A DNA stretch of 64,000 nucleotides. Source: Cryptosporangium minutisporangium (GTDB lineage Bacteria > Actinomycetota > Actinomycetes > Mycobacteriales > Cryptosporangiaceae). The position numbers were made by a program, and so were the translations under genes. The notes under the pieces are model-generated. The model ran no database searches, was not told the origin of the DNA, and saw nothing but the letters and a program-made list of their open reading frames with translations. Positions 1-64,000 of this stretch are shown in pieces (position 1 is the first letter of the stretch; every line of letters begins with the position of its first letter). The DNA lies in the NCBI RefSeq assembly GCF_039536245.1, contig NZ_BAAAYN010000064.1, positions 1 to 64,000 of the forward strand, in the 5' to 3' direction.

Positions 1-1036
1 CAGGATCAAGGGGCAAGACCCGGGTGACCAGTACGACGAAGCCGGGTCCGCAGAACGATCCCGCGATCCCGCGCGGAGGAGGTCGCACGCCTGCACCCTG
101 GGGCGTCTTCGGATCGAGCCAAGCGTGCGGTCGAGGCTGTCGGGCGGCGTATGGAGACAGCCGCGCGAGGTAGTCGCCAGGCGTCTCGGCTAGTCCCGGA
201 CGCAGGGCGTCCTCCGTTGGTACCAGACGATCGGGCACAGGTTCCAAGCCCGCCTGGCCGGTCATCGCGGGTGGCGGCGCTGATCGGAGGAGCCATCGGT
301 CGCGGAGGTCCAGCGCTGAACCGACGAGCGCGGGCAACAGCCCTATCGCGGCGAACAGGCTGACGCCGCCGATGGTCCAGGTGACGTCGACGGCCTCGCC
401 CCGTAGCGGTGGTGTGAGTACCCAGACCGTGCGGGTGTCGCCGGGCTTCTCGTCGTCGCAGTCGATTTCGGCGCCGTGACCGCTGCCGTCGGGGTCCTTC
501 CACACGACGTCGCACGTGCCTTCGTCGTTGGCGGTGACGGTCGCCTGCGCGGTGTGACCGCCGACGATCAGCACTGTCCACCCCCCGACCCAGAGGGCGA
601 CCAGCGCATACGCCACGAACGGCCAGCGTCGCCCGACCATTCGCTCGGGTGCGTCGTCGGGGCCCCGGCCAGCGGTGAGCACTTGGGTCAGCAGGGCAGC
701 GTCCTGCTCGTGCAAGACCAGTTGCGGGCTGCGTCCATCGGGCAGCGCGAGCCGCAGTGCGACGTCATCCGAGTCTGCCGAGGCAGCTGCCATCACGCGG
801 CCGCCGGTTAGCTCCACCCAGCTTTGGGGCCGCCACCGGGCCCAACCCGCGCGCCCAGCGGAGACGAACAACCGGCCGCGGCGCGCTGTGCCGTGTCCGA
901 ACCCGAGGCGTGCCGTGCAGCGCGCAGTGCGGCCAGCATGAACGCCCGAGCGTCGGCGCGCGGCGCCCACCGCGCGCATGACGAAGAACAGCGCGCCGGC
1001 AAGCACTACGACGCCGAGCGTGATCAGCGATTCCAC
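1..1036 (-). CDS. Unrecognised membrane protein, C-terminus beyond window edge
   Basis: An open frame of 345 codons runs leftward off the window with no stop. I do not recognise the family. An N-terminal hydrophobic helix (residues about 3-17, ITLGVVVLAGALFFVM) is followed by a basic stretch, a soluble segment, a second hydrophobic helix (PFVAYALVALWVGGWTVLIV), an extracytoplasmic-looking domain with two Cys (GTCDVVW, IDCDDE) and a third helix (GGVSLFAAIGLLPALVG). The Cys pair might form a disulfide. The start is GTG at 1036: no Shine-Dalgarno is present, but CATACT lies six bases upstream, a good -10 for a leaderless message. Composition is consistent with real coding. Confidence 0.6.
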   Translation of the reverse strand, partial: MESLITLGVVVLAGALFFVMRAVGAARRRSGVHAGRTARCTARLGFGHGTARRGRLFVSAGRAGWARWRPQSWVELTGGRVMAAASADSDDVALRLALPDGRSPQLVLHEQDAALLTQVLTAGRGPDDAPERMVGRRWPFVAYALVALWVGGWTVLIVGGHTAQATVTANDEGTCDVVWKDPDGSGHGAEIDCDDEKPGDTRTVWVLTPPLRGEAVDVTWTIGGVSLFAAIGLLPALVGSALDLRDRWLLRSAPPPAMTGQAGLEPVPDRLVPTEDALRPGLAETPGDYLARLSPYAARQPRPHAWLDPKTPQGAGVRPPPRGIAGSFCGPGFVVLVTRVLPLDP

Positions 1037-1042
1037 CCGGAA

Positions 1043-1048
1043 AGTATG
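1043..1048 (-). promoter_or_regulatory. Candidate -10 hexamer (CATACT), leaderless start
   Basis: CATACT on the minus strand sits six bases before the GTG at 1036, where transcription would begin at the start codon itself. It matches the YAnnnT pattern seen upstream of many SD-less genes in this window. No clear -35 is seen. Confidence 0.35.
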
Positions 1049-1092
1049 CGTGACCTGCGAATTTGCGACCCGGCAGGGCCCGAGAGGCCAGC

Positions 1093-1395
1093 TCAATGCG
1101 GCGCGGGGCGCTCGCAGTCGGTCTGGTCTTCCTCGTCGTCGATCCAGTCGGCGAGAAGCTCACGCCGAAGCAACGCGGCCTGCACGGGGAGGGCGCCGAG
1201 TAGTTCTTCTCGGTTCGGGGCCTTGCTGGTCCGATAACACCACGACGTATCACCGTCGGCGTCCCGCGTCTCGATCAGGACGAATACCTCCTCGGCTACC
1301 TCGCCCTCGAGCAAGGGGTGGATCTGGATGTCAGGTAGGACGCGATGGATCGGGTATCGCTCCTCGGGGTCGAGCGGGGCTTCACTGTCGGTCAT
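1093..1395 (-). CDS. Small acidic hypothetical protein, duplicated with upstream neighbour
   Basis: This encodes a protein of 100 residues with no family I recognise. It opens MTDSEAPLDPEERYPIHRVLP, 20 of its first 21 residues being identical to the adjacent gene at 1392-1631, and then diverges into a soluble region with the motif FVLIETRDADGDTSWCYRTS and an acidic tail (DDEEDQTD). The ATG at 1395 is preceded by CGGGAG at suitable spacing and overlaps the stop of the upstream gene by ATGA, so translation is probably coupled. An in-frame upstream ATG at 1440 would add 15 residues, but the homologous start of the neighbour argues for 1395. Confidence 0.6.
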   Translation of the reverse strand: MTDSEAPLDPEERYPIHRVLPDIQIHPLLEGEVAEEVFVLIETRDADGDTSWCYRTSKAPNREELLGALPVQAALLRRELLADWIDDEEDQTDCERPAPH

Positions 1396-1631
1396 CGGAT
1401 GCTCCCGGTGTGGGTGCCGCTCGTCCGGGTTGGAGTCCACTGCCCGCGGCGGTCCATGGGGACGATGTCGGGGGACTCGTCGAGCCGTGAGTAAGCGACG
1501 ACGGGGTACTCCGGCTCGGTGGACACGAGTACGTCCAGTCCCGAGAACGTGTGGTGCCGGAAGAGTTCAGGGAGGACGCGGTGGATCGGGTATCGCTGCT
1601 CGGGGTCCAGCGGAGCTTCACTATCGGTCAT
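1333..1631 (-). repeat. 63-bp near-identical direct repeat at two gene starts
   Basis: The first 63 bases of the two adjacent genes (1569-1631 and 1333-1395) are near-identical at DNA level, including mostly identical third positions. This implies a recent duplication or gene conversion rather than ancient paralogy. Confidence 0.6.
1392..1631 (-). CDS. Small hypothetical protein, first of a duplicated pair
   Basis: This is a 79-residue soluble protein of unknown family. The ATG at 1631 has an AGGGAG Shine-Dalgarno. Its first 21 residues are nearly identical to the next gene (one Q/E change), after which the two diverge completely (here HTFSGLDVLVSTEPEYPVVAY). The TGA overlaps the ATG of the downstream copy, so the two form a bicistron. 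The shared N-terminus with divergent bodies suggests tandem duplication followed by recombination, or a shared docking peptide with two different cargo domains. Confidence 0.55.
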   Translation of the reverse strand: MTDSEAPLDPEQRYPIHRVLPELFRHHTFSGLDVLVSTEPEYPVVAYSRLDESPDIVPMDRRGQWTPTRTSGTHTGSIR

Positions 1632-1719
1632 CGAGTACTCCCTGGTAGGCGCCGCGGATCACCGGTGGGATCCCGAGGACTCGGTGCGCGGTTGCTTGGA
1701 GGCTTGCGCTACCCGCCGT

Positions 1720-2068
1720 TTAGCTGACTACGGCGATGCCGACGGTGGTGCTGTGGTACGCCAGCACGCCCGCTAGTACTGCGAGGGGCAGCGAGAACGC
1801 CCCGATACCAGCCCGGCGAGAGGCCCGGGAACCTGGACGCGATTCCGTTCGCAGTCGCGTAGCGCCACCGGCCCGAGGATGACGCCGCCGAGTCCGAGGG
1901 CTGCGACGAGGACCGCTGCTACTCCCAGGGGAGGAAGGAGATTCCGAGGTACCAGCCGCCGCTGACGAGAAGTCCGAGCAACAGGCCGCCGCAGCCGGAC
2001 AGGAGCGCCGTCCGTGCCATCGCGATTGGTCCGCCCGGTGCGGGCTGGATCGAAGGCTCCCCGGTCAT
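1720..2068 (-). pseudogene. Frameshifted small membrane protein gene
   Basis: From the ATG at 2068 (MTGEPSIQPAPGGPIAM) the minus strand encodes a hydrophobic helix (LLSGCGGLLLGLLVSGGWYL) and then hits a TAG after PWE. A second hydrophobic segment (VAAVLVAALGLGGVILGPV) continues in another frame, and a third (FSLPLAVLAGVLAYHSTTV) in yet another, ending at the TAA at 1720-1722. Together they would make a three- to four-helix membrane protein of about 115 residues. Either two indels have inactivated the gene or the assembly has errors here. The family is unknown. Confidence 0.5.
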
Positions 2069-2448
2069 GCGTAGTCCCCTCCCTTCGGCGGTCGTGCGCT
2101 CCTTATCGGCTAGCGCGCGAACGATTCAAGCCGTCAACTTCGCGTACGGGATTCGCGAGATGCCGTCCAATCCGACGCGGACGACCCCTCCGCTCCGGGC
2201 GCCACGTGGAAGCGCCGCTCTTGCCAACGCGGGTTGCGCGGCACCGTGGGCGACATCGCTGGGAGAGCTGTCAGCCGTGGTGGGTCGACCCGTTGGAGAA
2301 GCCGCTGGTCGCGGGCGGACAGGGTGTGCTCGATGTCGGTGACGGGCACCTGGAGGGAGGAACGCGGCGGGGTTTTGGGGCGGACCGAGCGGAATGGCAG
2401 GACCGTGATTCGGCTCAGCGCCGCCGCCCGGTTGCCGATTCGAATGAA
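2069..2448. other. Stretch without a confident gene
   Basis: No reading frame here can be assigned with confidence. A minus-strand frame ending with TGA at 2134 has high third-position GC and protein-like composition (VPVTDIEHTLSARDQRLLQR) but no convincing start. The plus-strand frame joined to the downstream gene is open but reads as arginine-rich low-quality sequence before about 2430. The segment may hold the promoter of the gene starting near 2449 and the remnant of a divergent gene. Confidence 0.4.
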
Positions 2449-3795
2449 GTGACTCGGATCGACGCACCCGTCGGCGAGCAGGCTGCCGACGTGGAGCCTT
2501 CCGACGTCGTGGCGACATTGCTCCGGAACGGCCGCTGGAACGACGCGGCGACGTACTACCCCAACGTCGAGGACCCCTCCGCGGTCGACCACGCGTCACT
2601 CCTGCTGTCCGCTGGCCGTCCGGCCGAAGCGCACGCGCTGTTGACGGATCATGCCGCCGATGACGAAGACGAAGCCTGGACCGGTTTCGTCGACCAAGTC
2701 GACGCAGTGATCGGCGGCGATGCCACCCGGTTCCCCGATTTGGTCACGGCCGCCCAGAACCTGTGGCCGAGTCCGCTGCTGCTCCTGCTGATGTTGCGAG
2801 CCGCTGACGCCGCCGGACAACCTGACACCGGAACGCACTATGCCAAGCTGCTCCAAGAACAGCTCCCCGGCGACGTGGACGCCGCACGCGTGGTTGCCGT
2901 CGGCCTAGTCGGCGACGGCAACTACGCCGCCGCCGTCCACGTCATCGATCGCGCCGAACTGATCCGGTGTATCGACGAACCCGATCCGCTCGCCGCCACC
3001 CTTGACGAGCTCATCGCCGCTGGCGACAGGGCGAGTGTCCGTGCATTGGTCACGATCGGCCGGTTCATGCACCGCGAGCTCGATCCCACCCAACCGGTCA
3101 CCGACGCAGACCGCGCCGCTCGGCAGCGGTGGCGCATCGCCTACCGCAACAACGCGCCGCATCGCTGGCGCCGGTACGCGCCGCACCTGGTCCTGTTCGC
3201 CGTCGGAGCCGCGATCGCGATCACGATCGGCAACGGTCTGCCCGTCGTGCTCGTCAGCGTCGCGCTCGGGGCATGGGTCCGGATCCGCCCGCTACCAGGC
3301 ATGGACCTGCGGACCTCCCAAATCGTCCGTGCGACGGCCGACCCACTGCAGGCCCTCAAGAGCCGCACCTACCGCCCGATCGACGTGTTCACCTTCATCC
3401 TCACGCTGATGGCCGGGATCGCTCTGGTGGCCCAGCTACCGCGACTACCGCATTGGGTTGAGCCGCTTGAGACCATCACGGTGGTGGCGATCGCCTTCGC
3501 GGCGGCTCGTGGCCGGCGTCGATGGGTGCGCTACGAACGACAACGTCTGGCTCTGCCGCCACCCGACCCCCACACCTGCCGCTGCCTCGACACGACCGCG
3601 CTGCGTGGCGAGGGCACCCGCGGCTACGTCTTCAACCACCTGTTTCCGGTCGGCACGGTGCCTGCCGCGCCCCGCTGGCAGGTCCTGCAGTGCCTCCAGA
3701 CCCACGCCCGGTATCTCGACTTGCCCCATGCCGAGCTCACCCTCCGGCTGCCGGCAACGCCCCCACGACACCGAGTGCCGACGCACGGCCCCTGA
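2449..3795 (+). CDS. Unrecognised membrane protein with TPR-like N-terminal half
   Basis: The protein is about 448 residues and I do not recognise the family. The N-terminal half is alpha-helical with helix-turn-helix pairs resembling tetratricopeptides (LLSAGRPAEAHALL, LVGDGNYAAAVHVIDRAE). Two hydrophobic pairs follow (HLVLFAVGAAIAITIGNGL, VVLVSVALGAWV, then FTFILTLMAGIALVAQLP, TITVVAIAFAAA). The C-terminal cytosolic tail has a Cys pair (HTCRCLD) and LQTHARYLDL. The frame is open much further upstream, but the sequence before 2449 lacks coding character. GTG 2449 is the best available start, without a good ribosome-binding site. A role in membrane-anchored scaffolding is possible but not shown. 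Confidence 0.5.
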   Translation: MTRIDAPVGEQAADVEPSDVVATLLRNGRWNDAATYYPNVEDPSAVDHASLLLSAGRPAEAHALLTDHAADDEDEAWTGFVDQVDAVIGGDATRFPDLVTAAQNLWPSPLLLLLMLRAADAAGQPDTGTHYAKLLQEQLPGDVDAARVVAVGLVGDGNYAAAVHVIDRAELIRCIDEPDPLAATLDELIAAGDRASVRALVTIGRFMHRELDPTQPVTDADRAARQRWRIAYRNNAPHRWRRYAPHLVLFAVGAAIAITIGNGLPVVLVSVALGAWVRIRPLPGMDLRTSQIVRATADPLQALKSRTYRPIDVFTFILTLMAGIALVAQLPRLPHWVEPLETITVVAIAFAAARGRRRWVRYERQRLALPPPDPHTCRCLDTTALRGEGTRGYVFNHLFPVGTVPAAPRWQVLQCLQTHARYLDLPHAELTLRLPATPPRHRVPTHGP

Positions 3796-4103
3796 TGATC
3801 GGTCTACGGCTGCACGGCATCCGCCCCGGACTCTCGCCCGCAGCACGGCGCACTCGCCACGTGCGGGTGGGCTGCCCAGCTGGGGTCGCGCTATGCGCTG
3901 GACCGGCAGCGGACCCGGGCCGAATCCGAAAGTTGCCGGGCGGACGTGCGGCGCATCCGCGCCTCGCGGATCGGCCCCAACGGCGCCGAAACCGCCTCGG
4001 ATGTTGTCCGCCGTGCGTCCGGCCGCACTTATAGACCGTGGAACACAGCTAGACACAACGGGACACCCAGGGTGCCCCACATCCGCCGAAGCCGACGGAC
4101 ACG
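3796..4103 (+). other. Probable gene remnant without assignable function
   Basis: No intact gene is seen. One plus frame reads WAAQLGSRYALDRQRTRAES and then RADVRRIRASRIGPN, which is helical and charged like the end of a replication or recombination protein, but it has no start and runs on into the terminator and tRNA. It may be debris from an element integrated beside the tRNA. Confidence 0.25.
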
Positions 4104-4146
4104 AAACGGCCCCTGGTCAGCGTTTCCGCTGGCCAGGGGCCGTTTT
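4104..4146. terminator. Strong hairpin terminator downstream of tRNA-Tyr
   Basis: An 18-bp stem with one mismatch and a four-base TTTC loop ends in TTTT on the plus strand and TTTC on the minus strand. It lies just past the 3' end of the tRNA and could terminate in both directions. Confidence 0.8.
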
Positions 4147-4155
4147 GCCTGCGTG

Positions 4156-4237
4156 TGGCGGGTGAAGGATTCGAACCTTCGTAGGCTAAGCCGACGGATT
4201 TACAGTCCGCTCCCTTTGGCCACTCGGGCAACCCGCC
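4156..4237 (-). tRNA. tRNA-Tyr (anticodon GUA)
   Basis: The minus strand folds as a class II tRNA of 82 nt. It has a seven-base acceptor stem (GGCGGGT with ACCCGCC), an anticodon loop reading CTGTAAA with anticodon GTA, a long variable arm typical of bacterial tRNA-Tyr, a T loop GGTTCGAATCC, and discriminator A. CCA is not encoded. The 3' side faces the accessory-looking segment at 1-4.1 kb, which is the side on which integrative elements insert at tRNA genes. Confidence 0.95.
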
Positions 4238-4337
4238 TAGGGTCTTGCACGTGCTGCACTGCCAAGAGGCAGGATAGCCAATGACCTAGCCCGGGCACCA
4301 ATCAGGTACCCGACACGACCGGGAGGAGCAGTACACC

Positions 4338-4829
4338 GTGGCGGACTCGTCGTTCGACGTCGTCAGCAAGGTCGACCGGCAGGAGGTCGACAACGCTCTC
4401 AACCAAGCCGCCAAGGAACTCAGCCAGCGATTCGACTTCCGCGGCACCAACGCGACGATCAGCTGGGCGGGTGAGGAAGCGGTCACGCTGCAGGCCGACA
4501 CCGAGGAACGCCTGCTCGCGGCGCTCGAGGTGTTCAAGGACAAGCTCGTCAAGCGCGGCATCAGCCTCAAGGCGTTCGACGTCGGCGAGCCGCAGCAGTC
4601 CGGCAAGTCGTACAAGGTGAGCGGGACGATCGTCCAGGGCATCGAGAGCGAGAAGGCGAAGAAGATCGCGAAGGCGATCCGGGACGAGGGCCTGAAGGGC
4701 GTCCAGGCGCAGATCCAGGGCGACCAGTTGCGCGTCAGCGGCAAGAAGCGGGACGACCTGCAGGCGGTCATCGCCCTGCTCAAGGGCCAGGACTTCGGCA
4801 TCGCGCTGCAGTTCACGAACTACCGCTGA
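4338..4829 (+). CDS. yajQ: YajQ-family nucleotide-binding protein (DUF520)
   Basis: The protein has 163 residues, the family's normal length. It shows the YajQ signature: [20 protein letters not shown] at the start, QRFDFRG, two RRM-like halves and the ending [14 protein letters not shown]. YajQ proteins bind RNA or nucleotides, and some proteobacterial members are cyclic-di-GMP effectors; the actinobacterial ligand is not established. The start is GTG at 4338 after a GGGAGGAGC ribosome-binding site. It is transcribed alone, convergent with the PPOX gene. Two diguanylate-cyclase-like proteins occur later in the window, but no linkage is shown. Confidence 0.92.
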
Positions 4830-4845
4830 GCTGCGCAGACCTCCC

Positions 4846-4881
4846 GGAACGATGTCCGATCACGTGATCCGACATCGTTCC
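4846..4881. terminator. 36-bp near-perfect palindrome between convergent genes
   Basis: Two 18-base arms pair with a single mismatch around a central CACGTG. It lies between the ends of yajQ and the convergent PPOX gene. There is no U-tract, so it would act as a U-less bidirectional terminator; a protein-binding palindrome is the alternative. Confidence 0.5.
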
Positions 4882-4935
4882 GCAGGAGCGCGGAGGGCGC
4901 CGCGCCCACGCGGGCGACGGTGGGGTGCACCTGAT

Positions 4936-5376
4936 TCAGTTCGAGTACACCCGGTCCGGCGAGATCAGGACCGCGGTGCGGCGCTCCTCCCGCATCACCC
5001 GGTCGTACTCGTCGAAGTCCTCGTGCACCCCGCCGGCGGCGGTGAAGATCTCCCGGAGCAGCAGCCGTAGGCGCTCGTCGTCGACGCCGCCGACCGGGTC
5101 GTCCGGGCCGATCAGCCGGGTACGCCCTTCGACCGCGACCCACTCCCAGCCGACCCGTAGGACGAGGGTCGTGTGCGGCCGAGCCCGGAGGTTCGCCAGC
5201 TTGCGGGTGCCGCCGCGGGCGACGTACCCGACGACGGGCTCGCCGGTCACCGGGTCGCTCAGCACTCCGGCGTTCACCACCGAGGACTGGACGGTTCCGT
5301 TCTCGCGGGTGGTGGAGACGACGCTGAGTCCGTGGTCCCCGGCGACGAGCCGGGCGACGTCCGTGAGGTCGGCCAT
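4936..5376 (-). CDS. PPOX-class F420-dependent oxidoreductase
   Basis: This is a 146-residue split-barrel flavin/deazaflavin-binding protein. The sequence resembles pyridoxamine-5'-phosphate-oxidase-fold F420 enzymes of actinobacteria: an N-terminal helix, SVVSTTRENGTVQSSVVNAG, VVGYVARGGTRKLANLRARP (cofactor phosphate-binding region), TTLVLRVGWEWVAVEGRT and a C-terminal REERRTAVLISPDRVY. Such enzymes reduce unsaturated or conjugated substrates using reduced F420; the substrate cannot be told. The start is ATG 5376 with TACAGT six bases upstream and no SD, suggesting a leaderless mRNA. It is divergent from the sensor kinase gene at 5462. Confidence 0.85.
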   Translation of the reverse strand: MADLTDVARLVAGDHGLSVVSTTRENGTVQSSVVNAGVLSDPVTGEPVVGYVARGGTRKLANLRARPHTTLVLRVGWEWVAVEGRTRLIGPDDPVGGVDDERLRLLLREIFTAAGGVHEDFDEYDRVMREERRTAVLISPDRVYSN

Positions 5377-5382
5377 GCCAGG

Positions 5383-5454
5383 ACTGTATGCCTTCCGGCG
5401 TACTCCGGATCGGCCTCGCGGCAGACGAGGGCGTCAACCGTCGCGTCCTACGCT
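5383..5454. promoter_or_regulatory. Divergent promoter region, two leaderless -10 candidates
   Basis: TACAGT (minus strand, 5383-5388) lies six bases before ATG 5376, and TACGCT (plus strand, 5449-5454) lies seven bases before ATG 5462. Neither gene has an SD, so both transcripts may start at the initiation codon. The short spacer forces the two promoters to share upstream sequence. Confidence 0.4.
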
Positions 5455-5461
5455 GACCACG

Positions 5462-6610
5462 ATGGTGAGCGAACGGGTCGAGTCGTGGCTGCGCCGACGT
5501 CCGGTGGTGGCCGACGCGGGGCTCGCGGTGCTGCTCTGGTCGCTGGACCTGCTGCTACAGCCCGACCGGCGGCTCCCCGTGATCTTCTCCGGCTTGCTGG
5601 CCTGTGGCGTGCTGCTCCGCCGTGCCCGGCCGGTGTGGTGCGCGGCCCTGGTCACCGCGGTCGCGTTCGCGCAGTGGCTGGTCCTCCCGGAGCGGGGCTT
5701 GCTCATCGCCGACCTGGCGGTCCCGCTCGCGGTGCACGCGACGGCCGCCTACGGTCCGCGCTGGGCCGCGCGCACGATGCTCGCCGCCGGTCTGGCCGGA
5801 GCCGCGCTCGGTTCGCTCACCTGGCCGCCGGTCGCCGAAGCGTCGGCCGGCAGCCACGCGTTGTTCGCGGCGGCGATGGCCGGGTTCGTGCTGGCCGGAT
5901 GGGCGCTGGGGTCCCTGCGCCGGGTTCGCGAGGAGCGGGTGGCCGCGCTCACCGAGCGGGCCCGGTTGCTCGAGGTGGAGCGCGACCAGAAAGCGCTGCT
6001 CGCGGTGTCGGCGGAGCGCACCCGGATCGCCCGCGAGATGCACGACGTCGTCGCGCACTCGCTGGCGGTCGTGATCTCGCAGGCCGACGGCGGACGATAC
6101 GCGGGCTCACCGGACGCGGCCCAGGCCGCCCTGGCCACGATCGGCGAGACCGGTCGACGGGCGATGGGGGAGACGCGCCGGCTGCTCGGCCTGCTGCGGG
6201 ACGGCCCGGATCCACTCTCCCCGCAGCCGGGGCTCTTCGACGTTCCCGCGCTGGTCGACCAGGCCCGCGCGGGTGGGCTCGACGTCGCGCTCCGGCTCGA
6301 CCCGCCTCCGACTGCGGTGAGCACCGGCCTCGGCCTGGTCGTCTACCGGATCGTCCAGGAGAGCCTGACCAACGTCATCAAGCACGCCGGGCCTGCGGCC
6401 CGCGCCTCGGTCGAAGTCTGCTGGAACGGCTCCGAACTGCACCTACGTATTGCGGACGACGGACGCGGACCCGTCGGCGCTACGGGCACGAGCGGGCACG
6501 GTGTGGTGGGGATGCGGGAACGCGCGGCGACGTACGGTGGCACGGTGCGGACGGGGCCGAGACCGGGCGGTGGGCACGAGGTGTATGCGTGCATTCCGGT
6601 TCCGGCGTGA
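5462..6610 (+). CDS. NarL-type sensor histidine kinase (HisKA_3)
   Basis: The protein has 382 residues. About five hydrophobic helices (residues 18-150) form a membrane sensor module, followed by a coiled linker, a HisKA_3 dimerisation domain with RIAREMHDVVAHSLAVV (phospho-His at about residue 194) and a HATPase domain with ESLTNVIKHA, IADDGRG and GHGVVGMRERA. It phosphorylates the response regulator whose GTG start overlaps its stop (GTGA), so the pair is cotranslated. The sensed signal is unknown. The family is the DesK/LiaS-like group often linked to envelope stress or transport. The start ATG 5462 fits a leaderless message. Confidence 0.92.
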   Translation: MVSERVESWLRRRPVVADAGLAVLLWSLDLLLQPDRRLPVIFSGLLACGVLLRRARPVWCAALVTAVAFAQWLVLPERGLLIADLAVPLAVHATAAYGPRWAARTMLAAGLAGAALGSLTWPPVAEASAGSHALFAAAMAGFVLAGWALGSLRRVREERVAALTERARLLEVERDQKALLAVSAERTRIAREMHDVVAHSLAVVISQADGGRYAGSPDAAQAALATIGETGRRAMGETRRLLGLLRDGPDPLSPQPGLFDVPALVDQARAGGLDVALRLDPPPTAVSTGLGLVVYRIVQESLTNVIKHAGPAARASVEVCWNGSELHLRIADDGRGPVGATGTSGHGVVGMRERAATYGGTVRTGPRPGGGHEVYACIPVPA

Positions 6611-7257
6611 TCACCGTCCTCCTCGTCGACGACCAGCTGCTGGTACGCGCCGGGTTCCGCCTGGTCGTCGACTCCCAGCCGGACCTGACCGTGGTCGGCG
6701 AGGTGGGCGACGGACGAGCGGCGGTCGCGGAGGCGGCCCGGCTGCGGCCGGACGTCGTCGTGATGGACGTCCGGATGCCGGTGATGGACGGGATCGAGGC
6801 GACGCGGCGGATCACCGCCCAACCGGATCCGCCGAAGGTGGTCGTGCTGACCACGTTCGACGTCGACGAGCACGCGCTGGCCGCGATCCGGGCCGGCGCC
6901 AGCGGGTTCCTGCTCAAGGACGGGGCGCCGGAGGACATGCTGGCGGCGCTGCGGACCGTCCACGCCGGTGACGCGGTGATCGCGCCCTCCACGACCCGGC
7001 GGCTGCTCGACACGCTGGCGCCGGCCTCGGATCCGGCCGCGGTGCGAGCCGTCGCGTCGCTCACCGACCGGGAGCGGGACGTGCTGGTCGCGATGGCGCG
7101 CGGCCGCTCCAACGCGGAGATCGGCGAGCAGCTCATCGTCTCCACCGGCACGGTGAAGACGCACGTGGGGCGCATCCTCGCGAAGCTCGGTGCTCGCGAT
7201 CGAGTGCAGGCGGTCGTGGCCGCCTACGAGGCGGGCCTGGTTCGTCCCGGTCGCTGA
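6607..7257 (+). CDS. NarL/LuxR-type response regulator
   Basis: The protein has 216 residues. An N-terminal receiver carries the acidic pair in VLLVDDQ, the phospho-acceptor Asp in VVVMDVRMPVMDG, the Thr in VVVLTTFD and Lys in FLLKDGAPED. The C-terminal LuxR HTH is intact (LTDRERDVLVAMARGRSNAE, TGTVKTHVGRILAKLGARDR). The GTG start overlaps the kinase stop by four bases. Targets may be its own region or the downstream gene: TCTGCCG motifs in direct and inverted arrangement lie immediately after its stop. Confidence 0.93.
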   Translation: MITVLLVDDQLLVRAGFRLVVDSQPDLTVVGEVGDGRAAVAEAARLRPDVVVMDVRMPVMDGIEATRRITAQPDPPKVVVLTTFDVDEHALAAIRAGASGFLLKDGAPEDMLAALRTVHAGDAVIAPSTTRRLLDTLAPASDPAAVRAVASLTDRERDVLVAMARGRSNAEIGEQLIVSTGTVKTHVGRILAKLGARDRVQAVVAAYEAGLVRPGR

Positions 7258-7268
7258 GCGCGTCCGGC

Positions 7269-7330
7269 TCTGCCGCAGAGACAGATCGGTTCCGCCGCAG
7301 AGTCAGACCGCCTCTGCCGTGCGGCAGACC
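7269..7330. promoter_or_regulatory. Repeated TCTGCCG/CCGCAGA motifs downstream of response regulator
   Basis: CCGCAGAGACAGA (7273-7285) and CCGCAGAGTCAGA (7295-7307) are near-identical direct repeats spaced 22 bp apart, two helical turns. They are followed by an inverted pair TCTGCCG/CGGCAGA at 7313-7328. Helical phasing and position between the response regulator and the secreted hydrolase make this a plausible binding site for the regulator. This is inference only. Confidence 0.35.
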
Positions 7331-7527
7331 CGGATCCGGACCGTCGGCAGACGCGGCGGACCTGCCCAGGAACCTAGCGTCGAGAAGGCCCCGACCACTC
7401 CGGTCCGGGCGTCTTCGGCCCGGGTCGGCCGGGTGCCGGCGCGTTCCGCCCGGTCTCCGGACGGCCGACCGCGCCGCCCCCGCCCGGCCGCCGCACGTCG
7501 CGGTCCGGGTCGACGCGAAGGAGAACG

Positions 7528-8757
7528 ATGCGCCTCACTGCCCCTCGCGCGGCGTTGGCAGTCGCCGCAGCCGCGACCGTGCTGGCCGGTACCGCCGCCG
7601 CGGTGGCGCCCCCCGCTACGGCGGTGCCGCTTGTTGCGGCGGTACCCACGAAGGCCCGGCCGGCCGCGCCCGCTCTGCTGACGCTGCCGGCGCCGACCGG
7701 TCGGTACGCCGTCGGCACCGTTCCGCTCCACCTGATCGACACCGCACGCACCGATCCCTGGGAGGACGGGCGGCGACACCGCGAGCTGATGGTGAACGTC
7801 TGGTACCCCACCCGGAGCACTGCGGGCCGCCCCCGCGCCCCCTGGGTCACGCCCGCTGAAGCCGGACCCGTCGGCCGGGACGTCGTCCAAACCCTGACCG
7901 GCGCGCCGGGTGACGTCCCCGGCCTGGCCGCAGTGCGTACGCACGGCGCAGTGGGAGCGCCGGTCGTTGAGCGGCCGGGCGGTCACCCGGTGGTGTTGTT
8001 CTCGCCGGGCTACGGCGCGGAGCGCAACTCCAGCGCCGCGCTGGTCGAGGACCTGGCCAGCCGCGGGTACGTGGTGGTGACGATCGATCATCCGCACGAC
8101 GCCATCGCGGTCGAGTTCCCCGGTGGGCGGGTGGTGCCCAACACGATCACCGCGCTGCTGGAGAAGCACCCCGATCAGCAGGACGCGCTGGTCGCCAAGA
8201 TGGTCTCCACCCGGGTCGCCGACGCCCGGTTCGTACTGGACGAGTTGGAGCGTCGCAACACCGGCTGGATGCGGCTGACCGACGTCGGCATGGTCGGGCA
8301 CTCGCTCGGTGGAGCCACCGCAGCCCAGGTCGCGTACGAGGACGAGCGAGTCACGGCCGGCGTCAACATGGACGGCAACCCGTACGGCTCCGTGGTCACC
8401 GCCGGTCTGGACGAACCGTTCCTGCTGGTCGCCTCGTCGAGCACGACGCGTGCGACGACCCCGGCGTGGGGCACGTTCGCGGACAACCTGCGCGGATGGC
8501 ACCGGGAGATCCGAGTGGCCGGCACCGAGCACCTGAGCTTCCACGACATCGTCCTGGCCCGGGCGACGCTGGCGCGGCTACCCGGGGTGGCGCCGTCCGT
8601 CCTCACCGAGGCGTTCGGAACGCTCGACGGGCGCCGTGTCGTCGCGGTGGAGCGGGCGTACGTGGGCGCGTTCTTCGACCTGCACCTGCGGGGGACCGAC
8701 CGGCACCTGCTCGACCGGCGCTCACCACGGTTCCCGGAGGTCACTTTCGTCGCCTGA
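7528..8757 (+). CDS. Secreted alpha/beta hydrolase, PAF-acetylhydrolase-like
   Basis: The protein has 409 residues. A Sec-type signal peptide (MRLTAPRAALAVAAAATVLAG, cleavage near residue 30-33) precedes an alpha/beta-hydrolase domain. It shows VVLFSPGYGAERNSSAALVE (oxyanion region), the nucleophile elbow GHSLGG (Ser about residue 258), VNMDGNPYG (likely catalytic Asp) and TEHLSFHD (likely catalytic His). This order and spacing is that of lipase/PAF acetylhydrolases. Likely activity is extracellular cleavage of short or oxidised acyl esters. ATG 7528 has a GAAGGAGAAC ribosome-binding site. It may be controlled by the upstream two-component system. Confidence 0.82.
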   Translation: MRLTAPRAALAVAAAATVLAGTAAAVAPPATAVPLVAAVPTKARPAAPALLTLPAPTGRYAVGTVPLHLIDTARTDPWEDGRRHRELMVNVWYPTRSTAGRPRAPWVTPAEAGPVGRDVVQTLTGAPGDVPGLAAVRTHGAVGAPVVERPGGHPVVLFSPGYGAERNSSAALVEDLASRGYVVVTIDHPHDAIAVEFPGGRVVPNTITALLEKHPDQQDALVAKMVSTRVADARFVLDELERRNTGWMRLTDVGMVGHSLGGATAAQVAYEDERVTAGVNMDGNPYGSVVTAGLDEPFLLVASSSTTRATTPAWGTFADNLRGWHREIRVAGTEHLSFHDIVLARATLARLPGVAPSVLTEAFGTLDGRRVVAVERAYVGAFFDLHLRGTDRHLLDRRSPRFPEVTFVA

Positions 8758-8860
8758 CCAGGGAATCTCTCAGGGCTGATCTCCGGTGCTTCCCCGATAG
8801 GCGCCCGGCGGACGCGGGGCGACCCTTGGAAGTACGAATCCCCGTCCATCGGAGAGTGCC

Positions 8861-9142
8861 GTGGAGATCGACGGAATCATTTCTGCCTTAGTAGTCGGTG
8901 CGATCATCGGCGCGCTCGGTCGGGCGGTGCTGCCTGGCCGTCAGCGGCTCGGCCTGCTCATGACGTTCGTGGTCGGTGTCGTCGCGGCGCTGCTCGGTAC
9001 CGCCGTGGCCAGCGTGCTCGGCGTCGCGGAGACGCCCGGCGTCGACTGGATCGAGCTGGCCTCGCAGATCACGCTCGCTGCCGCCGGCGTCTCGGTGATG
9101 TCCGGGACGAAGGAGCGCCCGAAGATCACCAGCGGGCGTTAG
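8861..9142 (+). CDS. GlsB/YeaQ/YmgE-type small membrane protein
   Basis: The protein has 93 residues with three hydrophobic helices (IISALVVGAIIGALGRAVLP, LGLLMTFVVGVVAALLGTAV, ITLAAAGVSVMSG). The layout and the GRAVLPGRQ loop match the transglycosylase-associated/GlsB family of general-stress membrane proteins. The function is poorly defined, and enzymatic activity is not implied. The start is GTG 8861 after a GGAGAG ribosome-binding site. It stands alone. Confidence 0.8.
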   Translation: MEIDGIISALVVGAIIGALGRAVLPGRQRLGLLMTFVVGVVAALLGTAVASVLGVAETPGVDWIELASQITLAAAGVSVMSGTKERPKITSGR

Positions 9143-9463
9143 AGCTCCTCGAGAACTCCTGGTCGTGCGTCCCCCCACGCGCGACCAGGGTCCAGTCCCG
9201 CCCGGCCGGTACCGACCCCGCCGGCCGGGGTGCCGCTCGGCCCGCGTCCGACCCGCGCGGTCCGGTGCGGTGACGGGTGGCCGTCCGCGGCCCGGCACTG
9301 CCCATGCCGGGCCGCGGACCGGCCGATAGCGCGGTCCGCGTCCGTCGTCCGGGTGGGACCCCCGCCGCCGGTCACCCCGCGACCGCAGGCGCTCCGGCCG
9401 CTGCACGGCCGAGGCACGGCAGGTCGGCGAGTGGCCGGCTGAGGCGCCGGGCATGCTGAGCGG
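9143..9463. other. GC-rich intergenic region with a strong hairpin
   Basis: No gene is supported in this 320-bp gap. It contains a perfect 15-bp inverted repeat with a seven-base loop at 9283-9319 (arm GTCCGCGGCCCGGCA), with no U-tract. This could end transcription of the upstream gene. A CATGCT hexamer at 9452-9457 precedes the next start by six bases. Confidence 0.5.
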
Positions 9464-10267
9464 ATGTCGTCGACGATGCTCGAGGTGGGACCGCGGCTCG
9501 CGGTCGCGCTGGTAGTCCTGACGCTGATCGCCGCGGTGGTCGCGGGTATCGGACAACTCGGCCCGTGGCGCTCGATCCCGGTCGCGGCGGTACGCGCCAC
9601 CGTCCAACTCGGTGCCGTCTCGCTGCTCATCGCCGCGATCGTCTCGTCGCTCTGGTTCACCGCGCTGTTCGTCGTCGTGATGGTCGGCATCGCCGCCTGG
9701 ACCTCCGGACAGCGGATCACCCGGGCACCGACCCGTCCCGAGCGCGTCACTGCCGCACTCTGGGCGGCGCTGCCGATCGCATCCGGCAGCCTCCCCATCG
9801 TTCTCGGGCTGATCGCGGGCGGCCTCGTCCCGGTGCAAGGCATCGCGATCGTCCCGATCGCGGGGATCCTCATCGGCGGCGCGATGACCGCGACGTCGCT
9901 CGCGGGACGCCGGGCGCTCGACGAGTTGGAAACCCGCCACGGCGAGGTCGAGGCAGCGCTGTCGCTCGGCTTCCCCGATCGGGACGCCGCCCTGGAGATC
10001 TGCCGTCCGTCGGCGGGTCAGGCGCTGGTGCCTGCGCTCGACCAGACCCGTACGGTCGGCCTGGTCACGTTGCCGGGCGCGTTCGTCGGGGTGCTGCTCG
10101 GCGGTGGGAGCGCGGTCGAGGCCGGCGCCACCCAGCTGCTGGTCCTGATCGGACTGCTGGCCGTCGAGTCGATCGCGATCGTCGTAGTCACCGAACTCGC
10201 GGCGCGCGCCCGGCTGACCCGCGAGTCCGCCACCGGGCGCCAAGGAATTGGTGAGAAAACGGGGTAA
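9464..10267 (+). CDS. FetB/UPF0014-family ABC permease
   Basis: The protein has 267 residues and about seven membrane helices. The family hallmark is present: PIAGILIGGAMTATSLAGRR, then the cytosolic helix LETRHGEVEAALSLG, and PALDQTRTVGLVTLPGAFVG followed by a last helix pair. In E. coli FetB partners with the ATPase FetA to export iron and resist oxidative stress. No FetA-like ATPase is adjacent, so either it is encoded elsewhere or this is an orphan. ATG 9464 has CATGCT six bases upstream and no SD. A second ATG at 9476 is possible. Confidence 0.82.
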   Translation: MSSTMLEVGPRLAVALVVLTLIAAVVAGIGQLGPWRSIPVAAVRATVQLGAVSLLIAAIVSSLWFTALFVVVMVGIAAWTSGQRITRAPTRPERVTAALWAALPIASGSLPIVLGLIAGGLVPVQGIAIVPIAGILIGGAMTATSLAGRRALDELETRHGEVEAALSLGFPDRDAALEICRPSAGQALVPALDQTRTVGLVTLPGAFVGVLLGGGSAVEAGATQLLVLIGLLAVESIAIVVVTELAARARLTRESATGRQGIGEKTG

Positions 10268-10425
10268 TCGGCGCTGCGATAAGCCGCAGTTCTCACCGAT
10301 TCATGAGGCGGTTTCGACCCGTCGTGGCAGGGGTAGGGGCGTCGTACCTCTTTCAGCCCCTTTCTCTCCTCCCTCTTACGACGGTGTTGAGCCCCCGTCT
10401 CCGACGGGGACAGAAACGGTCGGTG

Positions 10426-11700
10426 ATGCCCGTGTCTGTCGACCATTTGCGCCTCCGGACCGGCCCGTTCCTGCTGGGCCTGCTCCTCGTCGCAGCGACG
10501 TTGACCGCCTGTTCCGGCGGGGATTCCCGGACGACGATCACGTTCTTCCAGTTCAAGCCCGAAGCTCAGGCCTACTTCCAAGACCTCGCGCGGCAGTTCG
10601 AGGCCGCGAACCCGGACGTGCGGATCGTCGTCGACAATCCCGCGGAGCCGGAGACCGCGCTCCGGACCCGTCTGGTCAAGAACGACGTACCGGACGTGAT
10701 GTCGCTGAACGCGAACGGTCCGTTCGGCGAATGGGCGACCGCCAAGATCTTCCGCGACTTCCGCGACGAACCCATCGTGGACGACGTCAACCCGGCCTAT
10801 CTGGAGGTCATCCGGAACCTGGGTCAGGGTTCTCGCGGCGAGGTCAACGGTGTCCCGTTCGCGGCGAACGCCAGCGGACTGCTCTACAACAAGCAACTGT
10901 TCGCCCAGCACGAGGTCGCGGTTCCGCGGACGTTCGACCAGTTGATCGCCGCTGCGGAGAAGTTCAAGGCCGCCGGGATCACCCCGTTCTACGGCATGCT
11001 CGCGGACTACTGGACCGCGCAGTCACCGCTCGCGCCGCTGACCGCCCAGACCCAGGGCGACACCTTTTTCGAGGACCGGTTCGCCGGAGAGACCGACTTC
11101 CAGACCGGCTGGCGCGAGGCGATGGAGAAGCTCGCCCAGCTGTTCCGGTACACCCAGCCGGACCCGCTCTCCAAGGGTTACGAGGACGGCACCGCAGCCT
11201 TCGCCGCGGGCGACTCCGCGATGCTGCTGCTCGGCAGTTACGCGGTCCCGCAGATCCGGGCGAGCAAGCCGAAGTTCGAGGTCGGCAGTATCCCGCTGCC
11301 GGCTACCGACGATCCGTCGAGGACGACGCTCGTCTCCGGCGTCGACGTCGTGCTGACGGCGTCGCGCAACGGTGAGCACCCGGAGGAATCGCAGCGCTTC
11401 ATCGATTTCCTCATGGGGGAGAAGGTCATGAGCGATTACTGCAAGGCCCAGGTCGCCGTTCCCACCCGCAAGGGCCTCACGAACACCGACCCGGCGCTGG
11501 CCGACGTCCAGCCCTACGTCAACGCCGGCCGGATCGTCGGCTTCACCGACCACCAGTTCATCTTGGCGATCCCGCTCGGGCCGCTGCTGCAGGAGTTCCT
11601 GCTCGACGGCGACGTCGACAGCTTCCTCCGCGACCTCGACGATGCCTGGGACAAGGTCGCGAAACGGCGTACCTGGGGCCTCGGGGCGGTGACGAGCTGA
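10426..11700 (+). CDS. Sugar ABC transporter substrate-binding lipoprotein
   Basis: The protein has 424 residues. A lipoprotein signal with lipobox LTAC (Cys29) is followed by a type-I (MalE/UgpB-like) solute-binding fold: ITFFQFKPEAQAYFQDLARQ, DVMSLNANGPFGEWA, GEVNGVPFAANASGLLYNKQ, GDSAMLLLGSYAVPQI and a C-terminal DDAWDKV. It captures a carbohydrate outside the membrane for the two permeases directly downstream, with one-base TGATG overlaps. ATG 10426 is chosen so that the lipobox sits at normal distance. A small hairpin (CCCCGTC/GACGGGG, 10393-10409) overlaps the presumed ribosome-binding purines and might modulate translation. Confidence 0.9.
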   Translation: MPVSVDHLRLRTGPFLLGLLLVAATLTACSGGDSRTTITFFQFKPEAQAYFQDLARQFEAANPDVRIVVDNPAEPETALRTRLVKNDVPDVMSLNANGPFGEWATAKIFRDFRDEPIVDDVNPAYLEVIRNLGQGSRGEVNGVPFAANASGLLYNKQLFAQHEVAVPRTFDQLIAAAEKFKAAGITPFYGMLADYWTAQSPLAPLTAQTQGDTFFEDRFAGETDFQTGWREAMEKLAQLFRYTQPDPLSKGYEDGTAAFAAGDSAMLLLGSYAVPQIRASKPKFEVGSIPLPATDDPSRTTLVSGVDVVLTASRNGEHPEESQRFIDFLMGEKVMSDYCKAQVAVPTRKGLTNTDPALADVQPYVNAGRIVGFTDHQFILAIPLGPLLQEFLLDGDVDSFLRDLDDAWDKVAKRRTWGLGAVTS

Positions 11701-12632
11701 TGGCCGTCGACACCCCCACCCGGCCGGACTCCGCCCCCGAAGCAGCGCCTCGCCCGGCGCGCCCCGACCGGACCCGGATCCCGCGCGCCTTCTACGTGAT
11801 GGTGCTGCCCGCGTTCCTGTTGTTCTTCGTCTTCCACACGATCCCGGTGCTCCAGGGCATCTACTACAGCTTCACCGATTCCCCCGGGTACGGACCGGCC
11901 GAGTTCGTCGGGTTCCGTAACTACATCGCGTTGTTCACCGACGGCCGGGTGCTGCACGCCTACTGGTTCACGCTGCTCATCGCCGCGGTCGCGACGATCC
12001 TGGTGAACGTGATCGCGCTGGCGATCGCGCTCGGCCTCAACAGCAAGATCAAATTCAAGACGACGCTGCGCGGGGTCTACTTCATCCCGAACGTCCTGGC
12101 GATCCTCGTCGTCGGCTACATCTTCAGCTACCTGTTCAACAATTCGCTGCCGGCGCTGGCGACCAGCCTCGGCATCGACTCACTGTCGACCTCGCTGCTC
12201 ACCGATGCGAAAACCGCTTGGATCGGGATCGTCATCCTCGCGGTCTGGCAGGCGGCGGCGTTCAACATCATCATCTACATCGCCGGCCTGCAGACCGTTC
12301 CGCAGGAGCTCTACGAGGCCTCGGCGATCGACGGGGCATCTCCCTGGCGGCAATTCCGGAGCGTCACGTTCCCGATGATCGCCGGGTTCTTCACGATCAA
12401 CATGGTGCTCTCGCTCAAGACGTTCCTGCAGATCTTCGACCACATCATCGCGCTCACCAATGGTGGGCCGGGCACCGATACCGAGTCGGTGTCGGTGCTG
12501 ATCTACAAGGGCGGCTTCCAAGGCGGCGAGTACGGCTACCAGAGCGCGAACTCGGTGCTCTTCTTCGTCATCATCGTGGTGCTGTCGATCACGCAGTTGC
12601 GAGTCCTGCAGCGGCGGGAGGTGTCGGTCTGA
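11700..12632 (+). CDS. Sugar ABC transporter permease, MalF/UgpA type
   Basis: The protein has 310 residues and six membrane helices. After a Pro-rich cytosolic start come the usual FYVMVLPAFLLFFVFHTIPV and EFVGFRNYIALF, and the EAA loop reads EASAIDGASPWRQFRSVTFP, which contacts the ATPase. The ATG overlaps the preceding TGA by one base. Together with the next gene it forms the heterodimeric channel. No ATPase gene is present in the cluster; in actinobacteria a shared MsiK/MalK-like ATPase encoded elsewhere usually serves such systems. Confidence 0.92.
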   Translation: MAVDTPTRPDSAPEAAPRPARPDRTRIPRAFYVMVLPAFLLFFVFHTIPVLQGIYYSFTDSPGYGPAEFVGFRNYIALFTDGRVLHAYWFTLLIAAVATILVNVIALAIALGLNSKIKFKTTLRGVYFIPNVLAILVVGYIFSYLFNNSLPALATSLGIDSLSTSLLTDAKTAWIGIVILAVWQAAAFNIIIYIAGLQTVPQELYEASAIDGASPWRQFRSVTFPMIAGFFTINMVLSLKTFLQIFDHIIALTNGGPGTDTESVSVLIYKGGFQGGEYGYQSANSVLFFVIIVVLSITQLRVLQRREVSV

Positions 12633-13543
12633 TGTCGGCATCCGTGCTCGGACCCTCCACTCAGGCGGGTCCCGTTCCAGTCCCGGACGAGGGACGTCGC
12701 CGCTTCCGGTGGCGGCGTTCGGAGGAGCCGTACAAGGTCAACTGGTGGCTCACCGCGCTGCTGGTGGTGCTCGCCCTGACGATCATGATCCCGCTGTACT
12801 TCGCGATCGTGACGTCGCTGAAGACCACCGATCAACTCGGCGGTACCGGCTTCGGGTTGCCCGACCGCGTGCGCTGGTCGAACTTCGCCGACGCCTGGCG
12901 GCTGACGAACTTCCCGAACGCGGCGCTGAACAGCGCGATCATCACCGTGGGCGCGGTCGTGCTCACCCTGTTCACTAACTCCATGGTCGCGTACGCGATC
13001 GCGCGGAACATGCATCGGCGGCTGTTCCGGATCCTGTTCTACTACTTCGTCTCCGCGCTGTTCGTACCGTTCCCGATCATCATGCTGCCGGTGGCGAAGC
13101 TGACCGCGATCCTGCACCTGGACAACCACAGTGGGCTGATTCTGCTCTACGTCGTCTACGGGCTCGCGTTCAACATCTTCATCTTCACCGCGTACATCAA
13201 CTCGATCCCGCGTGAGTTGGAAGAGGCGGCGGTGACCGACGGCGCGAGTACGTGGGGTGTGTTCTGGCGGATCATCTTCCCGCTGCTCGCCCCGATGAAC
13301 GCGACGGTGGGAATCCTGACCTGCCTGTGGGCGTGGAACGACTTCCTGCTGCCGCTGGTGATCCTCTCGGATCCGGGTTCGGCGACGCTGCCGTTGGTGC
13401 AGTACGTCTTCCAGACCCAGTTCCAGACGAATTATCCGGCGGCGTTCGCCAGCTATTTGATGGCGATGGCTCCGTTGCTGATCGTTTATCTGTTCGCGCA
13501 GCGCTGGGTCATCTCCGGCGTAACCCGCGGCGCCATCAAGTAG
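12632..13543 (+). CDS. Sugar ABC transporter permease, MalG/UgpE type
   Basis: The protein has 303 residues and six membrane helices. Features include YFAIVTSLKTTDQL, the middle VAYAIARNMHRRLFRILFYY, the EAA loop ELEEAAVTDGASTWGVFWRI and the family-typical WAWNDFLLPLVI. Its ATG overlaps the previous stop (TGATG). No sugar hydrolase, kinase or LacI regulator is in the operon, so the substrate cannot be inferred. The TAG stop is the first element of a long palindromic intergenic repeat. Confidence 0.92.
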   Translation: MSASVLGPSTQAGPVPVPDEGRRRFRWRRSEEPYKVNWWLTALLVVLALTIMIPLYFAIVTSLKTTDQLGGTGFGLPDRVRWSNFADAWRLTNFPNAALNSAIITVGAVVLTLFTNSMVAYAIARNMHRRLFRILFYYFVSALFVPFPIIMLPVAKLTAILHLDNHSGLILLYVVYGLAFNIFIFTAYINSIPRELEEAAVTDGASTWGVFWRIIFPLLAPMNATVGILTCLWAWNDFLLPLVILSDPGSATLPLVQYVFQTQFQTNYPAAFASYLMAMAPLLIVYLFAQRWVISGVTRGAIK

Positions 13544-13704
13544 TGCACGGCCCGCCGAGGGGCGAGCCTGACGGCCGCGCGCAAGGCCTTGAGACCACAC
13601 AAAGGTCGAGGCGGCCTTGCGCGGGACGCCAGCCTCGTCCTCGGCGGGCTCCAGGTTCAAGCAAGTACAACTGCCCGGCCGTCAGGCTCGCCCCTCGGCG
13701 GGCC
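13541..13704. repeat. Nested palindromic intergenic element, copy A
   Basis: A perfect 28-bp inverted repeat (13549-13576 with 13677-13704) encloses a second perfect 11-bp pair (CGCGCAAGGCC, 13578-13588, with GGCCTTGCGCG, 13613-13623). The element begins TAGTGCACGGCCCGCC, which includes the stop codon of the upstream permease, and contains GCGGGCTCCAG followed by AGTAC. The same start and landmarks recur at 39756-39884. It could be a MITE-like element that also serves as a terminator. Confidence 0.6.
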
Positions 13705-13814
13705 GCCCACGGTGTTCGCGGGGAGCGGATTCGCTGAGAGCGCAGGCCGTGAGAAGTGTCGGACCTGGTCAGTAGGGTCGTCCTCGTCACGTAGCCGAGC
13801 CGAGGAGCATGCTG

Positions 13815-14666
13815 ATGGAGCCAATTAGTGGAGTCGCCGCAGGGGTGCCGTTCGTGGCACTGCCGCCCGCCTCCGGCGGCCCGGCCCCGTTGGTCGTCGT
13901 GTGGCACCTGATGGACTCGCCGCGCACCGAGGTGGCGATGGCGGCCGCGCTTCCGCTGAACGGCGTCCCGGCCTGGCGGGTGTACCTCGGCCTGCCGATG
14001 ATGAGCACCCGGATGCCGGCCGGTGGCATGGACGAGATCATGGCGTTGGTGCGCGACGACACGCTGCTCAAGTGCCACGGCGCCGTGATCACCGGCGCCG
14101 TTGCCGAGCTGCCTGCCGTGCTCGACGCGCTCCGGGAGCAGTTGCCCCCGACCGCGCTGTTCGACGCGCCGATCTCGTTCGTGGGCGGGTCAGCCGGCGG
14201 CGGAGCCGCACTGCTGGCGCTCACCGAGTCCAAGCATCCGGTCGCGGCGCTCGCGGCGATCAACGCCGCCGTGCGCGCGCCCACGCTGGTGGATCTGGTC
14301 AGCCAGGCGTTCGGCATCGAGTACACCTGGTCGGACGAGTCGCGTCGGCTCGCCGAGCGGCTCGACTTCGTCGGTCGCGCCGAGGAGATCGCGGCTCGCC
14401 AGCCGCAGCCGGCGGTGCTGATCGTCAGCGGCGAGGAGGACCACGACGACTTCCGGCGCGACTCCGCCGACCTGTACGAGGCGCTCCGCGAGCGGTACAC
14501 CGACCCGGCCGGCGTCGCTCTCGCTTCGATCCCCGGGCTGGCGCACCCGCTGGCACTGGAGCCCGGTCTCGAGGCGGCGCCGCAGACGCCGCAGGCCGTT
14601 GCCGTGGACGCCGCGGTCAGTGCCTTCCTCGCTGCCCACTTGCCCGCCCCGTCCAGCACGGCCTGA
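13815..14666 (+). CDS. Alpha/beta hydrolase
   Basis: The protein has 283 residues and no signal peptide. It shows APLVVVWHLMDSPRTE (oxyanion strand), a nucleophile elbow FVGGSAGGGAAL, VLIVSGEEDHDDF (acid region) and IPGLAHPLALEPG (catalytic His). The fold is a cytosolic serine hydrolase of the dienelactone hydrolase/prolyl esterase type; the substrate is unknown. ATG 13815 is preferred to 13809 because GAGGAG is then at seven-base spacing. A TAGGGT hexamer at 13773-13778 may be its -10. Confidence 0.8.
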   Translation: MEPISGVAAGVPFVALPPASGGPAPLVVVWHLMDSPRTEVAMAAALPLNGVPAWRVYLGLPMMSTRMPAGGMDEIMALVRDDTLLKCHGAVITGAVAELPAVLDALREQLPPTALFDAPISFVGGSAGGGAALLALTESKHPVAALAAINAAVRAPTLVDLVSQAFGIEYTWSDESRRLAERLDFVGRAEEIAARQPQPAVLIVSGEEDHDDFRRDSADLYEALRERYTDPAGVALASIPGLAHPLALEPGLEAAPQTPQAVAVDAAVSAFLAAHLPAPSSTA

Positions 14667-14674
14667 CAGCGTCG

Positions 14675-14706
14675 CGCGGCCCGCCACCGTTCGGTGGCGG
14701 GCCGCG
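14675..14706. terminator. Hairpin between convergent genes
   Basis: A perfect 14-bp GC stem (CGCGGCCCGCCACC) closes on a four-base loop between the ends of the hydrolase and the convergent acyltransferase gene. No U-tract follows on either strand. Probable bidirectional terminator. Confidence 0.6.
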
Positions 14707-14725
14707 GATGGTCGGAAGGGCTCGG

Positions 14726-17038
14726 TCAGCGCACTGTGATCAGCTGCGGCCTGAGCCAGTTCCAGACGAGCTTGCCGCCCGCGGTAGTGAGGTGGAGGCC
14801 GTCCGTCCGGAGCGTCACGCCGTTCAGCTCGTTCGAGTAGCCGGTCCGGCAGAGGAACGGGTTCGGGTCGATCACCGTCACCTTGCCTCCCAGCGTCGCC
14901 GCCGCCTTCATCGCGGCCGCGTTCGTCGCCGCGACGCGCTTGGCATCGTTGAGCACCGGCGGGTACCGGCCGGCAGCGAACATCGTCGCGGCCGGGAGCC
15001 CGGTGTCGGGCACCTCGTGGCAGTGGTTCAGCACGACGGCGGCCCGCGGCGAGTACTTCAGGATCTCGCGGAGAACCTGCACGTAGTCGGCCGTCGTCGC
15101 CTCCTGCCACTGGGGCGAGGTGTATGGCACGGTCCGTCCGCCGATCCACCGGTCGTACTGCTCCCACGACCCGGAGAACAGGACGCCCACCGATGGTGCC
15201 GCCGCCTCGATCTCCATCTCGCGGGTCGCGGACCAGTCGGTGCACAGCGGTTGCTCGGGCGAGAGTGGCTTGCCCTCCACCGACGCGGTGTACGGCACCA
15301 CACCGCAGCCGAACCGGGTGGCGATGCTCAAGCTCACGTCCGCCCCGGGGTCTTCCCGCACGGCCGCGAACAGACTCAACGCGTTCGAGTCACCGACCAA
15401 GAGGATCTTGTTGGCCCCGCTGCCGCCCTGGGTCTGGTCGGCCGCGACGGCTGCCAGCGAGTCCACCGAGTCCGCCGACTTCTCCTTGATGCCGGCGACG
15501 CCGGGCACCGCGACGCCGACCAGCGCCGCGACCAGCGCAGCCGCCGCGATCGGCCCCGCCACCTGCGGCGACGCCAGCGAGTTCGGTGGCGACCCGATGC
15601 GCAGCGGACGCTCGACGATGATGAAACTCGCGATCGACACCAGCGCGGTGAGCGCGATGCGGACGATCAGCAGCGGGATGCCGTCGATGCCGGTGCGCTC
15701 CGGGCTCAGCACCAGGTAGATCGGCCAGTGCCACAGGTAGAGCCCGTAGGAGAGCACGCCGATGACGACCAGCGGCTGCCAGCTCAACAGGGCGTTCGGC
15801 GACACCCGGCTGGTACCGACCACCGAGGCCACCACCAGCGCCGCCACCACCGACAACACCAGGAAGCCGCCCTGGTACATCTGCGGATCGGCCTGCGCGG
15901 CCACCATGAACGCAACGGCCAGGCCGGCCAGCGCGACCCAGCCGAGCACCCCGACAATCGCTTTGTTCACCAACTTGCGCCCGATCGGCGACGCGACCAG
16001 GCAGGCGAGTGCGGCACCGACCAGGAGCCCTTGGAGGCGCGTGTCGGTGCCGTAGTAGGCGCGTGATCCGTCCGACGTGGACTGGACGGCCGCCATCAGA
16101 GCGGCCGAGCCGAGCGCCGCGACCGCGAGCAGCCAGCCGAGCGCACGGCGTCCGGCCTTCGACCGGAACATCACCACGAGGACGAGCGGCAGCAGCACGT
16201 ACCACTGTTCCTCGATCGCGAGCGACCAGGTGTGCTGGAACGGCGACGGGTCTTCGAACGCCTGCGCGTAGGACTCACCGCGCAGGACGAACCACCAGTT
16301 CGAGACGTAGAGCAGGACGGCGAGGGCGTCGCCCCGGGTGCTCGGTGGCCACTCGACGCCGAGCATCGGGAACAGCACGAGCACGGCCGCGACCATCAGC
16401 ACCAGCGCCGGGAGCAGGCGTCGCGCCCGGCGGATCCAGAAGTTCTTCAGGTGCAGGCCGCCGGTGCGGTCGTGCTCCATCAGCAGCAGCGATGTGATCA
16501 GGTAACCGGACAGCACGAAGAAGACGTCGACGCCGAGGAAGCCGCCGGGCAGTGCGACGCCGCCGTGGTACAGCAGGATCGCGATCACCGAGATCGCACG
16601 GATGCCGTCCAGCGCGGGGCTGTATCGGTGACCTGCGTGGACACCGCTGGTCTTGGGGCGGCTGAAGAGCTGCCCCTCGGCGACCGAGCTCCGGGCGGTG
16701 TCCAGCGGCCCCGTCACAGCCGCCTCGGCGACCGGCGGCTCGGCGACCGCCGCGTCGGCTACCGCCGGCTCGGTGTCCGCCGGCTCGGCTACGGGCGGTT
16801 CGGCGACGTCCGGCGCCACGCTGTCGTCCGCCGGCGCACCGGTGACCGATGCGTCCTCGACGGGCCCGGGCGGGACCGGATCGACGGTTGCTGAAGGGAG
16901 GACTTCTGATTCGAAGGGCGTTGACTCGAAGGCGGCGTCCGGCATGGCGTCATCGCCTGCCGCACGCTGGGCGGGCACCACTAGGGCGCCCTCTTCGACC
17001 GGTAACTGATCGTGCTGCTCTGCACTGTGCCGACCCAC
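14726..17038 (-). CDS. Acyltransferase-3 / SGNH fusion protein (OafA-like)
   Basis: The protein has 770 residues. An unusual acidic Pro/Ala-rich N-terminus of about 130 residues with repeats of AEPPVAEPA/AVADAAVAEPP precedes an acyltransferase-3 domain of about ten helices. That domain shows SPALDGIRAISVIAILLYH (catalytic His region), FLGVDVFFVLSGYLIT, FWIRRARRLLPAL and SLAIEEQWYVLLPL. A periplasmic SGNH domain follows, with LLVGDSNALS (Ser block) and RTDGLHLTTAGG (Asp/His block). Such proteins O-acetylate cell-envelope or secondary-metabolite glycans. GTG 17038 has CACAAT seven bases upstream and no SD. It is divergent from the peptidase gene. Confidence 0.9.
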   Translation of the reverse strand: MGRHSAEQHDQLPVEEGALVVPAQRAAGDDAMPDAAFESTPFESEVLPSATVDPVPPGPVEDASVTGAPADDSVAPDVAEPPVAEPADTEPAVADAAVAEPPVAEAAVTGPLDTARSSVAEGQLFSRPKTSGVHAGHRYSPALDGIRAISVIAILLYHGGVALPGGFLGVDVFFVLSGYLITSLLLMEHDRTGGLHLKNFWIRRARRLLPALVLMVAAVLVLFPMLGVEWPPSTRGDALAVLLYVSNWWFVLRGESYAQAFEDPSPFQHTWSLAIEEQWYVLLPLVLVVMFRSKAGRRALGWLLAVAALGSAALMAAVQSTSDGSRAYYGTDTRLQGLLVGAALACLVASPIGRKLVNKAIVGVLGWVALAGLAVAFMVAAQADPQMYQGGFLVLSVVAALVVASVVGTSRVSPNALLSWQPLVVIGVLSYGLYLWHWPIYLVLSPERTGIDGIPLLIVRIALTALVSIASFIIVERPLRIGSPPNSLASPQVAGPIAAAALVAALVGVAVPGVAGIKEKSADSVDSLAAVAADQTQGGSGANKILLVGDSNALSLFAAVREDPGADVSLSIATRFGCGVVPYTASVEGKPLSPEQPLCTDWSATREMEIEAAAPSVGVLFSGSWEQYDRWIGGRTVPYTSPQWQEATTADYVQVLREILKYSPRAAVVLNHCHEVPDTGLPAATMFAAGRYPPVLNDAKRVAATNAAAMKAAATLGGKVTVIDPNPFLCRTGYSNELNGVTLRTDGLHLTTAGGKLVWNWLRPQLITVR

Positions 17039-17045
17039 CCGGCCG

Positions 17046-17147
17046 ATTGTGCCATTACTCAGCGGTAACGATCACGCAGAACGACAGGAAAGTAACTCCG
17101 ATCAACGATCGTGGCGTCCCTTCCCTCTTTCGCAGGGGGAGCAGACT
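17046..17147. promoter_or_regulatory. Divergent promoter region (acyltransferase / peptidase)
   Basis: CACAAT on the minus strand (17046-17051) is seven bases from GTG 17038, and CAGACT on the plus strand (17142-17147) is six bases from GTG 17154. Both fit the leaderless pattern. The region between is less GC-rich than its surroundings. Confidence 0.35.
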
Positions 17148-17153
17148 GGCATC

Positions 17154-19220
17154 GTGGATTCCACCGACACCCCGCAGGACACCGAGGCCGAGAGAGCCAC
17201 GTCGCCGGATGGTGACGATCCGTACCGCTGGCTGGAGGACGTCACCGGGGACGGCCCGCTCGAGTGGGCTCGCGAGCACAACACCGGGACGCTCGCCGCC
17301 TACGCCGAGACGCCCCGCTTCGCCGAGATCCGGGACGAGATCCGCGAGGTCCTCGACGCCGAGACCCGGATCCCCTACGTCGTCCGCCGCGGTGACTACC
17401 TCTACAACTTCTGGCAGGACGCCGCCAACCCCCGCGGGCTGTGGCGCCGAACGTCCCTGGAGCAGTACCGCAACGACAAACCCGACTGGGACGTCATTCT
17501 CGACGTCGACGCGTTGGCCGAGGCCGAGGGGCAGAACTGGGTCTGGCACGGCGCCACGTTCCTCGCCCCCGAGTACGACCGGTGCCTGATCTCGCTCTCG
17601 GTCGGCGGTTCGGACGCGGACGTCACCCGTGAGTTCGACCCGGCAACCAGGGAGTTCCTTCCGGACGGGTTCACGCTGCCGGAGGCCAAGAGCAGCACCG
17701 GCTGGGTCGACCGGGACACCCTCTACGTCGGTACCGACTTCGGGCCCGGCTCGCTGACCGACTCCGGGTACCCGCGGGTGGTCAAGCGGTGGCGGCGCGG
17801 CACCCCGCTGGACGACGCGGTCACGGTGTTCGAGGGCGAGCAGGCGGACGTCTCGGTGCACGCCTGGCGCGACCAGCTGTCCGGACTGGACTTCCTCACC
17901 CGCAGCGTCGACTTCTACCACCGGAAGCGGTACCTGCTGGTAGACGACGTCCCGGTGCCGCTCGACGTCCCGGACGACGCGGAGATCAGCGTCCACGCCG
18001 GCTACCTGACAGTCGAGCTGCGCACCCAGTGGGAGGCGCACCCGGCGGGCGCGCTGCTCGCGATCGAGTTCGACCGGTTCCGCTCCGGTGATCGCGACTT
18101 CGAGGTGCTGTTCGCCCCGGACGAGCGGTCGGCGCTGGTCTCCTACCACTGGACCGAACACGCCCTGCTGGTCAGCTCGCTGGTCGACGTCCAACCGCGG
18201 CTGGAGGTACTGCGGCCCGGGCCGTCCGGCTGGACGCGCAGCCCGTCCGCGCCGGTGCCGGAGTGGTGCAGCGTCCGGGTGCTCTCCACCGACCGGTACC
18301 ACGGCGACGAGTACCTGCTCGCGGTCGACGGTTACCTCACGGCGCCGGAACTGCACCGGCTGGTCGCCGGGGTGGACGAACCCGCCGAGGTGCTCAAGCG
18401 CTCGCCGGCCCGGTTCGACCCGACCGGGATGTCGGTGAACCAGTACTTCGCCACGTCGGGGGACGGAACGCGGATCCCGTACTTCGTGGTCAGCCCGGAG
18501 AGCTCCGGAGCCAGGCCGACGTTGCTCAACGGCTACGGCGGCTTCGAGATCCCGCTGCTGCCGGGGTACGACGGCGGCCTCGGACGAGCGTGGTTGGCGC
18601 GGGGCGGCACGTACGCGGTCGCGAACATCCGCGGCGGCGGCGAGTACGGGCCGCGCTGGCACCAGGCCGCGTTGAAAGAGAACCGGCACCGCGCGTACGA
18701 GGACTTCGCCGCGGTCGCCGCGGACCTCGTCACGCGGGGCATCACGACGCCGGAACGGCTCGGTGTGAGCGGCGGCAGCAACGGCGGCCTGCTGACCGGC
18801 AACATGTTCACGCGCTACCCCGAGTTGTTCGGGGCGATCGTGATCCAAGTGCCGCTGCTGGACATGCGGCGCTACCACCAACTGCTGGCCGGGGCGTCCT
18901 GGATGGCGGAGTACGGCGACCCGGACGACCCCGCGCAGTGGGAGTTCATCCGCACGTTCTCCCCGTACCACCAGCTGGCCGCCGGACGTTTGTACCCGCC
19001 GTTGCTGGTCACGACGTCCACCCGTGACGACCGCGTCCACCCGGGGCACGCCCGCAAGTTCGTCGCCCGGGTGGAGGAACTCGGCTACCCAGTCGACTAC
19101 TACGAGAACATCGAGGGCGGCCACGGCGGCGCGAGCAACAACGAGCAGCGCGCGTTCATGCGGGCACTGTCGTTCGCCTTCCTCTGGGAGAGGCTCGGTC
19201 TCTGGGAAAAGCTCGCCTGA
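17154..19220 (+). CDS. Prolyl oligopeptidase family serine peptidase (S9A)
   Basis: The protein has 688 residues, without a signal peptide. The N-terminal DPYRWLEDVTGDGPLEWARE is the classical S9A start, followed by a seven-bladed propeller and a C-terminal alpha/beta-hydrolase domain. The catalytic Ser lies in GVSGGSNGGLLTG (about residue 540), the Asp in TSTRDDRVHPGHA (about 622) and the His in EGGHGGASN (about 655). It should cleave short proline-containing peptides in the cytosol. It is transcribed alone; CAGACT precedes GTG 17154 by six bases. Confidence 0.93.
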   Translation: MDSTDTPQDTEAERATSPDGDDPYRWLEDVTGDGPLEWAREHNTGTLAAYAETPRFAEIRDEIREVLDAETRIPYVVRRGDYLYNFWQDAANPRGLWRRTSLEQYRNDKPDWDVILDVDALAEAEGQNWVWHGATFLAPEYDRCLISLSVGGSDADVTREFDPATREFLPDGFTLPEAKSSTGWVDRDTLYVGTDFGPGSLTDSGYPRVVKRWRRGTPLDDAVTVFEGEQADVSVHAWRDQLSGLDFLTRSVDFYHRKRYLLVDDVPVPLDVPDDAEISVHAGYLTVELRTQWEAHPAGALLAIEFDRFRSGDRDFEVLFAPDERSALVSYHWTEHALLVSSLVDVQPRLEVLRPGPSGWTRSPSAPVPEWCSVRVLSTDRYHGDEYLLAVDGYLTAPELHRLVAGVDEPAEVLKRSPARFDPTGMSVNQYFATSGDGTRIPYFVVSPESSGARPTLLNGYGGFEIPLLPGYDGGLGRAWLARGGTYAVANIRGGGEYGPRWHQAALKENRHRAYEDFAAVAADLVTRGITTPERLGVSGGSNGGLLTGNMFTRYPELFGAIVIQVPLLDMRRYHQLLAGASWMAEYGDPDDPAQWEFIRTFSPYHQLAAGRLYPPLLVTTSTRDDRVHPGHARKFVARVEELGYPVDYYENIEGGHGGASNNEQRAFMRALSFAFLWERLGLWEKLA

Positions 19221-19240
19221 GCCCGCCGACCCAGAATTGT

Positions 19241-19288
19241 GGCCGGTTATCGACCTATCCGCAGGTGTGGATAGGTCGATAACCGGCC
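19241..19288. terminator. 20-bp perfect inverted repeat between convergent genes
   Basis: The arms GGCCGGTTATCGACCTATCC and their exact complement are separated by eight bases. It lies between the S9 peptidase and the convergent LLM gene. The stem is less GC-rich than others in this window and has no U-tract. Terminator or protein-binding palindrome. Confidence 0.55.
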
Positions 19289-19320
19289 AACTTTCCCGCC
19301 CCCCGCCCCCGCCCCGCGCG

Positions 19321-20253
19321 TCAGGCGAGCTGCGGCGCGACCTCGTTCGCGACCAGCGCGAGGTGGTCGAGGTCGGACAGGTCGAGGAACTGCAGGTACG
19401 CCCGCCCGGCGCCGAGGTCGGCGTACTGCCGGAGCTTGGCCGCGACCTGGTCCGGGGTGCCGCACGCGCCGTTCTCCCGCAGCTCGTCGACGTCCCGGCC
19501 GATCGCCGCGGCGCGGCGGGCGATCTCCGCCTCGTCGCGTCCGCAGCAGATGACCTGCGCCGCCGAGAACACCAGGTCCTTCGGGTCCCGCCCGACGTCC
19601 TGGCAGGCCGCCCGGACGACGTCGAACTGTGCGCCGGTGGCCTCGACCGACGAGAACGGCACGTTGAACTCGTCCGCGAACCGGGCGGTCAGATTCGGCG
19701 TCCGCTTCTTGCCCTGACCACCGATGACGATCGGGGGCCGCGGGCTCTGCGCCGGCTTGGGCAGCGCCGGCGAGTCGACGAGCTGGTAGTGCTTACCGCT
19801 GTAGGAGAACGTCTCGCCGACCGGCGTCTCCCACAGCCCGGTGATGATCTCCAGCTGCTCGGTGAACCGGTCGAACCGCTCGCCCAGCGCCGGGAACGGG
19901 ATCCCGTACGCGGTGTGCTCCTGCTCGAACCAGCCGGAACCGAGGCCGAACTCGACCCGACCACCACTCATCCGGTCGACCTGCGCCACCGCGACCGCCA
20001 GCGGCCCCGGGTACCGGAACGTCGCGGACGTCACGAGCGTGCCCAACCGGATGCGGGACGTCTCGCGGGCGAGCGCGCCGAGGGTGATCCAGGTGTCGGT
20101 GGGGCCCGGCAGACCGTCGCTGTCGCCCATCGCGACGTAGTGGTCGGAGCGGAAGAACGCCTCGTACCCGAGGTCTTCGGCCGCTTTGGCGACCGCGAGC
20201 AGCGTGTCGTAGTCGGCGCCTTGCTGAGGTTCAGTGAATACGCGCAACTTCAT
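19321..20253 (-). CDS. LLM-class F420-dependent oxidoreductase
   Basis: The protein has 310 residues with the bacterial luciferase-like TIM-barrel. It shows KAAEDLGYEAFFRSDHY, TDTWITLGALARETSRIRLG, the cofactor region GGRVEFGLGSGWFEQEHTAY, ERFDRFTEQLEIITGLW and a late FADEFNVPF. The family signature (TIGR03560-like) points to an F420-dependent oxidoreductase; the substrate is unknown. ATG 20253 is chosen because upstream in-frame sequence is promoter-like and the motif spacing matches the family; a GAGGA sequence precedes it. Confidence 0.88.
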   Translation of the reverse strand: MKLRVFTEPQQGADYDTLLAVAKAAEDLGYEAFFRSDHYVAMGDSDGLPGPTDTWITLGALARETSRIRLGTLVTSATFRYPGPLAVAVAQVDRMSGGRVEFGLGSGWFEQEHTAYGIPFPALGERFDRFTEQLEIITGLWETPVGETFSYSGKHYQLVDSPALPKPAQSPRPPIVIGGQGKKRTPNLTARFADEFNVPFSSVEATGAQFDVVRAACQDVGRDPKDLVFSAAQVICCGRDEAEIARRAAAIGRDVDELRENGACGTPDQVAAKLRQYADLGAGRAYLQFLDLSDLDHLALVANEVAPQLA

Positions 20254-20534
20254 GAGCCCATCCTCACACGCCGGTTTCGGTCGCCTTCGGGTGCGGCGTC
20301 CGGCGTCGGCCCCCGGTCGGCACGGCGGCTCGAGACGCACCGGGGAAAACGTTCGGAGAAAGATTGGGATCAGCTGAAAAGCTGAGTGAACGATAATTGT
20401 GTTACGGCTTTTCCTCAGAGTTCGATCCGGATCGGCGGTCGTTTTGTTACCGCTGCCTAGGAGGCTCCTCCCGATTCGCTCCGGATCGCTCACCAGTGGT
20501 ACGAACAGGCAAAACAGGTGCCACCGTTAACGGC
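20254..20534. promoter_or_regulatory. Divergent, relatively AT-rich promoter region
   Basis: No gene is supported here. The stretch 20341-20460 is clearly less GC-rich than the neighbourhood, with a small hairpin CAGCTGAAAAGCTG near 20371-20384 and runs such as GATAATTGTGTTACGG. It separates the divergent LLM and small membrane protein genes. I see no riboswitch fold I can name. Confidence 0.35.
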
Positions 20535-20711
20535 GTGACCAAATATTCCACCGCCATTCGTGGTGCCGGCATTCTGCTGGTAGCGCTCGTCCTCTCGGGC
20601 TCGTTCTACCAGTTCGCCCAGGACGTCCGGATGTCGCTCTTCGTGTTTCTGGTGACGGCGTTCGCCGGGAGCCTGTTCGCGATGATCAGCATCGTCACCC
20701 GGGAGAACTGA
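20535..20711 (+). CDS. Small two-helix membrane protein
   Basis: The protein has 58 residues, starting MTKYSTAIRGAGILLVALVL from GTG 20535, with two hydrophobic helices and a short basic tail (IVTREN). I do not recognise it. The in-frame sequence upstream is rich in charged and Cys residues and reads as untranslated leader. It lies just ahead of an OmpR/sensor-kinase pair, and a role as a small membrane modulator is possible but unproven. Confidence 0.5.
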   Translation: MTKYSTAIRGAGILLVALVLSGSFYQFAQDVRMSLFVFLVTAFAGSLFAMISIVTREN

Positions 20712-20843
20712 GCTGACCGCAGCGCGCCCGGCAGGCACGCTTCGTAGCCGCACCCCGGGCAGGGTGGAATGATGAACTGGCTGGCCACCCGAACGGTCGT
20801 ACCGCCAGCGCCCGCCAGTTCGTCCGCCCGCCCGAGGAGCGCC

Positions 20844-21581
20844 ATGGCCGAACGCCAGGCTGCGGCACCCGAAGCCCGGTTGCTGGTCGTCGACGACGAA
20901 CCGAACATCGTCGAGTTGCTCGACACCAGCCTCAGCTACGCCGGCTTCGAGGTCGTGACCGCGACCACCGGACGGGAGGCCGTGGCGGCTACCAGCGAGT
21001 TCACGCCGGATCTGATCGTTCTGGACGTGATGCTGCCGGACATGGACGGGTTCGAGGTCCTGCGCCTCCTCCGCGGCACGGGCGCGAAGATCCCTGTTCT
21101 GTTCCTGACCGCCCGCGACGGCACGGACGACAAGATCAGCGGCCTGACGCTCGGCGCCGACGACTACGTCACCAAGCCGTTCAGCCTCGGCGAGGTCCTG
21201 GCGCGGGTCCGCGCGGTGCTCCGGCGGACGGCGGAGGCGCCGGTGGCCGTCCTCGAGCGGGCGAGCGGTGACACGTCGGCGCGGTCGACGTTCGCGGACA
21301 TCGAGGTCGACCGGGAGACCCATGAGGTCTGGAAGGCCGGCAAGCAGGTGACGCTGTCGCCGACCGAGTTCCGTCTCCTCCAGTACTTCCTCGACAACCC
21401 CGGCAAGGCCCTGTCGAAGGCGACGATCCTCGATCACGTCTGGCATTACGACTTCGGGCGCGACTCGAACATCGTCGAGTCGTACGTTTCGTACCTACGC
21501 AAGAAAGTCGACACCACCCAGCCGCGGTTGATCCATACGATCCGCGGTGTCGGATACGCGCTGCGAGTGCCACGGAGTTGA
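20844..21581 (+). CDS. OmpR-family response regulator
   Basis: The protein has 245 residues. The receiver shows LLVVDDEPNIVELL, the phospho-Asp in LIVLDVMLPDMDGFEVL, PVLFLTARD and DDYVTKPFSLGEV. The winged-helix effector domain has VTLSPTEFRLLQYFLDNPGK, LDHVWHYDFGRDSNIVESYV and LIHTIRGVGYAL. ATG 20844 follows a GAGGAG ribosome-binding site; an in-frame ATG at 20769 would add 25 residues without receiver homology. The family resembles TcrA/PrrA-type actinobacterial regulators. The next gene, its kinase, starts three bases after the stop. Confidence 0.93.
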   Translation: MAERQAAAPEARLLVVDDEPNIVELLDTSLSYAGFEVVTATTGREAVAATSEFTPDLIVLDVMLPDMDGFEVLRLLRGTGAKIPVLFLTARDGTDDKISGLTLGADDYVTKPFSLGEVLARVRAVLRRTAEAPVAVLERASGDTSARSTFADIEVDRETHEVWKAGKQVTLSPTEFRLLQYFLDNPGKALSKATILDHVWHYDFGRDSNIVESYVSYLRKKVDTTQPRLIHTIRGVGYALRVPRS

Positions 21582-21583
21582 CC

Positions 21584-23218
21584 ATGGACGCCGACGACGA
21601 CGTCGAGTCCGGCACTCCCGGGCGTGAGCCACGGCCCTCGGGTGCTACCAGCCGGGGCCGGGGCAGGGTCCAGGGCGTGCTGGCCGCTGCGAAGGCGGCA
21701 CCCGACCTGCTGCCGCTCGGCGTCAAGTTGGTCGCGGCGCTGGTCACCCTGCTCTCGATCGCGCTGGTCGTCACCGGCATCACGGGAACGGTCGCGCTGC
21801 GCGGGTACCTCATCGACCGCCTCGACCACCAGATCCGGGGCATCGCCGGCCGGTACAGCCACAACCCGCCGGACCCGTCGAGCGGGGGCGTGAACAACGA
21901 CAGGGACGAGGACGAGACCAGCATCTTCCTCCGCTACCAGCCGCCCGACGACGAGCCGGTCGTCCGGCTGAGCCGGCCCAGCGGGAGCAACCAGACCCCG
22001 CCCGAGCTGCCCACCTTGGACGCCGCGACCGTCGAGCGGCTCGACGAGAACATCTTCACCGCCGAGCCCACCGGCGCCGGCCACCACTGGCGCGTCCTGG
22101 TCCGCCACCTGTCCGACGACGACGGGGAGGACGGGGGCACGCTCGTCCTCGCGATCAGCTTCGACGAGATCGACGACACCGTCACGCGGCTGATCATGAT
22201 CGACGCCGGTACCGGAGCGGTGACGCTGTTCGCCCTGGCCGGCCTCGGCTGGGCGATGGTGCGGTCGAGTCTCCGCCGGCTCCGCGAGGTGGAGACGATC
22301 GCCGCCGCCATCGCCGACGGCGACATGGGCCAGCGCGTCCGACCAGGGGCTGAACGCACCGAGGTCGGACGCCTGGCGAAGGCGCTGAACTCGATGCTCG
22401 AACAGATCGAGACGGCGTTCGCCGCGCGGGAGGCGTCCGAGGCGAGTGCCCGGGCGTCCGAGGAGCGCATGCGCCGCTTCGTCGCGGACGCGAGTCACGA
22501 ACTCCGCACGCCGCTGACCTCGATCCGCGGGTTCGCCGAGCTGTACCGGCAGGGCGCGGTCCCCGACGACCGGGTCGCCGTCGATCGGGTGATGGAGAAG
22601 ATCGAAGCCGAGGCGCTCCGGATGGGGCTGCTCGTCGACGACCTGATGCTGCTGGCACGCCTGGACCAGCAGCGTCCGATCGAGCTCCGGCCGGTCGACC
22701 TGCTGCCGCTCGCCGTCGACGCGGTGGAGGGGGCGCGGATCGTCACGTCCACGCATCCCATCTCGCTGCGGGTCGACAGCGACGTGCCGCTGACCGTGGT
22801 CGGGGACGGTCCGCGGCTCCGCCAGGTGCTGGACAACCTGCTGTCCAACGCCACCATCCACACTCCGCCCGGCACGCCGGTGGAGGTCCGGCTCGGAGTC
22901 GAGGGCACCCACGCCGTCGTGGCCGTGGTCGACTCCGGCCCCGGCCTCGCCCCGGACCAGGCCGAGCGGGTGTTCGAACGGTTCTACCGGACGGATCCGG
23001 CGCGCGGCCGTGCGCACGGAGGGTCCGGGCTCGGGCTCTCGATCGTCGCGGCGCTGGTGGCGGCGCACGGCGGCAGGGTGCGGGTCGAGACCGCTCCCGG
23101 TCAGGGCGCGAGCTTCCAGGTGCAGCTGCCGCTGGAGGGCACGACGACCCCCGTCGGGACGGCCGCGGACGCGAACCCGGCGGCGAACGGTGCGCTGGCC
23201 TCGGGCACGAGCGGGTAG
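21584..23218 (+). CDS. EnvZ/TcrY-type sensor histidine kinase
   Basis: The protein has 544 residues. A cytosolic basic start is followed by helix 1 (LVAALVTLLSIALVVTGITG) and an extracellular domain of about 130 residues with an acidic, Asp-rich insert (NNDRDEDETS, DDDGEDGG). Helix 2 is next, then HAMP (EVETIAAAIADGDMGQRV), HisKA (FVADASHELRTPLTSIRGF) and HATPase with N (LDNLLSNATIHTPPG), G1 (VVDSGPGLAPD) and G2 (GGSGLGLSIV). The Asp-rich extracellular loop could bind cations. It is translationally linked to the preceding response regulator (stop and start three bases apart). Confidence 0.93.
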   Translation: MDADDDVESGTPGREPRPSGATSRGRGRVQGVLAAAKAAPDLLPLGVKLVAALVTLLSIALVVTGITGTVALRGYLIDRLDHQIRGIAGRYSHNPPDPSSGGVNNDRDEDETSIFLRYQPPDDEPVVRLSRPSGSNQTPPELPTLDAATVERLDENIFTAEPTGAGHHWRVLVRHLSDDDGEDGGTLVLAISFDEIDDTVTRLIMIDAGTGAVTLFALAGLGWAMVRSSLRRLREVETIAAAIADGDMGQRVRPGAERTEVGRLAKALNSMLEQIETAFAAREASEASARASEERMRRFVADASHELRTPLTSIRGFAELYRQGAVPDDRVAVDRVMEKIEAEALRMGLLVDDLMLLARLDQQRPIELRPVDLLPLAVDAVEGARIVTSTHPISLRVDSDVPLTVVGDGPRLRQVLDNLLSNATIHTPPGTPVEVRLGVEGTHAVVAVVDSGPGLAPDQAERVFERFYRTDPARGRAHGGSGLGLSIVAALVAAHGGRVRVETAPGQGASFQVQLPLEGTTTPVGTAADANPAANGALASGTSG

Positions 23219-23223
23219 GGCCG

Positions 23224-24180
23224 TCAGTTCACCGCGTCCATCCGGCTCCACTGCTCGGACGTGAGCCCGACCGACCGCGCGCCCATCGCCTCGTCGAGCT
23301 GCGCCGGGGTGCTGACCCCGATGATCGGCGAGACACCGCCGGCCAGCAGCCACGCGAGAACCAGCTGGTTCGGCGTCGCCCCGGTCTCGGCTGCCGCCTC
23401 GGCGAGCGCCGCCAGCCGACGGTCCGTGCCGGGGTGCCGGTAGATCTCCGGAACCGGCCGGTCGTTCCGCGCGTACGCGCCGCTGAGCTGCGAGGTGTAC
23501 GCCCAGAGCGTCAGCTCCGGGTCGGTGCGGACGTAGTCCAGGTCGCCGTCGTTGGCCAGCTGGTGCCCGGCGTCCGGCACCACGGCGTTCGGCCGGGCCT
23601 GGAGATAGGTGTACCGGAGCTGCAGCGCGGTGTAGCCCGCCAGGCCACGGTTCGCCGCGATCTGCCGCGCCCGCTCGACCCGCCAGGCCGCGTGGTTGGA
23701 CGCGCCGAGCCGCGCGACCAGGCCGTTCTTCACGAGCTCCCCGAACGCCTCGACGCTCTCCTCCTGCGGCACGGTCCGGTCGTCCGCGTGCGCCCAGTAG
23801 AGGTCGACGCGATCGGTCCGGAGCCGGCGCAGGCTGTGCTCGATCGCCGAGCGGATGGCCGGTGCAGACAGGCCCTCGGCCGACTCCGGCCATCGGCCGG
23901 GCACGGTCGGTTGCTGTCGCATCTTCGTGCTGAGCTTGATTCGGTCCCGGACGCCGGGCCGGCGGGCGAACCAGCGACCGAGCAGCTCCTCGGACTGGCC
24001 GCCGACCTGGCTCGGGTCCAGCCAGAACGCGTAACAGTTCGCGGTATCGATCCACTCGCCACCTGCGTCGACGAAGCGGTCGAGAAGATCGAACGACGTG
24101 GCCTCGTCCTGCTTGGTGCCGAAGTTCATCGCACCGAGCACCAGCTGGGGCGTGTTGTCGTGCGCGGTCTGCGCGCTCAT
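23224..24180 (-). CDS. Aldo/keto reductase
   Basis: The protein has 318 residues, a full NADPH-dependent TIM-barrel reductase. The tetrad is complete: Asp and Tyr in WIDTANCYAFWLD, Lys in IKLSTKM, His in DLYWAHADD. The cofactor region SPIIGVSTPAQLDEAM is near the C-terminus. It reduces an aldehyde or ketone of unknown identity. ATG 24180 follows GGAAAGGAAC. It is divergent from a MerR gene, and the intervening dyad makes it a likely MerR-controlled gene, an arrangement common in actinobacteria. Confidence 0.9.
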   Translation of the reverse strand: MSAQTAHDNTPQLVLGAMNFGTKQDEATSFDLLDRFVDAGGEWIDTANCYAFWLDPSQVGGQSEELLGRWFARRPGVRDRIKLSTKMRQQPTVPGRWPESAEGLSAPAIRSAIEHSLRRLRTDRVDLYWAHADDRTVPQEESVEAFGELVKNGLVARLGASNHAAWRVERARQIAANRGLAGYTALQLRYTYLQARPNAVVPDAGHQLANDGDLDYVRTDPELTLWAYTSQLSGAYARNDRPVPEIYRHPGTDRRLAALAEAAAETGATPNQLVLAWLLAGGVSPIIGVSTPAQLDEAMGARSVGLTSEQWSRMDAVN

Positions 24181-24237
24181 CGTCGTTCCTTTCCGGCGGG
24201 GATCGTGCGGCCCCGTCCGTGGCTCCTACCGTTCCCG

Positions 24238-24258
24238 CTGGAGTGCACTCCAGGTCAA
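24238..24258. promoter_or_regulatory. MerR-type operator overlapping the reductase promoter
   Basis: CTGGAGTGCACTCCAG (24238-24253) is a perfect 16-bp palindrome. On the minus strand a TTGACC -35 (24253-24258) abuts it, and a weak AACGGT lies 19 bases further. A dyad inside a 19-bp spacer is the hallmark of promoters activated by MerR-family proteins. It is positioned to control the aldo/keto reductase. Confidence 0.65.
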
Positions 24259-24306
24259 GGCGCGAATTGACGAGCGCGCCCGGGCCGCGCGGGGCAGGCT
24301 GGAGGA

Positions 24307-24702
24307 ATGCAGCGCTACTCCCCGAGCCAGGTCGCCGAGATGACCGGGTTCAGCCTCGACACCCTGCGCTATTACGACAAGATCGGCCTGCTCGACGAGC
24401 TCGCCCGGACGCCGGGCGGTCAGCGGATCTTCACCGAGGACGACGTCGCCTGGCTGGGCATCTTGCGGTGCCTGCGCGATACCGGCATGCCGATCGCCCA
24501 GATGCAACGCTACGCCCGGCTCGCCCGCGACGGCGACGAGACGCTCGCCGAGCGGATCGCCGTGCTGGAAGAGCACGACCGCGCGGTCGAGGAGCAGATC
24601 GCTCGCCTCCGGGCCCAGCAGGCGCACATCCGCAGCAAGGTCGACTACTACCGGTCGGAGCTCGCCGCGCGGCAGCCGGCGGACGCCCAAGCCACCGCCT
24701 GA
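24307..24702 (+). CDS. MerR-family transcriptional regulator
   Basis: The protein has 131 residues. The winged HTH reads YSPSQVAEMTGFSLDTLRYY, followed by EDDVAWLGILRCLRDTGMPI and a long C-terminal coiled-coil (EEHDRAVEEQIARLRAQQAH). There is no metal-binding Cys set, so it is the small-molecule type seen next to aldo/keto reductases. ATG 24307 directly follows GGAGGA, too close for a normal SD, and CAGGCT sits six bases upstream, so a leaderless transcript is more likely. Confidence 0.92.
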   Translation: MQRYSPSQVAEMTGFSLDTLRYYDKIGLLDELARTPGGQRIFTEDDVAWLGILRCLRDTGMPIAQMQRYARLARDGDETLAERIAVLEEHDRAVEEQIARLRAQQAHIRSKVDYYRSELAARQPADAQATA

Positions 24703-24718
24703 TCGCCCCGCTGGACGA

Positions 24719-24749
24719 ACCGCGGATCAGGACGGGCCTGATCCGCGGT
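24719..24749. terminator. Hairpin between convergent MerR and membrane-protein genes
   Basis: A perfect 13-bp inverted repeat (ACCGCGGATCAGG) with a five-base loop lies between the two convergent gene ends. No U-tract. Probable bidirectional terminator. Confidence 0.6.
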
Positions 24750-24765
24750 CCGCTCGCCCGGAGGC

Positions 24766-27573
24766 TCAGGGAGTGGCGGGCTCGCCCGGATCCGCGACGC
24801 CCACGGTCACGGAGCTGAGGCACAGGCCCGCGCTCTTCGGCACGTTGTCGAACGTGACCCACGCGGCGGGGCCTTGCACCTTGACCCAGAGCGTGTGCGT
24901 CCCCTGTTCGAACGTGATCTTCTTGCCGCGGGTGTTCGCCGAATTGAACACCGCGGTGGTGGTCTGCTTCGCGGTGTACTGCAGCTCCGCGTACCACCAC
25001 CAGTTGAACAATTCCTTGTCCAGGAAGATCGGGAACCGCTTCCCGCTCACCCGGTAGCCGCAGTTCTTCGTGGTGCCCGCGGGGGCGCGCGCCGACGTGA
25101 CCCGGGCGCGCGAGAGCTGGCCGCTCGGATCGAGGACGTACAGATCGTCGCTGACGTCGGGGTCGGGGTTGATCGGGAGGTTGAGCGGCGCCATCAGCCG
25201 GGACGGGAAGTTGGTGGGGTTGAGCACGCCCCACGCGACCTTCTCCGGCACCGCGCCGTTGTAGAGGTCGATCGGGCGCCCCATCGCCCGGATGGACTGC
25301 TCGGCGTTCGCCACGTAGTCCTTGGCCGGGTTGGCGTGCCAGCGGTTGCTGTACTTCACGATCGAGACCAGGCTGCTCACGAACAGTGCAACCACCAGCG
25401 GCAGGACCAGCGCATTCGCGTTCGGGAAGGCCAGCTTGGTGCCGCCCACCACGGGCGGCCACTCGATACCCGACCGTTGTGGCCAGCTGGCTGCCCATGC
25501 TGGTGGGCCGAGCAGCGCGAGCGTCAGCGCGACCGCGGCGATCGGCACCAGATCGGTGAAGTAGCGGTACTCCATCGCGGCGCCGGAGCCGAGCTGGAGC
25601 CGCCCGACCGCGAGAACCAGGACGTCGAACAGCAGCGTGCCGCCGAAGAACACCCACGCCTGCCAGGCCAGCGGGCGCCGGTACACGGTCACCGCGACCA
25701 CCGCGAGGATGATCACGACCGAGATGATCCGCAGGGCGATCGGCGGGTTCGCGCTGGCGTCCACCGCGCCGATCGCCTTCCACGACCAGGGGCCGCCGAG
25801 CAGACCGGCGGGCACCGAGTTCGTCGCGGCGTTGCCGAGCAGCCCACCGAGGTCGACCGCCGAGTCGCCGCGGCGGTCGAGCGGCCGGGTCAGGTACACC
25901 CCGGCGTAGATCACGCCGAGGACAACGAACGCCAGCCACTGCCGCTTGTAGCGGAACAGCGCCGCCTTGAAGCGGTCCGGCAGGTCCGAGTGCGGCTGCA
26001 GGATGATCGTGAAGACGAACACCAGGGGGACGACGAGCGCGGCCTTCTCGTAGAACGGCAGCGCCAGCGCGGCGGTGAGCACCGCGATCGCGGCGTAGCG
26101 GGCCTTGCCCGTGCGGAGGTACGCGAGCTGGGCGAGCAGTGCGCCGGGGATCGCGATCAGCATCGCGAGCTGGTTGATCGAGACCGCCCACCAGAGCGTC
26201 GCGGGCAGCGTGATCGGGGAGATCAGCACGATCGCCAGCGGGATCAGCGCGACCAGACGGGGACCGGCCAGGCGCCGGATCAGCATCCACGTCAGGATGA
26301 AGCTGACCGCCATCAACGCCAGGTCGACGCTGGCCGCGAGCCGGTAGTCCAGCGGGGAGATCGTCGTCTCGGCCCAGACCATCAGGTAGGCGCCGGGCAT
26401 GAAGTGCGAGTTGTACGGCGTCATCAGGAGGTCGGCGCCGAGGCCCTTCTCGGCGGCCAGCCGGGCGAACGTGAAGTCGTCGAGGCTGAAGTAACCGCCC
26501 CAGGCAGCCCAGGCGCGGATCAGCAGCTCGGTGACGATGAGCGTGATCGCGGCGACGTCGACGAATCTCCCCGACGGACCGGGGGTGTCCGCGGGAGTTC
26601 CGGCGTCCTCTCGGGTGGCGGGCGCCGGTGCCGTCGCGGTCATCGTGGTAGCCCTCGCTGACGTGGCCGACGGGGTGGCGCCAGCGGCCGGCTTCGCGGT
26701 CGTCCGTGCCGCCGAGGCGTCGGCCGCAGCCGCCGCCCGGGTGTCGGGAGCCGTGTCCCGGGCCGGAGTGGTCCGCGCCGCCGGAGGCGGGGTTGGCTGC
26801 GAGGCATTGGGAGGCGCGGACCGCGCGGCCGGTTGCCGGGTGGGGGCTGCAGTGGACGCGGGTGGCTTCGCCGGGCCCGGCGGACGGACCGACAGCGGAG
26901 AGAGCCCGTTGACCTCGCCCGCGTGTGCGGGCGGCTCGGCGGCCGACGACGTCGCCGGCGCACCGGAGGTCGCTCGTGGCGGCGTCGGGGGCGGCGTGGG
27001 CTCGGATCGCGGAGCGGGCTCCGGCCGCGGGGGCCGCGGGCCGGCGTCGCGCGGCCGGGGCACCTCGGGCGGGAGGAACTCCCGGTCGGGCGACGAAGGG
27101 CCGGGTGACGAGGGGCCGGGTGACGAGGGGCCGGGTGACGAGGGGCCGGGTGACGAGGGGCCGGGTGACGAGGGGCCGGGTGACGAGGGGCCGGGTGACG
27201 AGGGGCCGGGTGACGAGGGGCCGGGTGACGAGGGGCCGGGTGACGAGGGCCCGGTGACCGAAGGACCGGATACCGCGGGGCTGGGCGCTGCAGCGCTGGG
27301 TTTCGCAGGGCTGGAGGCCGCGGGGCGTGACGACGGGCGCGGCGTGGGCGCCTCGGCGGAGCCCGCACCGACCGGTTCGGGCGCCGACCCGGCCGAGACG
27401 TCATCGGCCGCGACCGGCGTCTCCCACCACGGCTCCGGCGCCGGCTCGCTGATCGGCGGGCCCTGCGCGTAGCGGGCGCGCTCGGACGCCGCCCAGCTCG
27501 GTTCCTCGCGTGGACCGGCCCAGTCGTCGCTCGGCCGGCGCTGGCCCGGGACGTCGGAGTTCGGCTCAGACAT
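24766..27573 (-). CDS. Large GT-C-like membrane protein with repetitive Pro-rich N-terminus
   Basis: The protein has 935 residues. Residues 1 to about 370 are disordered Pro/Ser/Ala-rich sequence including about eleven GPSSP repeats. About ten membrane helices follow, the first large loop carrying YFSLDDFTFARLAAEKGL and YNSHFMPGAYLMVWAE. An acidic pair in the first extracytoplasmic loop is typical of GT-C polyprenyl-phosphate-sugar glycosyltransferases. A C-terminal extracellular domain of about 190 residues (GKRFPIFLDKELFNWWWYAE) could be a sugar-binding beta-sandwich. The ATG at 27573 overlaps the stop of the DPPR synthase gene by eight bases. By context it may transfer arabinose or ribose from a decaprenyl-phosphate donor. 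The function is inferred, not shown. Confidence 0.6.
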   Translation of the reverse strand: MSEPNSDVPGQRRPSDDWAGPREEPSWAASERARYAQGPPISEPAPEPWWETPVAADDVSAGSAPEPVGAGSAEAPTPRPSSRPAASSPAKPSAAAPSPAVSGPSVTGPSSPGPSSPGPSSPGPSSPGPSSPGPSSPGPSSPGPSSPGPSSPGPSSPGPSSPDREFLPPEVPRPRDAGPRPPRPEPAPRSEPTPPPTPPRATSGAPATSSAAEPPAHAGEVNGLSPLSVRPPGPAKPPASTAAPTRQPAARSAPPNASQPTPPPAARTTPARDTAPDTRAAAAADASAARTTAKPAAGATPSATSARATTMTATAPAPATREDAGTPADTPGPSGRFVDVAAITLIVTELLIRAWAAWGGYFSLDDFTFARLAAEKGLGADLLMTPYNSHFMPGAYLMVWAETTISPLDYRLAASVDLALMAVSFILTWMLIRRLAGPRLVALIPLAIVLISPITLPATLWWAVSINQLAMLIAIPGALLAQLAYLRTGKARYAAIAVLTAALALPFYEKAALVVPLVFVFTIILQPHSDLPDRFKAALFRYKRQWLAFVVLGVIYAGVYLTRPLDRRGDSAVDLGGLLGNAATNSVPAGLLGGPWSWKAIGAVDASANPPIALRIISVVIILAVVAVTVYRRPLAWQAWVFFGGTLLFDVLVLAVGRLQLGSGAAMEYRYFTDLVPIAAVALTLALLGPPAWAASWPQRSGIEWPPVVGGTKLAFPNANALVLPLVVALFVSSLVSIVKYSNRWHANPAKDYVANAEQSIRAMGRPIDLYNGAVPEKVAWGVLNPTNFPSRLMAPLNLPINPDPDVSDDLYVLDPSGQLSRARVTSARAPAGTTKNCGYRVSGKRFPIFLDKELFNWWWYAELQYTAKQTTTAVFNSANTRGKKITFEQGTHTLWVKVQGPAAWVTFDNVPKSAGLCLSSVTVGVADPGEPATP
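27092..27256. repeat. 15-bp tandem repeat, about 11 copies, in-frame
   Basis: The unit GACGAGGGGCCGGGT (plus-strand reading) repeats from 27092 with nearly no variation and encodes Gly-Pro-Ser-Ser-Pro on the minus strand. Near-identity of copies indicates recent expansion, and the length change would stay in frame. Confidence 0.9.
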
Positions 27574-28657
27574 GCAGCACACCCAGCCCGAACAGCACCA
27601 ACCACGCTCCACCGAGTGCCAGCAGCACCTTGTCCCGTAACACGATCTCCTCCGGCTCACCGGTGTGCCCGCGGTCGATGTCCCGGGCGTACTTCAACAA
27701 CCCCAACACCAGGGGGGCGATCGACAGCGACGTCCACGGCGCCGTCGTCTCGCCGGCCCGGTCGTCCGCGACCTCGAACGCCCACAGGCAGTACGCGGCG
27801 ATCACCACGCCCGCCGAGGTGCTCCAGACGAACCGCAGGTAACTGGCCGAGTACTCACGCAGCGACGGACGCGTGCCCTGGTCGTCGCCGAGCGTCACGA
27901 TCTCCGAGTACCGCTTGCCGGCCACCATGAACAGGCTTCCGAACGCGGCCACGATCAGGAACCACCGCGACAGCGGGATGTCCGCGGCCAGACCCCCGGC
28001 CATCGATCGCAGCAGGAACCCCGCGGCGACCAGCGCCAGGTCGACGACCGGCTCGTGCTTCAGCCAGTTGCTGTAGAGCGTCGTGCAGACCACGTAGACG
28101 CCGACGCAGATCGCCAGCTCGCCGTAGCCCAGGAGCGCCGGGACGCTGACCGCGCTCAGCAGCAACACGACGCCGGCCACGTACGCGAGCGAGAGCGGCA
28201 CGTCACCCCGGGCGATCGGCCGACGGCGCTTGCTCGGGTGGGCGCGGTCGCGCTCGATGTCGCGCGCGTCGTTGATCAGGTAACCGCCGGCGGACGCGGC
28301 CACGAACGCCGCGAGCGCGACCATCGTGTCGACGAGAACCGACAGGTCCCAGAGCCGTCCGGCCGCGAGCGGCGCGGCGAACACCAGGACGTTCTTGATC
28401 CACTGTCGCGGGCGGAGCGACTGCGCGAACGCCCAACTCCGGCGTCCGAGCCGTAGCCCGCTCGTCGGCGGGCCGGGTGCGTCGGTCTCCGTCACTTCCA
28501 CCGCGTCGGCCGCAGCGTCCGCGTCGGCGGGCGCCAGTGCGACGGCGCCGGGGGGACGGGACGTTTCCGTCACGGCAGCGGCGTCGCTCGATCTGGTGAC
28601 TTCCGGATCGGCCGGCGTGCCGCCCTCGGCACCCGCGGCCGTGGCCGTCTCCCTCAC
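27566..28657 (-). CDS. Decaprenyl-phosphate phosphoribosyltransferase (DPPR synthase)
   Basis: The protein has 363 residues of the UbiA superfamily. After an acidic Ala-rich extension of about 75 residues come PRQWIKNVLVFAAPLAAG, the first Asp motif NDARDIERDRAHPSKRRRPI and the second motif WLKHEPVVDLALVAAGFLLR, both diagnostic of the Rv3806c family rather than generic UbiA. It transfers phosphoribose from PRPP to decaprenyl phosphate, the first committed step to decaprenyl-phosphoryl-arabinose. It is coupled to the downstream GT-C-like gene and lies 200 bp from dprE2. Confidence 0.9.
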   Translation of the reverse strand: MRETATAAGAEGGTPADPEVTRSSDAAAVTETSRPPGAVALAPADADAAADAVEVTETDAPGPPTSGLRLGRRSWAFAQSLRPRQWIKNVLVFAAPLAAGRLWDLSVLVDTMVALAAFVAASAGGYLINDARDIERDRAHPSKRRRPIARGDVPLSLAYVAGVVLLLSAVSVPALLGYGELAICVGVYVVCTTLYSNWLKHEPVVDLALVAAGFLLRSMAGGLAADIPLSRWFLIVAAFGSLFMVAGKRYSEIVTLGDDQGTRPSLREYSASYLRFVWSTSAGVVIAAYCLWAFEVADDRAGETTAPWTSLSIAPLVLGLLKYARDIDRGHTGEPEEIVLRDKVLLALGGAWLVLFGLGVLHV

Positions 28658-28853
28658 TCGTACTCCTTCGCCGCCGACCGCGGTCGGAATCCGGAACCCA
28701 GCGGATACACCGGAAGTACGGGCAGCGTGTGGGCCACGTTGCCGTTCCGTGATGGTAAGCGAATTGCGTGGTGCGCCTTGGTTGTTCTGCCTGATTTCTC
28801 AGGGCTCCGTCGCCATTACCCGTCGTGTTCGGCGCACGCGCCGGAGCCGGGCG

Positions 28854-29606
28854 TCAGACCGGGAGCTTCCGGAAGAGCGGACGCGGGACGTGACGCAGTG
28901 CGCTCATCACGAACCGCATCGCTCCGGGCACCCAGATCGTCTCCTTGCGACGGCGCAGGCCCTGGACGATCGCGTCCGCGACCTGCTCCGGAGTGGTCGA
29001 GAGTGGAGCTGGCTCCAGGTGCGCGGTCATCTTCGTCCGGACGAAGCCCGGGCGGACGACCAGCACGTGGACGCCGGTGCCCTGCAAGGCGTCGCCCAAC
29101 CCGGTCGCGAACGCATCCAGCCCCGCTTTGGAGGAGCCGTAAACGAAGTTCGCCTTCCGGGGGCGCTCGCCGGCGACGCTGGAGAGCACGACGATCGCGC
29201 CGTGCCCCTGCCGCTGCATGGCCTGCGAGACCGGCACGGTCACCGACAGCGCGCCGACGTAGTTCGTCGCCGCGATCTTGACCGCGTGGGTTCCACTGCG
29301 CTCCGCCTCGGACTGGTCTCCCAGGACGCCGAACGCGACGACGGCGAGGTCGATGTCCTCGACGAACGCCTTCTCCACCACGGTCGGGTGGGAGTCGGCG
29401 TCCTCGGCATCGAACGGGACGACGTCGACCTGCGCACCGGCGGCCCGCAGTTCGTCGGCGGCCTCGTCCAGCCGGTGCGACGGGCGGCCGGCCAGCACGA
29501 CTCGGCGGCAGCGGTCGGCGATCAGCTTGTGCGCGAGCGCCAACCCGATCTCCGAGGTACCACCGAGCAGCAGCAGGGACTGCGGCGAGCCCAGGGCGTT
29601 GATCAC
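28854..29606 (-). CDS. dprE2: Decaprenylphosphoryl-2-keto-ribose reductase DprE2
   Basis: The protein has 250 residues, a short-chain dehydrogenase. The cofactor motif is GGTSEIGLALAHKL, the catalytic Ser lies in VVLSSVAGERPRKAN and the YxxxK in VYGSSKAGLDAF. RPGFVRTKMTAHLEPAPLST and the C-terminal MRFVMSALRHVPRPLFRKLP match DprE2 rather than general SDRs. It reduces the 2-keto intermediate made by DprE1 to decaprenylphosphoryl-arabinose, using NADH. Its GTG start overlaps the dprE1 stop (GTGA), so the two subunits are cotranslated. Confidence 0.92.
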   Translation of the reverse strand: MINALGSPQSLLLLGGTSEIGLALAHKLIADRCRRVVLAGRPSHRLDEAADELRAAGAQVDVVPFDAEDADSHPTVVEKAFVEDIDLAVVAFGVLGDQSEAERSGTHAVKIAATNYVGALSVTVPVSQAMQRQGHGAIVVLSSVAGERPRKANFVYGSSKAGLDAFATGLGDALQGTGVHVLVVRPGFVRTKMTAHLEPAPLSTTPEQVADAIVQGLRRRKETIWVPGAMRFVMSALRHVPRPLFRKLPV

Positions 29607-30961
29607 AGGTCCAGCCTCCTCGACAGATCGGACGCGAAAGTACCCGCCGGGTCGAGCCGGGAGCGGACGTCTCGCCACTCGTCCAGCCGGGGGTACATCG
29701 CGGGTAGCAGTTCCGGCCGCAGCCGTGAGTCCTTCGCCAGGTAGATCCGGCCCCCGGCACCGACGACCAGCTCGTCCAGGTCGTCCAGCAGCCGCGCCAA
29801 GCCGGACATGTTCGTCGGCAGGTCGAGCGCGAGCGTCCAGCCGGGACTGGGGAACGAGAGCGGGCCCGGGTTCCCGGCTCCGAACCGCTTGAGCACGGCG
29901 AGGAACGCGGGGGAGCCGGCGGCGCTCAGCCGGTCGACGGCGGTCCGGACGACGTCCTCCGCGCCGTACGGGACCGTGAACTGGTACTGCACCAGGCCGG
30001 GGCGGCCGTAGATCCGGTTCCAGCGGTCGACCAGGTCGAGCGGGTGGAAGAACGCGGCGATGCTCTGCAGCTGGCCGCGCTTGTCGGCCGGGGCTTTGCG
30101 GTACCAGAGCTCGTTGAACGCGGCGACCGTCGCTTTGTTCAGCAGCCCTGGCGGGACGATGCCGGCCGGCATCGACGCCAGCGGGTGCGGGCTGAACGCG
30201 AACGGCTCCACGCGCTTCCGGCGTGGGAGCTGGTCGAGCCGCGCGTGGTCCCCGCGGGTGATCACCGAGCGACCCATCCGGGCGCCACGGGCCAGCAGGT
30301 CGATCCAGGCGACCGAGTAGCGGTACCGGTCGTCGGTGGTCGCGAGGCGGTCGAGCAACGCGTCGAGATTGGCGGCTCGCTCGGTGTCCACCGACATCAA
30401 GCTGGTCTCGACCGGCAGCAGCTGGATCGTGGCGGCGAGCACGATCCCGGTCAGGCCCATGCCGCCCGCGGTCGCCCAGAACACGTCCGGGTCGTCGTCG
30501 GGCGTCACGGTGCGGACCTCGCCCGAGGCGAGCAGCAGGTCGATACTCCGTACGTGCTGGGCGAACGTGCCCTCCACGTGGTGGTTCTTCCCGTGGATGT
30601 CGGCGCCGATCGCGCCGCCGACGGTCACGTACCGGGTGCCGGGGGTGACCGGGACGAACCACCCGAACGGCAGCACCTGACGCATCAGCGTGTGCAGGCT
30701 CAGTCCGGCCTCGACGTCGATGACACCGGCCTCGACGTCGAACCGGCGCACCCGGGTACAGCCGGTGAGGTCGACGACGAGGCCGCCGGCATTCTGAGCC
30801 GCGTCGCCGTAGCTGCGGCCCAGGCCTCGGGGGAGGACGCCCCTGGCCGGGGCGTCGCCGACTGCCTTGACCACCTCGTCGAGAGACGCGGGAGACATCA
30901 CGTCCGCTGCGGTCGGGGCGGTGGAGCCCCAACCGGCCAGTAGTCGCCGCTCAGTAGTCAC
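29603..30961 (-). CDS. dprE1: Decaprenylphosphoryl-beta-D-ribose 2'-oxidase DprE1
   Basis: The protein has 452 residues with a VAO-type FAD fold. It shows PRGLGRSYGDAAQNAGG (pyrophosphate loop), GGAIGADIHGKNHHVEGTF (His for FAD contact), a central LSFPSPGWTLALDLPTN and a late GGRIYLAKDSRLRPE (Lys corresponding to Lys418 of the M. tuberculosis enzyme). It oxidises decaprenyl-phosphoryl-ribose. The position corresponding to Cys387, the benzothiazinone target, is Ala378 here (in GWTLALDLP). GTG 30961 has CAGGGT six bases upstream and no SD. Confidence 0.93.
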   Translation of the reverse strand: MTTERRLLAGWGSTAPTAADVMSPASLDEVVKAVGDAPARGVLPRGLGRSYGDAAQNAGGLVVDLTGCTRVRRFDVEAGVIDVEAGLSLHTLMRQVLPFGWFVPVTPGTRYVTVGGAIGADIHGKNHHVEGTFAQHVRSIDLLLASGEVRTVTPDDDPDVFWATAGGMGLTGIVLAATIQLLPVETSLMSVDTERAANLDALLDRLATTDDRYRYSVAWIDLLARGARMGRSVITRGDHARLDQLPRRKRVEPFAFSPHPLASMPAGIVPPGLLNKATVAAFNELWYRKAPADKRGQLQSIAAFFHPLDLVDRWNRIYGRPGLVQYQFTVPYGAEDVVRTAVDRLSAAGSPAFLAVLKRFGAGNPGPLSFPSPGWTLALDLPTNMSGLARLLDDLDELVVGAGGRIYLAKDSRLRPELLPAMYPRLDEWRDVRSRLDPAGTFASDLSRRLDL

Positions 30962-30967
30962 CGGGCC

Positions 30968-30996
30968 ACCCTGCCACATCCCTACTGTCCAGTAGG
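30968..30996 (-). promoter_or_regulatory. Candidate dprE1 promoter with adjacent palindrome
   Basis: CAGGGT (30968-30973, minus strand) is six bases from GTG 30961. Just upstream a palindrome CCTACTGTCCAGTAGG (30981-30996) could be an operator. No regulator gene is adjacent. Confidence 0.35.
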
Positions 30997-31011
30997 GGGC
31001 GATCCGCCGAA

Positions 31012-31057
31012 GCGGTGTGCACTTAGGCCACCTATGGCTCGCCCAAGCGCACACCGC
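31012..31057. terminator. Hairpin downstream of the aldehyde dehydrogenase gene
   Basis: GCGGTGTGC pairs with GCACACCGC, and the stem extends imperfectly (CTTAGG with CCCAAG) around a loop of about 16 bases. It lies six bases after the dehydrogenase stop and before dprE1. No U-tract. Confidence 0.5.
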
Positions 31058-31062
31058 CTCGG

Positions 31063-32523
31063 TCAGAAGGGGTACTGGGCCGGGGTCGAGCGGAGGGTGA
31101 TCCACTGGGTTTCGGTGAACGCCTCCAGGTTGGCGCGGGCGCCGCCGTGGCGGGAGCCCGTGCCGGACTCGCCGACACCGCCGAACGGGATGACCGCCTC
31201 GTCGTTCACCGTCTGGTCGTTGATGTGCACCAATCCGCTCGGCAGCTGCTCCGCGATCTCCAGCGCCCGGGCGACGTCCTTCGTCATGATTCCCAGCGAC
31301 AGCCCGTACGGCGTGTCCGCGGCCAGCGCCAACGCCTCCTCGACGGTCGAGAACCGGTGCACCGGTGCCACCGGCCCGAACACCTCTTCGGCCCAGGCCG
31401 GCGCCGTCGTCGGGACGTCGGCGAGCACGGTCGGCCGGTAGAACAGCCCCTCGTACGTGCCCCCGGCCGCGAGCCGCGCCCCTTGCTCGACGCTCGCGGT
31501 CACTCGCGCGTGGATGTTGTCGCGCTGCTGGGCGTCGATCACCGGGCCGAGTGCGACCTGCGCGGTGGCCGGGTCGCCGACCGGCAGGTTGTTCGCCCGT
31601 TCGGCGAGCGCGGCGATGTAGTCGTCGGCGACGCCGGCCGCGACCAGGTGCCGCCCGGTCGTCATGCAGATCTGGCCCTGGTTGAAGAACGATCCCCACG
31701 CCGCTGCGGAGACCACCTCGGCCGGGTCGACGTCGTCCAGCACGATCATCGCCGAGTTGCCGCCCAGCTCCAGGTGGGCGCGCTTGAGATGCTTCCCGGC
31801 GAGCTCGCCGATCCGGCGCCCGGCCTTCGTCGACCCGGTGAACGCGATCACTCGCGTCGCCGGGTCGGTGATCACCGCCTCGCCGACGTCCACACCGCCC
31901 GGCAGGTAGGACAGCAACCCGGACGGCAGCCCGGCCTCCTCGAGCACCCGCACGATCGTGACGCCGCCACAGACCGCCGTTCGCGGGTCCGGCTTGAACA
32001 CGACCGCGTTGCCGAGTGCCAGCGCCGGAGCGATCGCCCGGATCGCCAGGATGATCGGGACGTTGAACGGCGCGATCACACCGACGACGCCCACCGGCAG
32101 CTGTCGGGCCATGCTGAACCGGGGCAGCGCCGAGCGGAGGATCTCGCCGTACGGTGCCGAGGCCAGCGCAGCCGCCTCGTAACACTCCTGCGCGGCGGTG
32201 TCGGTCTCGAACGCGGCCCGTCCGGGGATCGCACCCCCCTCGCGGATCAGCCAGCCGTGGATCTCCTCGGCGTGCGCAGTGAAGAGGTCACCGGCCCGTC
32301 GCAGGACGGCGGCCCGCTCGACGTACGGCAGCGCGGCCCAGGTCTTCTGGGCCTCGACGGCCGAAGCGGCAGCCCGCCGGACGTCGGCAGGCGACGCACG
32401 GCCGACCAGGGCGAGCTCCTTGCCGGTCGCCGGCTCCACGGAGGGCGCCGGGTCCGCGTCACCGGCCATCCACCCGTCGAGGTAGATCTTGCCTTCCCAG
32501 ACCGCACTGTCCAGCAGACCCAT
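31063..32523 (-). CDS. Aldehyde dehydrogenase (benzaldehyde dehydrogenase-like)
   Basis: The protein has 486 residues. The NAD-binding Rossmann motif FTGSTKAGRRIGELA, the general base Glu in LELGGNSA, the catalytic Cys in FFNQGQICMTTGRHLV and the C-terminal PFGGVGESGTGSRHGG are all intact. GQICMTTGRH in place of the common GQxC(T/V) is characteristic of the benzaldehyde/vanillin-type branch. It oxidises an aldehyde, perhaps aromatic, to the acid. ATG 32523 is chosen because AAGGAG precedes it at nine-base spacing. It is transcribed alone, divergent from the cupin gene. Confidence 0.9.
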   Translation of the reverse strand: MGLLDSAVWEGKIYLDGWMAGDADPAPSVEPATGKELALVGRASPADVRRAAASAVEAQKTWAALPYVERAAVLRRAGDLFTAHAEEIHGWLIREGGAIPGRAAFETDTAAQECYEAAALASAPYGEILRSALPRFSMARQLPVGVVGVIAPFNVPIILAIRAIAPALALGNAVVFKPDPRTAVCGGVTIVRVLEEAGLPSGLLSYLPGGVDVGEAVITDPATRVIAFTGSTKAGRRIGELAGKHLKRAHLELGGNSAMIVLDDVDPAEVVSAAAWGSFFNQGQICMTTGRHLVAAGVADDYIAALAERANNLPVGDPATAQVALGPVIDAQQRDNIHARVTASVEQGARLAAGGTYEGLFYRPTVLADVPTTAPAWAEEVFGPVAPVHRFSTVEEALALAADTPYGLSLGIMTKDVARALEIAEQLPSGLVHINDQTVNDEAVIPFGGVGESGTGSRHGGARANLEAFTETQWITLRSTPAQYPF

Positions 32524-32727
32524 GGTGTCCATCTCCTTCGACGGTCGAGCGGTGAGTCGTAGGCGCATGCCACCGGACACGCGGGAAAGGTGTCCAGAGG
32601 TGTTTCCGGTATTCGGACGCACTCTTCGTCAGAAGTACGCCCAGGTGGGGCAGGAGTCACGCCTGCCGTTCCACCGGGTGGACCGCTCTTCGTGTAGTAC
32701 CCGCGTTCCGTGGGAAGCAGTTGGCGC

Positions 32728-33120
32728 ATGGAGCACTTCACGATCGCCACCGTCGCCGAAAAGAGCCCCGACTTCCGCCGGGTGCTGTGGACCGGCGAAC
32801 ACAGCCAACTCGTCATCATGACCATTCCGCCGGGCGGGGAGATCGGCGAGGAGGTCCACCCGGACACCGATCAGATCCTCACGTTCGTGAGCGGCGTGGG
32901 AGAGGCGTGCGTCTCCGGCCAGACCCGGAAGGTCGCCCAGGGTGACCTCGTCGTCGTTCCCGCCGGCCGCAAGCACAACTTCGTCAACACCGGGCCGAAC
33001 CCGCTGGTGCTCTACACGGTCTACGGGCCGCCGGAGCACGCCGAGGGTGCCGTGCACAAGACGAAGGAAGAAGCCGACGCGCTGGAAGAGGCCGGCAAGG
33101 ACGAACCGCCGACCTCGTAG
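32728..33120 (+). CDS. Cupin-domain protein
   Basis: The protein has 130 residues with a single cupin barrel. Motif 1 reads PPGGEIGEEVHPDTDQILTF, giving EVH...D...E-like metal ligands with Asp replacing some usual residues; motif 2 reads GDLVVVPAGRKHNFVNTG with the conserved His. The C-terminus is a charged helix. Small cupins of this type are usually metal-binding isomerases, dioxygenases or sugar-binding proteins. The specific reaction cannot be inferred. The closest upstream purines to ATG 32728 (GGGAAG) are far, so the start is moderately certain. Confidence 0.82.
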   Translation: MEHFTIATVAEKSPDFRRVLWTGEHSQLVIMTIPPGGEIGEEVHPDTDQILTFVSGVGEACVSGQTRKVAQGDLVVVPAGRKHNFVNTGPNPLVLYTVYGPPEHAEGAVHKTKEEADALEEAGKDEPPTS

Positions 33121-33125
33121 CGGAG

Positions 33126-33296
33126 CTAGGCCGTGTTTCAAAGGCCAGCAACCCGCCGTGGCCGAGGCCCAGACGACGACTGGCGGCGTTGTCGGCCCGT
33201 CCGGAGACAAAAACGGCATCCGGACGAACCTCCGCCTTGCCGGACCGCCGCCTGGACCGCGCCCACGGCGGCCTGAACCTTTGAAACGCGGCCTAG
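33126..33296. repeat. Palindromic intergenic element C with 19-bp terminal inverted repeats
   Basis: The 171-bp element is bounded by CTAGGCCGTGTTTCAAAGG and its complement with one mismatch (33126-33144, 33278-33296). Inside are further inverted pairs (CCGCCGTGG/CCACGGCGG; GTCCGG around ACAAAAACGG). It starts five bases after the cupin stop. It has no coding capacity and resembles a MITE or a giant terminator; its sequence differs from elements A and B. Confidence 0.6.
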
Positions 33297-33513
33297 CCGC
33301 CCCCGCGCCGACTCGGCGCTCACCAACCTCGGAGCGTAGCTGCGAGATACGTCACAGTGATCGAACAAACCCGAGGCCGCGCGGGGTGGCTGGGGCATAC
33401 GAACGTGAACGGGGTGTTTCCCGAGGCTCATCGGCCATAGAGTCGCGATTCAACTGTCGTCAGACGTTCTCGACCGGACTGCCACCCGGTCGGCACGGAG
33501 GACGGGGAGAGCG

Positions 33514-35736
33514 ATGCGTCGCGGCTGGCTCACCGGGGTGGTCGTCCTCAGCGTGGCCTTTCAGGTCGCGCTCGTGTTGCTGCCCACCGGCGCGGTGCAC
33601 GTCGAGAGCATCGGGTTACTCCTGGTGACAGCATGGGCCACCCGACATTTCGCGCGACGGGCCCGTGAGCTGACCGGCGCCCAGCGGCGTTGGCGGATGC
33701 TGAGCGTCGTCGCCTTGGTCTTCTGGGCGTTGGCGCTCACCGGTAACGAAGTCGGCCTGGCGGTCGGGGCGTCGCTGGGTGTCCGGATGGGCACGCTCGC
33801 GTTCTTCGCTCAGCTGGCGCTGGCGTGTGCGGTGGTCACGCTCCTGATGGTTCCGGGGCTCCGACTGACCCGCTCGTCGACGGCGAGGATGCTCATCGAC
33901 GGGGCGGCGGTCGGCCTGTCGCTGGCCAGCCTCGCCTGGGCCGCACTGTTCGGAGTGGACCCCGCGGTCGACCTGGACGCACCCGGTGCGCTGGCGCTGA
34001 TCACGCTCTCCGGGTCGTTGCTCGTGCTGCTGTCGGCGGCACTGCCGATCATGCTCGGCCGCAGCCACAACGGGCCGACGTCGCTGGGCTCGTTCGCCGG
34101 TGGCATCGCGGTGATGGCGTGCGGTGCGCTGGCCGCGGGTTTTGCGGCGCTCGCCGGTGACCCGGCGCCGGAGGCCGTCGCCGGTGGAGCCCTGTTCCTG
34201 GGGACCGCGCTGATCGGCCGGGCGGCGCTGTTGCCGATGCCGACGTTCGTCCGCCGCGCGTCCTGGGACTACCCGACGACGCTGGCACAGGCGCTGCCGT
34301 ACCTGGTGCTGCTGGCGCTGGCCCTGATCGCCGCGGTGCACCAGGCGCTGGTGCGCGAGATCAACCCGGTGCTGACCGGAATGCTGTTCACGCTCGCGGT
34401 CGCGGTGCTGACCCGGCAGTTCCTCTCGCTGCAGCGGAACGCCCGGCTGGCCGCGGAGCTGACCCGCCAGCGGGCGCAACTGGCCTACCAGGCGTTCCAC
34501 GACCCCCTGACCGGGCTGGCGAATCGAACGCTGTTCGCCGAGCGTCTCGACGCGGCGCTGGCGGCGGGGCGGGCACCGTCGGTGCTGCTGGTCGACCTGG
34601 ACGGGTTCAAGGCGGTGAACGACTCGCGCGGGCACGCCGCCGGTGACCAGTTGCTGGTCACGGTGGCGCGGCGGCTGCGGGCGTCGGTCGGCAGCGCGGA
34701 CACCGTCGCCAGGATGGGCGGCGACGAGTTCGCGGTCCTGGTCCCCGGCACCGACACGTCGACGGATCCGCGGGAGGTCGCCGAGACGATCCTCGGCCGG
34801 GTCGCGCGGCCGGTGACGCTCGGCGAGGCCACGGTCGGGCTGCGCGTCAGCGTCGGAGTGGCCACCGCACAGCCCGGCTCGTCCGCGGACGCCGTGCTCC
34901 GCGACGCCGACCTCGCCCTCTACCGCGCGAAACAGGAGGGAAAGAACCGCTACCGAGTCGCCGACAGCGAACTCGCGCAGCGGTCGCTCGACCGGTACCG
35001 CCTGGAGGAGGAGTTGCGCTCCGGTGTGCGCCAGGACGAGTTCGAGGTGCTCTACCGGCCGGTCGTCGAGTCGGCGTCGGAGCGGATCGTCGGAGCCGAG
35101 GCCGTTCTGCGGTGGCACCACCGCGAGCGTGGGCTGCTCGACCGGGCGGAGTTCGAGGACGCCGCGATCGCCGTCGGACTGCTCACCGCGCTCGACCGCC
35201 GAGTGCTCGAGTCCGCGTGCGCGGACGCCGCCGCGTGGGCGGACAGTGCGCCGGACCTGACCGTCACGGTGCCGATCTGCGCCGCCAGCGTCGCCGACGC
35301 CGCGCTGCTCGGCGCGGTGACCCGGTGCCTGGTCGCCGGTGGCATCCGGCCGGACGTCCTGGAACTCGCGGTTCCCTCGGCGGCGCTGGTGGCCGACGCC
35401 GCAGGGGTCGAGCCACCGTTGCGGGCGCTGGCCGGGCTGGGCGTCAACCTCGCGGTAGCCGACATCGGCGCAGGGCCCACCGAGCTCCACTCCCTGCGGA
35501 CACTGCCGCTGCGGACGGCGCTACTGCACCGTTCGCTCGCTGGCGACCCGGTGCTGATCCGCGCGGTCTTCGCCCTGGTGGAGGCGCTCGGGATGCGCCC
35601 GGTGGTGACCGGCGTCGGCTCCCGCGCGCGCCTTCGGGAGTGCGGTGCGGGCCTGGCGACGTTCGGCGCTGCGGTATCCGCGGACGAGTTCGCGCTCCTC
35701 CTCCCCGGCCCCCATCGCGCCGACTCGGTGGCCTGA
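33514..35736 (+). CDS. Membrane GGDEF protein with degenerate EAL domain
   Basis: The protein has 740 residues. About nine membrane helices (1-310) precede a GGDEF domain with LVDLDGFKAVNDSRGHAAGD and an intact MGGDEFAV (about residue 402), so diguanylate cyclase activity is plausible. The EAL domain (500-735) keeps AEAVLRW but has ADIGAGPTEL where the active family has DDFGTGYSSL, and LLHRSLA where KIDRSFV is expected. It therefore lacks the metal-binding Asp pair and catalytic Lys and should not hydrolyse c-di-GMP, though it might sense it. ATG 33514 follows GGACGGGGAGAG. Confidence 0.9.
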   Translation: MRRGWLTGVVVLSVAFQVALVLLPTGAVHVESIGLLLVTAWATRHFARRARELTGAQRRWRMLSVVALVFWALALTGNEVGLAVGASLGVRMGTLAFFAQLALACAVVTLLMVPGLRLTRSSTARMLIDGAAVGLSLASLAWAALFGVDPAVDLDAPGALALITLSGSLLVLLSAALPIMLGRSHNGPTSLGSFAGGIAVMACGALAAGFAALAGDPAPEAVAGGALFLGTALIGRAALLPMPTFVRRASWDYPTTLAQALPYLVLLALALIAAVHQALVREINPVLTGMLFTLAVAVLTRQFLSLQRNARLAAELTRQRAQLAYQAFHDPLTGLANRTLFAERLDAALAAGRAPSVLLVDLDGFKAVNDSRGHAAGDQLLVTVARRLRASVGSADTVARMGGDEFAVLVPGTDTSTDPREVAETILGRVARPVTLGEATVGLRVSVGVATAQPGSSADAVLRDADLALYRAKQEGKNRYRVADSELAQRSLDRYRLEEELRSGVRQDEFEVLYRPVVESASERIVGAEAVLRWHHRERGLLDRAEFEDAAIAVGLLTALDRRVLESACADAAAWADSAPDLTVTVPICAASVADAALLGAVTRCLVAGGIRPDVLELAVPSAALVADAAGVEPPLRALAGLGVNLAVADIGAGPTELHSLRTLPLRTALLHRSLAGDPVLIRAVFALVEALGMRPVVTGVGSRARLRECGAGLATFGAAVSADEFALLLPGPHRADSVA

Positions 35737-35825
35737 CCTCTTCTCGGCCGAGCCGTCGCTCCTTCTGCTCAGTCGGCGGCGGTGGCGGCCGATGGGAGCG
35801 GAGAGGTTCGCATCCGGGGGGACGC

Positions 35826-38111
35826 ATGCGGCGTGGGTGGGTAGCGGCAGCGATCGCCGTCGTCGCTTACGCGATTGTCGCCCGAGCCCTCGGGTCCTCG
35901 TTCGGCCTGATCGACGATCTCATTCTGGACGGTCTGATCCTCCTGGGGTTGGTCCGCTACCTCCGAGCCGGGCGCCGTGCGGTGGGCCGTCGCCGAACCG
36001 GCCGCCTGCTCGGGGCAACCGCGATGGGTCTCTGGCTGGTCGGGCTGGTGGTGCACACCGCCGTCGCCAGGCTCGGCGCCTCCTCGGAGCTGCAGATCGG
36101 CGTGCTCGCGGCGTGTTCGGTCCCGCCGTCGATCTGCGCGGTCGCGGCCCTGCTGGTCCTCCCGATGGCTCCACCGACCCTGCTCGGCAAGGTGCGTCTA
36201 TTCTGCGACGGGGCGATCATCGCGATCTCGCTCTCCGGCGTGATCTGGCTGCTCATGGGGCAGGAGTGGTACGCCACCGCTCGGCAGGTGGGCTACGGCG
36301 CGGTGAGCGTGACGGTGCTCTGCCTGGTCCTCGTGATGGTCGTCTCGATCGCGGTCCTGCTGCTCGTCAACGGCGAGCTGACCGGCCGTTCCGCGCTCAC
36401 CGGGCTCACCGTCGGCGGCGGTCTGGTCGCGACGTCGCTGGTGTTCGAGACGGCGACCGCGCTCCGCGGCGACGAATGGACGTGGGGTCACGTCGTGGCC
36501 CAGCTCGGTGCGCTCACCGTCGCGATGTCCGCCGGGCTGCCGATGCCCATGGGCGGCGGCCGCGACCGCGGGCCGACCACGTTCGCGGCGCAGGCACTGC
36601 CGTACCTGCCGCTCGTCGTCATGGCCTCGTTCGCGATGCGGGAACAGCTCCAGTACGGCCGGATGGACACCGTGGTGGTCTGGCACGGCATGGGAGTCGT
36701 GATCGCGATCCTCGCGCGCCAGTTCCTGTCACTGCGGATGACGACGTCGCTCAGCAACGAGTTGGGGGCGCAGCGCGCTCGGCTCGCCCACCAGGCGTAC
36801 CACGACCCGCTCACCGGACTGGCGAACCGGACGCTGTTCAGCGACCGGCTGGCCGAGGCGCTCGCGTCCGACCGGCCGCGGCCGGCGCTGCTGCTGGTGG
36901 ACCTCGACGGCTTCAAGGCGGTCAACGACACGCGTGGTCACGCCGCCGGTGATCAGCTGCTGGTCGCGGTCGCCGGACGGTTGCGGGGTGCGGTGCGCGC
37001 CACGGACACGGTTGCCCGCCTAGGCGGCGACGAGTTCGCGGTGCTGCTACCCGGCGCGGCCGGCGAAGCGGACGCCGTGGCGGTGGCCACCGTGATCCTG
37101 GAGCGGGTCAGCCAGCCGGTCTCGGTCGGCGACGGCAACCCGGTCGCGGTACGGGCGAGCGTCGGCATCGCGCTGGCCGACGACCGGTCGACCGCCGAAC
37201 TGCTCCTCCGCGACGCCGACCTGGCGCTGTACGAGGCGAAGGAGACCGGTAAGAACCGGTACCGCGTCGCCGACCAGGAGTTGTCCAGCTCCTCGCTCGG
37301 TCGGCTGCAACTGGAGGAGGAGCTCCGCACCGCGCTCGACGCCGGCCAGTTCGAAGTGCATTACCAACCGATCGTCGAGCTGGCGTCCGAGCGGGTCACG
37401 GCGGTCGAGGCGCTCGTGCGGTGGCGGCACCCCACCCGGGGCTTGCTCGGCCCGGGCGCGTTCCTGGAGGCCGCCGAGTCCGCCGGGCTGCTGTCCGCGC
37501 TCGACGGGTTCGTGCTGCGATCCGCCTGCCACCAGGTCAAGATCTGGCGCGAGATGCGGCAGGACTTCGTCGTCAGCGTCAACGTCTGCGCCGCGCATCT
37601 GGTGGACGCGGGCCTCGCCGACGAGGTGGCGGCCGCACTCGCCGAGGCCGACGTACCGGCCGGCGCGCTGATGCTGGAGGTCACCGAGACCTCTCTCGTC
37701 GCCGACCTGGCGTTGGCCGCGCGGACCCTGCGCGAGCTGTCCGACCTCGGTGTGCGGATCGCGCTGGACGACTTCGGCACCGGTTACTCGTCGCTGACCT
37801 ACCTGCGGACGCTGCCGATCCACGCGATCAAGATCGACCGGTCGTTCGTCCGTGACCTGGACGGGAACGCGACCGACGAGGCTGTGACCAGGGCCATCCT
37901 CGGTCTGGCCGAGACGCTCGGGCTCCGTCCGGTCGCCGAAGGGGTCGAGGGCGTCTCGCAGGCCGACCGACTGCGTGACCTGCGGTGCGGCCACGCGCAG
38001 GGATTCCTGTTCGCGAAGCCGATGCCGGCGCGGCAGCTCACCCAGCTGCTGGCGACGCCGGACCGAATGCAGCACACCGCGCGGGACGAGTCACTGGCCC
38101 CGCAGTCTTAG
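35826..38111 (+). CDS. Membrane GGDEF-EAL protein with intact catalytic motifs
   Basis: The protein has 761 residues and is a paralogue of the gene just upstream (both start MRRGW). About nine membrane helices are followed by GGDEF (LGGDEFAV, about residue 400) and an EAL domain with EALVRW (527), DDFGTGYSSLTYLR (648), IKIDRSFV (668) and AEGVE. Both diguanylate cyclase and phosphodiesterase activities are possible. The upstream copy keeps only the synthase signature, so the pair may balance c-di-GMP synthesis and breakdown. ATG 35826 follows GGGGGG at good spacing. Its TAG overlaps the stop of the convergent gene. Confidence 0.93.
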   Translation: MRRGWVAAAIAVVAYAIVARALGSSFGLIDDLILDGLILLGLVRYLRAGRRAVGRRRTGRLLGATAMGLWLVGLVVHTAVARLGASSELQIGVLAACSVPPSICAVAALLVLPMAPPTLLGKVRLFCDGAIIAISLSGVIWLLMGQEWYATARQVGYGAVSVTVLCLVLVMVVSIAVLLLVNGELTGRSALTGLTVGGGLVATSLVFETATALRGDEWTWGHVVAQLGALTVAMSAGLPMPMGGGRDRGPTTFAAQALPYLPLVVMASFAMREQLQYGRMDTVVVWHGMGVVIAILARQFLSLRMTTSLSNELGAQRARLAHQAYHDPLTGLANRTLFSDRLAEALASDRPRPALLLVDLDGFKAVNDTRGHAAGDQLLVAVAGRLRGAVRATDTVARLGGDEFAVLLPGAAGEADAVAVATVILERVSQPVSVGDGNPVAVRASVGIALADDRSTAELLLRDADLALYEAKETGKNRYRVADQELSSSSLGRLQLEEELRTALDAGQFEVHYQPIVELASERVTAVEALVRWRHPTRGLLGPGAFLEAAESAGLLSALDGFVLRSACHQVKIWREMRQDFVVSVNVCAAHLVDAGLADEVAAALAEADVPAGALMLEVTETSLVADLALAARTLRELSDLGVRIALDDFGTGYSSLTYLRTLPIHAIKIDRSFVRDLDGNATDEAVTRAILGLAETLGLRPVAEGVEGVSQADRLRDLRCGHAQGFLFAKPMPARQLTQLLATPDRMQHTARDESLAPQS

Positions 38112-39343
38112 CGGTTCTCCTCCCACCACTCCCACCAGTCCTCCTCGTCCCAGCCTTCGGTGTCCTCCGGCCAGTCGTCGTCGCCGTCGTCCCAGCCGTC
38201 CTCGTCCGGGTCGGCGGTCTCGGTCGGCTCGGGTGCCGGAGGGTAGTACGGCTCCTGGTACTCGCCGGCGGCCGCGGACGCGCTCGGCCGGACCGGCGAA
38301 GGGCTCGCGGACGTGGGGGCGGCGCTCGGCGTGGCGGCGGCTGGGGACGGCTGCACACTGCCCTCGTCCGTGGAGCCACCGGTCAGGGCGGGCAGCGCCA
38401 GGACGAAGCCGAGGATCAGCACCGCCATCAGCGCGCCGCCGAGCAGAACCAGCTTCGAGCGGGCGTTGCGCTTCGCGGTCCGGTCGTCGAGGGCGGCGGC
38501 GTGGCGACCGCTGGTGCGACCTCCGGCGGCCAGCGCCCACTTGCTCTGCGGGCCGGCCACCTGCGGGGCACCCTCGAAGACCGGGAAGTCCATCGTCTCG
38601 GCCGGAGCCGGCCCCGGTGATGCCTCCGGGGCCGGCTCCGCAGCGTCGCCTGGACGGGGAGAGGAAACGTCCGGCCGGGCGAACGCGGCGGTCGGAGCCG
38701 CGGCGGCTGCCGCCGGCGCAGCGAGCGACTGGGCTTCACCGGGCGACGGTGCAGCGGGCGACGGTGCAGCAGGCGATGGTGCAGCGGGCGACGGTGCAGC
38801 GGGCGACGGGGTAGCAGGCGACGGTGCAGCGGGCGACGGGGCGGCGGGCGACGTGGCGTCACCGGGCGGCGGGGCTGCAGTGAAGGGCGGCGGGACAGCA
38901 GCGACGGTCGGGGCGTCGGCCGAGGACGGGGTGGGTGCCGGGGGCACCGACGGCGGGTCGGGGATTCCGGCGCGGCGCGGCGGCGCGGGAGCCTGCGGCA
39001 GCGCTGCCGTGGCGGGGTAGGCCACCGCCGTCGGCGGCCAGACCGCCGGGGGTGGTGGGAGCGGCGGTGACGTCGGCGCGCCCGGGTCGGGGACGGGTAA
39101 CGAGCCCGACACCGGATTCTGCGAGAACGGCGGGGGCACCGGGGAACCTCCGAGCAGCGGCACGGTCGGCGTCGTGGACGTGCGACCGCGGTGGCGGTTC
39201 TTACCGCGCTGGCGGCTGGGCGGCTGGCCACCGTCGGCACGCTTCGCGGCCGCGGCGGCACGAGCCAGCGCGGCGGCAACGGTCGGTTCGGTGGTCAGAT
39301 CGTCCGGCGTCGGGCCGGTAGCTGGAGGGTTTTCCGGCGCCAT
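38108..39343 (-). CDS. Pro/Ala-rich single-pass membrane protein with acidic Trp-rich tail
   Basis: The protein has 411 residues, not a recognised family. About 280 residues of Pro/Ala/Ser-rich cytosolic sequence include seven near-identical 15-bp repeats (APSPA). A basic patch (KRNARSKLVLLGG) and one membrane helix (LMAVLILGFVLALPALTGG) follow, then an extracellular Ser/Pro linker and an extremely acidic aromatic C-terminus (GWDDGDDDWPEDTEGW, then DEEDWWEWWEENR). The tail could bind cations or cell-wall polymer. ATG 39343 follows GAGGAGAACG. The stop overlaps the convergent GGDEF-EAL gene by three bases. Confidence 0.65.
   Translation of the reverse strand: MAPENPPATGPTPDDLTTEPTVAAALARAAAAAKRADGGQPPSRQRGKNRHRGRTSTTPTVPLLGGSPVPPPFSQNPVSGSLPVPDPGAPTSPPLPPPPAVWPPTAVAYPATAALPQAPAPPRRAGIPDPPSVPPAPTPSSADAPTVAAVPPPFTAAPPPGDATSPAAPSPAAPSPATPSPAAPSPAAPSPAAPSPAAPSPGEAQSLAAPAAAAAAPTAAFARPDVSSPRPGDAAEPAPEASPGPAPAETMDFPVFEGAPQVAGPQSKWALAAGGRTSGRHAAALDDRTAKRNARSKLVLLGGALMAVLILGFVLALPALTGGSTDEGSVQPSPAAATPSAAPTSASPSPVRPSASAAAGEYQEPYYPPAPEPTETADPDEDGWDDGDDDWPEDTEGWDEEDWWEWWEENR
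38743..38847. repeat. 15-bp tandem repeat, about 7 copies, in-frame
   Basis: Units of the form GCGACGGTGCAGCGG repeat with few substitutions and encode Ala-Pro-Ser-Pro-Ala on the minus strand inside the Pro-rich region. Length changes would keep the frame. Confidence 0.8.
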
Positions 39344-39453
39344 CGTTCTCCTCGGGTCCCGCTGCATCATTCCAGTGCCGTGCGGCCAGTGGCACCTGGG
39401 GGCAGCGCCGAGGTCAGCGGGACTGGGCGGGGGCTAAAAGGGGTTATATGCCG

Positions 39454-39459
39454 TATTCT
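39454..39459 (+). promoter_or_regulatory. Candidate -10 (TATTCT) for leaderless gene
   Basis: TATTCT ends eight bases before ATG 39468 in a locally AT-rich stretch, and no SD exists. It is the closest match to the consensus -10 in the window. Confidence 0.45.
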
Positions 39460-39467
39460 TACGTTTC

Positions 39468-39758
39468 ATGCGGGTGCGCTTGGCGATCAACGACCTCTTC
39501 TTCGTGCTCGACGAGAAGATGTGCGAGAAGACCCTGGAAGCGAATCTCGCGGAGGTCGGTCCGCTGACGCGGCAGGACCCCGAGGACTACATGATGAACA
39601 CGCTCAGGGCGCGGCTCTCCACCGGCCACGACGCGTGGATCATCGGTCACCGGGCGCTGCCCGATCCGGCCCGACACACCCTCGACCCCTACGGCTCGCC
39701 CGGCCGCCACTGGATCCGTGCGGCAGCCGTCTACTACCTAGCCACCGTCCCCGGATAG
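39468..39758 (+). CDS. Small soluble hypothetical protein
   Basis: The protein has 96 residues and I do not recognise it. It reads MRVRLAINDLFFVLDEKMCE, then a helical NTLRARLSTGHDAWIIGHRA and a C-terminal RHWIRAAAVYYLATVPG. The composition is that of a folded cytosolic protein. The TATTCT -10 eight bases before ATG suggests a leaderless mRNA. The TAG stop is the first triplet of palindromic element B, just as the stop of the permease at 13543 is the first triplet of element A. Confidence 0.55.
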   Translation: MRVRLAINDLFFVLDEKMCEKTLEANLAEVGPLTRQDPEDYMMNTLRARLSTGHDAWIIGHRALPDPARHTLDPYGSPGRHWIRAAAVYYLATVPG

Positions 39759-39884
39759 TGCACGGCCCGCCCAGAACGGCGCTGACAGGCGAGCGCGCCT
39801 CCTTATGGCGGAAAACCCTGAGGCCACGGCGTCGGCGCGCTCGACTGCCAGCGCCGCCCTGAGCGGGCTCCAGCGCCGTAGTAC
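39756..39884. repeat. Palindromic intergenic element, copy B
   Basis: It starts TAGTGCACGGCCCGCC exactly as element A (13541) and likewise contains GCGGGCTCCAG followed by AGTAC. Arms 39764-39799 and 39834-39869 pair at 30 of 36 positions around a 34-base loop. It lies between two convergent genes. The shared ends but different middles suggest a family of structure-conserved mobile or terminator elements. Confidence 0.6.
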
Positions 39885-39894
39885 ATGCAAAGCC

Positions 39895-42800
39895 TTAGGA
39901 CGCGGGGGGTAGGCGGCGGAGTTCTGGGGGCAGCATCCTCACCTGGGAGAGGCGCTCGCCGCCCAGGGGCGCGGACGGGGCTCGGCGCGCGTTCAGGGCC
40001 GCCGCCACCGGCGGGAGCTGCGTCGCCAGGTGGTAGAGCGCCTGCTCGGTGAGGATCCCCAGCTCCATCCGCCGATCGGCGTGCAGCTCCGCAGCGGTGT
40101 CGTCACCGAGCAGCGCACCCAAGCCGAACACCTGGCCCGGCCCGAGCTCGGCGACCTGCACCGAGCGGCCGGCCGGGTCCGGGGCGAACACCCGGCCCTG
40201 CCCCCGCACCACGACCGCGAGCTGTCCGCTCCGCGCAGGCAGCGCGTCCCCGCGCTCCAGCCGAATCTCCCGGAGCGTCTCGGCCGCGACGCGCAGCCCG
40301 GCGGCGTCCAGACCCGCGAAGAACGGGACCTGAGCCAGCGCGCCCGCCGGATCCGCGATGTCGCCGGAGGTCTCCGACGGCCGCGGCAGACCGTTCTGCT
40401 CGGCCCACAGGTCGGCGTAGACGCCGCCCAGCGCGACCAACTCGTCGTGCCGGCCCTGCTCGACGACCTGACCGCTCTCGAGCACGTAGATCTGGTCGTA
40501 GTCGACGATCGACGTCAACCGGTGCGTCACCGCGATCAACGTCCGGCCGCTGCTCACCGACTCCAGCGTCTCGGCGACCAGCCGCTCGGTGCGGGGGTCG
40601 AGCGCGGACGTCGCCTCGTCGAGCAGGAGCACCGCCGGATCGCGCAGCAGCGCCCTGGCCAGCGCGAGCCGCTGCCGCTGCCCGCCGGACAGCCGCACGC
40701 CGCGCTCGCCGACGGGGGTGTCGTAGCCCCGAGGCAGCGTCGTGATGTATTCGTGCAGCTGAGCGGCGCGCGCCGCCTTCTCGATCTCCTCCGGTGAGGC
40801 GCCAAGCCGCCCCAGGCCGATGTTGTCGCGCAGCGTCCCGTCGAACAGGAACGTCTCCTGGAACACGACGCCGAGCTGACCGCGCAGCGAGGCGAGCGTG
40901 GCCCCCCGGATGTCGCGGCCGTCGAAGAGCACCGCGCCTCGGTCCGGGTCGTAGAAGCGCATCATCAGCTGCAGCGTCGAAGACTTCCCGGCGCCGGTGG
41001 GGCCGACGAACGCGACCTTCGTGCCCGCCGGAATCGTGACGTCGATGCCGCGCAGCGTGGGCCGGTCGCCGTCGTAGGAGAACGAGAGGTCCGCCAGGCG
41101 GATCTCCCGCCGCAGCGGCGGCAGCGGAGTGGCCTGCGGGTGGTCGTCGATGTCCGGCTTCGCGCCGAGGATCTCGTTGACCCGCTGCAGCGCACCGGTC
41201 GACGTCTGGATCTGCTGCCCGATCCCGGTCAGCGCGGTCACCGGGCCGACCACTGTCGAGATCTGGGTGATCGCCGCGACGAACGCACCGACGGACAGGT
41301 TTCCCTCGATCACGAGGTAGCTGCCGACCAGGAGCGTGACCAGCCGCAACGTCGTGACCACGGCGTCCACCGAGAGGTCGAACAGGCCGCTGAAGAGCTG
41401 GAGCGACAGTTGGCGGGTGAACAACCGGTCGGACTGCCGCTTGAACCGGCGCCGCTCCTCGTTCTCCAGACCGAAGGCCTGGACCACCGCGTGCGCCTGG
41501 TAGCTCTCGGCCGCTACCGAGACCAGCCCGCCGACGTTCTCCTGCACCGCTTTGCTGCGTTTGAGCGCCGGCCCGTCCAAGCGCCGGTAGATGAACGCGA
41601 CGATCGGCGCGCCGGTGAGCACGATCAGCCCGAGGATCCAGTTCAGGGTGAGCAGGACCCCGGCGGACACGATCAGCGTCAGCGTCTGGAACAGGCCGTC
41701 CCGGACGGTGTTCGACAGCCCCTGCTCCAGTTGGCCGACGTCGGACAGCAGCCGGGACAGGATGTCGCCCTGTTTCCGTGCCGAGTACCAGCGGGCCGAC
41801 AGCGACTGCAGCCCGCTGAACATCTGGGTGCGTAATTCGCGGACGATCGACGAGCTGACGAACGCCGAGACGTAGTTGCGCCGCAACTCGGCCAGCAGGC
41901 CCACCGCGAACGTGGCGGCGAGCAGACCGACGATGCGGATGACGGTGTCGAAGTCGGCGGTGCCCTGGGTGAGCTCGTTGACCAGCCGGGAGAACGCGAA
42001 CGGGAACACCGCGACGAAGCCGAGCTCGAGCAGCAGGTAGAAGCCGATCTCGATCTCGCGCCGGAGGTACGGCCGGATGTAGCGCCCGGCCAGCCGCAGG
42101 AACGCGGTGATCCGGACCTTCTCCTCCTCGCCCTCCAGCGTGCGGAGCCACTGCTCCTCCAGACCGGCGAGCCCGGTGCCGTAGACCTCCTGCACGGTCA
42201 GGTCGGTCTGGCCGGGGCGGGACGTGGTGAAGACCTTCAGGAGGTCGGCCTCGCTGCCCCGCTCCAGCAGGAACCGGACGAACGACAGCGCCATCAGCGT
42301 CCGCAGCTCGCCCTCGGCCCGGACCAGCGGCGGCAGGCCGTGCTCCTCATCGATGTCGGCGAGGTAGGCGTCGGCCGACGGCACGCCGCACAGATGCAGG
42401 CCGTAGCCCTCGATCAGCAGCTCGACGTCGCGGGCGGCAGGCAGCGCGGCGCCGAAGAACAGCGCGAGCGGGCGCTCCGGCGGCTCCGGCGGCGATTCAG
42501 CGGTGACGACCACGAAGATCTCACCGCGGGCGGCGTCGACGACCGTGCCGGACGTCAGGATCATGCCCGGGTCGTCCGGGTCCGGGAACGGGTCGACCAG
42601 GCAGATCTGCGGCTTCACGCCCCAGGGCTCGGAGCCGAGGCCGGCCAGTCGCTTGCGGGCGCGCTTGACCGCGGCGGCGTAGCCGTTCGCGGCCGCCTCA
42701 CCCGCACTGCCCGGCCGGTACCGCAGGACCGCGGCGTCGGTCTCCTTGGCGACCATCTCCTCGAGCGCGGGCCGGACCGGCAGCAGCGGCTGACCGGTCT

Positions 42801-43455
42801 GGAACGCGGACCCCTCGGCAGCCGCCCCGTCGTAGCGCGGGGAGCTGTCCGGGGGAGGAGTGACCACCGCACGCCCGGCCACCGGCACCTGCGCCGAACC
42901 CAGCGCCGGAGGCTTCGGGGAGAACGAGCCGACCGCGGCGGAACCGACCGCAGGCTGGACCGGCGCGGGCACCTGCGCACGCCCGGCCGCGGGCGCGGCT
43001 GCTCCACGGTCCGCCGGCTCGTCCCGCGGCGCGCTCGCCGCTCCGGCGGCTCCCGCGCCGGGTTGCGGACCGGCCACCCGTGCGCTTCCGAGCGCCGGTG
43101 CGCCGCCACCTCCGGGAGGCGCCTCGGCGGGCGCGCCGGGCAAACCCGTGTCCGTCGGCGCCTCGTCCAGCGGTCCGATCACCGCGATCCGGACGTCGCC
43201 GAGCCCGACGACGTCGCCCGGCTCCAGCAGCGTCTCCGCCTGGATCGCGACGCCGTTGACCGTGGTCCCGTTCGTACTTCCGAGGTCGCGGACGGTCAGG
43301 AAGTCTTCGACGCTGGTGAGCGCGGCGTGCCGACGGGACGTCTCCGGGTCGGAGAGCAGGATGCCGGACGCGTCCCGGCCCACCTCCACGACACCGTCGA
43401 TGACCGCCGTTCGTGCCGCGAGTCCGCTCTCGCGGACCTCGACGAGCTGCGCCAT
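39895..43455 (-). CDS. FHA - ABC exporter - cNMP-binding fusion protein
   Basis: The protein has 1186 residues. Residues 1-90 form an FHA phospho-Thr-binding domain with intact VEVGRD, SRRHA and STNGT. A Pro/Ala linker reaches about 225. Residues about 230-440 form an uncharacterised domain ending FVRFLLERGSEADLLKVF and YGTGLAGLEEQWLRTLEGEE, resembling peptidase-MA-like regions but with no HExxH. An exporter membrane domain (about 465-740) leads to an ABC ATPase: GPTGAGKSST (about 820), LSGGQRQRLALARALL (about 922), LLLDEATSALD, TVHRL-type H-loop (VTHRLTS). A C-terminal cNMP-binding fold (about 1040-1150) has FGLGALLGDDTAAELHA, lacking the Glu and Arg that grip cAMP. ATG 43455 lies four bases after the cyclase stop. 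It is probably a kinase-regulated peptide or lipid exporter. Confidence 0.88.
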   Translation of the reverse strand: MAQLVEVRESGLAARTAVIDGVVEVGRDASGILLSDPETSRRHAALTSVEDFLTVRDLGSTNGTTVNGVAIQAETLLEPGDVVGLGDVRIAVIGPLDEAPTDTGLPGAPAEAPPGGGGAPALGSARVAGPQPGAGAAGAASAPRDEPADRGAAAPAAGRAQVPAPVQPAVGSAAVGSFSPKPPALGSAQVPVAGRAVVTPPPDSSPRYDGAAAEGSAFQTGQPLLPVRPALEEMVAKETDAAVLRYRPGSAGEAAANGYAAAVKRARKRLAGLGSEPWGVKPQICLVDPFPDPDDPGMILTSGTVVDAARGEIFVVVTAESPPEPPERPLALFFGAALPAARDVELLIEGYGLHLCGVPSADAYLADIDEEHGLPPLVRAEGELRTLMALSFVRFLLERGSEADLLKVFTTSRPGQTDLTVQEVYGTGLAGLEEQWLRTLEGEEEKVRITAFLRLAGRYIRPYLRREIEIGFYLLLELGFVAVFPFAFSRLVNELTQGTADFDTVIRIVGLLAATFAVGLLAELRRNYVSAFVSSSIVRELRTQMFSGLQSLSARWYSARKQGDILSRLLSDVGQLEQGLSNTVRDGLFQTLTLIVSAGVLLTLNWILGLIVLTGAPIVAFIYRRLDGPALKRSKAVQENVGGLVSVAAESYQAHAVVQAFGLENEERRRFKRQSDRLFTRQLSLQLFSGLFDLSVDAVVTTLRLVTLLVGSYLVIEGNLSVGAFVAAITQISTVVGPVTALTGIGQQIQTSTGALQRVNEILGAKPDIDDHPQATPLPPLRREIRLADLSFSYDGDRPTLRGIDVTIPAGTKVAFVGPTGAGKSSTLQLMMRFYDPDRGAVLFDGRDIRGATLASLRGQLGVVFQETFLFDGTLRDNIGLGRLGASPEEIEKAARAAQLHEYITTLPRGYDTPVGERGVRLSGGQRQRLALARALLRDPAVLLLDEATSALDPRTERLVAETLESVSSGRTLIAVTHRLTSIVDYDQIYVLESGQVVEQGRHDELVALGGVYADLWAEQNGLPRPSETSGDIADPAGALAQVPFFAGLDAAGLRVAAETLREIRLERGDALPARSGQLAVVVRGQGRVFAPDPAGRSVQVAELGPGQVFGLGALLGDDTAAELHADRRMELGILTEQALYHLATQLPPVAAALNARRAPSAPLGGERLSQVRMLPPELRRLPPAS

Positions 43456-43459
43456 CCGC

Positions 43460-46400
43460 TCACCCACCCAGCCGCAGCACGACCGAGCGCGCCCGCGCTC
43501 CGGCGATCACGTTGCCCTTGCGTTCGTACCGGTCCAGCGCCTCGGACGCCGTCATCCGCGCACCGATCGGATCTCCCAAGAGCTCCAGCACCTCCGCCAG
43601 GTCGAGCAGGGCGTCCGCCTCCACCGTGGACAGCCCGGTGCCCCGGACCGCGTTCACCGCCGACCTGGCCGCGGTCACCGCCTGCTCCACCCGGCCCAGC
43701 CGGGCCAGCGCCTTTCCGCGGGCGGCCCGCGCGGTGGCCTGCGCGACGACCTCGTCGCTCGGGGCGGCGCGCTCGGCGTCACTGGCCAGCTGTGCCGACT
43801 CGGCGAGCACGCCCTGGGAGTACCGGGCCTGCGCGAGCAGCGCGAGCAGGTTCGACAGCACGTACCGCTCGCCCATCTCCGCGCACTCCTCGGCGCCGGC
43901 GTGCAGCTTCGCGGCTGCGGCCGCCGGGTCACCGGCCAGCATCTCGACGTAGCCGCCGAGGTAGGCGAGCGAGACCGCACGGACCCGCAGGCCCAGCCGG
44001 TCGGTGATCGCCTGGGCGGCGACCAGGTGCTCGCGGGCGTCGTCGAAGCGACCGGCCATCGCGGACAACCCGGCCAGCGCCCCGCGCAACCGCACCTCGG
44101 CGGTGCGGTTGGTCGAGACCTTGGTCAGCTCGGCCCGGTACTGGGCGATCGTCGGCTCCACCGGTGCGTCCCCGAGCACGGCGGCGAGCGCGAACGCCTT
44201 CGCGATCGCCTGCCGCCGTCCGTCGGCACCGGACCCGGCGCCGCTGGCGTCCGCGTCGGTCCGCGCGCGGTCGGCGTTGTTCACCGAACGCGGCAGCCAC
44301 CGGACGTCGCGGAGCAGCGTCCAGCTGGCCGCGACCGATCCACCACCGGCGCCACCCAGCTCGACGGTGGTCGTCAGGTCGGGCAGCGGCTGGCGGTCAT
44401 CGGTGCGCGCCGGTGCGGCGGCCTGGTCGTCGGCCGAGGGCCCGGAGAGCAGCCGCAGCACCGACCGGACCTTCTCGGCCTCCGCGCGGAGCTCCGTGTC
44501 GCCGGTCCGGTCGGCCGCCGTCGCGGCCTCGGTCAGCAGATCGGCCGCGCGGGTGAACTCGCCGCGCTCAACCAGCGCGGCAGCGAACTGGGGCAGCAGA
44601 CCGACCCGGCCAGGGTGCTCGGCGGGCAGCAGTGCGGTCGCCCGCCGGAGCAGCGTGATCGCGGCCGGCATGTCCCGCCGCGCGAACGCCCGGCGCCCGG
44701 CCCGCCCGAGGTGCTCGGCGGCGCGGCGGGAGAGTTCCTGCGTCTCGGGGTCGGCCGGGCCGATACCGGTGCGGTACCGGGCGGCCTGCTCCAGGTGGTA
44801 GCCGACGATCTCCTCCAACTCGGGCAGCCGACCGGCGAGTGTCTCCTCCATCCACCGTCCGGCGGCCTCGTGCAGGTGCGCGCGTTCCCGCTTCGACAGC
44901 GAGTTGTAGGCGGCGTCCCGCATCAGCTGGTGGCGGAAGCGCAGTGCGCTCTCGCCGTGCAGCACGGAGCCTTCCGGGCGGAGCAACTCCTTGCGTACCA
45001 GCGACAGCAGCGCGCCGGTGACGTCACGTCGCTGCTCCGGCGGGGTGAGTGCGGCGACGCCGTTGCGGTAGAAGACGTCGCCGACGACGCTGGCGCGCTC
45101 CAGCACGCTCCGCTCGTCCTTCGACAGGCCGTCCAGGCGGGCGGCGAGCAGCGCGGCGACGCTCGGCGGCACCGCCAGCCGGTTGATCTCGGCGGTCAGC
45201 GTCCAGCGCCCGTCGACCCGGTCGAGCAGACCGTCGTCGAGCAACATGCCGACCAGCTCTTCGATGTAGAGCGGGTTGCCCTCGGCCGCCTCGACGATCC
45301 GGGCGCGGACCTCCTCGGCGCCCACGGCACCGTCGAGCAGGTTGTCCAGCAGCGCCGCCGACTCGGCCGCGGCGAGCGGTTCGAGCATCAGCGTCCACGT
45401 GTTGGTGCCGCCGCTCCACTCCGGACGCGCCTCCAGCAACTCCGGCCGGGACAGGCAGCAGATCAGCACCGGGCTGTCCCGTAGCCACTCGGCGAGCCGG
45501 AGGATCAGGTCGAGGAGCGCCGGCTCGGCCCAGTGCAGGTCGTCCAGCACCAGCACCAGCGGACGCCGGGCCGCGAGCGCGGAGGCGAAGCGGTACATCG
45601 CCTCCGGCAATTCCTCGACGCTGCCGGTCGGGACGGTCTGCGCCGCCGGATCTGCCGGGGTGGTCGGCTCGCCGAGCAGCCCGGCGAGCGCGGTGACCGT
45701 CCGGTCGTCGCCCGGGAGCAGCGTCGAGAGTTTGCGGCGTACCGCGGCGATGTCCTCCTCCGGACCCACGCCTGCCGCTTGGCGAACCACCTCGGCGAGC
45801 GGCCAGTAGGTCAACCCGTCGCCGTAGCTCAGGCACTGGCCACGCAGCACGGTCGCCCGGTCGCCGACCTTGCTGAGCAGCTCGTACAGCAGCCGGGACT
45901 TCCCGGCTCCGCCCGAGCCCAGCACGGTGACGGTCCGGACGGTGCGTTCCGCCACGGTGCGCTCGAACAGCTGCTCCAGGAGGGCCAGCTCCTGGGTCCG
46001 CCCGACGATCGGGGCGTCCAGCCGGCGGGCGTGGCCGGAGGCGCCCGGCTTGACCGCGAGCAGCCGCCAGGCGTCCACCGGGACGCCCCGGCCGCGGACC
46101 GTCATCGGCGGCAGCATCTCGGCCTTGACGGCGTCCCGTGACAGCTTGTAGGTCGCGTCCCCGATCAGCACGGTGCCGGGGTCGGCCGCGGTCTCCAGCC
46201 GGGCCGCCACGTTGACGACGTCGCCCAGCGTGATGTCTTGGCCGAGGAACGCCGCGCCGATGACCACCTCACCGGTGTTGACGCCGGTGCGCAGGTTCAG
46301 CGTGACCTGCCAGTCCCGCTCCAGCGTCCGGTTGAGGTCCTCCAGCGACGCGTGCAGCTCCGCGGCGGCGCGGACGGCACGCAGCGCGTCGTCCTCGCGG

Positions 46401-46993
46401 GCGTTCGGCAGCCCGAACACCGCCATCACCGCGTCGCCGATGAACTTCTGGACGCGTCCGCCGTGCTTCACGTGGATCGCTGTCGCGTGCTCGTAGTAAC
46501 GGGTCATCATCCGGCGCAGCACCTCGGGGTCGAGGCGCTCGCCCAGCCCGCTGGAGCCGACGACGTCGGTGAAGACAACCGTGATCGTCTTGCGTAGTTC
46601 CCGGGTGTCGTCGGAGGTGAGCGCGTTTCCGCAGGAAAAGCAGAACCGAGCCTGCGGCGGGTTGTTCTCCTCGCCGCAGTTCGAGCACCTGAGCACGGTC
46701 GGCACGGAGGTAGCGTAGGCGTCCGTCGCCTCCTGGCCTACCCGGACTGACGGGGACCTGACTCCGTGGGGAAGCTCACGAGCCGTGTCCGTGGTGACGA
46801 GGGACCGGGGCGCTGGGTGTGGGCCGAACCGCAGCCGACGGGCGGTGTCGGCACCGTGGAGCGCATCGGCTCCCAGCGACGTGAACCGCGTGGCCTGAGT
46901 GGTTCTCGTGTCCGGCTCGGCGGCCGGTGTGTCACGCGCGGAGAAGCGAACGGTCGGTTGGTGGTCGGCCTGCGGGCCCGAGGGGCCGCTCAC
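43460..46993 (-). CDS. Class III adenylate cyclase with zinc ribbon, AAA ATPase and TPR
   Basis: The protein has 1177 residues. A disordered 95-residue start leads to a zinc ribbon (RCSNCGEENNPPQARFCFSC, about 102-121). The cyclase domain follows with FTDVVGSSGLGERLD and KFIGDAVMAVFG (metal Asp residues and the adenine-selecting Lys) and LGDVVNVAARLE (transition-state Asn/Arg). Next is an ATPase with GSGGAGKSRLL (about 360) and LVLVLDDLHWAEP, then TPR-like helices from about 700. The catalytic set is complete, so cAMP synthesis is expected, gated by the STAND-like ATPase module. GTG 46993 overlaps the Crp stop (GTGA); a shorter start at 46705, immediately before the zinc ribbon, is possible. 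Confidence 0.9.
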   Translation of the reverse strand: MSGPSGPQADHQPTVRFSARDTPAAEPDTRTTQATRFTSLGADALHGADTARRLRFGPHPAPRSLVTTDTARELPHGVRSPSVRVGQEATDAYATSVPTVLRCSNCGEENNPPQARFCFSCGNALTSDDTRELRKTITVVFTDVVGSSGLGERLDPEVLRRMMTRYYEHATAIHVKHGGRVQKFIGDAVMAVFGLPNAREDDALRAVRAAAELHASLEDLNRTLERDWQVTLNLRTGVNTGEVVIGAAFLGQDITLGDVVNVAARLETAADPGTVLIGDATYKLSRDAVKAEMLPPMTVRGRGVPVDAWRLLAVKPGASGHARRLDAPIVGRTQELALLEQLFERTVAERTVRTVTVLGSGGAGKSRLLYELLSKVGDRATVLRGQCLSYGDGLTYWPLAEVVRQAAGVGPEEDIAAVRRKLSTLLPGDDRTVTALAGLLGEPTTPADPAAQTVPTGSVEELPEAMYRFASALAARRPLVLVLDDLHWAEPALLDLILRLAEWLRDSPVLICCLSRPELLEARPEWSGGTNTWTLMLEPLAAAESAALLDNLLDGAVGAEEVRARIVEAAEGNPLYIEELVGMLLDDGLLDRVDGRWTLTAEINRLAVPPSVAALLAARLDGLSKDERSVLERASVVGDVFYRNGVAALTPPEQRRDVTGALLSLVRKELLRPEGSVLHGESALRFRHQLMRDAAYNSLSKRERAHLHEAAGRWMEETLAGRLPELEEIVGYHLEQAARYRTGIGPADPETQELSRRAAEHLGRAGRRAFARRDMPAAITLLRRATALLPAEHPGRVGLLPQFAAALVERGEFTRAADLLTEAATAADRTGDTELRAEAEKVRSVLRLLSGPSADDQAAAPARTDDRQPLPDLTTTVELGGAGGGSVAASWTLLRDVRWLPRSVNNADRARTDADASGAGSGADGRRQAIAKAFALAAVLGDAPVEPTIAQYRAELTKVSTNRTAEVRLRGALAGLSAMAGRFDDAREHLVAAQAITDRLGLRVRAVSLAYLGGYVEMLAGDPAAAAAKLHAGAEECAEMGERYVLSNLLALLAQARYSQGVLAESAQLASDAERAAPSDEVVAQATARAARGKALARLGRVEQAVTAARSAVNAVRGTGLSTVEADALLDLAEVLELLGDPIGARMTASEALDRYERKGNVIAGARARSVVLRLGG

Positions 46994-47655
46994 CGGGCCT
47001 TACGGACGAGTGCCGCCGGGTTGAGGATCTCGATCTTCGAACGTCCGATCGCGATGATGCCGGCCTCCTCCACGGCGCGTAACGCCTGGTTCGTCGTGGG
47101 GCGCGAGGTACCGGCGAGGCTGGCGATGACCTCCTGGGTCAGCGGTACCGCGACCGGCCGGGTGCGCCCGTCGTCGTACGCGCGGGCCAGCGTCGCGAGG
47201 CGCCGGAGCACACGTTTGTCCGCCGGTAGGTACAGGAACTCCAGCAGCCGGCCGTTGAGCCGTCGGACCTCGTTCGCCAGCAGCTCGGCCAGTACCCGAT
47301 CGACTCGCGGGTACTGCTGACGCAGCGCGTCGAAGCGGTCGCGCTGCAGTGACAGCGTCTCGCACCCCTCCAACGCGGTCACCGTCGCCGACCGCACCGC
47401 CTTGTGCGGATCGGCCTCGAGCAGGGCCAGCTCGCCGACGGTCTCGCCGGGCCCGAGGACGGCCAGCGTCACGCTGTCCCCGGCCCCGGTCGTCACCCGG
47501 ACGCTGACGTGGCCGGACTCGATCAGGTGTAGCGAGTTCGCCGGGTCGCCCTCGTGGAAGAGCACCTCGTTGCGGCGGAACTTCCGGCGTCGGGCGACGG
47601 CCAGCAGCTCACGCCGCTCTTTGTCGCTGATCATGGACAGCGTGGACCACTCCAT
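46990..47655 (-). CDS. Crp/Fnr-family transcriptional regulator
   Basis: The protein has 221 residues. The cyclic-nucleotide-binding barrel includes FHEGDPANSLHLIESGHVSV and the phosphate-binding cassette VGELALLEADPHKAVRSATV, with the Glu and the Arg-Ser that contact cAMP in Crp. The C-terminal HTH reads PLTQEVIASLAGTSRPTTNQ. No Fe-S Cys is present. It probably responds to cAMP made by the cyclase encoded next in the operon, which overlaps it by GTGA. ATG 47655 has AAGGGGAG upstream, and the kinase gene ends 15 bases before. Confidence 0.92.
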   Translation of the reverse strand: MEWSTLSMISDKERRELLAVARRRKFRRNEVLFHEGDPANSLHLIESGHVSVRVTTGAGDSVTLAVLGPGETVGELALLEADPHKAVRSATVTALEGCETLSLQRDRFDALRQQYPRVDRVLAELLANEVRRLNGRLLEFLYLPADKRVLRRLATLARAYDDGRTRPVAVPLTQEVIASLAGTSRPTTNQALRAVEEAGIIAIGRSKIEILNPAALVRKAR

Positions 47656-47670
47656 CGACCGCGACTCCCC

Positions 47671-49797
47671 TTAAGATCCGAACTTCACCGAGTCGAGCAG
47701 AGCTTTGAACTTGGCCTCGTTCTTGCTCCACGCGCCCTCGGATGCGAAGAAAACGAGCACCACGTTCTCGGCGCCTGCCGGATCGTTCACGACGAAGCAG
47801 CGGATGCGAAGTTCGCCGTCGCCGTCGTCCGCGCGTAGCCAGCCGTCGTGCCGGGTCGCGTCCCGGCCGTCGACGACCGTGTCTTCCTGTCCGCTCAGCG
47901 TGGGCGCGGTCGGTAGCTGGTTGATCAGCGAGTTCTTGCGCTCCTCCGGGGTGTCCGCGAACGGAGTGGTGCTCAGCAGCGAATACACGCCGACCACCGA
48001 GTCCGGGTCGTCGCTCAGCGCACTGCGGAGCTGGGTCCAGCCCGCGCTCGTGCCGGGCGAGGTGAACAGCGCGGAGGCCTCGTCGGCGTGCGGCGAGAAC
48101 GTGAGGTTCGTGCCGGTGCCGACGCGGTCCCAGCTCTCCGGGTAGTCGAAGGACACCGGCAGCGTCGTCGTCGCGTCGAAGTGTTTCGTTCCCTCCTCGA
48201 ACGGCTTGACGACGAGGAGCAGCACGAGCGCGATCACCACCACCAGCGCTCCGGCGAGCCCTCCGATCAGCAGTTTCCGCCCGCGCCCGGAACCGGGTGT
48301 GGGCGGCGTCGCCTGGCTGGGCGGTGCGGAGTACGGGTACGGCGGAGCCGAGCCCGAGTGGGGTGGTGACGAGTACGGGAACGGCGGGGCCGACCCGGGG
48401 TGCGGCGGTGCCGAGTACGGGTGCGGCATCTGCTGGTTCGGCGGTGCCGACTGTGGCTGCGGCGGTGCCGACTGGGGGTAGCCGCTGGGCGGGAACTGCG
48501 TCGGCGAGTACTGGTTCGGATACGTGCCGTGCGGTGGGGCGCTGGCCGGCGAGTACTCCGACCCCGGGTACTGGGCACCTGGGTACTGGGAGCCCGGGTA
48601 CGGGACACCCGGCTGCTGGACGCCCTGGTGCTGGACGCCCTGGTGCTGGACGCCCTGCTGATGTTGGGCGGCCTGCTGGTGTTGGGCCGCCGGCAGCGGT
48701 GTGCCGTGCGGTTGCTCGGTGGCACCGGTGGACGGCGGCGCCGACCAGCCCGGCACCGGCGGACCCTGGGTGACCGGCCCCTGCGTTCCCTGGGTGACCG
48801 GCGGCTGCGGACCAGGCGGCGCCGACGTCGGGGAGTGCGGCGTCGGCGGGGTGTCCGTGGGACGGCCGGACGGCGGCGCGCTGCTGGGGCTGACGCCGGT
48901 GCCGTCGGCCGCGCTGGCCGGCAGCGTGACCTGCTGGCCGCCGAACGCCGCGCCCAGCGCGGTGATGAACTCGCCGCAGGACGAGAAGCGGCCCTCCGGA
49001 CCCTTGGCCATCGCGGTCGCGATCACCTGGTCGACGGCGGTCGGGATCTCCGGACGCACGGAGCTGACCGGCGTCGGCATCTCCATCAGGTGCGCCCAGA
49101 GCAGCGCGGCGTCGTCGTCCCGGATGAACGGGACCTTGCCGGTCAGCGCCTGGTACACGACGCAGCCCAGCGCGTACACGTCGGTGCGGGCGTCGACCGG
49201 CTTGCCGCCGATCTGCTCCGGCGCGACGTAGTCCATCGTCCCGACGACGATGCCGGTGGCGGTGACGCCGGTCAGCGACGACGCCCGCTTGGTCAGGCCG
49301 AAGTCGCTCAGGTACACGTGGTCGCGCCCGACCGGCGTGGTCGCGGCCGAGACCAGGATGTTGGCCGGCTTTACGTCGCGGTGCACGAGACCGGCCTGGT
49401 GGGCGGCGTCCAGCGCAGCGCCCACCTGACCGAAGAGTGCCATCGTCTCGTCGACGGTGAGCGTCCCGCGTCGCTTGAGCACGACCTTGAGGTCGGCGCC
49501 CTCCACGTAACGCATGGCGAGGTAGAGGTGACCGTCGGCCTCGCCGGCCTCGTAGATCGGGATGATGTTCGGGTGATCGAGGGAGGCCGCCAGACGCGAC
49601 TCGCGGAGGAACCGCTGCCGGAACTCGTCGTTCTGGGCGAGTTCCGGCGCCAGCACCTTCACCGCGACGATGCGGCCCAGCCGGGTGTCCTCCGCGCGGT
49701 AGACGTACGCCATCCCACCGCGCCCGATCAGCGACTGCAGTTCGTAGCCCGCAGCGCGAAGCCCGTCCAGGCGCGCGGACTCGACTGGATCGTTCAT
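47671..49797 (-). CDS. Transmembrane Ser/Thr protein kinase (PknB-like)
   Basis: The protein has 708 residues. The kinase domain (about 18-270) is complete: IGRGGMAYVYRAED, VAVKVLAPE, LVHRDVKPANILVS (catalytic loop), LSDFGLTKRAS and the activation segment TGIVVGTMDYVAPEQIGGK with potential autophosphorylation Thr residues. A 230-residue Pro/Gln-rich linker with repeats such as QHQGVQ precedes a membrane helix (LLIGGLAGALVVVIALVLLL) and an extracellular domain of about 175 residues (DATTTLPVSFDYPESWDRVG onward) resembling secreted PsbP-like/lipoprotein domains. It likely phosphorylates partners bound by the FHA domain of the exporter. ATG 49797 is 29 bases after the pseudoprotease stop. Confidence 0.93.
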   Translation of the reverse strand: MNDPVESARLDGLRAAGYELQSLIGRGGMAYVYRAEDTRLGRIVAVKVLAPELAQNDEFRQRFLRESRLAASLDHPNIIPIYEAGEADGHLYLAMRYVEGADLKVVLKRRGTLTVDETMALFGQVGAALDAAHQAGLVHRDVKPANILVSAATTPVGRDHVYLSDFGLTKRASSLTGVTATGIVVGTMDYVAPEQIGGKPVDARTDVYALGCVVYQALTGKVPFIRDDDAALLWAHLMEMPTPVSSVRPEIPTAVDQVIATAMAKGPEGRFSSCGEFITALGAAFGGQQVTLPASAADGTGVSPSSAPPSGRPTDTPPTPHSPTSAPPGPQPPVTQGTQGPVTQGPPVPGWSAPPSTGATEQPHGTPLPAAQHQQAAQHQQGVQHQGVQHQGVQQPGVPYPGSQYPGAQYPGSEYSPASAPPHGTYPNQYSPTQFPPSGYPQSAPPQPQSAPPNQQMPHPYSAPPHPGSAPPFPYSSPPHSGSAPPYPYSAPPSQATPPTPGSGRGRKLLIGGLAGALVVVIALVLLLVVKPFEEGTKHFDATTTLPVSFDYPESWDRVGTGTNLTFSPHADEASALFTSPGTSAGWTQLRSALSDDPDSVVGVYSLLSTTPFADTPEERKNSLINQLPTAPTLSGQEDTVVDGRDATRHDGWLRADDGDGELRIRCFVVNDPAGAENVVLVFFASEGAWSKNEAKFKALLDSVKFGS

Positions 49798-49826
49798 CGC
49801 TGACCACCGGTTCGGTTCGACACGTC

Positions 49827-51665
49827 TCAGTGCACCCGGTTCCCGCAGTAACCGCAGAACTGCTGCCCCGGCTGGAGCGGCTGCCCACATTGGTCACAGC
49901 TGCCGGCGGCGTCACCGGTGGAGCCGGTGCCCTCGCCCTGGCGGGCGAGCACGCTGGCCGGTGCGCCCTCGGCACCGGGTGCGCCGCTCGACGAGTCACC
50001 GGCCACGACCGTGGCGCCCGACGGGTCGCTCTGCTGCCCCGGTAGGGGCGGGGGCGTCGACGGCGACAGCCGGAGGACGGTCTGCGCCTCGGAGTTCGGA
50101 TCGGCGTAGGGGACGCCCGACGACGGCGCACCGTACGGAGTCTCGCTGTAGCTCGGCACCCCCGGGTAGGGGTTCTGAGCCGGGTAGGCGCCACCGGAGA
50201 CACGCGGGTCGACCCAGCCGGGCGGTGCCGACGTCGGCCAGCCGGCGGGCGGCGCGCTGGCCGGCGACCCGACGGCCCCGGGATACGGCGCGCCCAGCGG
50301 CACCTGGACGCCTGGCTGGCCGTAGCCGGGCATCAGGTTGGGGTCGATCGGCGGTGCGCCGGCCCCGGAGCCACCCTTGCCGCCGCGTCCCCGCAGCAGC
50401 ACGGCACCGAGTAGCAGTACCAGCACGAGGATCGCGCCGAGACCGCCCCAGAGCAGGATGTTGCCGGGGCCGTCGGACTCGCCGGAGCTCTGCTCGTCGC
50501 TGCCGAAGCCGGAGGTGTCGGTGGCGCCGTCGGTGCCCTTGTCGGCCGACGTTCCCTGACGCTGCTTGGCGATCGCGAGCTTCTCCGTGGCCAGCAGGTG
50601 GCCCGGGTAGAGCTTGAGCACCTGCGTCAGGTTCGGCACCGCCGCGCTGTAGAGGCCGTTGTTGTAGTTGTGCAGGGCGTTCTCGTACGTGAGGTCGGTG
50701 GGGCCGCGCTCGGCCTTCACGTCCACGGCGGCCAGCGCCTCGGTGACCTGCTCCGGCCCGACCAGCTTGATGTCGTTGCCAGACGGACTGAGGAAGCCGA
50801 CGACCTGCCCCTTCTCGGAGACGACCGGACCGCCGAGCAGGCCGGCGGGCAGCCCGCGCTTGAGCTCGGCCAGGTAGTCGTCGTTGGGCCGGACGACGCC
50901 ACTGCCCTTCTTGGTGAAGTGCACCTGGATCGGCTTGAGCGACTTCTCGTCCGTCGGCGTGTTCATGAAGCCGAGGGTGCTGACCGCTTCCACGTTGTCC
51001 GACGAGGTGCCGAGCACCACCGACGGCATGCTGCTCGCGCCGATCTTCAGCACCGCCACGTCGGACTTCTGGCCGCCGGTCGGGTACACGACCTGGGCAG
51101 GCAGGTCGCCGAACTGCTTCTGGTCGGCGACGTACGGCTGCACGGTGACCACGGCCTGCGTGAAGATCACGCAGCCGCCGCTCTCGTCGGTGGTGTTGCC
51201 CTGGTAGCAGCGCTGCAGCCGCTTGCTGACGACGTCGCCGGTGTTCGCCGAGGGCTTGGCCTTGCTGTACGGATCGGCCGGCATCGGGGCGCCGTCGCCG
51301 TAGCGCTCGTTGAAGATCTTGTTCACCGCGAAGATCGCGGCCCGGTTGAGGTCGACGCCGGTCACGGCGGGTGACGTGACGATCGTGCCGCTCGGGTTGA
51401 CCACGAAGCCGCTGCCGGTACCCAGCATCGGCTGGTAGGAGCGCTGCACGAGCGAGATGTCGTTACCGGACGGCCCTTGGAAGTTGTGCTCGATCAGCGA
51501 GATGCTGACCTTGCCGTAGGTCATGATCCGAACCACGGCCGGAGAGATCAGCTCGACCGGCGTCGGGTGCTTGTGGGCCTGGGCCGGGGTGGCGATACCG
51601 AGCGTGAGGGCCGAGACGCAAACAGCAAGAACCGCTGCGGTCAGCCGGAGACGAGGCAGACGCAT
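49827..51665 (-). CDS. Trypsin-fold pseudoprotease, membrane-anchored, with C-terminal zinc ribbon
   Basis: The protein has 612 residues. A signal peptide (MRLPRLRLTAAVLAVCVSAL, cleavage after AQA near 31) is followed by an extracellular trypsin-like domain (35-320) with GTGSGFVVNPSGTIVTSPAV and SDVAVLKIG. The His expected in the TAAHV-like position is absent, and the GNSGGPVV motif reads GLLGGPVV, so the catalytic Ser is Leu. A short TPR-like segment (YENALHNYNNGLYSAAVPNL), a membrane helix (ILLWGGLGAILVLVLLLGAV), a Pro-rich cytosolic tail and a zinc ribbon (SCDQCGQPLQPGQQFCGYCG) follow. ATG 51665 has GGAGG upstream. It is the first gene of the five-gene operon and probably a ligand sensor. 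Confidence 0.85.
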   Translation of the reverse strand: MRLPRLRLTAAVLAVCVSALTLGIATPAQAHKHPTPVELISPAVVRIMTYGKVSISLIEHNFQGPSGNDISLVQRSYQPMLGTGSGFVVNPSGTIVTSPAVTGVDLNRAAIFAVNKIFNERYGDGAPMPADPYSKAKPSANTGDVVSKRLQRCYQGNTTDESGGCVIFTQAVVTVQPYVADQKQFGDLPAQVVYPTGGQKSDVAVLKIGASSMPSVVLGTSSDNVEAVSTLGFMNTPTDEKSLKPIQVHFTKKGSGVVRPNDDYLAELKRGLPAGLLGGPVVSEKGQVVGFLSPSGNDIKLVGPEQVTEALAAVDVKAERGPTDLTYENALHNYNNGLYSAAVPNLTQVLKLYPGHLLATEKLAIAKQRQGTSADKGTDGATDTSGFGSDEQSSGESDGPGNILLWGGLGAILVLVLLLGAVLLRGRGGKGGSGAGAPPIDPNLMPGYGQPGVQVPLGAPYPGAVGSPASAPPAGWPTSAPPGWVDPRVSGGAYPAQNPYPGVPSYSETPYGAPSSGVPYADPNSEAQTVLRLSPSTPPPLPGQQSDPSGATVVAGDSSSGAPGAEGAPASVLARQGEGTGSTGDAAGSCDQCGQPLQPGQQFCGYCGNRVH

Positions 51666-51873
51666 GAGGAGTTCCTCCACTCGGAGGTGTGACGATGAGC
51701 GTCGATGTTCGGCGGTAGCCGGCGCCTGTGACTGGACCATGAATCCGGAGAAAGTTATCACGCGGTCCAGGTCGGCGTAACCGGACAAGTGGCCGGTCCA
51801 GGGGGTGGAGTCAGAACCCCGACACTGTCCCCGTGGACCGGCTGAGCTGCACTGTCGCATTGCGAGGGTGAGG

Positions 51874-52023
51874 TCAGAGCGCGGTGCGCGCGGCCGGCGC
51901 CGGTAGGTCTACCTGGCCGGGCCCTGGACGACCGACGCACCCACCCGGCGCGGGCCGCGCCGACGCGTCGAACCGGTCGCAGGGGCAGCGCCGGTCGGTG
52001 CTGGTGTCCAGAGAGATGTTCAT
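51874..52023 (-). CDS. Possible small Cys-containing protein (49 aa)
   Basis: ATG 52023 is preceded by GGAGGACC at good spacing, and the 49 codons have about 86 percent G/C at third positions. The product begins MNISLDTSTDRRCPCDRFDA, contains a CPC motif and a third Cys, and ends in a Pro/Ala-rich tail. I do not recognise it. It lies just upstream of and codirectional with the pseudoprotease operon. It may be a small peptide or an artefact of GC-rich sequence. Confidence 0.35.
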   Translation of the reverse strand: MNISLDTSTDRRCPCDRFDASARPAPGGCVGRPGPGQVDLPAPAARTAL

Positions 52024-52281
52024 GGCCCGGTCCTCCGCGAATGTCGTCGGCTAGTTCGCTTCAGATTGCTGGCACGGCCCCGAACCGGCGATCGTGGCGG
52101 CGACGTCCGGAACGTTCGCTCGCCAACAGTGCCGTCGTTTCGACGGTCGGCCGAAGGTTGACCGGGCGGGGCGCGGATTTGTCTGTCCGGTCGGGGCGGA
52201 GTCCGCCGTTCGGTGGGTCACCCGGAGGGCGTCACCGGCGCGCGCGTCGGGCCGCTCCACGGCGTGCAGGGACACTGCTGG

Positions 52282-52287
52282 CAGACT
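52282..52287 (+). promoter_or_regulatory. Candidate -10 (CAGACT) for GntR gene
   Basis: CAGACT lies seven bases before GTG 52295, with no SD. The same hexamer precedes GTG 17154 by six bases. Fits a leaderless transcript. Confidence 0.35.
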
Positions 52288-52294
52288 CAACGGG

Positions 52295-52960
52295 GTGGAG
52301 AACGTCGCCGCGCCCTCCGACACGGGCGCGCTGGAAACCCCGAGCCTGGTCGACCTGGCGGTCGCGAGGCTGCGTGCGGACATCCTGAGCGGCGGTACGG
52401 AACCGGGCGAAAGGCTCGTCGAGGAGCAACTCACTCGGCGCTTCGGGATCAGCCGCGCGCCCCTGCGGGAGGCGCTCCGGCTGCTCGCGCAGCAAGGCCT
52501 GGTCGACCACTTCCCGCGCCGGGGGGCTCGGGTGGCGACGCTGACCGACGCCGACCTGCAGCAGCTCTACGGGGTGCGGGATCTGCTGGAGCGGTACGCC
52601 GTCGAGCAGGCGTTCCCGATCGACGATCCGCGGCGGCTCGTCGCGCTGCACGCCGAGTTGGACGCGATGCGAGCCGCCGACGAAGTCGGTGACCGGTTCG
52701 CGATGGCGGAGGCGCACCGGCGGTTCCACGTCGCGCTGGTGGCGCTGGCGAGCAATCGCCAGCTGGCGTGGGTGCACGAGTCGGTGCTGGTGAAGACGCA
52801 GCTCTACATGGCGATCAACCTGCGGCGCGAGGCCGATACCGGACACGGCACCCACAACGTCCTGCGGCACCAACGTCTGTACGACGCGGTCGCCGGCCGC
52901 GACCCGGAGACCGTGCTGTCGGAGCTGGCCGCGCACGGCGCCCGCCAGTACATCAGCTAG
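52295..52960 (+). CDS. GntR-family regulator, FadR/FCD type
   Basis: The protein has 221 residues. The winged HTH shows LRADILSGGTEPGERLVEEQ and RFGISRAPLREALRLLAQQG. The all-helical FCD effector domain follows, with VRDLLERYAVEQAF, the metal-binding His in EAHRRFHVALV and a later His (LRHQRLYDAV). Proteins of this type sense small carboxylates or ureides through a bound metal. It is upstream of, and likely regulates, the hydrolase/permease operon. GTG 52295 is supported by the domain start and the CAGACT -10. Confidence 0.92.
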   Translation: MENVAAPSDTGALETPSLVDLAVARLRADILSGGTEPGERLVEEQLTRRFGISRAPLREALRLLAQQGLVDHFPRRGARVATLTDADLQQLYGVRDLLERYAVEQAFPIDDPRRLVALHAELDAMRAADEVGDRFAMAEAHRRFHVALVALASNRQLAWVHESVLVKTQLYMAINLRREADTGHGTHNVLRHQRLYDAVAGRDPETVLSELAAHGARQYIS

Positions 52961-52980
52961 CTGGCGCCCGGCTGCGCTCC

Positions 52981-53060
52981 GGCGCCTTCGCGCTCATTTA
53001 CGTCGAATTGGCCTTCAGGGCGCTCGTGGAGACGGATTTGGCGTAAATGAGCGCGGCGCC
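52981..53060. terminator. Long imperfect hairpin after the GntR gene
   Basis: GGCGCC plus GCGCTCATTTACG pairs with its exact complement, with only a three-base bulge, over a loop of about 40 bases. It separates the regulator from the downstream operon. No U-tract. Confidence 0.45.
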
Positions 53061-53149
53061 ACGCGGTCGAGGTGGCGCGGCCGGTAGGGATCTCTGTCAT
53101 CGAGACGTAACACAGCTGAGCGTCGTCGGTAAAAGTTCGCTCGACAATC

Positions 53150-53163
53150 GACTGTATGCAATC
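53150..53163. promoter_or_regulatory. Candidate GntR operator
   Basis: GACTGTATGCAATC is an imperfect palindrome centred on ATG/CAT-like AT-rich sequence within otherwise GC-rich DNA. It resembles FadR-type sites and is located between the regulator gene and the first hydrolase. The assignment is inference. Confidence 0.35.
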
Positions 53164-53322
53164 CGACGAGCAGCGGCCCCAGATGCTGCGCCACGGTCCC
53201 GCGTGGCGGCCGGAGCCGACAACCGACCGTGGGTCTCGCTGGGCGCCCGCCGTTCGGTCGCTTGCCGGGCAGGCCGATCGCCCCGACCGCCGCGGTGGAC
53301 CGCGCGCTGGAGAGGAAGAGTC

Positions 53323-54069
53323 ATGGGAACACCCGGGCCGGCCCGCATCGGGCCCGTTCGCGCAGAGCCCTACTCGTGGCCGTACGACGGCGCGGTACCG
53401 GTCGACCGCGCCGCGCTGATCTGTATCGACTGGCAGACCGACTTCTGCGGCCCCGGCGGCTACGTCGAGACCATGGGCTACGACATCACCCTGACCCGGG
53501 CCGGCCTACCCGCCACCGCGCGGCTGCTCGCCCACGCCCGGGCGCTAGGGATGCTGGTCATCCACACCAGAGAGGGGCACGACGCGGAACTCTCCGACCT
53601 CCCGCCGAACAAGCGCTGGCGGTCGGCGCGGATAGGCGCGGAGATCGGCGCGCCGGGCCCCTGCGGGCGGATCCTCGTCAAGGGCGAGCCGGGCTGGGAG
53701 ATCGTCCCGGAGGTCGCGCCGGTCGCGGGTGAAGTAGTGATCGACAAACCGGGCAAGGGTGCGTTCTACGCCACGAACCTCGATCTGGTGTTGCGGACGC
53801 ACGGCATCACGCACCTCGTCCTCACCGGCATCACCACCGACGTCTGCGTGCACACCACGATGCGCGAGGCCAACGACCGTGGCTACGAGTGCGTGATCCT
53901 CTCCGACTGCACCGGCGCCACCGATCCCGGCAACCACGCCGCGGCGCTGCACATGGTGACGATGCAGGGCGGCGTCTTCGGCTGCGTCAGCACGTCCGGC
54001 GACGTCATCGCGGCCACCTCGATCCCGGTCGCCGCCGCAGCTCCCGAGCCCGTTCCCGCACCTCACTGA
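53323..54069 (+). CDS. Cysteine hydrolase, biuret-hydrolase-like
   Basis: The protein has 248 residues of the isochorismatase-like fold. The triad is present as Asp36 ([15 protein letters not shown]), Lys142 ([14 protein letters not shown]) and Cys175 ([20 protein letters not shown]), and Gln215 ([10 protein letters not shown]) is also there. From memory these are exactly the numbered residues of Rhizobium BiuH, in which Gln215 contacts biuret. The likely reaction is amide hydrolysis of biuret or a close ureide, giving allophanate and ammonia. ATG 53323 follows GAGAGGAAGAG. A paralogue follows 34 bases later. Confidence 0.85.
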
Positions 54070-54103
54070 CCGGACGCCAACCCCGTCGGAAGGCGATACG
54101 CCG

Positions 54104-54826
54104 ATGACAGTCCTGTCCGTCGATGCCCGCCCGTACCCGTTCACGTTCGACCCGGCGACGACCGCGCTCGTCGTCATCGACATGCAGCGCGACTTCATGG
54201 AGCCCGGCGGCTTCGGGGAGACGCTCGGCAACGACGTCAGCCTGCTCCGGTCGACGATCGAGCCGACCGCCGCGACCCTGACGGCGTTCCGCGCCGCCGG
54301 GATGACGATCGTCCATACTCGCGAAGGCCACCGGCCCGACCTCTCCGACCTGCCGGACGCCAAGCGGAACCGCGGCAACCCCACGCTCCGGATCGGCGAC
54401 GAGGGGCCCAGGGGGCGCATCCTCGTCGTCGGCGAAGAGGGCCAGGACATCGTCGACGAACTCCGGCCGCTGCCGGGCGAGGCGGTCGTCGACAAACCCG
54501 GCAAGGGAGCGTTCTACGCCACCGAGTTCGGTGACCTGTTGCAGCGCGCCGGGATCACCAGCCTGGTCGTGGCCGGGGTGACCACCGAGGTGTGCGTGCA
54601 CACCACGGTCCGCGAGGCCAACGACCGCGGGTACGAGTGCCTGGTGCTCTCCGACTGCGTCGGCTCGTACTTCCCGGAGTTCCACCGGATCGCGCTGGAG
54701 ATGATCGCCGCCCAGGGCGGCATCTTCGGCTGGGTCACACCCTCATCGACAGTGCTCGACGCGCTGGCCGCGTCGGCCGGCGAGGGGTCACCCACCACCT
54801 CAGTCCTCAGCCAGAGCGCGTCGTAA
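54104..54826 (+). CDS. Second isochorismatase-like cysteine hydrolase
   Basis: The protein has 240 residues, a paralogue of the upstream gene. The triad lies in [17 protein letters not shown] (Asp), [16 protein letters not shown] (Lys) and [20 protein letters not shown] (Cys), and AAQGGIFGW keeps the Gln. It differs in the lid region ([20 protein letters not shown]), so it probably acts on a related but different amide. ATG 54104 has GGAAGGCG upstream. The permease gene starts 10 bases after its stop. Confidence 0.87.
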
Positions 54827-54836
54827 GGGGAGTCCG

Positions 54837-56549
54837 ATGGTCAAGCTGAGCCTGCCCGGCAGATCCGGAACGAGCACACTTCCGCTCTGGGTCCGTGGCG
54901 ACACCAACGCGTTCTTCGGCCTGGGCATCAACGTCCTGGTCAACGTGTTGACGCTGTCCGGTCTGTGTCTGTTCGTCGTGCACATCCCGAAGGACGACGT
55001 CTTCGGCTCGATCCTGCCGGCGCTGGGCATCGCGCTCGTCGTCGGCAACGCCTACTACACCTACCTCGCGCGGAAGCTGGCGGCGCGGGAGAACCGCAGC
55101 GACGTCACCGCGATGCCGTACGGGCCGAGCGTCCCGCACATGTTCATCGTGGTGTTCCTGATCATGCTGCCGATCTACCTGGAGACGAAAGACCCGCTCC
55201 AGGCCTGGCAAGCCGGTCTGGCCTGGGCCTTCATCATCGGCGTCATCGTGCTGATCGGAGCGTTCGTCGGTCCGTACATCCGGCGGTGGACGCCCCGGGC
55301 CGCGATGCTCGGCACGCTCGCGGGTATCTCGATCACGTTCATCTCGATGCGGCCGGCCGGGCAGATGTGGGCCCAGGCCTGGATCGCGCTGCCCGTGTTC
55401 GCGCTGCTGCTCGTCGGGCTGTTCACCGACCTCAAGCTGCCGGGGAACATCCCGATCGGGCTGGCGGCGCTGGTGCTCGGTACCGCGATCGGCTGGATCG
55501 GCGGCGCGATGTCCGTCCCGGACGTGAGCGCCGCAGCCGAGGACATCGCGTTCGCGGTCCCGAACTTCCACTTCGGTGAGCTGTTCGACGGGCTGAGAGA
55601 GGTCGGGCCACTTCTGGCTACGGCGATCCCGCTCGGCGTCTACAACTTCACCGAGGGCATGACGAACGTCGAGAGCGCGGCCACCGCCGGCGACAACTAC
55701 AACCTGCGCAGCATCCTGCTGGCCGATGGTGCCGGTGCGGTGATCGGCGCCGCGCTCGGCTCCCCGTTCCCGCCGGCGGTCTACGTCGGGCACCCGGGGT
55801 GGAAAGCGGCCGGTGGCCGGGCCGGCTACTCGTTGGCGGCCGGCGTCGTCATCGCGATCCTCTGTTTCCTGGGTATGTTCTCGCTGCTCGGCGCCGTGCT
55901 GCCGACCGCGGCGATCGTTCCGATCCTGCTCTACATCGGTCTGCTGATCGGTGCTCAAGCCTTCCAAGCGACGCCACGCGCGCATGCGGCGGCGGTGGTC
56001 GCGGCGCTGATCCCGAACATCGCGTCCTGGGCCACGGGGCAGATGGACAACGCGCTCGCCGCAGCTGGTACGACCGCGGCGGCCGTCGGGGAGGACGCGC
56101 TGGCGAACGCCGGGGTCGTCTACGGCGGTCTGACCACGCTCGGGCAGGGTGCGGTGCTGGCCGGCATGGTGCTCGGAGCGCTGGTCGTCTTCCTGATCGA
56201 CAAGAAGTTCATCAGGGCCACGGTGGTGGCCGTGGTCGGCGCGGTGCTCTCGTTCGTCGGGCTGATCCACGCGCCGGAGGTCGGCTGGAACATGAACGGG
56301 CAGGTGGCGCTCGGCTACCTGTTCGTCGCGGTGGTCTGCGCGGCGTTCGCGGCGAGCCGGCCGGCGCCCCGGGTACCGGACGCCGAGGAGATCGCGCTCG
56401 ACCGCCTGCACGGTGGCGGGGCGGCCGTCCAGCCGGGCGAGGAGCCGGCTGGAACGCTCGTCCCCGCCGCTGATGTGATGCCCGCGCCCCGGACGGTGCC
56501 CGCCGACGAGAAGCTCGCCGACGAGAAGGTCACGACCGCCGAGAAGTGA
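54837..56549 (+). CDS. NCS2-type nucleobase/ureide permease
   Basis: The protein has 570 residues with about 13 membrane helices. The opening PLWVRGDTNAFFGLGINVLV, AMPYGPSVPHMFIVVFLI, IPLGVYNFTEGMTNVESAAT and the half-helix GSPFPPAVYVGHPGWKAAGG agree with xanthine/uracil/AzgA-like permeases. A charged C-terminal tail of about 60 residues is extra. By position it imports the substrate of the two hydrolases, perhaps a small ureide or triazine-like nucleobase analogue. ATG 54837 follows AAGGGGAG. Confidence 0.88.
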   Translation: MVKLSLPGRSGTSTLPLWVRGDTNAFFGLGINVLVNVLTLSGLCLFVVHIPKDDVFGSILPALGIALVVGNAYYTYLARKLAARENRSDVTAMPYGPSVPHMFIVVFLIMLPIYLETKDPLQAWQAGLAWAFIIGVIVLIGAFVGPYIRRWTPRAAMLGTLAGISITFISMRPAGQMWAQAWIALPVFALLLVGLFTDLKLPGNIPIGLAALVLGTAIGWIGGAMSVPDVSAAAEDIAFAVPNFHFGELFDGLREVGPLLATAIPLGVYNFTEGMTNVESAATAGDNYNLRSILLADGAGAVIGAALGSPFPPAVYVGHPGWKAAGGRAGYSLAAGVVIAILCFLGMFSLLGAVLPTAAIVPILLYIGLLIGAQAFQATPRAHAAAVVAALIPNIASWATGQMDNALAAAGTTAAAVGEDALANAGVVYGGLTTLGQGAVLAGMVLGALVVFLIDKKFIRATVVAVVGAVLSFVGLIHAPEVGWNMNGQVALGYLFVAVVCAAFAASRPAPRVPDAEEIALDRLHGGGAAVQPGEEPAGTLVPAADVMPAPRTVPADEKLADEKVTTAEK

Positions 56550-56556
56550 GGTCCAC

Positions 56557-56588
56557 CGGCTCCGCCGCCCCGCTGGGCGGCGGAGCCG
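56557..56588. terminator. Hairpin between permease and AtzH-like gene
   Basis: A perfect 14-bp stem (CGGCTCCGCCGCCC) with a four-base loop lies between codirectional genes. It has no U-tract, so it may attenuate rather than end transcription, or stabilise the upstream message. Confidence 0.5.
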
Positions 56589-56606
56589 TCGCGTTCAGGA
56601 GGAAGA

Positions 56607-57020
56607 ATGCAGATCGACCGACCGGAGATCGTCGCCGAGGTCCGCGCGGCGTTCGCCTCCTATGAGGAGGCGCTGCGGCGCGACGATCGGGACGCGATCC
56701 TCGGCTGGTTCTGGGACGCCGCGGAGACGGTGCGGTTCGGCATCGCTGATCGGCAGAACGGTGCCGACGAGGTGCGCGCGTGGCGAGCGGAGCAGCCGCC
56801 GGTACCGGCCGGGCGGACGCTCGCCGACACACGCATCACCACGTTCGGCGCCGACTACGCGGTCGTGACCACGCTGTTCACCTACCCGTCCGGGGCGGCG
56901 ACCGGGCGTCAGTCGCAGACCTGGGTTCGGCTCCCGGTCGGCTGGCGTGTGGTCAGCGCGCACGTCAGCGAGGTAGCGAACGAGGCGGTGCAGTTAGGCT
57001 CGCCTTCATGGCTGTCGTGA
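56607..57020 (+). CDS. AtzH/HpxZ-like protein (DUF3225, NTF2-like fold)
   Basis: The protein has 137 residues. The sequence IDRPEIVAEVRAAFASYEEA, LGWFWDAAETVRFGIADRQN, RAWRAEQPPVP and WVRLPVGWRVVSAHVSE matches the AtzH-like family. AtzH acts with amidases in cyanurate degradation and HpxZ in oxalurate catabolism. Its presence beside biuret-hydrolase-like genes supports a ureide-nitrogen pathway. ATG 56607 follows AGGAGGAAG. Its end overlaps the start of the MhuD-like gene by 13 bases. Confidence 0.85.
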   Translation: MQIDRPEIVAEVRAAFASYEEALRRDDRDAILGWFWDAAETVRFGIADRQNGADEVRAWRAEQPPVPAGRTLADTRITTFGADYAVVTTLFTYPSGAATGRQSQTWVRLPVGWRVVSAHVSEVANEAVQLGSPSWLS

Positions 57021-57325
57021 AGATCAACGCGATCGAGGTTCCCGAGGGTGCAGGCCCCGAGCTGGAGAAGCGGTTCGCCGCCCGGCACGGTGCCGTCGAG
57101 GGCTCGCCGGGATTCCTCGGGTTCGAGCTGCTGCGCCCGGTGGCGGGGGAGACCCGCTACTTCGTCTACACCCGGTGGGAGAGCGAGGAGCACTTCCAGG
57201 CGTGGGTCAAGGGCCCGGCGATGGAGGCACACTCCGGCGAGCGCGCCCGCCCCGTCGCGTCGGGTTCCTCGCTGCTCGAGTTCGAGGTAATCCAGAGCGC
57301 CGACCCGAAGCCCGCCGACGCCTGA
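57008..57325 (+). CDS. mhuD: Haem-degrading monooxygenase, MhuD-like
   Basis: The protein has 105 residues with an antibiotic-biosynthesis-monooxygenase fold. It is strikingly close to M. tuberculosis MhuD as I recall it: VVKINAIEVPEGAGPELEKR, GSPGFLGFELLRPV, FQAWVKGPAMEAHSGERARP and SSLLEFEV. Key MhuD positions are kept with identical numbering: Asn7, Trp66 and the haem-ligand His75. It should cleave haem to release iron with a mycobilin-type product. Why it sits at the end of a ureide operon is unclear; the 13-base overlap implies coexpression. Confidence 0.9.
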   Translation: MAVVKINAIEVPEGAGPELEKRFAARHGAVEGSPGFLGFELLRPVAGETRYFVYTRWESEEHFQAWVKGPAMEAHSGERARPVASGSSLLEFEVIQSADPKPADA

Positions 57326-57327
57326 TC

Positions 57328-57382
57328 CTGAGGTTGTGTGCGTTCCGGCCGGTCAGAGGCTGCCGGAACGCACACACCTCAG
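57328..57382. terminator. 21-bp inverted repeat between convergent genes
   Basis: CTGAGGT-TGTGTGCGTTCCGGC pairs with its complement apart from a single bulged T, around a 12-base loop. It directly follows mhuD and overlaps the stop of the convergent synthetase. Bidirectional, no U-tract. Confidence 0.6.
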
Positions 57383-58734
57383 CGGAGGCCCAGGGCGGTG
57401 GGGAGATCCAGGCGGCGGATCTTGCCGGTTCCGGTTCGGGGCATCTCGGGTACGGAGTGGTACTCCTTGGGACGCCGCGCCGGGGGCAACTCGGCCGCGG
57501 CGAAAGCCTGGAGCTCATCCGCGCTCGCGCTGCCCACCACCGCCGCGCACAACCGCTGGCCCCAGTGCTCGTCTTCCACACCGAAGACGGCGATCTCCTC
57601 CACGCCCGGGCACCGGTCGAGCACCCGCTCGACCTCCCGCGGGTAGACGTTGACGCCGCCGGTGATCACCAGGTCGTCCCGGCGCCCCTCCAGGTAGAGG
57701 TAACCGTCGGCGTCCAACCGGCCGATGTCCCCGACGCTGAACGCGTCACCGCGCCAGGCGTCGGCGGTCTTCTCGGGTGCGTCCCAGTAGGCGAACCGGG
57801 CATAACCCGGCACCGCACACCACACCACCCCGTCCGCGTCCACCGACAGTTGCCGATGCGGCCGGGCCCGGCCGACGGTGCCGGGGCGTGACCGCCACTC
57901 GGTCGCCGGGCAGACCGTGAACTGTCCCTCGGTCGATCCGTAGAACTCCGCGACGACCTCGTCGCCGAACGCCTCGACGACCCGCTCCTTCAGCGGCGCC
58001 GGGCACGGCTCGCCGGCGTGGGCGAGCAGCCGGAACGAGCTCAGCGACGGCAGCGGTCCGGTCGCCAGCAACCGCCGCAGCTGGGTAGGGACGCAGAACG
58101 TCGTCGTCGGTCGGTGCTCGGAGATCACCGCGAGCGCCACCGTCGGCTCGAACTTGCCCGGCAGCAGGACGGTGCCGCCGGAGAGCAGCGTCCCGGCGGC
58201 GAATCGCAGCGGTGCCGAGTGGTAGAGCGGCGAGAGCACGAGATGCCGGTCGGCGGCGTCGAACCGCCAAAGTTCGACCTCCTCGGCGAGCAGCGCGTCG
58301 GCGTCGTCAGGAGTCAGGACGCCGGACCAGACGCCCTTCCGACGGCCGCTCGTCCCGGACGTGTAGTGCATCGGGCGGCCGAGCGGTGCCGGCGCGAGCG
58401 TCAGCGACGGGCCGGTGAGCAGCGCGTCGACGGCCTCCGGACCGTCCACGGTCAGTACCGGCCGGCAGTCGGCCAGCAGTTCGGCGCGCTCGGCCGCGGG
58501 CAGTCCCGGGTCGAGCATCACCGGGATGACGCCGCGTCGGAGGGCGCCGAGGACAACCGCGAGCACCCCGCTGGTGGGTTGCGCGAACACCGCGATCCGG
58601 TCGCCGCTGACCACGCCCGCCTCGTACAGTCCGCCGGCGGCCGCACGTTGCAATGCCTCGTGCTCGACGGCCGTCACGACCTCCACGCTGGCTGCCTCCT
58701 CGCAGATCCCGTCTTCCCCGGTTCGGGGGATCAC
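57379..58734 (-). CDS. AMP-binding acyl-CoA synthetase-like protein
   Basis: The protein has 451 residues, shorter than typical ANL enzymes (about 500-550). It has the P-loop MHYTSGTSGRRKGVWSG, YGSTEGQFTVCPA, VGDIGRLDADGYLYLEGRRD (hinge Asp and Arg) and the catalytic Lys in PRTGTGKIRRLDLP. The N-terminal subdomain appears reduced. It activates a carboxylic acid as acyl-AMP and probably transfers it to CoA. GTG 58734 has CAAACT six bases upstream and no SD, a leaderless start; a later internal start would shorten it further. Confidence 0.87.
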   Translation of the reverse strand: MIPRTGEDGICEEAASVEVVTAVEHEALQRAAAGGLYEAGVVSGDRIAVFAQPTSGVLAVVLGALRRGVIPVMLDPGLPAAERAELLADCRPVLTVDGPEAVDALLTGPSLTLAPAPLGRPMHYTSGTSGRRKGVWSGVLTPDDADALLAEEVELWRFDAADRHLVLSPLYHSAPLRFAAGTLLSGGTVLLPGKFEPTVALAVISEHRPTTTFCVPTQLRRLLATGPLPSLSSFRLLAHAGEPCPAPLKERVVEAFGDEVVAEFYGSTEGQFTVCPATEWRSRPGTVGRARPHRQLSVDADGVVWCAVPGYARFAYWDAPEKTADAWRGDAFSVGDIGRLDADGYLYLEGRRDDLVITGGVNVYPREVERVLDRCPGVEEIAVFGVEDEHWGQRLCAAVVGSASADELQAFAAAELPPARRPKEYHSVPEMPRTGTGKIRRLDLPTALGLR

Positions 58735-58740
58735 CGCCTC

Positions 58741-58746
58741 AGTTTG
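58741..58746 (-). promoter_or_regulatory. Candidate -10 (CAAACT) for the synthetase gene
   Basis: CAAACT on the minus strand lies six bases before GTG 58734. No SD is present. Confidence 0.35.
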
Positions 58747-58919
58747 CCGGTCGCCGCGCGGCCGGGCCCGCCGACCCGCGCCCGGCGCCGGGTGCGGCTA
58801 GGGTGCGACCCTGCTCCGCCCTTCAGCCGACCGTTCGCCCGCCGACAGGGCAATCGTGCTGAAATCGCCCGAACCGGCTCATCGCCGGGACGGGATCCCG
58901 TCCGTTGTCGAGGAGCCGC

Positions 58920-59363
58920 ATGTCCGCGGAGTTGTCAGGATCGTCCATGCCCGGTGACCTGGACGAGTTGCTGCGCCTGCACGAAGCGCGCCAGGCGCTC
59001 GCCGCCCGCGCCGCCTACAGCCTGCTGCGGATCAGTGCCGCTGTGCCGCCGGACCACCGAGCGGTGGTCGGGGCTGCGGACGCCGGTCAGCGGGCCGGCG
59101 CCTGGCTGGCCGGCGTCTCCACCAACCCCGGCCGGTGGACCAGCCGTGCGGTGCTCGCCGCGGAGGTGACCGAGCTCGACGTCCTGCTGGCGGACCTGCG
59201 TGCGCACCTGATCGTCGTCCTCGACTGGTTGAGCGTGCACCTGGGCGCCCAGGTGGCCCGCGCGGGTCTGACGCACTCGATTCGCGTGCCGCGGACGCTG
59301 CTCGCCGAGTGCACGGCGCTCGTCGACGACCTCGCAGACCTGATCCCCGCCGCTGCCGCCTAG
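58920..59363 (+). CDS. Helical hypothetical protein
   Basis: The protein has 147 residues and I do not recognise it. It is almost entirely helical and Leu/Ala-rich (LDELLRLHEARQALAARAAY, LLADLRAHLIVVLDWLSVHL), ending LADLIPAAAA. No catalytic or metal motif is visible. ATG 58920 follows a GAGGAG ribosome-binding site. It stands alone, followed by a hairpin. Confidence 0.65.
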   Translation: MSAELSGSSMPGDLDELLRLHEARQALAARAAYSLLRISAAVPPDHRAVVGAADAGQRAGAWLAGVSTNPGRWTSRAVLAAEVTELDVLLADLRAHLIVVLDWLSVHLGAQVARAGLTHSIRVPRTLLAECTALVDDLADLIPAAAA

Positions 59364-59364
59364 G

Positions 59365-59385
59365 CCGAGCGCGCTCCGCGCTCGG
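59365..59385. terminator. Compact GC hairpin
   Basis: CCGAGCGCG and CGCGCTCGG form a perfect nine-bp stem with a three-base loop, immediately after the stop at 59363. No U-tract. Confidence 0.55.
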
Positions 59386-59641
59386 TGACGGCGGCAGCGG
59401 CCGGGGCCGCCGACGGGGTGGTGCCGGCATCCCGGTCGCGATCACGCCCGCGCCGACCACGTAGCGCGGACGCTGCCACGAAGACCGCACCCCGGTCGCA
59501 CGTTCCGGTTGTCCGGACGGCGGCTCGGGCACCACCCCGTGGGCCCCGACCTTCGAGCAGCGGCACGGATCGGACAAGACTCTTCTTCAGCCCCACCGCA
59601 AGAGCCTTGTCACACGCTGACAAAGCTGCTGGGGTGGCCCC

Positions 59642-60874
59642 ATGGGGCGGAACAGTGTCCGGCGAGCGGTACTCGACGCCGAGGACACGATCGGCGACCT
59701 CGTGGTCGAGCGGATCGTCGCCGAGATTCCGGCCTACCGGGCTCTCGACGTCCGGCAGCTGGCCGAGGTGCGGGCGATCGCGCTCTGGATCTTGCGCCGC
59801 ATTCTGGACTCCTGGGTCGAGGGCGCCGAGCTGGGCGTCGAAGATCTGGCTCGGGTTCGCGGCATCGGGGCCGCCAGAGCCGCCGACGGACGGCCGTTGC
59901 CGAGCGTCCTGCGGGCGTACCGGGTGGCGGCGAACACGGCGATCGACCAGATCGTCCAGCTGGTCGAGCCCATGCTGACCGTGCCGGACACGATCGCGTT
60001 CACCCGGCTCTGGCTGACCAGCTTCGACCAGCTGACCGAGGCCATCTACGAGGGGTACAGCGCCTCCGCCGAGCGGCTGACCACCGACCGTGACCGCGCA
60101 CTCCGCGACTTCCTCGACGACCTCCTGGTCGGACGCCAGGCGCACCCGGGCGCGGCGGCCGACCGATCCCGCGCGCTCGGCATCACGCTGCCCAGCCCGC
60201 CCCTGTTGCTGGTCGCGGAGCCCGCGGACCGGCGGGGGAGCCGCGGAACAGCACCCGCACCGGCCGTCGCGCCGGCGTTACGACTCGGCCAGGATCTGGC
60301 CGGAGCGCTCTGCCCAGACGGCGGAACGATCGACCCCGACGCCGGGCCGCTGGTCACTGCCCGTGGCCACCGAGCCGTTCTCCTCCTCCCGTCCCGCGAC
60401 GAGGACGCCGTGCGCGCCGCCCTCGCCGAGCACGGCTGCCGGGGCTGCGCGATCCGGCCGCCGCGTCCGGACACGCTCGTGGACGCCCATCGCCTCGCAT
60501 CGCTCGCGCTGGACCTCGCACCGGAGGACGCTTACGAGGGTGGTCCGCTGCTGGGCGAGTCCGACGGGCACGCGCTGGCGCTGCTCGCCGGGCGTCCGCC
60601 CGCCGGGCCGGAAGCGATGGCACGGCAGTTGCTCGGCGCGCTGCTCGACCCCGGCCAGGAACACGTCCGCCAGGGTCTGGACGCGTTCCTGGCCGCCGGC
60701 TCGGCGACGACCGCGGCCGCGCGGGTCGGCCTGCACCCGCAGAGCCTGCGTTACCGCCTCCGGCGGGTCCGGGAACTCACCGGACGGGACCCGCGGCGGA
60801 GCTGGGACCGGTTCGTGCTCGATCTCGGGTCGCGGATCGCAGCCTCGCCGCTCGGTGCGGCTCCAGGCGACTGA
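59642..60874 (+). CDS. PucR/CdaR-type transcriptional regulator
   Basis: The protein has 410 residues. An all-helical N-terminal sensor region (RAVLDAEDTIGDLVVERIVA to about 160) leads to a GGDEF-like middle segment and a PucR C-terminal HTH: LDAFLAAGSATTAAARVGLH and PQSLRYRLRRVRELTGRDPR. Such regulators often control purine, allantoin or other nitrogen compounds. The gap before it (59386-59641) contains no supported gene. ATG 59642 is the first reasonable start, without a clear SD. Confidence 0.88.
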   Translation: MGRNSVRRAVLDAEDTIGDLVVERIVAEIPAYRALDVRQLAEVRAIALWILRRILDSWVEGAELGVEDLARVRGIGAARAADGRPLPSVLRAYRVAANTAIDQIVQLVEPMLTVPDTIAFTRLWLTSFDQLTEAIYEGYSASAERLTTDRDRALRDFLDDLLVGRQAHPGAAADRSRALGITLPSPPLLLVAEPADRRGSRGTAPAPAVAPALRLGQDLAGALCPDGGTIDPDAGPLVTARGHRAVLLLPSRDEDAVRAALAEHGCRGCAIRPPRPDTLVDAHRLASLALDLAPEDAYEGGPLLGESDGHALALLAGRPPAGPEAMARQLLGALLDPGQEHVRQGLDAFLAAGSATTAAARVGLHPQSLRYRLRRVRELTGRDPRRSWDRFVLDLGSRIAASPLGAAPGD

Positions 60875-60918
60875 GCCGCGACGTTTGGCCACCGCAGAGA
60901 AGCGCGACGGAGGAGCAC

Positions 60919-61452
60919 ATGACCGACGAACAGCTCGTGTCCGAGCGGGGGATCCCGGCCGGGGAGCGGTACGCCGACGGCGACGAGTGGGAGAACCGGG
61001 GCAGCGCCGGGCCGCACCTCTGGCGGACGCTGGGGTACCGGCGGGTCGGCTGGTCGCCGGGGCGCAGCGTGGTCGAGTGGGACGCCACGGTCGACTACTG
61101 CTTCCCGTCCGCAGGCGGCCCGATCGTCCAGGGTGGCCTGGTCACCGCGCTGCTGGACGCCGCGATGGGTGGGGCGTGCTGGACCGTCCTCGACCGGGAC
61201 CAGGCGTTCCTCACCGCCGACCTGCGGGTGGAGTTCCTGCGCAGCTCCCGGCCGGGGCTGTTACGGGGGACCGGTGAGGTGATCCGGCGGACCCGGCGGG
61301 TCGTCTTCTGCGCGGCGGAGCTGCACGACGCGGACGGCGTCCTGCTGGCGACCAGCCGATGCACGCAGGTGCTGCTGCCTGCCGACGGCCGCGCCGGACG
61401 CTACGGCCCGCCGGAAGCAGACGGTGGCCCCCCGCGAGACGCCCGCGGCTAG
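60919..61452 (+). CDS. PaaI-family (hot-dog fold) thioesterase
   Basis: The protein has 177 residues. The hot-dog core reads PIVQGGLVTALLDAAMGGAC, FLTADLRVEFLRSSRPGLLR and TRRVVFCAAELHDADGVLLA. The HGG-type motif is QGG here, with Asp in LLDAAMGG as the likely active residue, as in PaaI-type acyl-CoA thioesterases. The N-terminal 45 residues are an extension. ATG 60919 follows GACGGAGGAGC. It is likely cotranscribed with the PucR gene 45 bases upstream. Confidence 0.82.
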   Translation: MTDEQLVSERGIPAGERYADGDEWENRGSAGPHLWRTLGYRRVGWSPGRSVVEWDATVDYCFPSAGGPIVQGGLVTALLDAAMGGACWTVLDRDQAFLTADLRVEFLRSSRPGLLRGTGEVIRRTRRVVFCAAELHDADGVLLATSRCTQVLLPADGRAGRYGPPEADGGPPRDARG

Positions 61453-61502
61453 CGTCCGTCGGTCCGGGTGTCGAGGGAGGGTGAGCGGCGCGCCGACCGC
61501 GG

Positions 61503-62141
61503 TCAGTGGTCGCCGCTCTCCTTCGCGACGCCTCGGACGCCGGCCAGGATCAGGTCGACGAGCTGATCGAGGTACTGGTCGCTGCGCTCGCGGGCGACGT
61601 CGCGCAACTCGGCAGGCGTCACGGCGACGTGCATGATCGTCGCGCCCAGGATCGCGTCGAGCACCAGGGCTGGAGACGTTCCGGGCGGTAGTTCGCCGCG
61701 GGCGGTCGCACGATGGACGATCTGCCGCGCGGCCAGCACGGTCGGGTGCGTGACCCGGTCGCGGTGCTCGGCGAACTCCTCGTGGACCGCGCCCTCGACG
61801 ACCAGCCGCATGTACGTGATGCCACCGTCGGCCCAGAACATCCCGAGCAACTGGCCACCGAGGTGCCGCAGGTCCGACCGGATGTCGCCGGTGTCGACCG
61901 AGACGTCCACCGAGGCCCGGGCGGCCAGCGCGTCGAACAGCAGTTGCTGTTTGCTGTCCCACCGCAGGTACAGCGACGCTTTGCCGACTCCGGCGGCGCG
62001 CGCGACTCCGTCGATGGTGAAGCCGGCCCACCCTTTCTTGCCGAACAGATCGATCGCGGCGCGGAACACCCGATCTTCCAGTGCGGGGTCGCGTGGCCGC
62101 CCCCGCGGCGCGGGCGTGCGAGTGGGCGAGGTAGTGGTCAC
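61503..62141 (-). CDS. TetR-family transcriptional regulator
   Basis: The protein has 212 residues. The HTH reads RVFRAAIDLFGKKGWAGFTI and DGVARAAGVGKASLYLRWDS. The C-terminal ligand domain (GMFWADGGITYMRLVVEGAV) is of the AcrR-like C-terminal type. GTG 62141 follows GGGGGA; a longer in-frame extension to 62195 has no SD. It is convergent with the thioesterase gene. Its target is unknown. Confidence 0.9.
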   Translation of the reverse strand: MTTTSPTRTPAPRGRPRDPALEDRVFRAAIDLFGKKGWAGFTIDGVARAAGVGKASLYLRWDSKQQLLFDALAARASVDVSVDTGDIRSDLRHLGGQLLGMFWADGGITYMRLVVEGAVHEEFAEHRDRVTHPTVLAARQIVHRATARGELPPGTSPALVLDAILGATIMHVAVTPAELRDVARERSDQYLDQLVDLILAGVRGVAKESGDH

Positions 62142-62533
62142 AGGCTGTCCCCCACAGCTCGGGGTCGTGGGTCGTGGGCCGGGCGTGAAAGGCAATCGAG
62201 CCTACCTCTGCCCCGCCCGGCGAGGTGCCGGGTCCGACTGGACCGGTCGGGCCTTTCTGCCCGCCGAACGGGGGGGCGCATCCGCCGCGGAAGCGGAGGA
62301 AGCGCGGGAATCGTTCGATAGTGAGACATCGCAGGCTGCGACATGAGTTTATTCCGGCTGTCATCGCACGTTAATCGGCGCCGTCTGCACTGAGAGCACG
62401 ATCGGCAGCGCGTAGCGAACCGGGCGTGCCGGCTCCCGCATCGCGGTGAGTCGGCAGGCTGCGCTGAATCGGTTCCGCTCGGCAGGTACCGGTCCGCATC
62501 AGCCGCTCAAATCCACGACCGGATGGGGAAGCG
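62142..62533. promoter_or_regulatory. Divergent intergenic region (TetR / nitrilase-like)
   Basis: No gene is supported in these 390 bases. The centre (62310-62385) is relatively AT-rich, with GTTCGATAGTGAGACATCGC and GAGTTTATTCCGGCTGTCAT. It could hold the divergent promoters and a TetR operator. The exact site cannot be fixed. Confidence 0.35.
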
Positions 62534-63421
62534 ATGAGGACGACCAGGGTCGCGGCGGTGGCCGCGCCGTTCGGACGCGATCTCGACGAGTGTTTCGGCC
62601 GCATCGAGCGGGTGCTCGCGCTCGCTCGGGCGCGCGGCGTCCAGCTGCTGGCGCTGCCGGAGGCGTGCCTCGGGGGCTACCTCGCGGACACGGACGGCAC
62701 GGTCGGCACGGGAGGCGCCGGAAGCACGGACGCGCCACCGGCGCTCGACCCCGACGGTCCGGAGATTCGGCGGCTGGCCGAGCTCGCCGGGGGCATGGTG
62801 GTCTGCGCGGGCTACTGCGAACGGGGCATCGAGCGGGCCACCGACGGTCCGGATCGGATCGTCAGGTACAACAGTGCGGTGTGCGTGACGGGGGACGGCG
62901 TGCTGGGCCGCCACCGGCAGTCGCACCAGCCGGTCGATGACCAGTTTGGCGCCTTCGATACTCCAGTGGGCAGAATCGGGATGATGATCTGTTACGACAA
63001 GGCGTCTCCCGAGGCTGCCCGAGCCCTTGCGGCGGACGGGGCGGCGATCGGCGTCTGCCTCTCCGCATGGCCAGCCAGCCGTACCAATCCGTCTCCCGAC
63101 CTGGGCCGCGACCGGTGGACCCGGCGGTTCGACCTCTTCGACCAGGCCCGTGCCGTCGAGAACCAGTTGCTGTGGCTCTCGGCGAACCAATCCGGCCGCT
63201 TCGGTGACCTGCGCTTCGTCGCGAGCGCCAAGGTCGTCGACCCGGGTGGTGACGTGCTCGCCACCACCGGGATCGCCGCGGGTGCGGCGATCGCGGACGT
63301 CGACGTCGACGAGGCGGTCGGGCTGGCCCGCCGCGCGATGGCCGGCCGGATGGGCCCCGGCGTGAGCGCGCACCCCGACGGCGCCGCCCCGGGAAGCGTT
63401 CCGGTCGCCGCGTGGCAGTGA
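62534..63421 (+). CDS. Nitrilase-superfamily carbon-nitrogen hydrolase, atypical triad
   Basis: The protein has 295 residues. The fold is clear: Glu in LLALPEACLGGYL, Cys in GRIGMMICYDKASPEAARAL, then AWPASRTN and WLSANQSGRFG. The catalytic Lys normally in a YRKxHL-like motif is missing: the sequence reads GRHRQSHQPVDD, with Gln at that place. It may use another residue, be inactive, or my alignment may be one residue off. ATG 62534 follows GGGGAAG. Its stop overlaps the next gene's GTG. Confidence 0.82.
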   Translation: MRTTRVAAVAAPFGRDLDECFGRIERVLALARARGVQLLALPEACLGGYLADTDGTVGTGGAGSTDAPPALDPDGPEIRRLAELAGGMVVCAGYCERGIERATDGPDRIVRYNSAVCVTGDGVLGRHRQSHQPVDDQFGAFDTPVGRIGMMICYDKASPEAARALAADGAAIGVCLSAWPASRTNPSPDLGRDRWTRRFDLFDQARAVENQLLWLSANQSGRFGDLRFVASAKVVDPGGDVLATTGIAAGAAIADVDVDEAVGLARRAMAGRMGPGVSAHPDGAAPGSVPVAAWQ

Positions 63422-64000
63422 GCTCCTGGTTCTCCCTTCGTTCCTGGCGACGCAGCCGTTCTGCCCGACGCCCGGCCCCGCAGCGTCCGGAGCAGCGTCG
63501 GCGGGCCGCCCCCGCAGCCGTGCCACTGCAGGTGGTGGTCGTCGGCGGCGGTATCGGCGGCCTCACCACCGCGCTGCTGCTCGGACGTCGGGGCCACCGA
63601 GTGGTCGTCGTCGAGCAGGAGCCGGTCGCGGCGCCTGCCGCGCTCGAGGACGCCCGGTGGTGGTGGCGGTCGGGTGCGCCGCAGGCCGCGCACGCGCACG
63701 TCTTCCCGGCCCGCTGCCGTGAGCTGCTCGCCGCCGAGGCGCCGGACGTCCTGGCCGCGTTGCACCGGGCGGACGTCACCGAGGTGCGCCTCACCCGCCA
63801 GGCTCCGGACACGTTGACCGGGCCGGTGGGCCACGACGCGCGCCTCGTCACGCTGGCCGCACGTCGGTCGGTGTTCGAGTGGGTCCTCCGGCGTGCGGTA
63901 CTCGCCGAGCGGGGCGTCACGTTGCTCTCCGGCCTGTCCGCCGTGGGGTTGACGCTCGACCGCGCGGAGATTCCACAGGTGACCGGCGTCCGGCTGACCG
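63418..64000 (+). CDS. FAD-dependent oxidoreductase, N-terminal part (runs off window)
   Basis: The open frame starts at GTG 63418, overlapping the nitrilase-like stop by GTGA, and continues to the window end (194 codons). After a basic 35-residue extension it has the FAD dinucleotide motif VVVVGGGIGGLTTALLLGRRG ending in an acidic residue (VVVVEQEP), as in FAD monooxygenases and squalene-epoxidase-like enzymes. Later sequence AHAHVFPARCRELLAAEAPD is typical of halogenase/monooxygenase relatives. The substrate is unknown. Confidence 0.8.
   Translation, partial: MSSWFSLRSWRRSRSARRPAPQRPEQRRRAAPAAVPLQVVVVGGGIGGLTTALLLGRRGHRVVVVEQEPVAAPAALEDARWWWRSGAPQAAHAHVFPARCRELLAAEAPDVLAALHRADVTEVRLTRQAPDTLTGPVGHDARLVTLAARRSVFEWVLRRAVLAERGVTLLSGLSAVGLTLDRAEIPQVTGVRLT

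Follow-up and report, generated by a model that had tools for sequence, protein, structure and literature searches.

The window, i.e. the whole 64,000-nucleotide stretch of Cryptosporangium minutisporangium DNA analysed here, contains on its minus strand an operon that begins with the gene for the protease-like membrane protein P0001 and continues with genes for a transmembrane Ser/Thr kinase, a CRP/FNR-type regulator, a class III cyclase and an FHA-ABC exporter-cNMP protein (table 1). Intergenic gaps measure 29, 15 and 4 nt; between regulator and cyclase there is instead an overlap of 4 nt. Re-reading the sequence bore out the open reading frame, strand and coordinates of P0001, the ATG of which lies at 51665 with GGAGG immediately upstream. 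All four sampled congeners have the first four genes in the same order, followed by FHA-ABC sequence (also in all three of the other species). Elsewhere in the window, a 570-residue open reading frame (54837-56549), hydrophobic by eye and without a Pfam family at E 0.01, lies beside an isochorismatase gene (54104-54826).

Table 1. Features of the P0001 operon in the window, and kinase-less neighbour genes in two other genomes
Feature	Position	Strand	Basis or remark
P0001, pseudoprotease	49827..51665	minus	612 aa; three congeneric orthologues
P0001 ectodomain, predicted trypsin/HtrA double-barrel fold with disabled triad	50646..51575	minus	Trypsin_2 at residues 84-290; model and fold matches; dN/dS
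TPR-like segment of P0001, after the protease domain	50562..50696 (approximate limits)	minus	aligned to TPR_1 of intact homologue
P0001 transmembrane helix NILLWGGLGAILVLVLLLGAVLL	50394..50462	minus	by eye; kept in four species
P0001 C-terminal four-Cys zinc ribbon	49836..49901	minus	ribbon-profile matches; also terminal in 24/35 intact homologues
Catalytic His position, Ala100 codon	51366..51368	minus	alignment with intact homologues (TAGH)
Catalytic Asp position, Asp202, retained	51060..51062	minus	alignment with intact homologues
Catalytic Ser position, Leu277 codon	50835..50837	minus	alignment with GMSGGP of intact homologues
Transmembrane Ser/Thr kinase, next gene	47671..49797	minus	Pkinase 168.5 bits; 29 nt after P0001
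Kinase ectodomain, predicted PsbP/Mog1/LpqN-like	47674..48168	minus	model pLDDT 80.6, pTM 0.83
CRP/FNR-type cyclic-nucleotide-binding regulator	46990..47655	minus	Pfam scan; kept in 4/4 congeners
Class III cyclase-AAA-TPR protein with N-terminal ribbon	43460..46993	minus	domain scan; seen in the operon in this genus only
Cyclase ribbon	46625..46690	minus	ribbon-profile match
FHA-ABC exporter-cNMP-binding protein, last operon gene	39895..43455	minus	FHA 50.7 bits, ABC_membrane, ABC_tran
Kinase-less neighbour gene, G283	L056 8272-9054		TM helix and kinase ectodomain
Kinase-less neighbour gene, G714	L178 5397-6170		TM helix and kinase ectodomain

From its N-terminus, P0001 consists of a signal peptide, an HtrA-like ectodomain, a TPR-like segment, a transmembrane helix, a Pro/Ala-rich linker and a C-terminal zinc ribbon, with signal peptide and helix read by eye from the sequence. 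Trypsin_2 scores 26.8 bits, slightly below the Pfam cut-off of 27.6, and Zn_ribbon_3 scores 26.5 bits against a cut-off of 27. The Pfam scan found no TPR in P0001 itself, where the TPR-like segment is assigned by alignment to an intact homologue with a TPR_1 match of 29.3 bits, and no PDZ domain at E ≤ 1. The double zinc ribbon profile (DZR) is covered by half only in both P0001 and the operon cyclase (20.6 bits each versus a cut-off of 27.3), and neither protein belongs to this family, in which two ribbons form one unit.

A structure model built from eight sequences (P0001 and seven relatives; pLDDT 67.5, pTM 0.67) bore out the suggestion of the earlier note that the ectodomain is trypsin-like. 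In VIA-align it matched MucD with Z 17.6 (rmsd 3.3, 170 residues aligned) and HtrA1 with Z 17.0, and 968 of the 993 aligned chains reached Z ≥ 8; the best Foldseek match had E 3.9e-9, with a TM score of 0.38 by query and 0.65 by target. As modelled, the ectodomain is an HtrA-like double beta-barrel. For this and for the kinase ectodomain below, absence of a family from the VIA-align lists was not read as exclusion.

At the three catalytic sites P0001 reads Ala/Asp/Leu instead of His/Asp/Ser. The three other congeners have T/D/S, S/D/S and T/P/D at these positions: two of them, G002 and G003, keep the Ser within an intact GMSGGP motif, and the third, G001, has GLDGAP at the Ser site and has lost the Asp as well. 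By alignment, therefore, the loss that is constant within the genus is that of His (four of four species), with Ser surviving in two. The proposed loss of both His and Ser thus holds for P0001 (Ala100, Leu277), and its Ser half does not extend across the genus. With an HtrA-like ectodomain, a dead triad, a transmembrane helix and a terminal ribbon, the proposed picture of a membrane pseudoprotease with a cytosolic ribbon is supported.

With P0001 as a single query, the genome scan returned no relatives, and the sole match in its own genome at a threshold of E 0.01 was P0001 itself; an alignment-based scan yielded seven loci. At E 1e-8, a five-member profile matched 41 of the 298 genomes sampled from the order; a pseudoprotease profile, many of whose matches were partial, matched 66 of the 396 phylum genomes at E 1e-6. 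Sixty-seven family members were classified for their triad, with counts that cover the fetched neighbourhoods only: the His-Asp-Ser triad is intact in 35 and lost in 32. A terminal ribbon, i.e. one within 25 residues of the C-terminus, is present in 24 of the 35 intact members (the ribbonless L108 is cut by a contig end). The ribbon must therefore predate catalytic loss and have long been present in the active members of the family, and on sequence grounds it is part of a protease family that spans the phylum.

The 32 members without a triad comprise 16 kinase-linked ones, the window included, 15 loci of family f15 and the single locus L121, which has D/N/S at the triad sites and a ribbon but no kinase. 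Family f15 (L053, L058 and L125-L137), which we take to be Micromonospora-like, represents a second triad-less lineage, with neither ribbon nor adjacent kinase and with Q/N/R or Q/N/H at the triad sites in 10 of its 15 members. Ten f15 proteins that were examined share a conserved N-terminal region of about 110 residues with a weak likeness to a kinase N-lobe. Classifying them as kinase-pseudoprotease fusions was considered and rejected, as this region matches the kinase N-lobe at an hhalign probability of only 4.

A tree of 52 of the 67 members (which omits 11 f15 loci out of 15, along with four intact members that were weak or distant) places the 16 kinase-linked pseudoproteases in one clade, with support of 99/97. 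Its sister group consists of three intact members, L105, L107 and L108, and is joined to it at 100/100. The clade extends to another order of the class (G305) and to another class of the phylum (G338), the G338 member L106 sitting on a long branch (88/80) at a position inside the clade that is unsure. Since a single clade has an intact sister, the His was lost on the same branch on which the kinase neighbour was gained; by the same token this is one evolutionary event followed by long retention, which limits the weight of the association with the kinase. Homologues with intact triads, which the earlier note had named as evidence against its reading, do occur in the family at large (the 35 loci), but none lies inside the kinase-linked clade.

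Is P0001 then simply a pseudo-enzyme in decay, without a function? The Ser site does vary freely over the clade (L, S, D, H, R, Q, A, T and N), as such decay would predict. Pairwise dN/dS for the ectodomain, on the other hand, is 0.20-0.41 (six species pairs from four species), which indicates purifying selection and argues that the ectodomain is not simply decaying; the frames are open, and the operon and a Cys pair are conserved, so that we regard decay as hardly credible. This Cys pair is found in the 15 clade members shown and in the three intact sisters, and is absent from two more distant intact proteins shown.

A different role for a dead protease fold would be metal binding, with surface histidines displayed by the fold and the metal serving as the signal, in the manner of MamO. 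MamO is among the fold matches of the P0001 model (Z 16.1, rmsd 3.0, 168 aligned) and has a di-histidine metal site according to the available passages of PMC4794232; moreover, H3, H5, H32 and H221 are invariant in all nine rows of alignment A2. In one of the two subclades an AH-x-HP motif follows the signal peptide directly, but its absence from the second leaves the clade as a whole unexplained, and we consider metal sensing very unlikely. As a separate observation, AH-x-HP and two more histidines (P0001 residues 30-34, 60 and 249, and homologues), together with the Cys pair, which is invariant in A2, outline a candidate metal site.

The partner gene in the window encodes a kinase whose ectodomain region matched no Pfam family. 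Its model, however, aligns with cyanobacterial PsbP (Z 12.5, rmsd 2.9, 133 residues) and with LpqN (Z 10.6), with a Foldseek E of 1.4e-7, and as predicted the ectodomain has a Mog1/PsbP/LpqN-like fold. Against the NCBIfam model NF033483 (PknB/Stk1) the kinase scores 322 bits, below the cut-off of 450, and the match stops at residue 306; with this score and a PsbP/LpqN-like ectodomain, it is not a PASTA kinase equivalog.

A kinase or its ectodomain lies within 1.5 kb on the same strand in 16 of 16 kinase-linked loci, but in only one of the 35 intact loci (of which L108 and L114 are cut just downstream, with the neighbour out of sight, and carry little weight). The window's own entry in the first count derives from its Pfam scan and the kinase-ectodomain search; in L056 the ectodomain alone remains, and in L044 the contig stops inside the following kinase. 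Searching for the kinase ectodomain itself (alignment A5) gave matches in 11 of 298 genomes of the order and 3 of 396 of the phylum. Every genome with this ectodomain also holds the pseudoprotease, and the two adjoin each other except for two extra matches at contig starts (G152 C253 and G201 C20), where the neighbour is out of sight. Of the 12 genomes in the order sample that hold a kinase-linked pseudoprotease, 11 have the kinase ectodomain (Fisher 3.5e-19, ignoring kinship), and in the twelfth, G145, it appears as a weak match (1.3e-5). Two of these loci hold a further kinase. In L070, a Blastococcus locus, the pair is followed by a second kinase (9110-11239) that carries a fused Hsp70 domain (Pkinase 149 bits, HSP70 158 bits), and in L044 (3-1880) an upstream kinase, present besides the downstream one, has a repeat-rich C-terminal region that looks propeller-like by eye.

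A profile built from the second subclade was later run against 112 family f16 genomes and led to six fetched loci, five of them new, with L181 being the contig of the already counted L068. The triad is lost in all six (five of five new ones), which is to be expected of loci found with a profile of clade members, so that only their neighbours constitute a fresh test. In L181 and L182 a contig end cuts off the relevant side; the other four loci all have the kinase ectodomain next to the pseudoprotease. Over the kinase-linked and clade-like homologues, His is absent from 22 of 22 and Ser from 20 of 22, and in this group the catalytic loss is conserved.

Among these 22 members, 21 have a complete C-terminus, and 19 of the 21 carry the ribbon. 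The two ribbonless ones, in G283 and G714, belong to one genus and are also the two whose visible neighbouring gene encodes a transmembrane helix and ectodomain without a kinase domain (table 1). This joint absence of ribbon and kinase domain points to the ribbon acting on the kinase side and to the ectodomains working as a pair, even if the co-loss was probably a single event in that genus. Intact homologues carry the same ribbon with no kinase neighbour, and its original partner was thus something else.

The one intact locus near a kinase is a paralogue in L054 (G151), located behind a pseudoprotease-kinase pair, and in G710, which like G283 and G714 is of the same genus, a second paralogue with an intact triad lies directly behind the kinase. 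Both paralogues (L054 12996-14402; L179 9735-11561) are without the usual ribbon; that of G710 has a Cys-rich end not matched by the ribbon pattern. An active protease can thus also sit beside the pair, which counts against a simple co-receptor reading of the pseudoprotease. One could imagine that the pseudoprotease regulates this active paralogue, with the kinase sensing the two, much as MamO, devoid of a triad of its own, promotes MamE-dependent proteolysis (available passages of PMC4794232). Such an arrangement was seen, however, only in two congeneric species; in those remaining kinase-linked loci of which both flanks are visible, no second family member was found within the stretch covered, and P0001, used as a single-sequence query, finds only itself in its own genome. 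It seems to us very improbable indeed as an explanation for P0001.

The earlier note had focused on the cyclase instead, suggesting that its N-terminal ribbon and the terminal ribbon of P0001 pair and so dock a sensor onto the cyclase. Both ribbons are encoded in one operon in all four congeners, and matches to ribbon models are scarce in the 9.2 Mb genome (four for Zn_ribbon_3, five for Zn_Ribbon_1). To call the two ribbons very similar was an overstatement, however: they agree at 10 of 23 positions (score 54), mostly in the Cys/Gly motif and with a Cys spacing of x10 versus x11, compared with 9 of 23 (score 57) for the ribbon of another cyclase, encoded outside the operon, and 8-14 of 22 or 23 for those of ten homologues. 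The P0001 ribbon is also older than the cyclase operon, given its presence in most intact homologues, and occurs in homologues beside which no cyclase was seen. Inspection of 17 kinase-linked loci from other genera, 4-19.5 kb long, revealed neither a cyclase nor a CRP-like gene; there the kinase is the conserved neighbour. Finally, three of the four Guanylate_cyc proteins of this genome have N-terminal ribbons wherever they are located. The two further cyclases of this kind (G000 C17 436785-437423 and C70 78576-79277) are encoded away from the operon; one of them has several ribbons, and those of C70 score below the Pfam cut-off. With a likeness at background level, docking through paired ribbons lacks support, was rejected as the leading interpretation and appears to us quite unlikely. 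A link of another kind between P0001 and the cyclase is conceivable, and for such a link it speaks that both are among the few ribbon-matched proteins of the genome and share an operon in four of four species.

Overall, we consider it on balance probable that P0001, a conserved pseudoprotease, serves as an extracellular co-receptor, i.e. the sensory subunit, of the adjacent Ser/Thr kinase. According to this model, an ancestral ribbon-tailed membrane protease of the HtrA type would have undergone a single loss of the catalytic His, on the very branch that also saw its linkage to the kinase. The dead fold, no longer cutting, may bind an envelope ligand or a misfolded-protein signal and contact the PsbP/LpqN-like ectodomain of the kinase; the transmembrane helix would pass its state inwards, where the ribbon on its flexible tail could hold the kinase side or a kinase substrate. 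The kinase might then drive the outputs of the operon: the FHA-ABC exporter would read phospho-Thr, and in this genus the CRP-like regulator and the cNMP domain of the exporter would read a cyclic nucleotide made by the cyclase. Triad loss in family f15 and in L121, which occurred with no adjacent kinase, runs counter to this co-receptor model. A more specific version, which we offer as tentative and rather doubtful, is that the dead cleft is permanently occupied by the kinase ectodomain in the manner of a ‘substrate’: a one-time protease would have become a dedicated kinase receptor, its former specificity now reporting the state of the envelope, with the ribbon tail meeting the kinase domain inside.

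The exporter invites a further explanation, namely that P0001 acts not on the kinase but as a modulator or chaperone of the operon's ABC exporter or of the exported cargo, with the kinase being linked as a regulator of the exporter. Three kinds of ABC transporter occur near the pair: the FHA-ABC-cNMP protein in the genus of the window, an ABC exporter located upstream in loci from Blastococcus, Modestobacter and Jatrophihabitans, and an FHA-FHA-ABC2 arrangement in G305, where two FHA domains, ABC_tran and ABC2_membrane lie beside the kinase. Kinase and FHA-ABC transporter thus share an operon in the window and in G305, as do PknF and Rv1747, which form a two-gene operon according to the available passages of PMC3908365. 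Yet these transporters differ in kind and place, the constant part being the kinase ectodomain, and we regard this explanation as unlikely. Orthology of the ABC exporters was considered and rejected, since identities of 34-36% over the exporter part, and of 46% over a shorter stretch, are usual for ABC exporters.

Should the kinase ectodomain indeed sit in the dead cleft, bacteria would possess a new type of receptor kinase made up of two obligate partners, sensor and kinase. Under the co-receptor model, a kinase ectodomain without a Pfam family would have been supplied with a likely partner. Because one branch of the family holds intact proteases and its sister branch triad-less proteins linked to the kinase, the step from enzyme to sensor becomes directly testable. 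Among the matches listed, judged by title and the opening of the abstract and with subscription literature mostly outside their scope, there was no published description of a P0001-type protein or of this kinase ectodomain. Conflict systems with trypsin, cyclase and ribbon domains overlap in theme, but the available passages of PMC7159879 do not describe this architecture, and they were set aside.

Several known systems share single elements with the one described here. The PknF-Rv1747 operon likewise combines a Ser/Thr kinase with an FHA-ABC transporter, but contains no pseudoprotease as far as the available passages of PMC3908365 go; in addition, the transporter in the window combines type I exporter domains with a cNMP domain, and the kinase there has a PsbP/LpqN-like ectodomain. 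The iRhoms are membrane pseudoproteases that regulate a signalling partner, yet they are inactive relatives of rhomboids rather than trypsin-like proteins, and their partner is not a kinase of the type found in the window (PMC6451368, available passages). With PASTA kinases such as PknB/Stk1 the kinase in the window shares the kinase domain, the difference lying in its ectodomain, which by its model is PsbP/LpqN-like instead of PASTA. HtrA/Deg proteases (S1C; MucD, HtrA1, DegQ) are secreted and have a double beta-barrel, as predicted for P0001, but in the P0001 group the His is gone and the Ser usually so, there is no PDZ domain by Pfam, and a TPR-like segment, a transmembrane helix, a long tail and a ribbon have been added. 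By analogy, the closest precedent for a dead HtrA fold put to use would be MamO, which is not known to have a ribbon tail, and the intact paralogue in G151 and G710 makes this parallel worth testing. As described in the available passages of PMC4794232, MamO of magnetotactic bacteria binds metal and activates a partner protease and is, like P0001, an HtrA-like fold with a disabled triad that was repurposed without catalysis; its partner, however, is the protease MamE, whereas that proposed for P0001 is a kinase.
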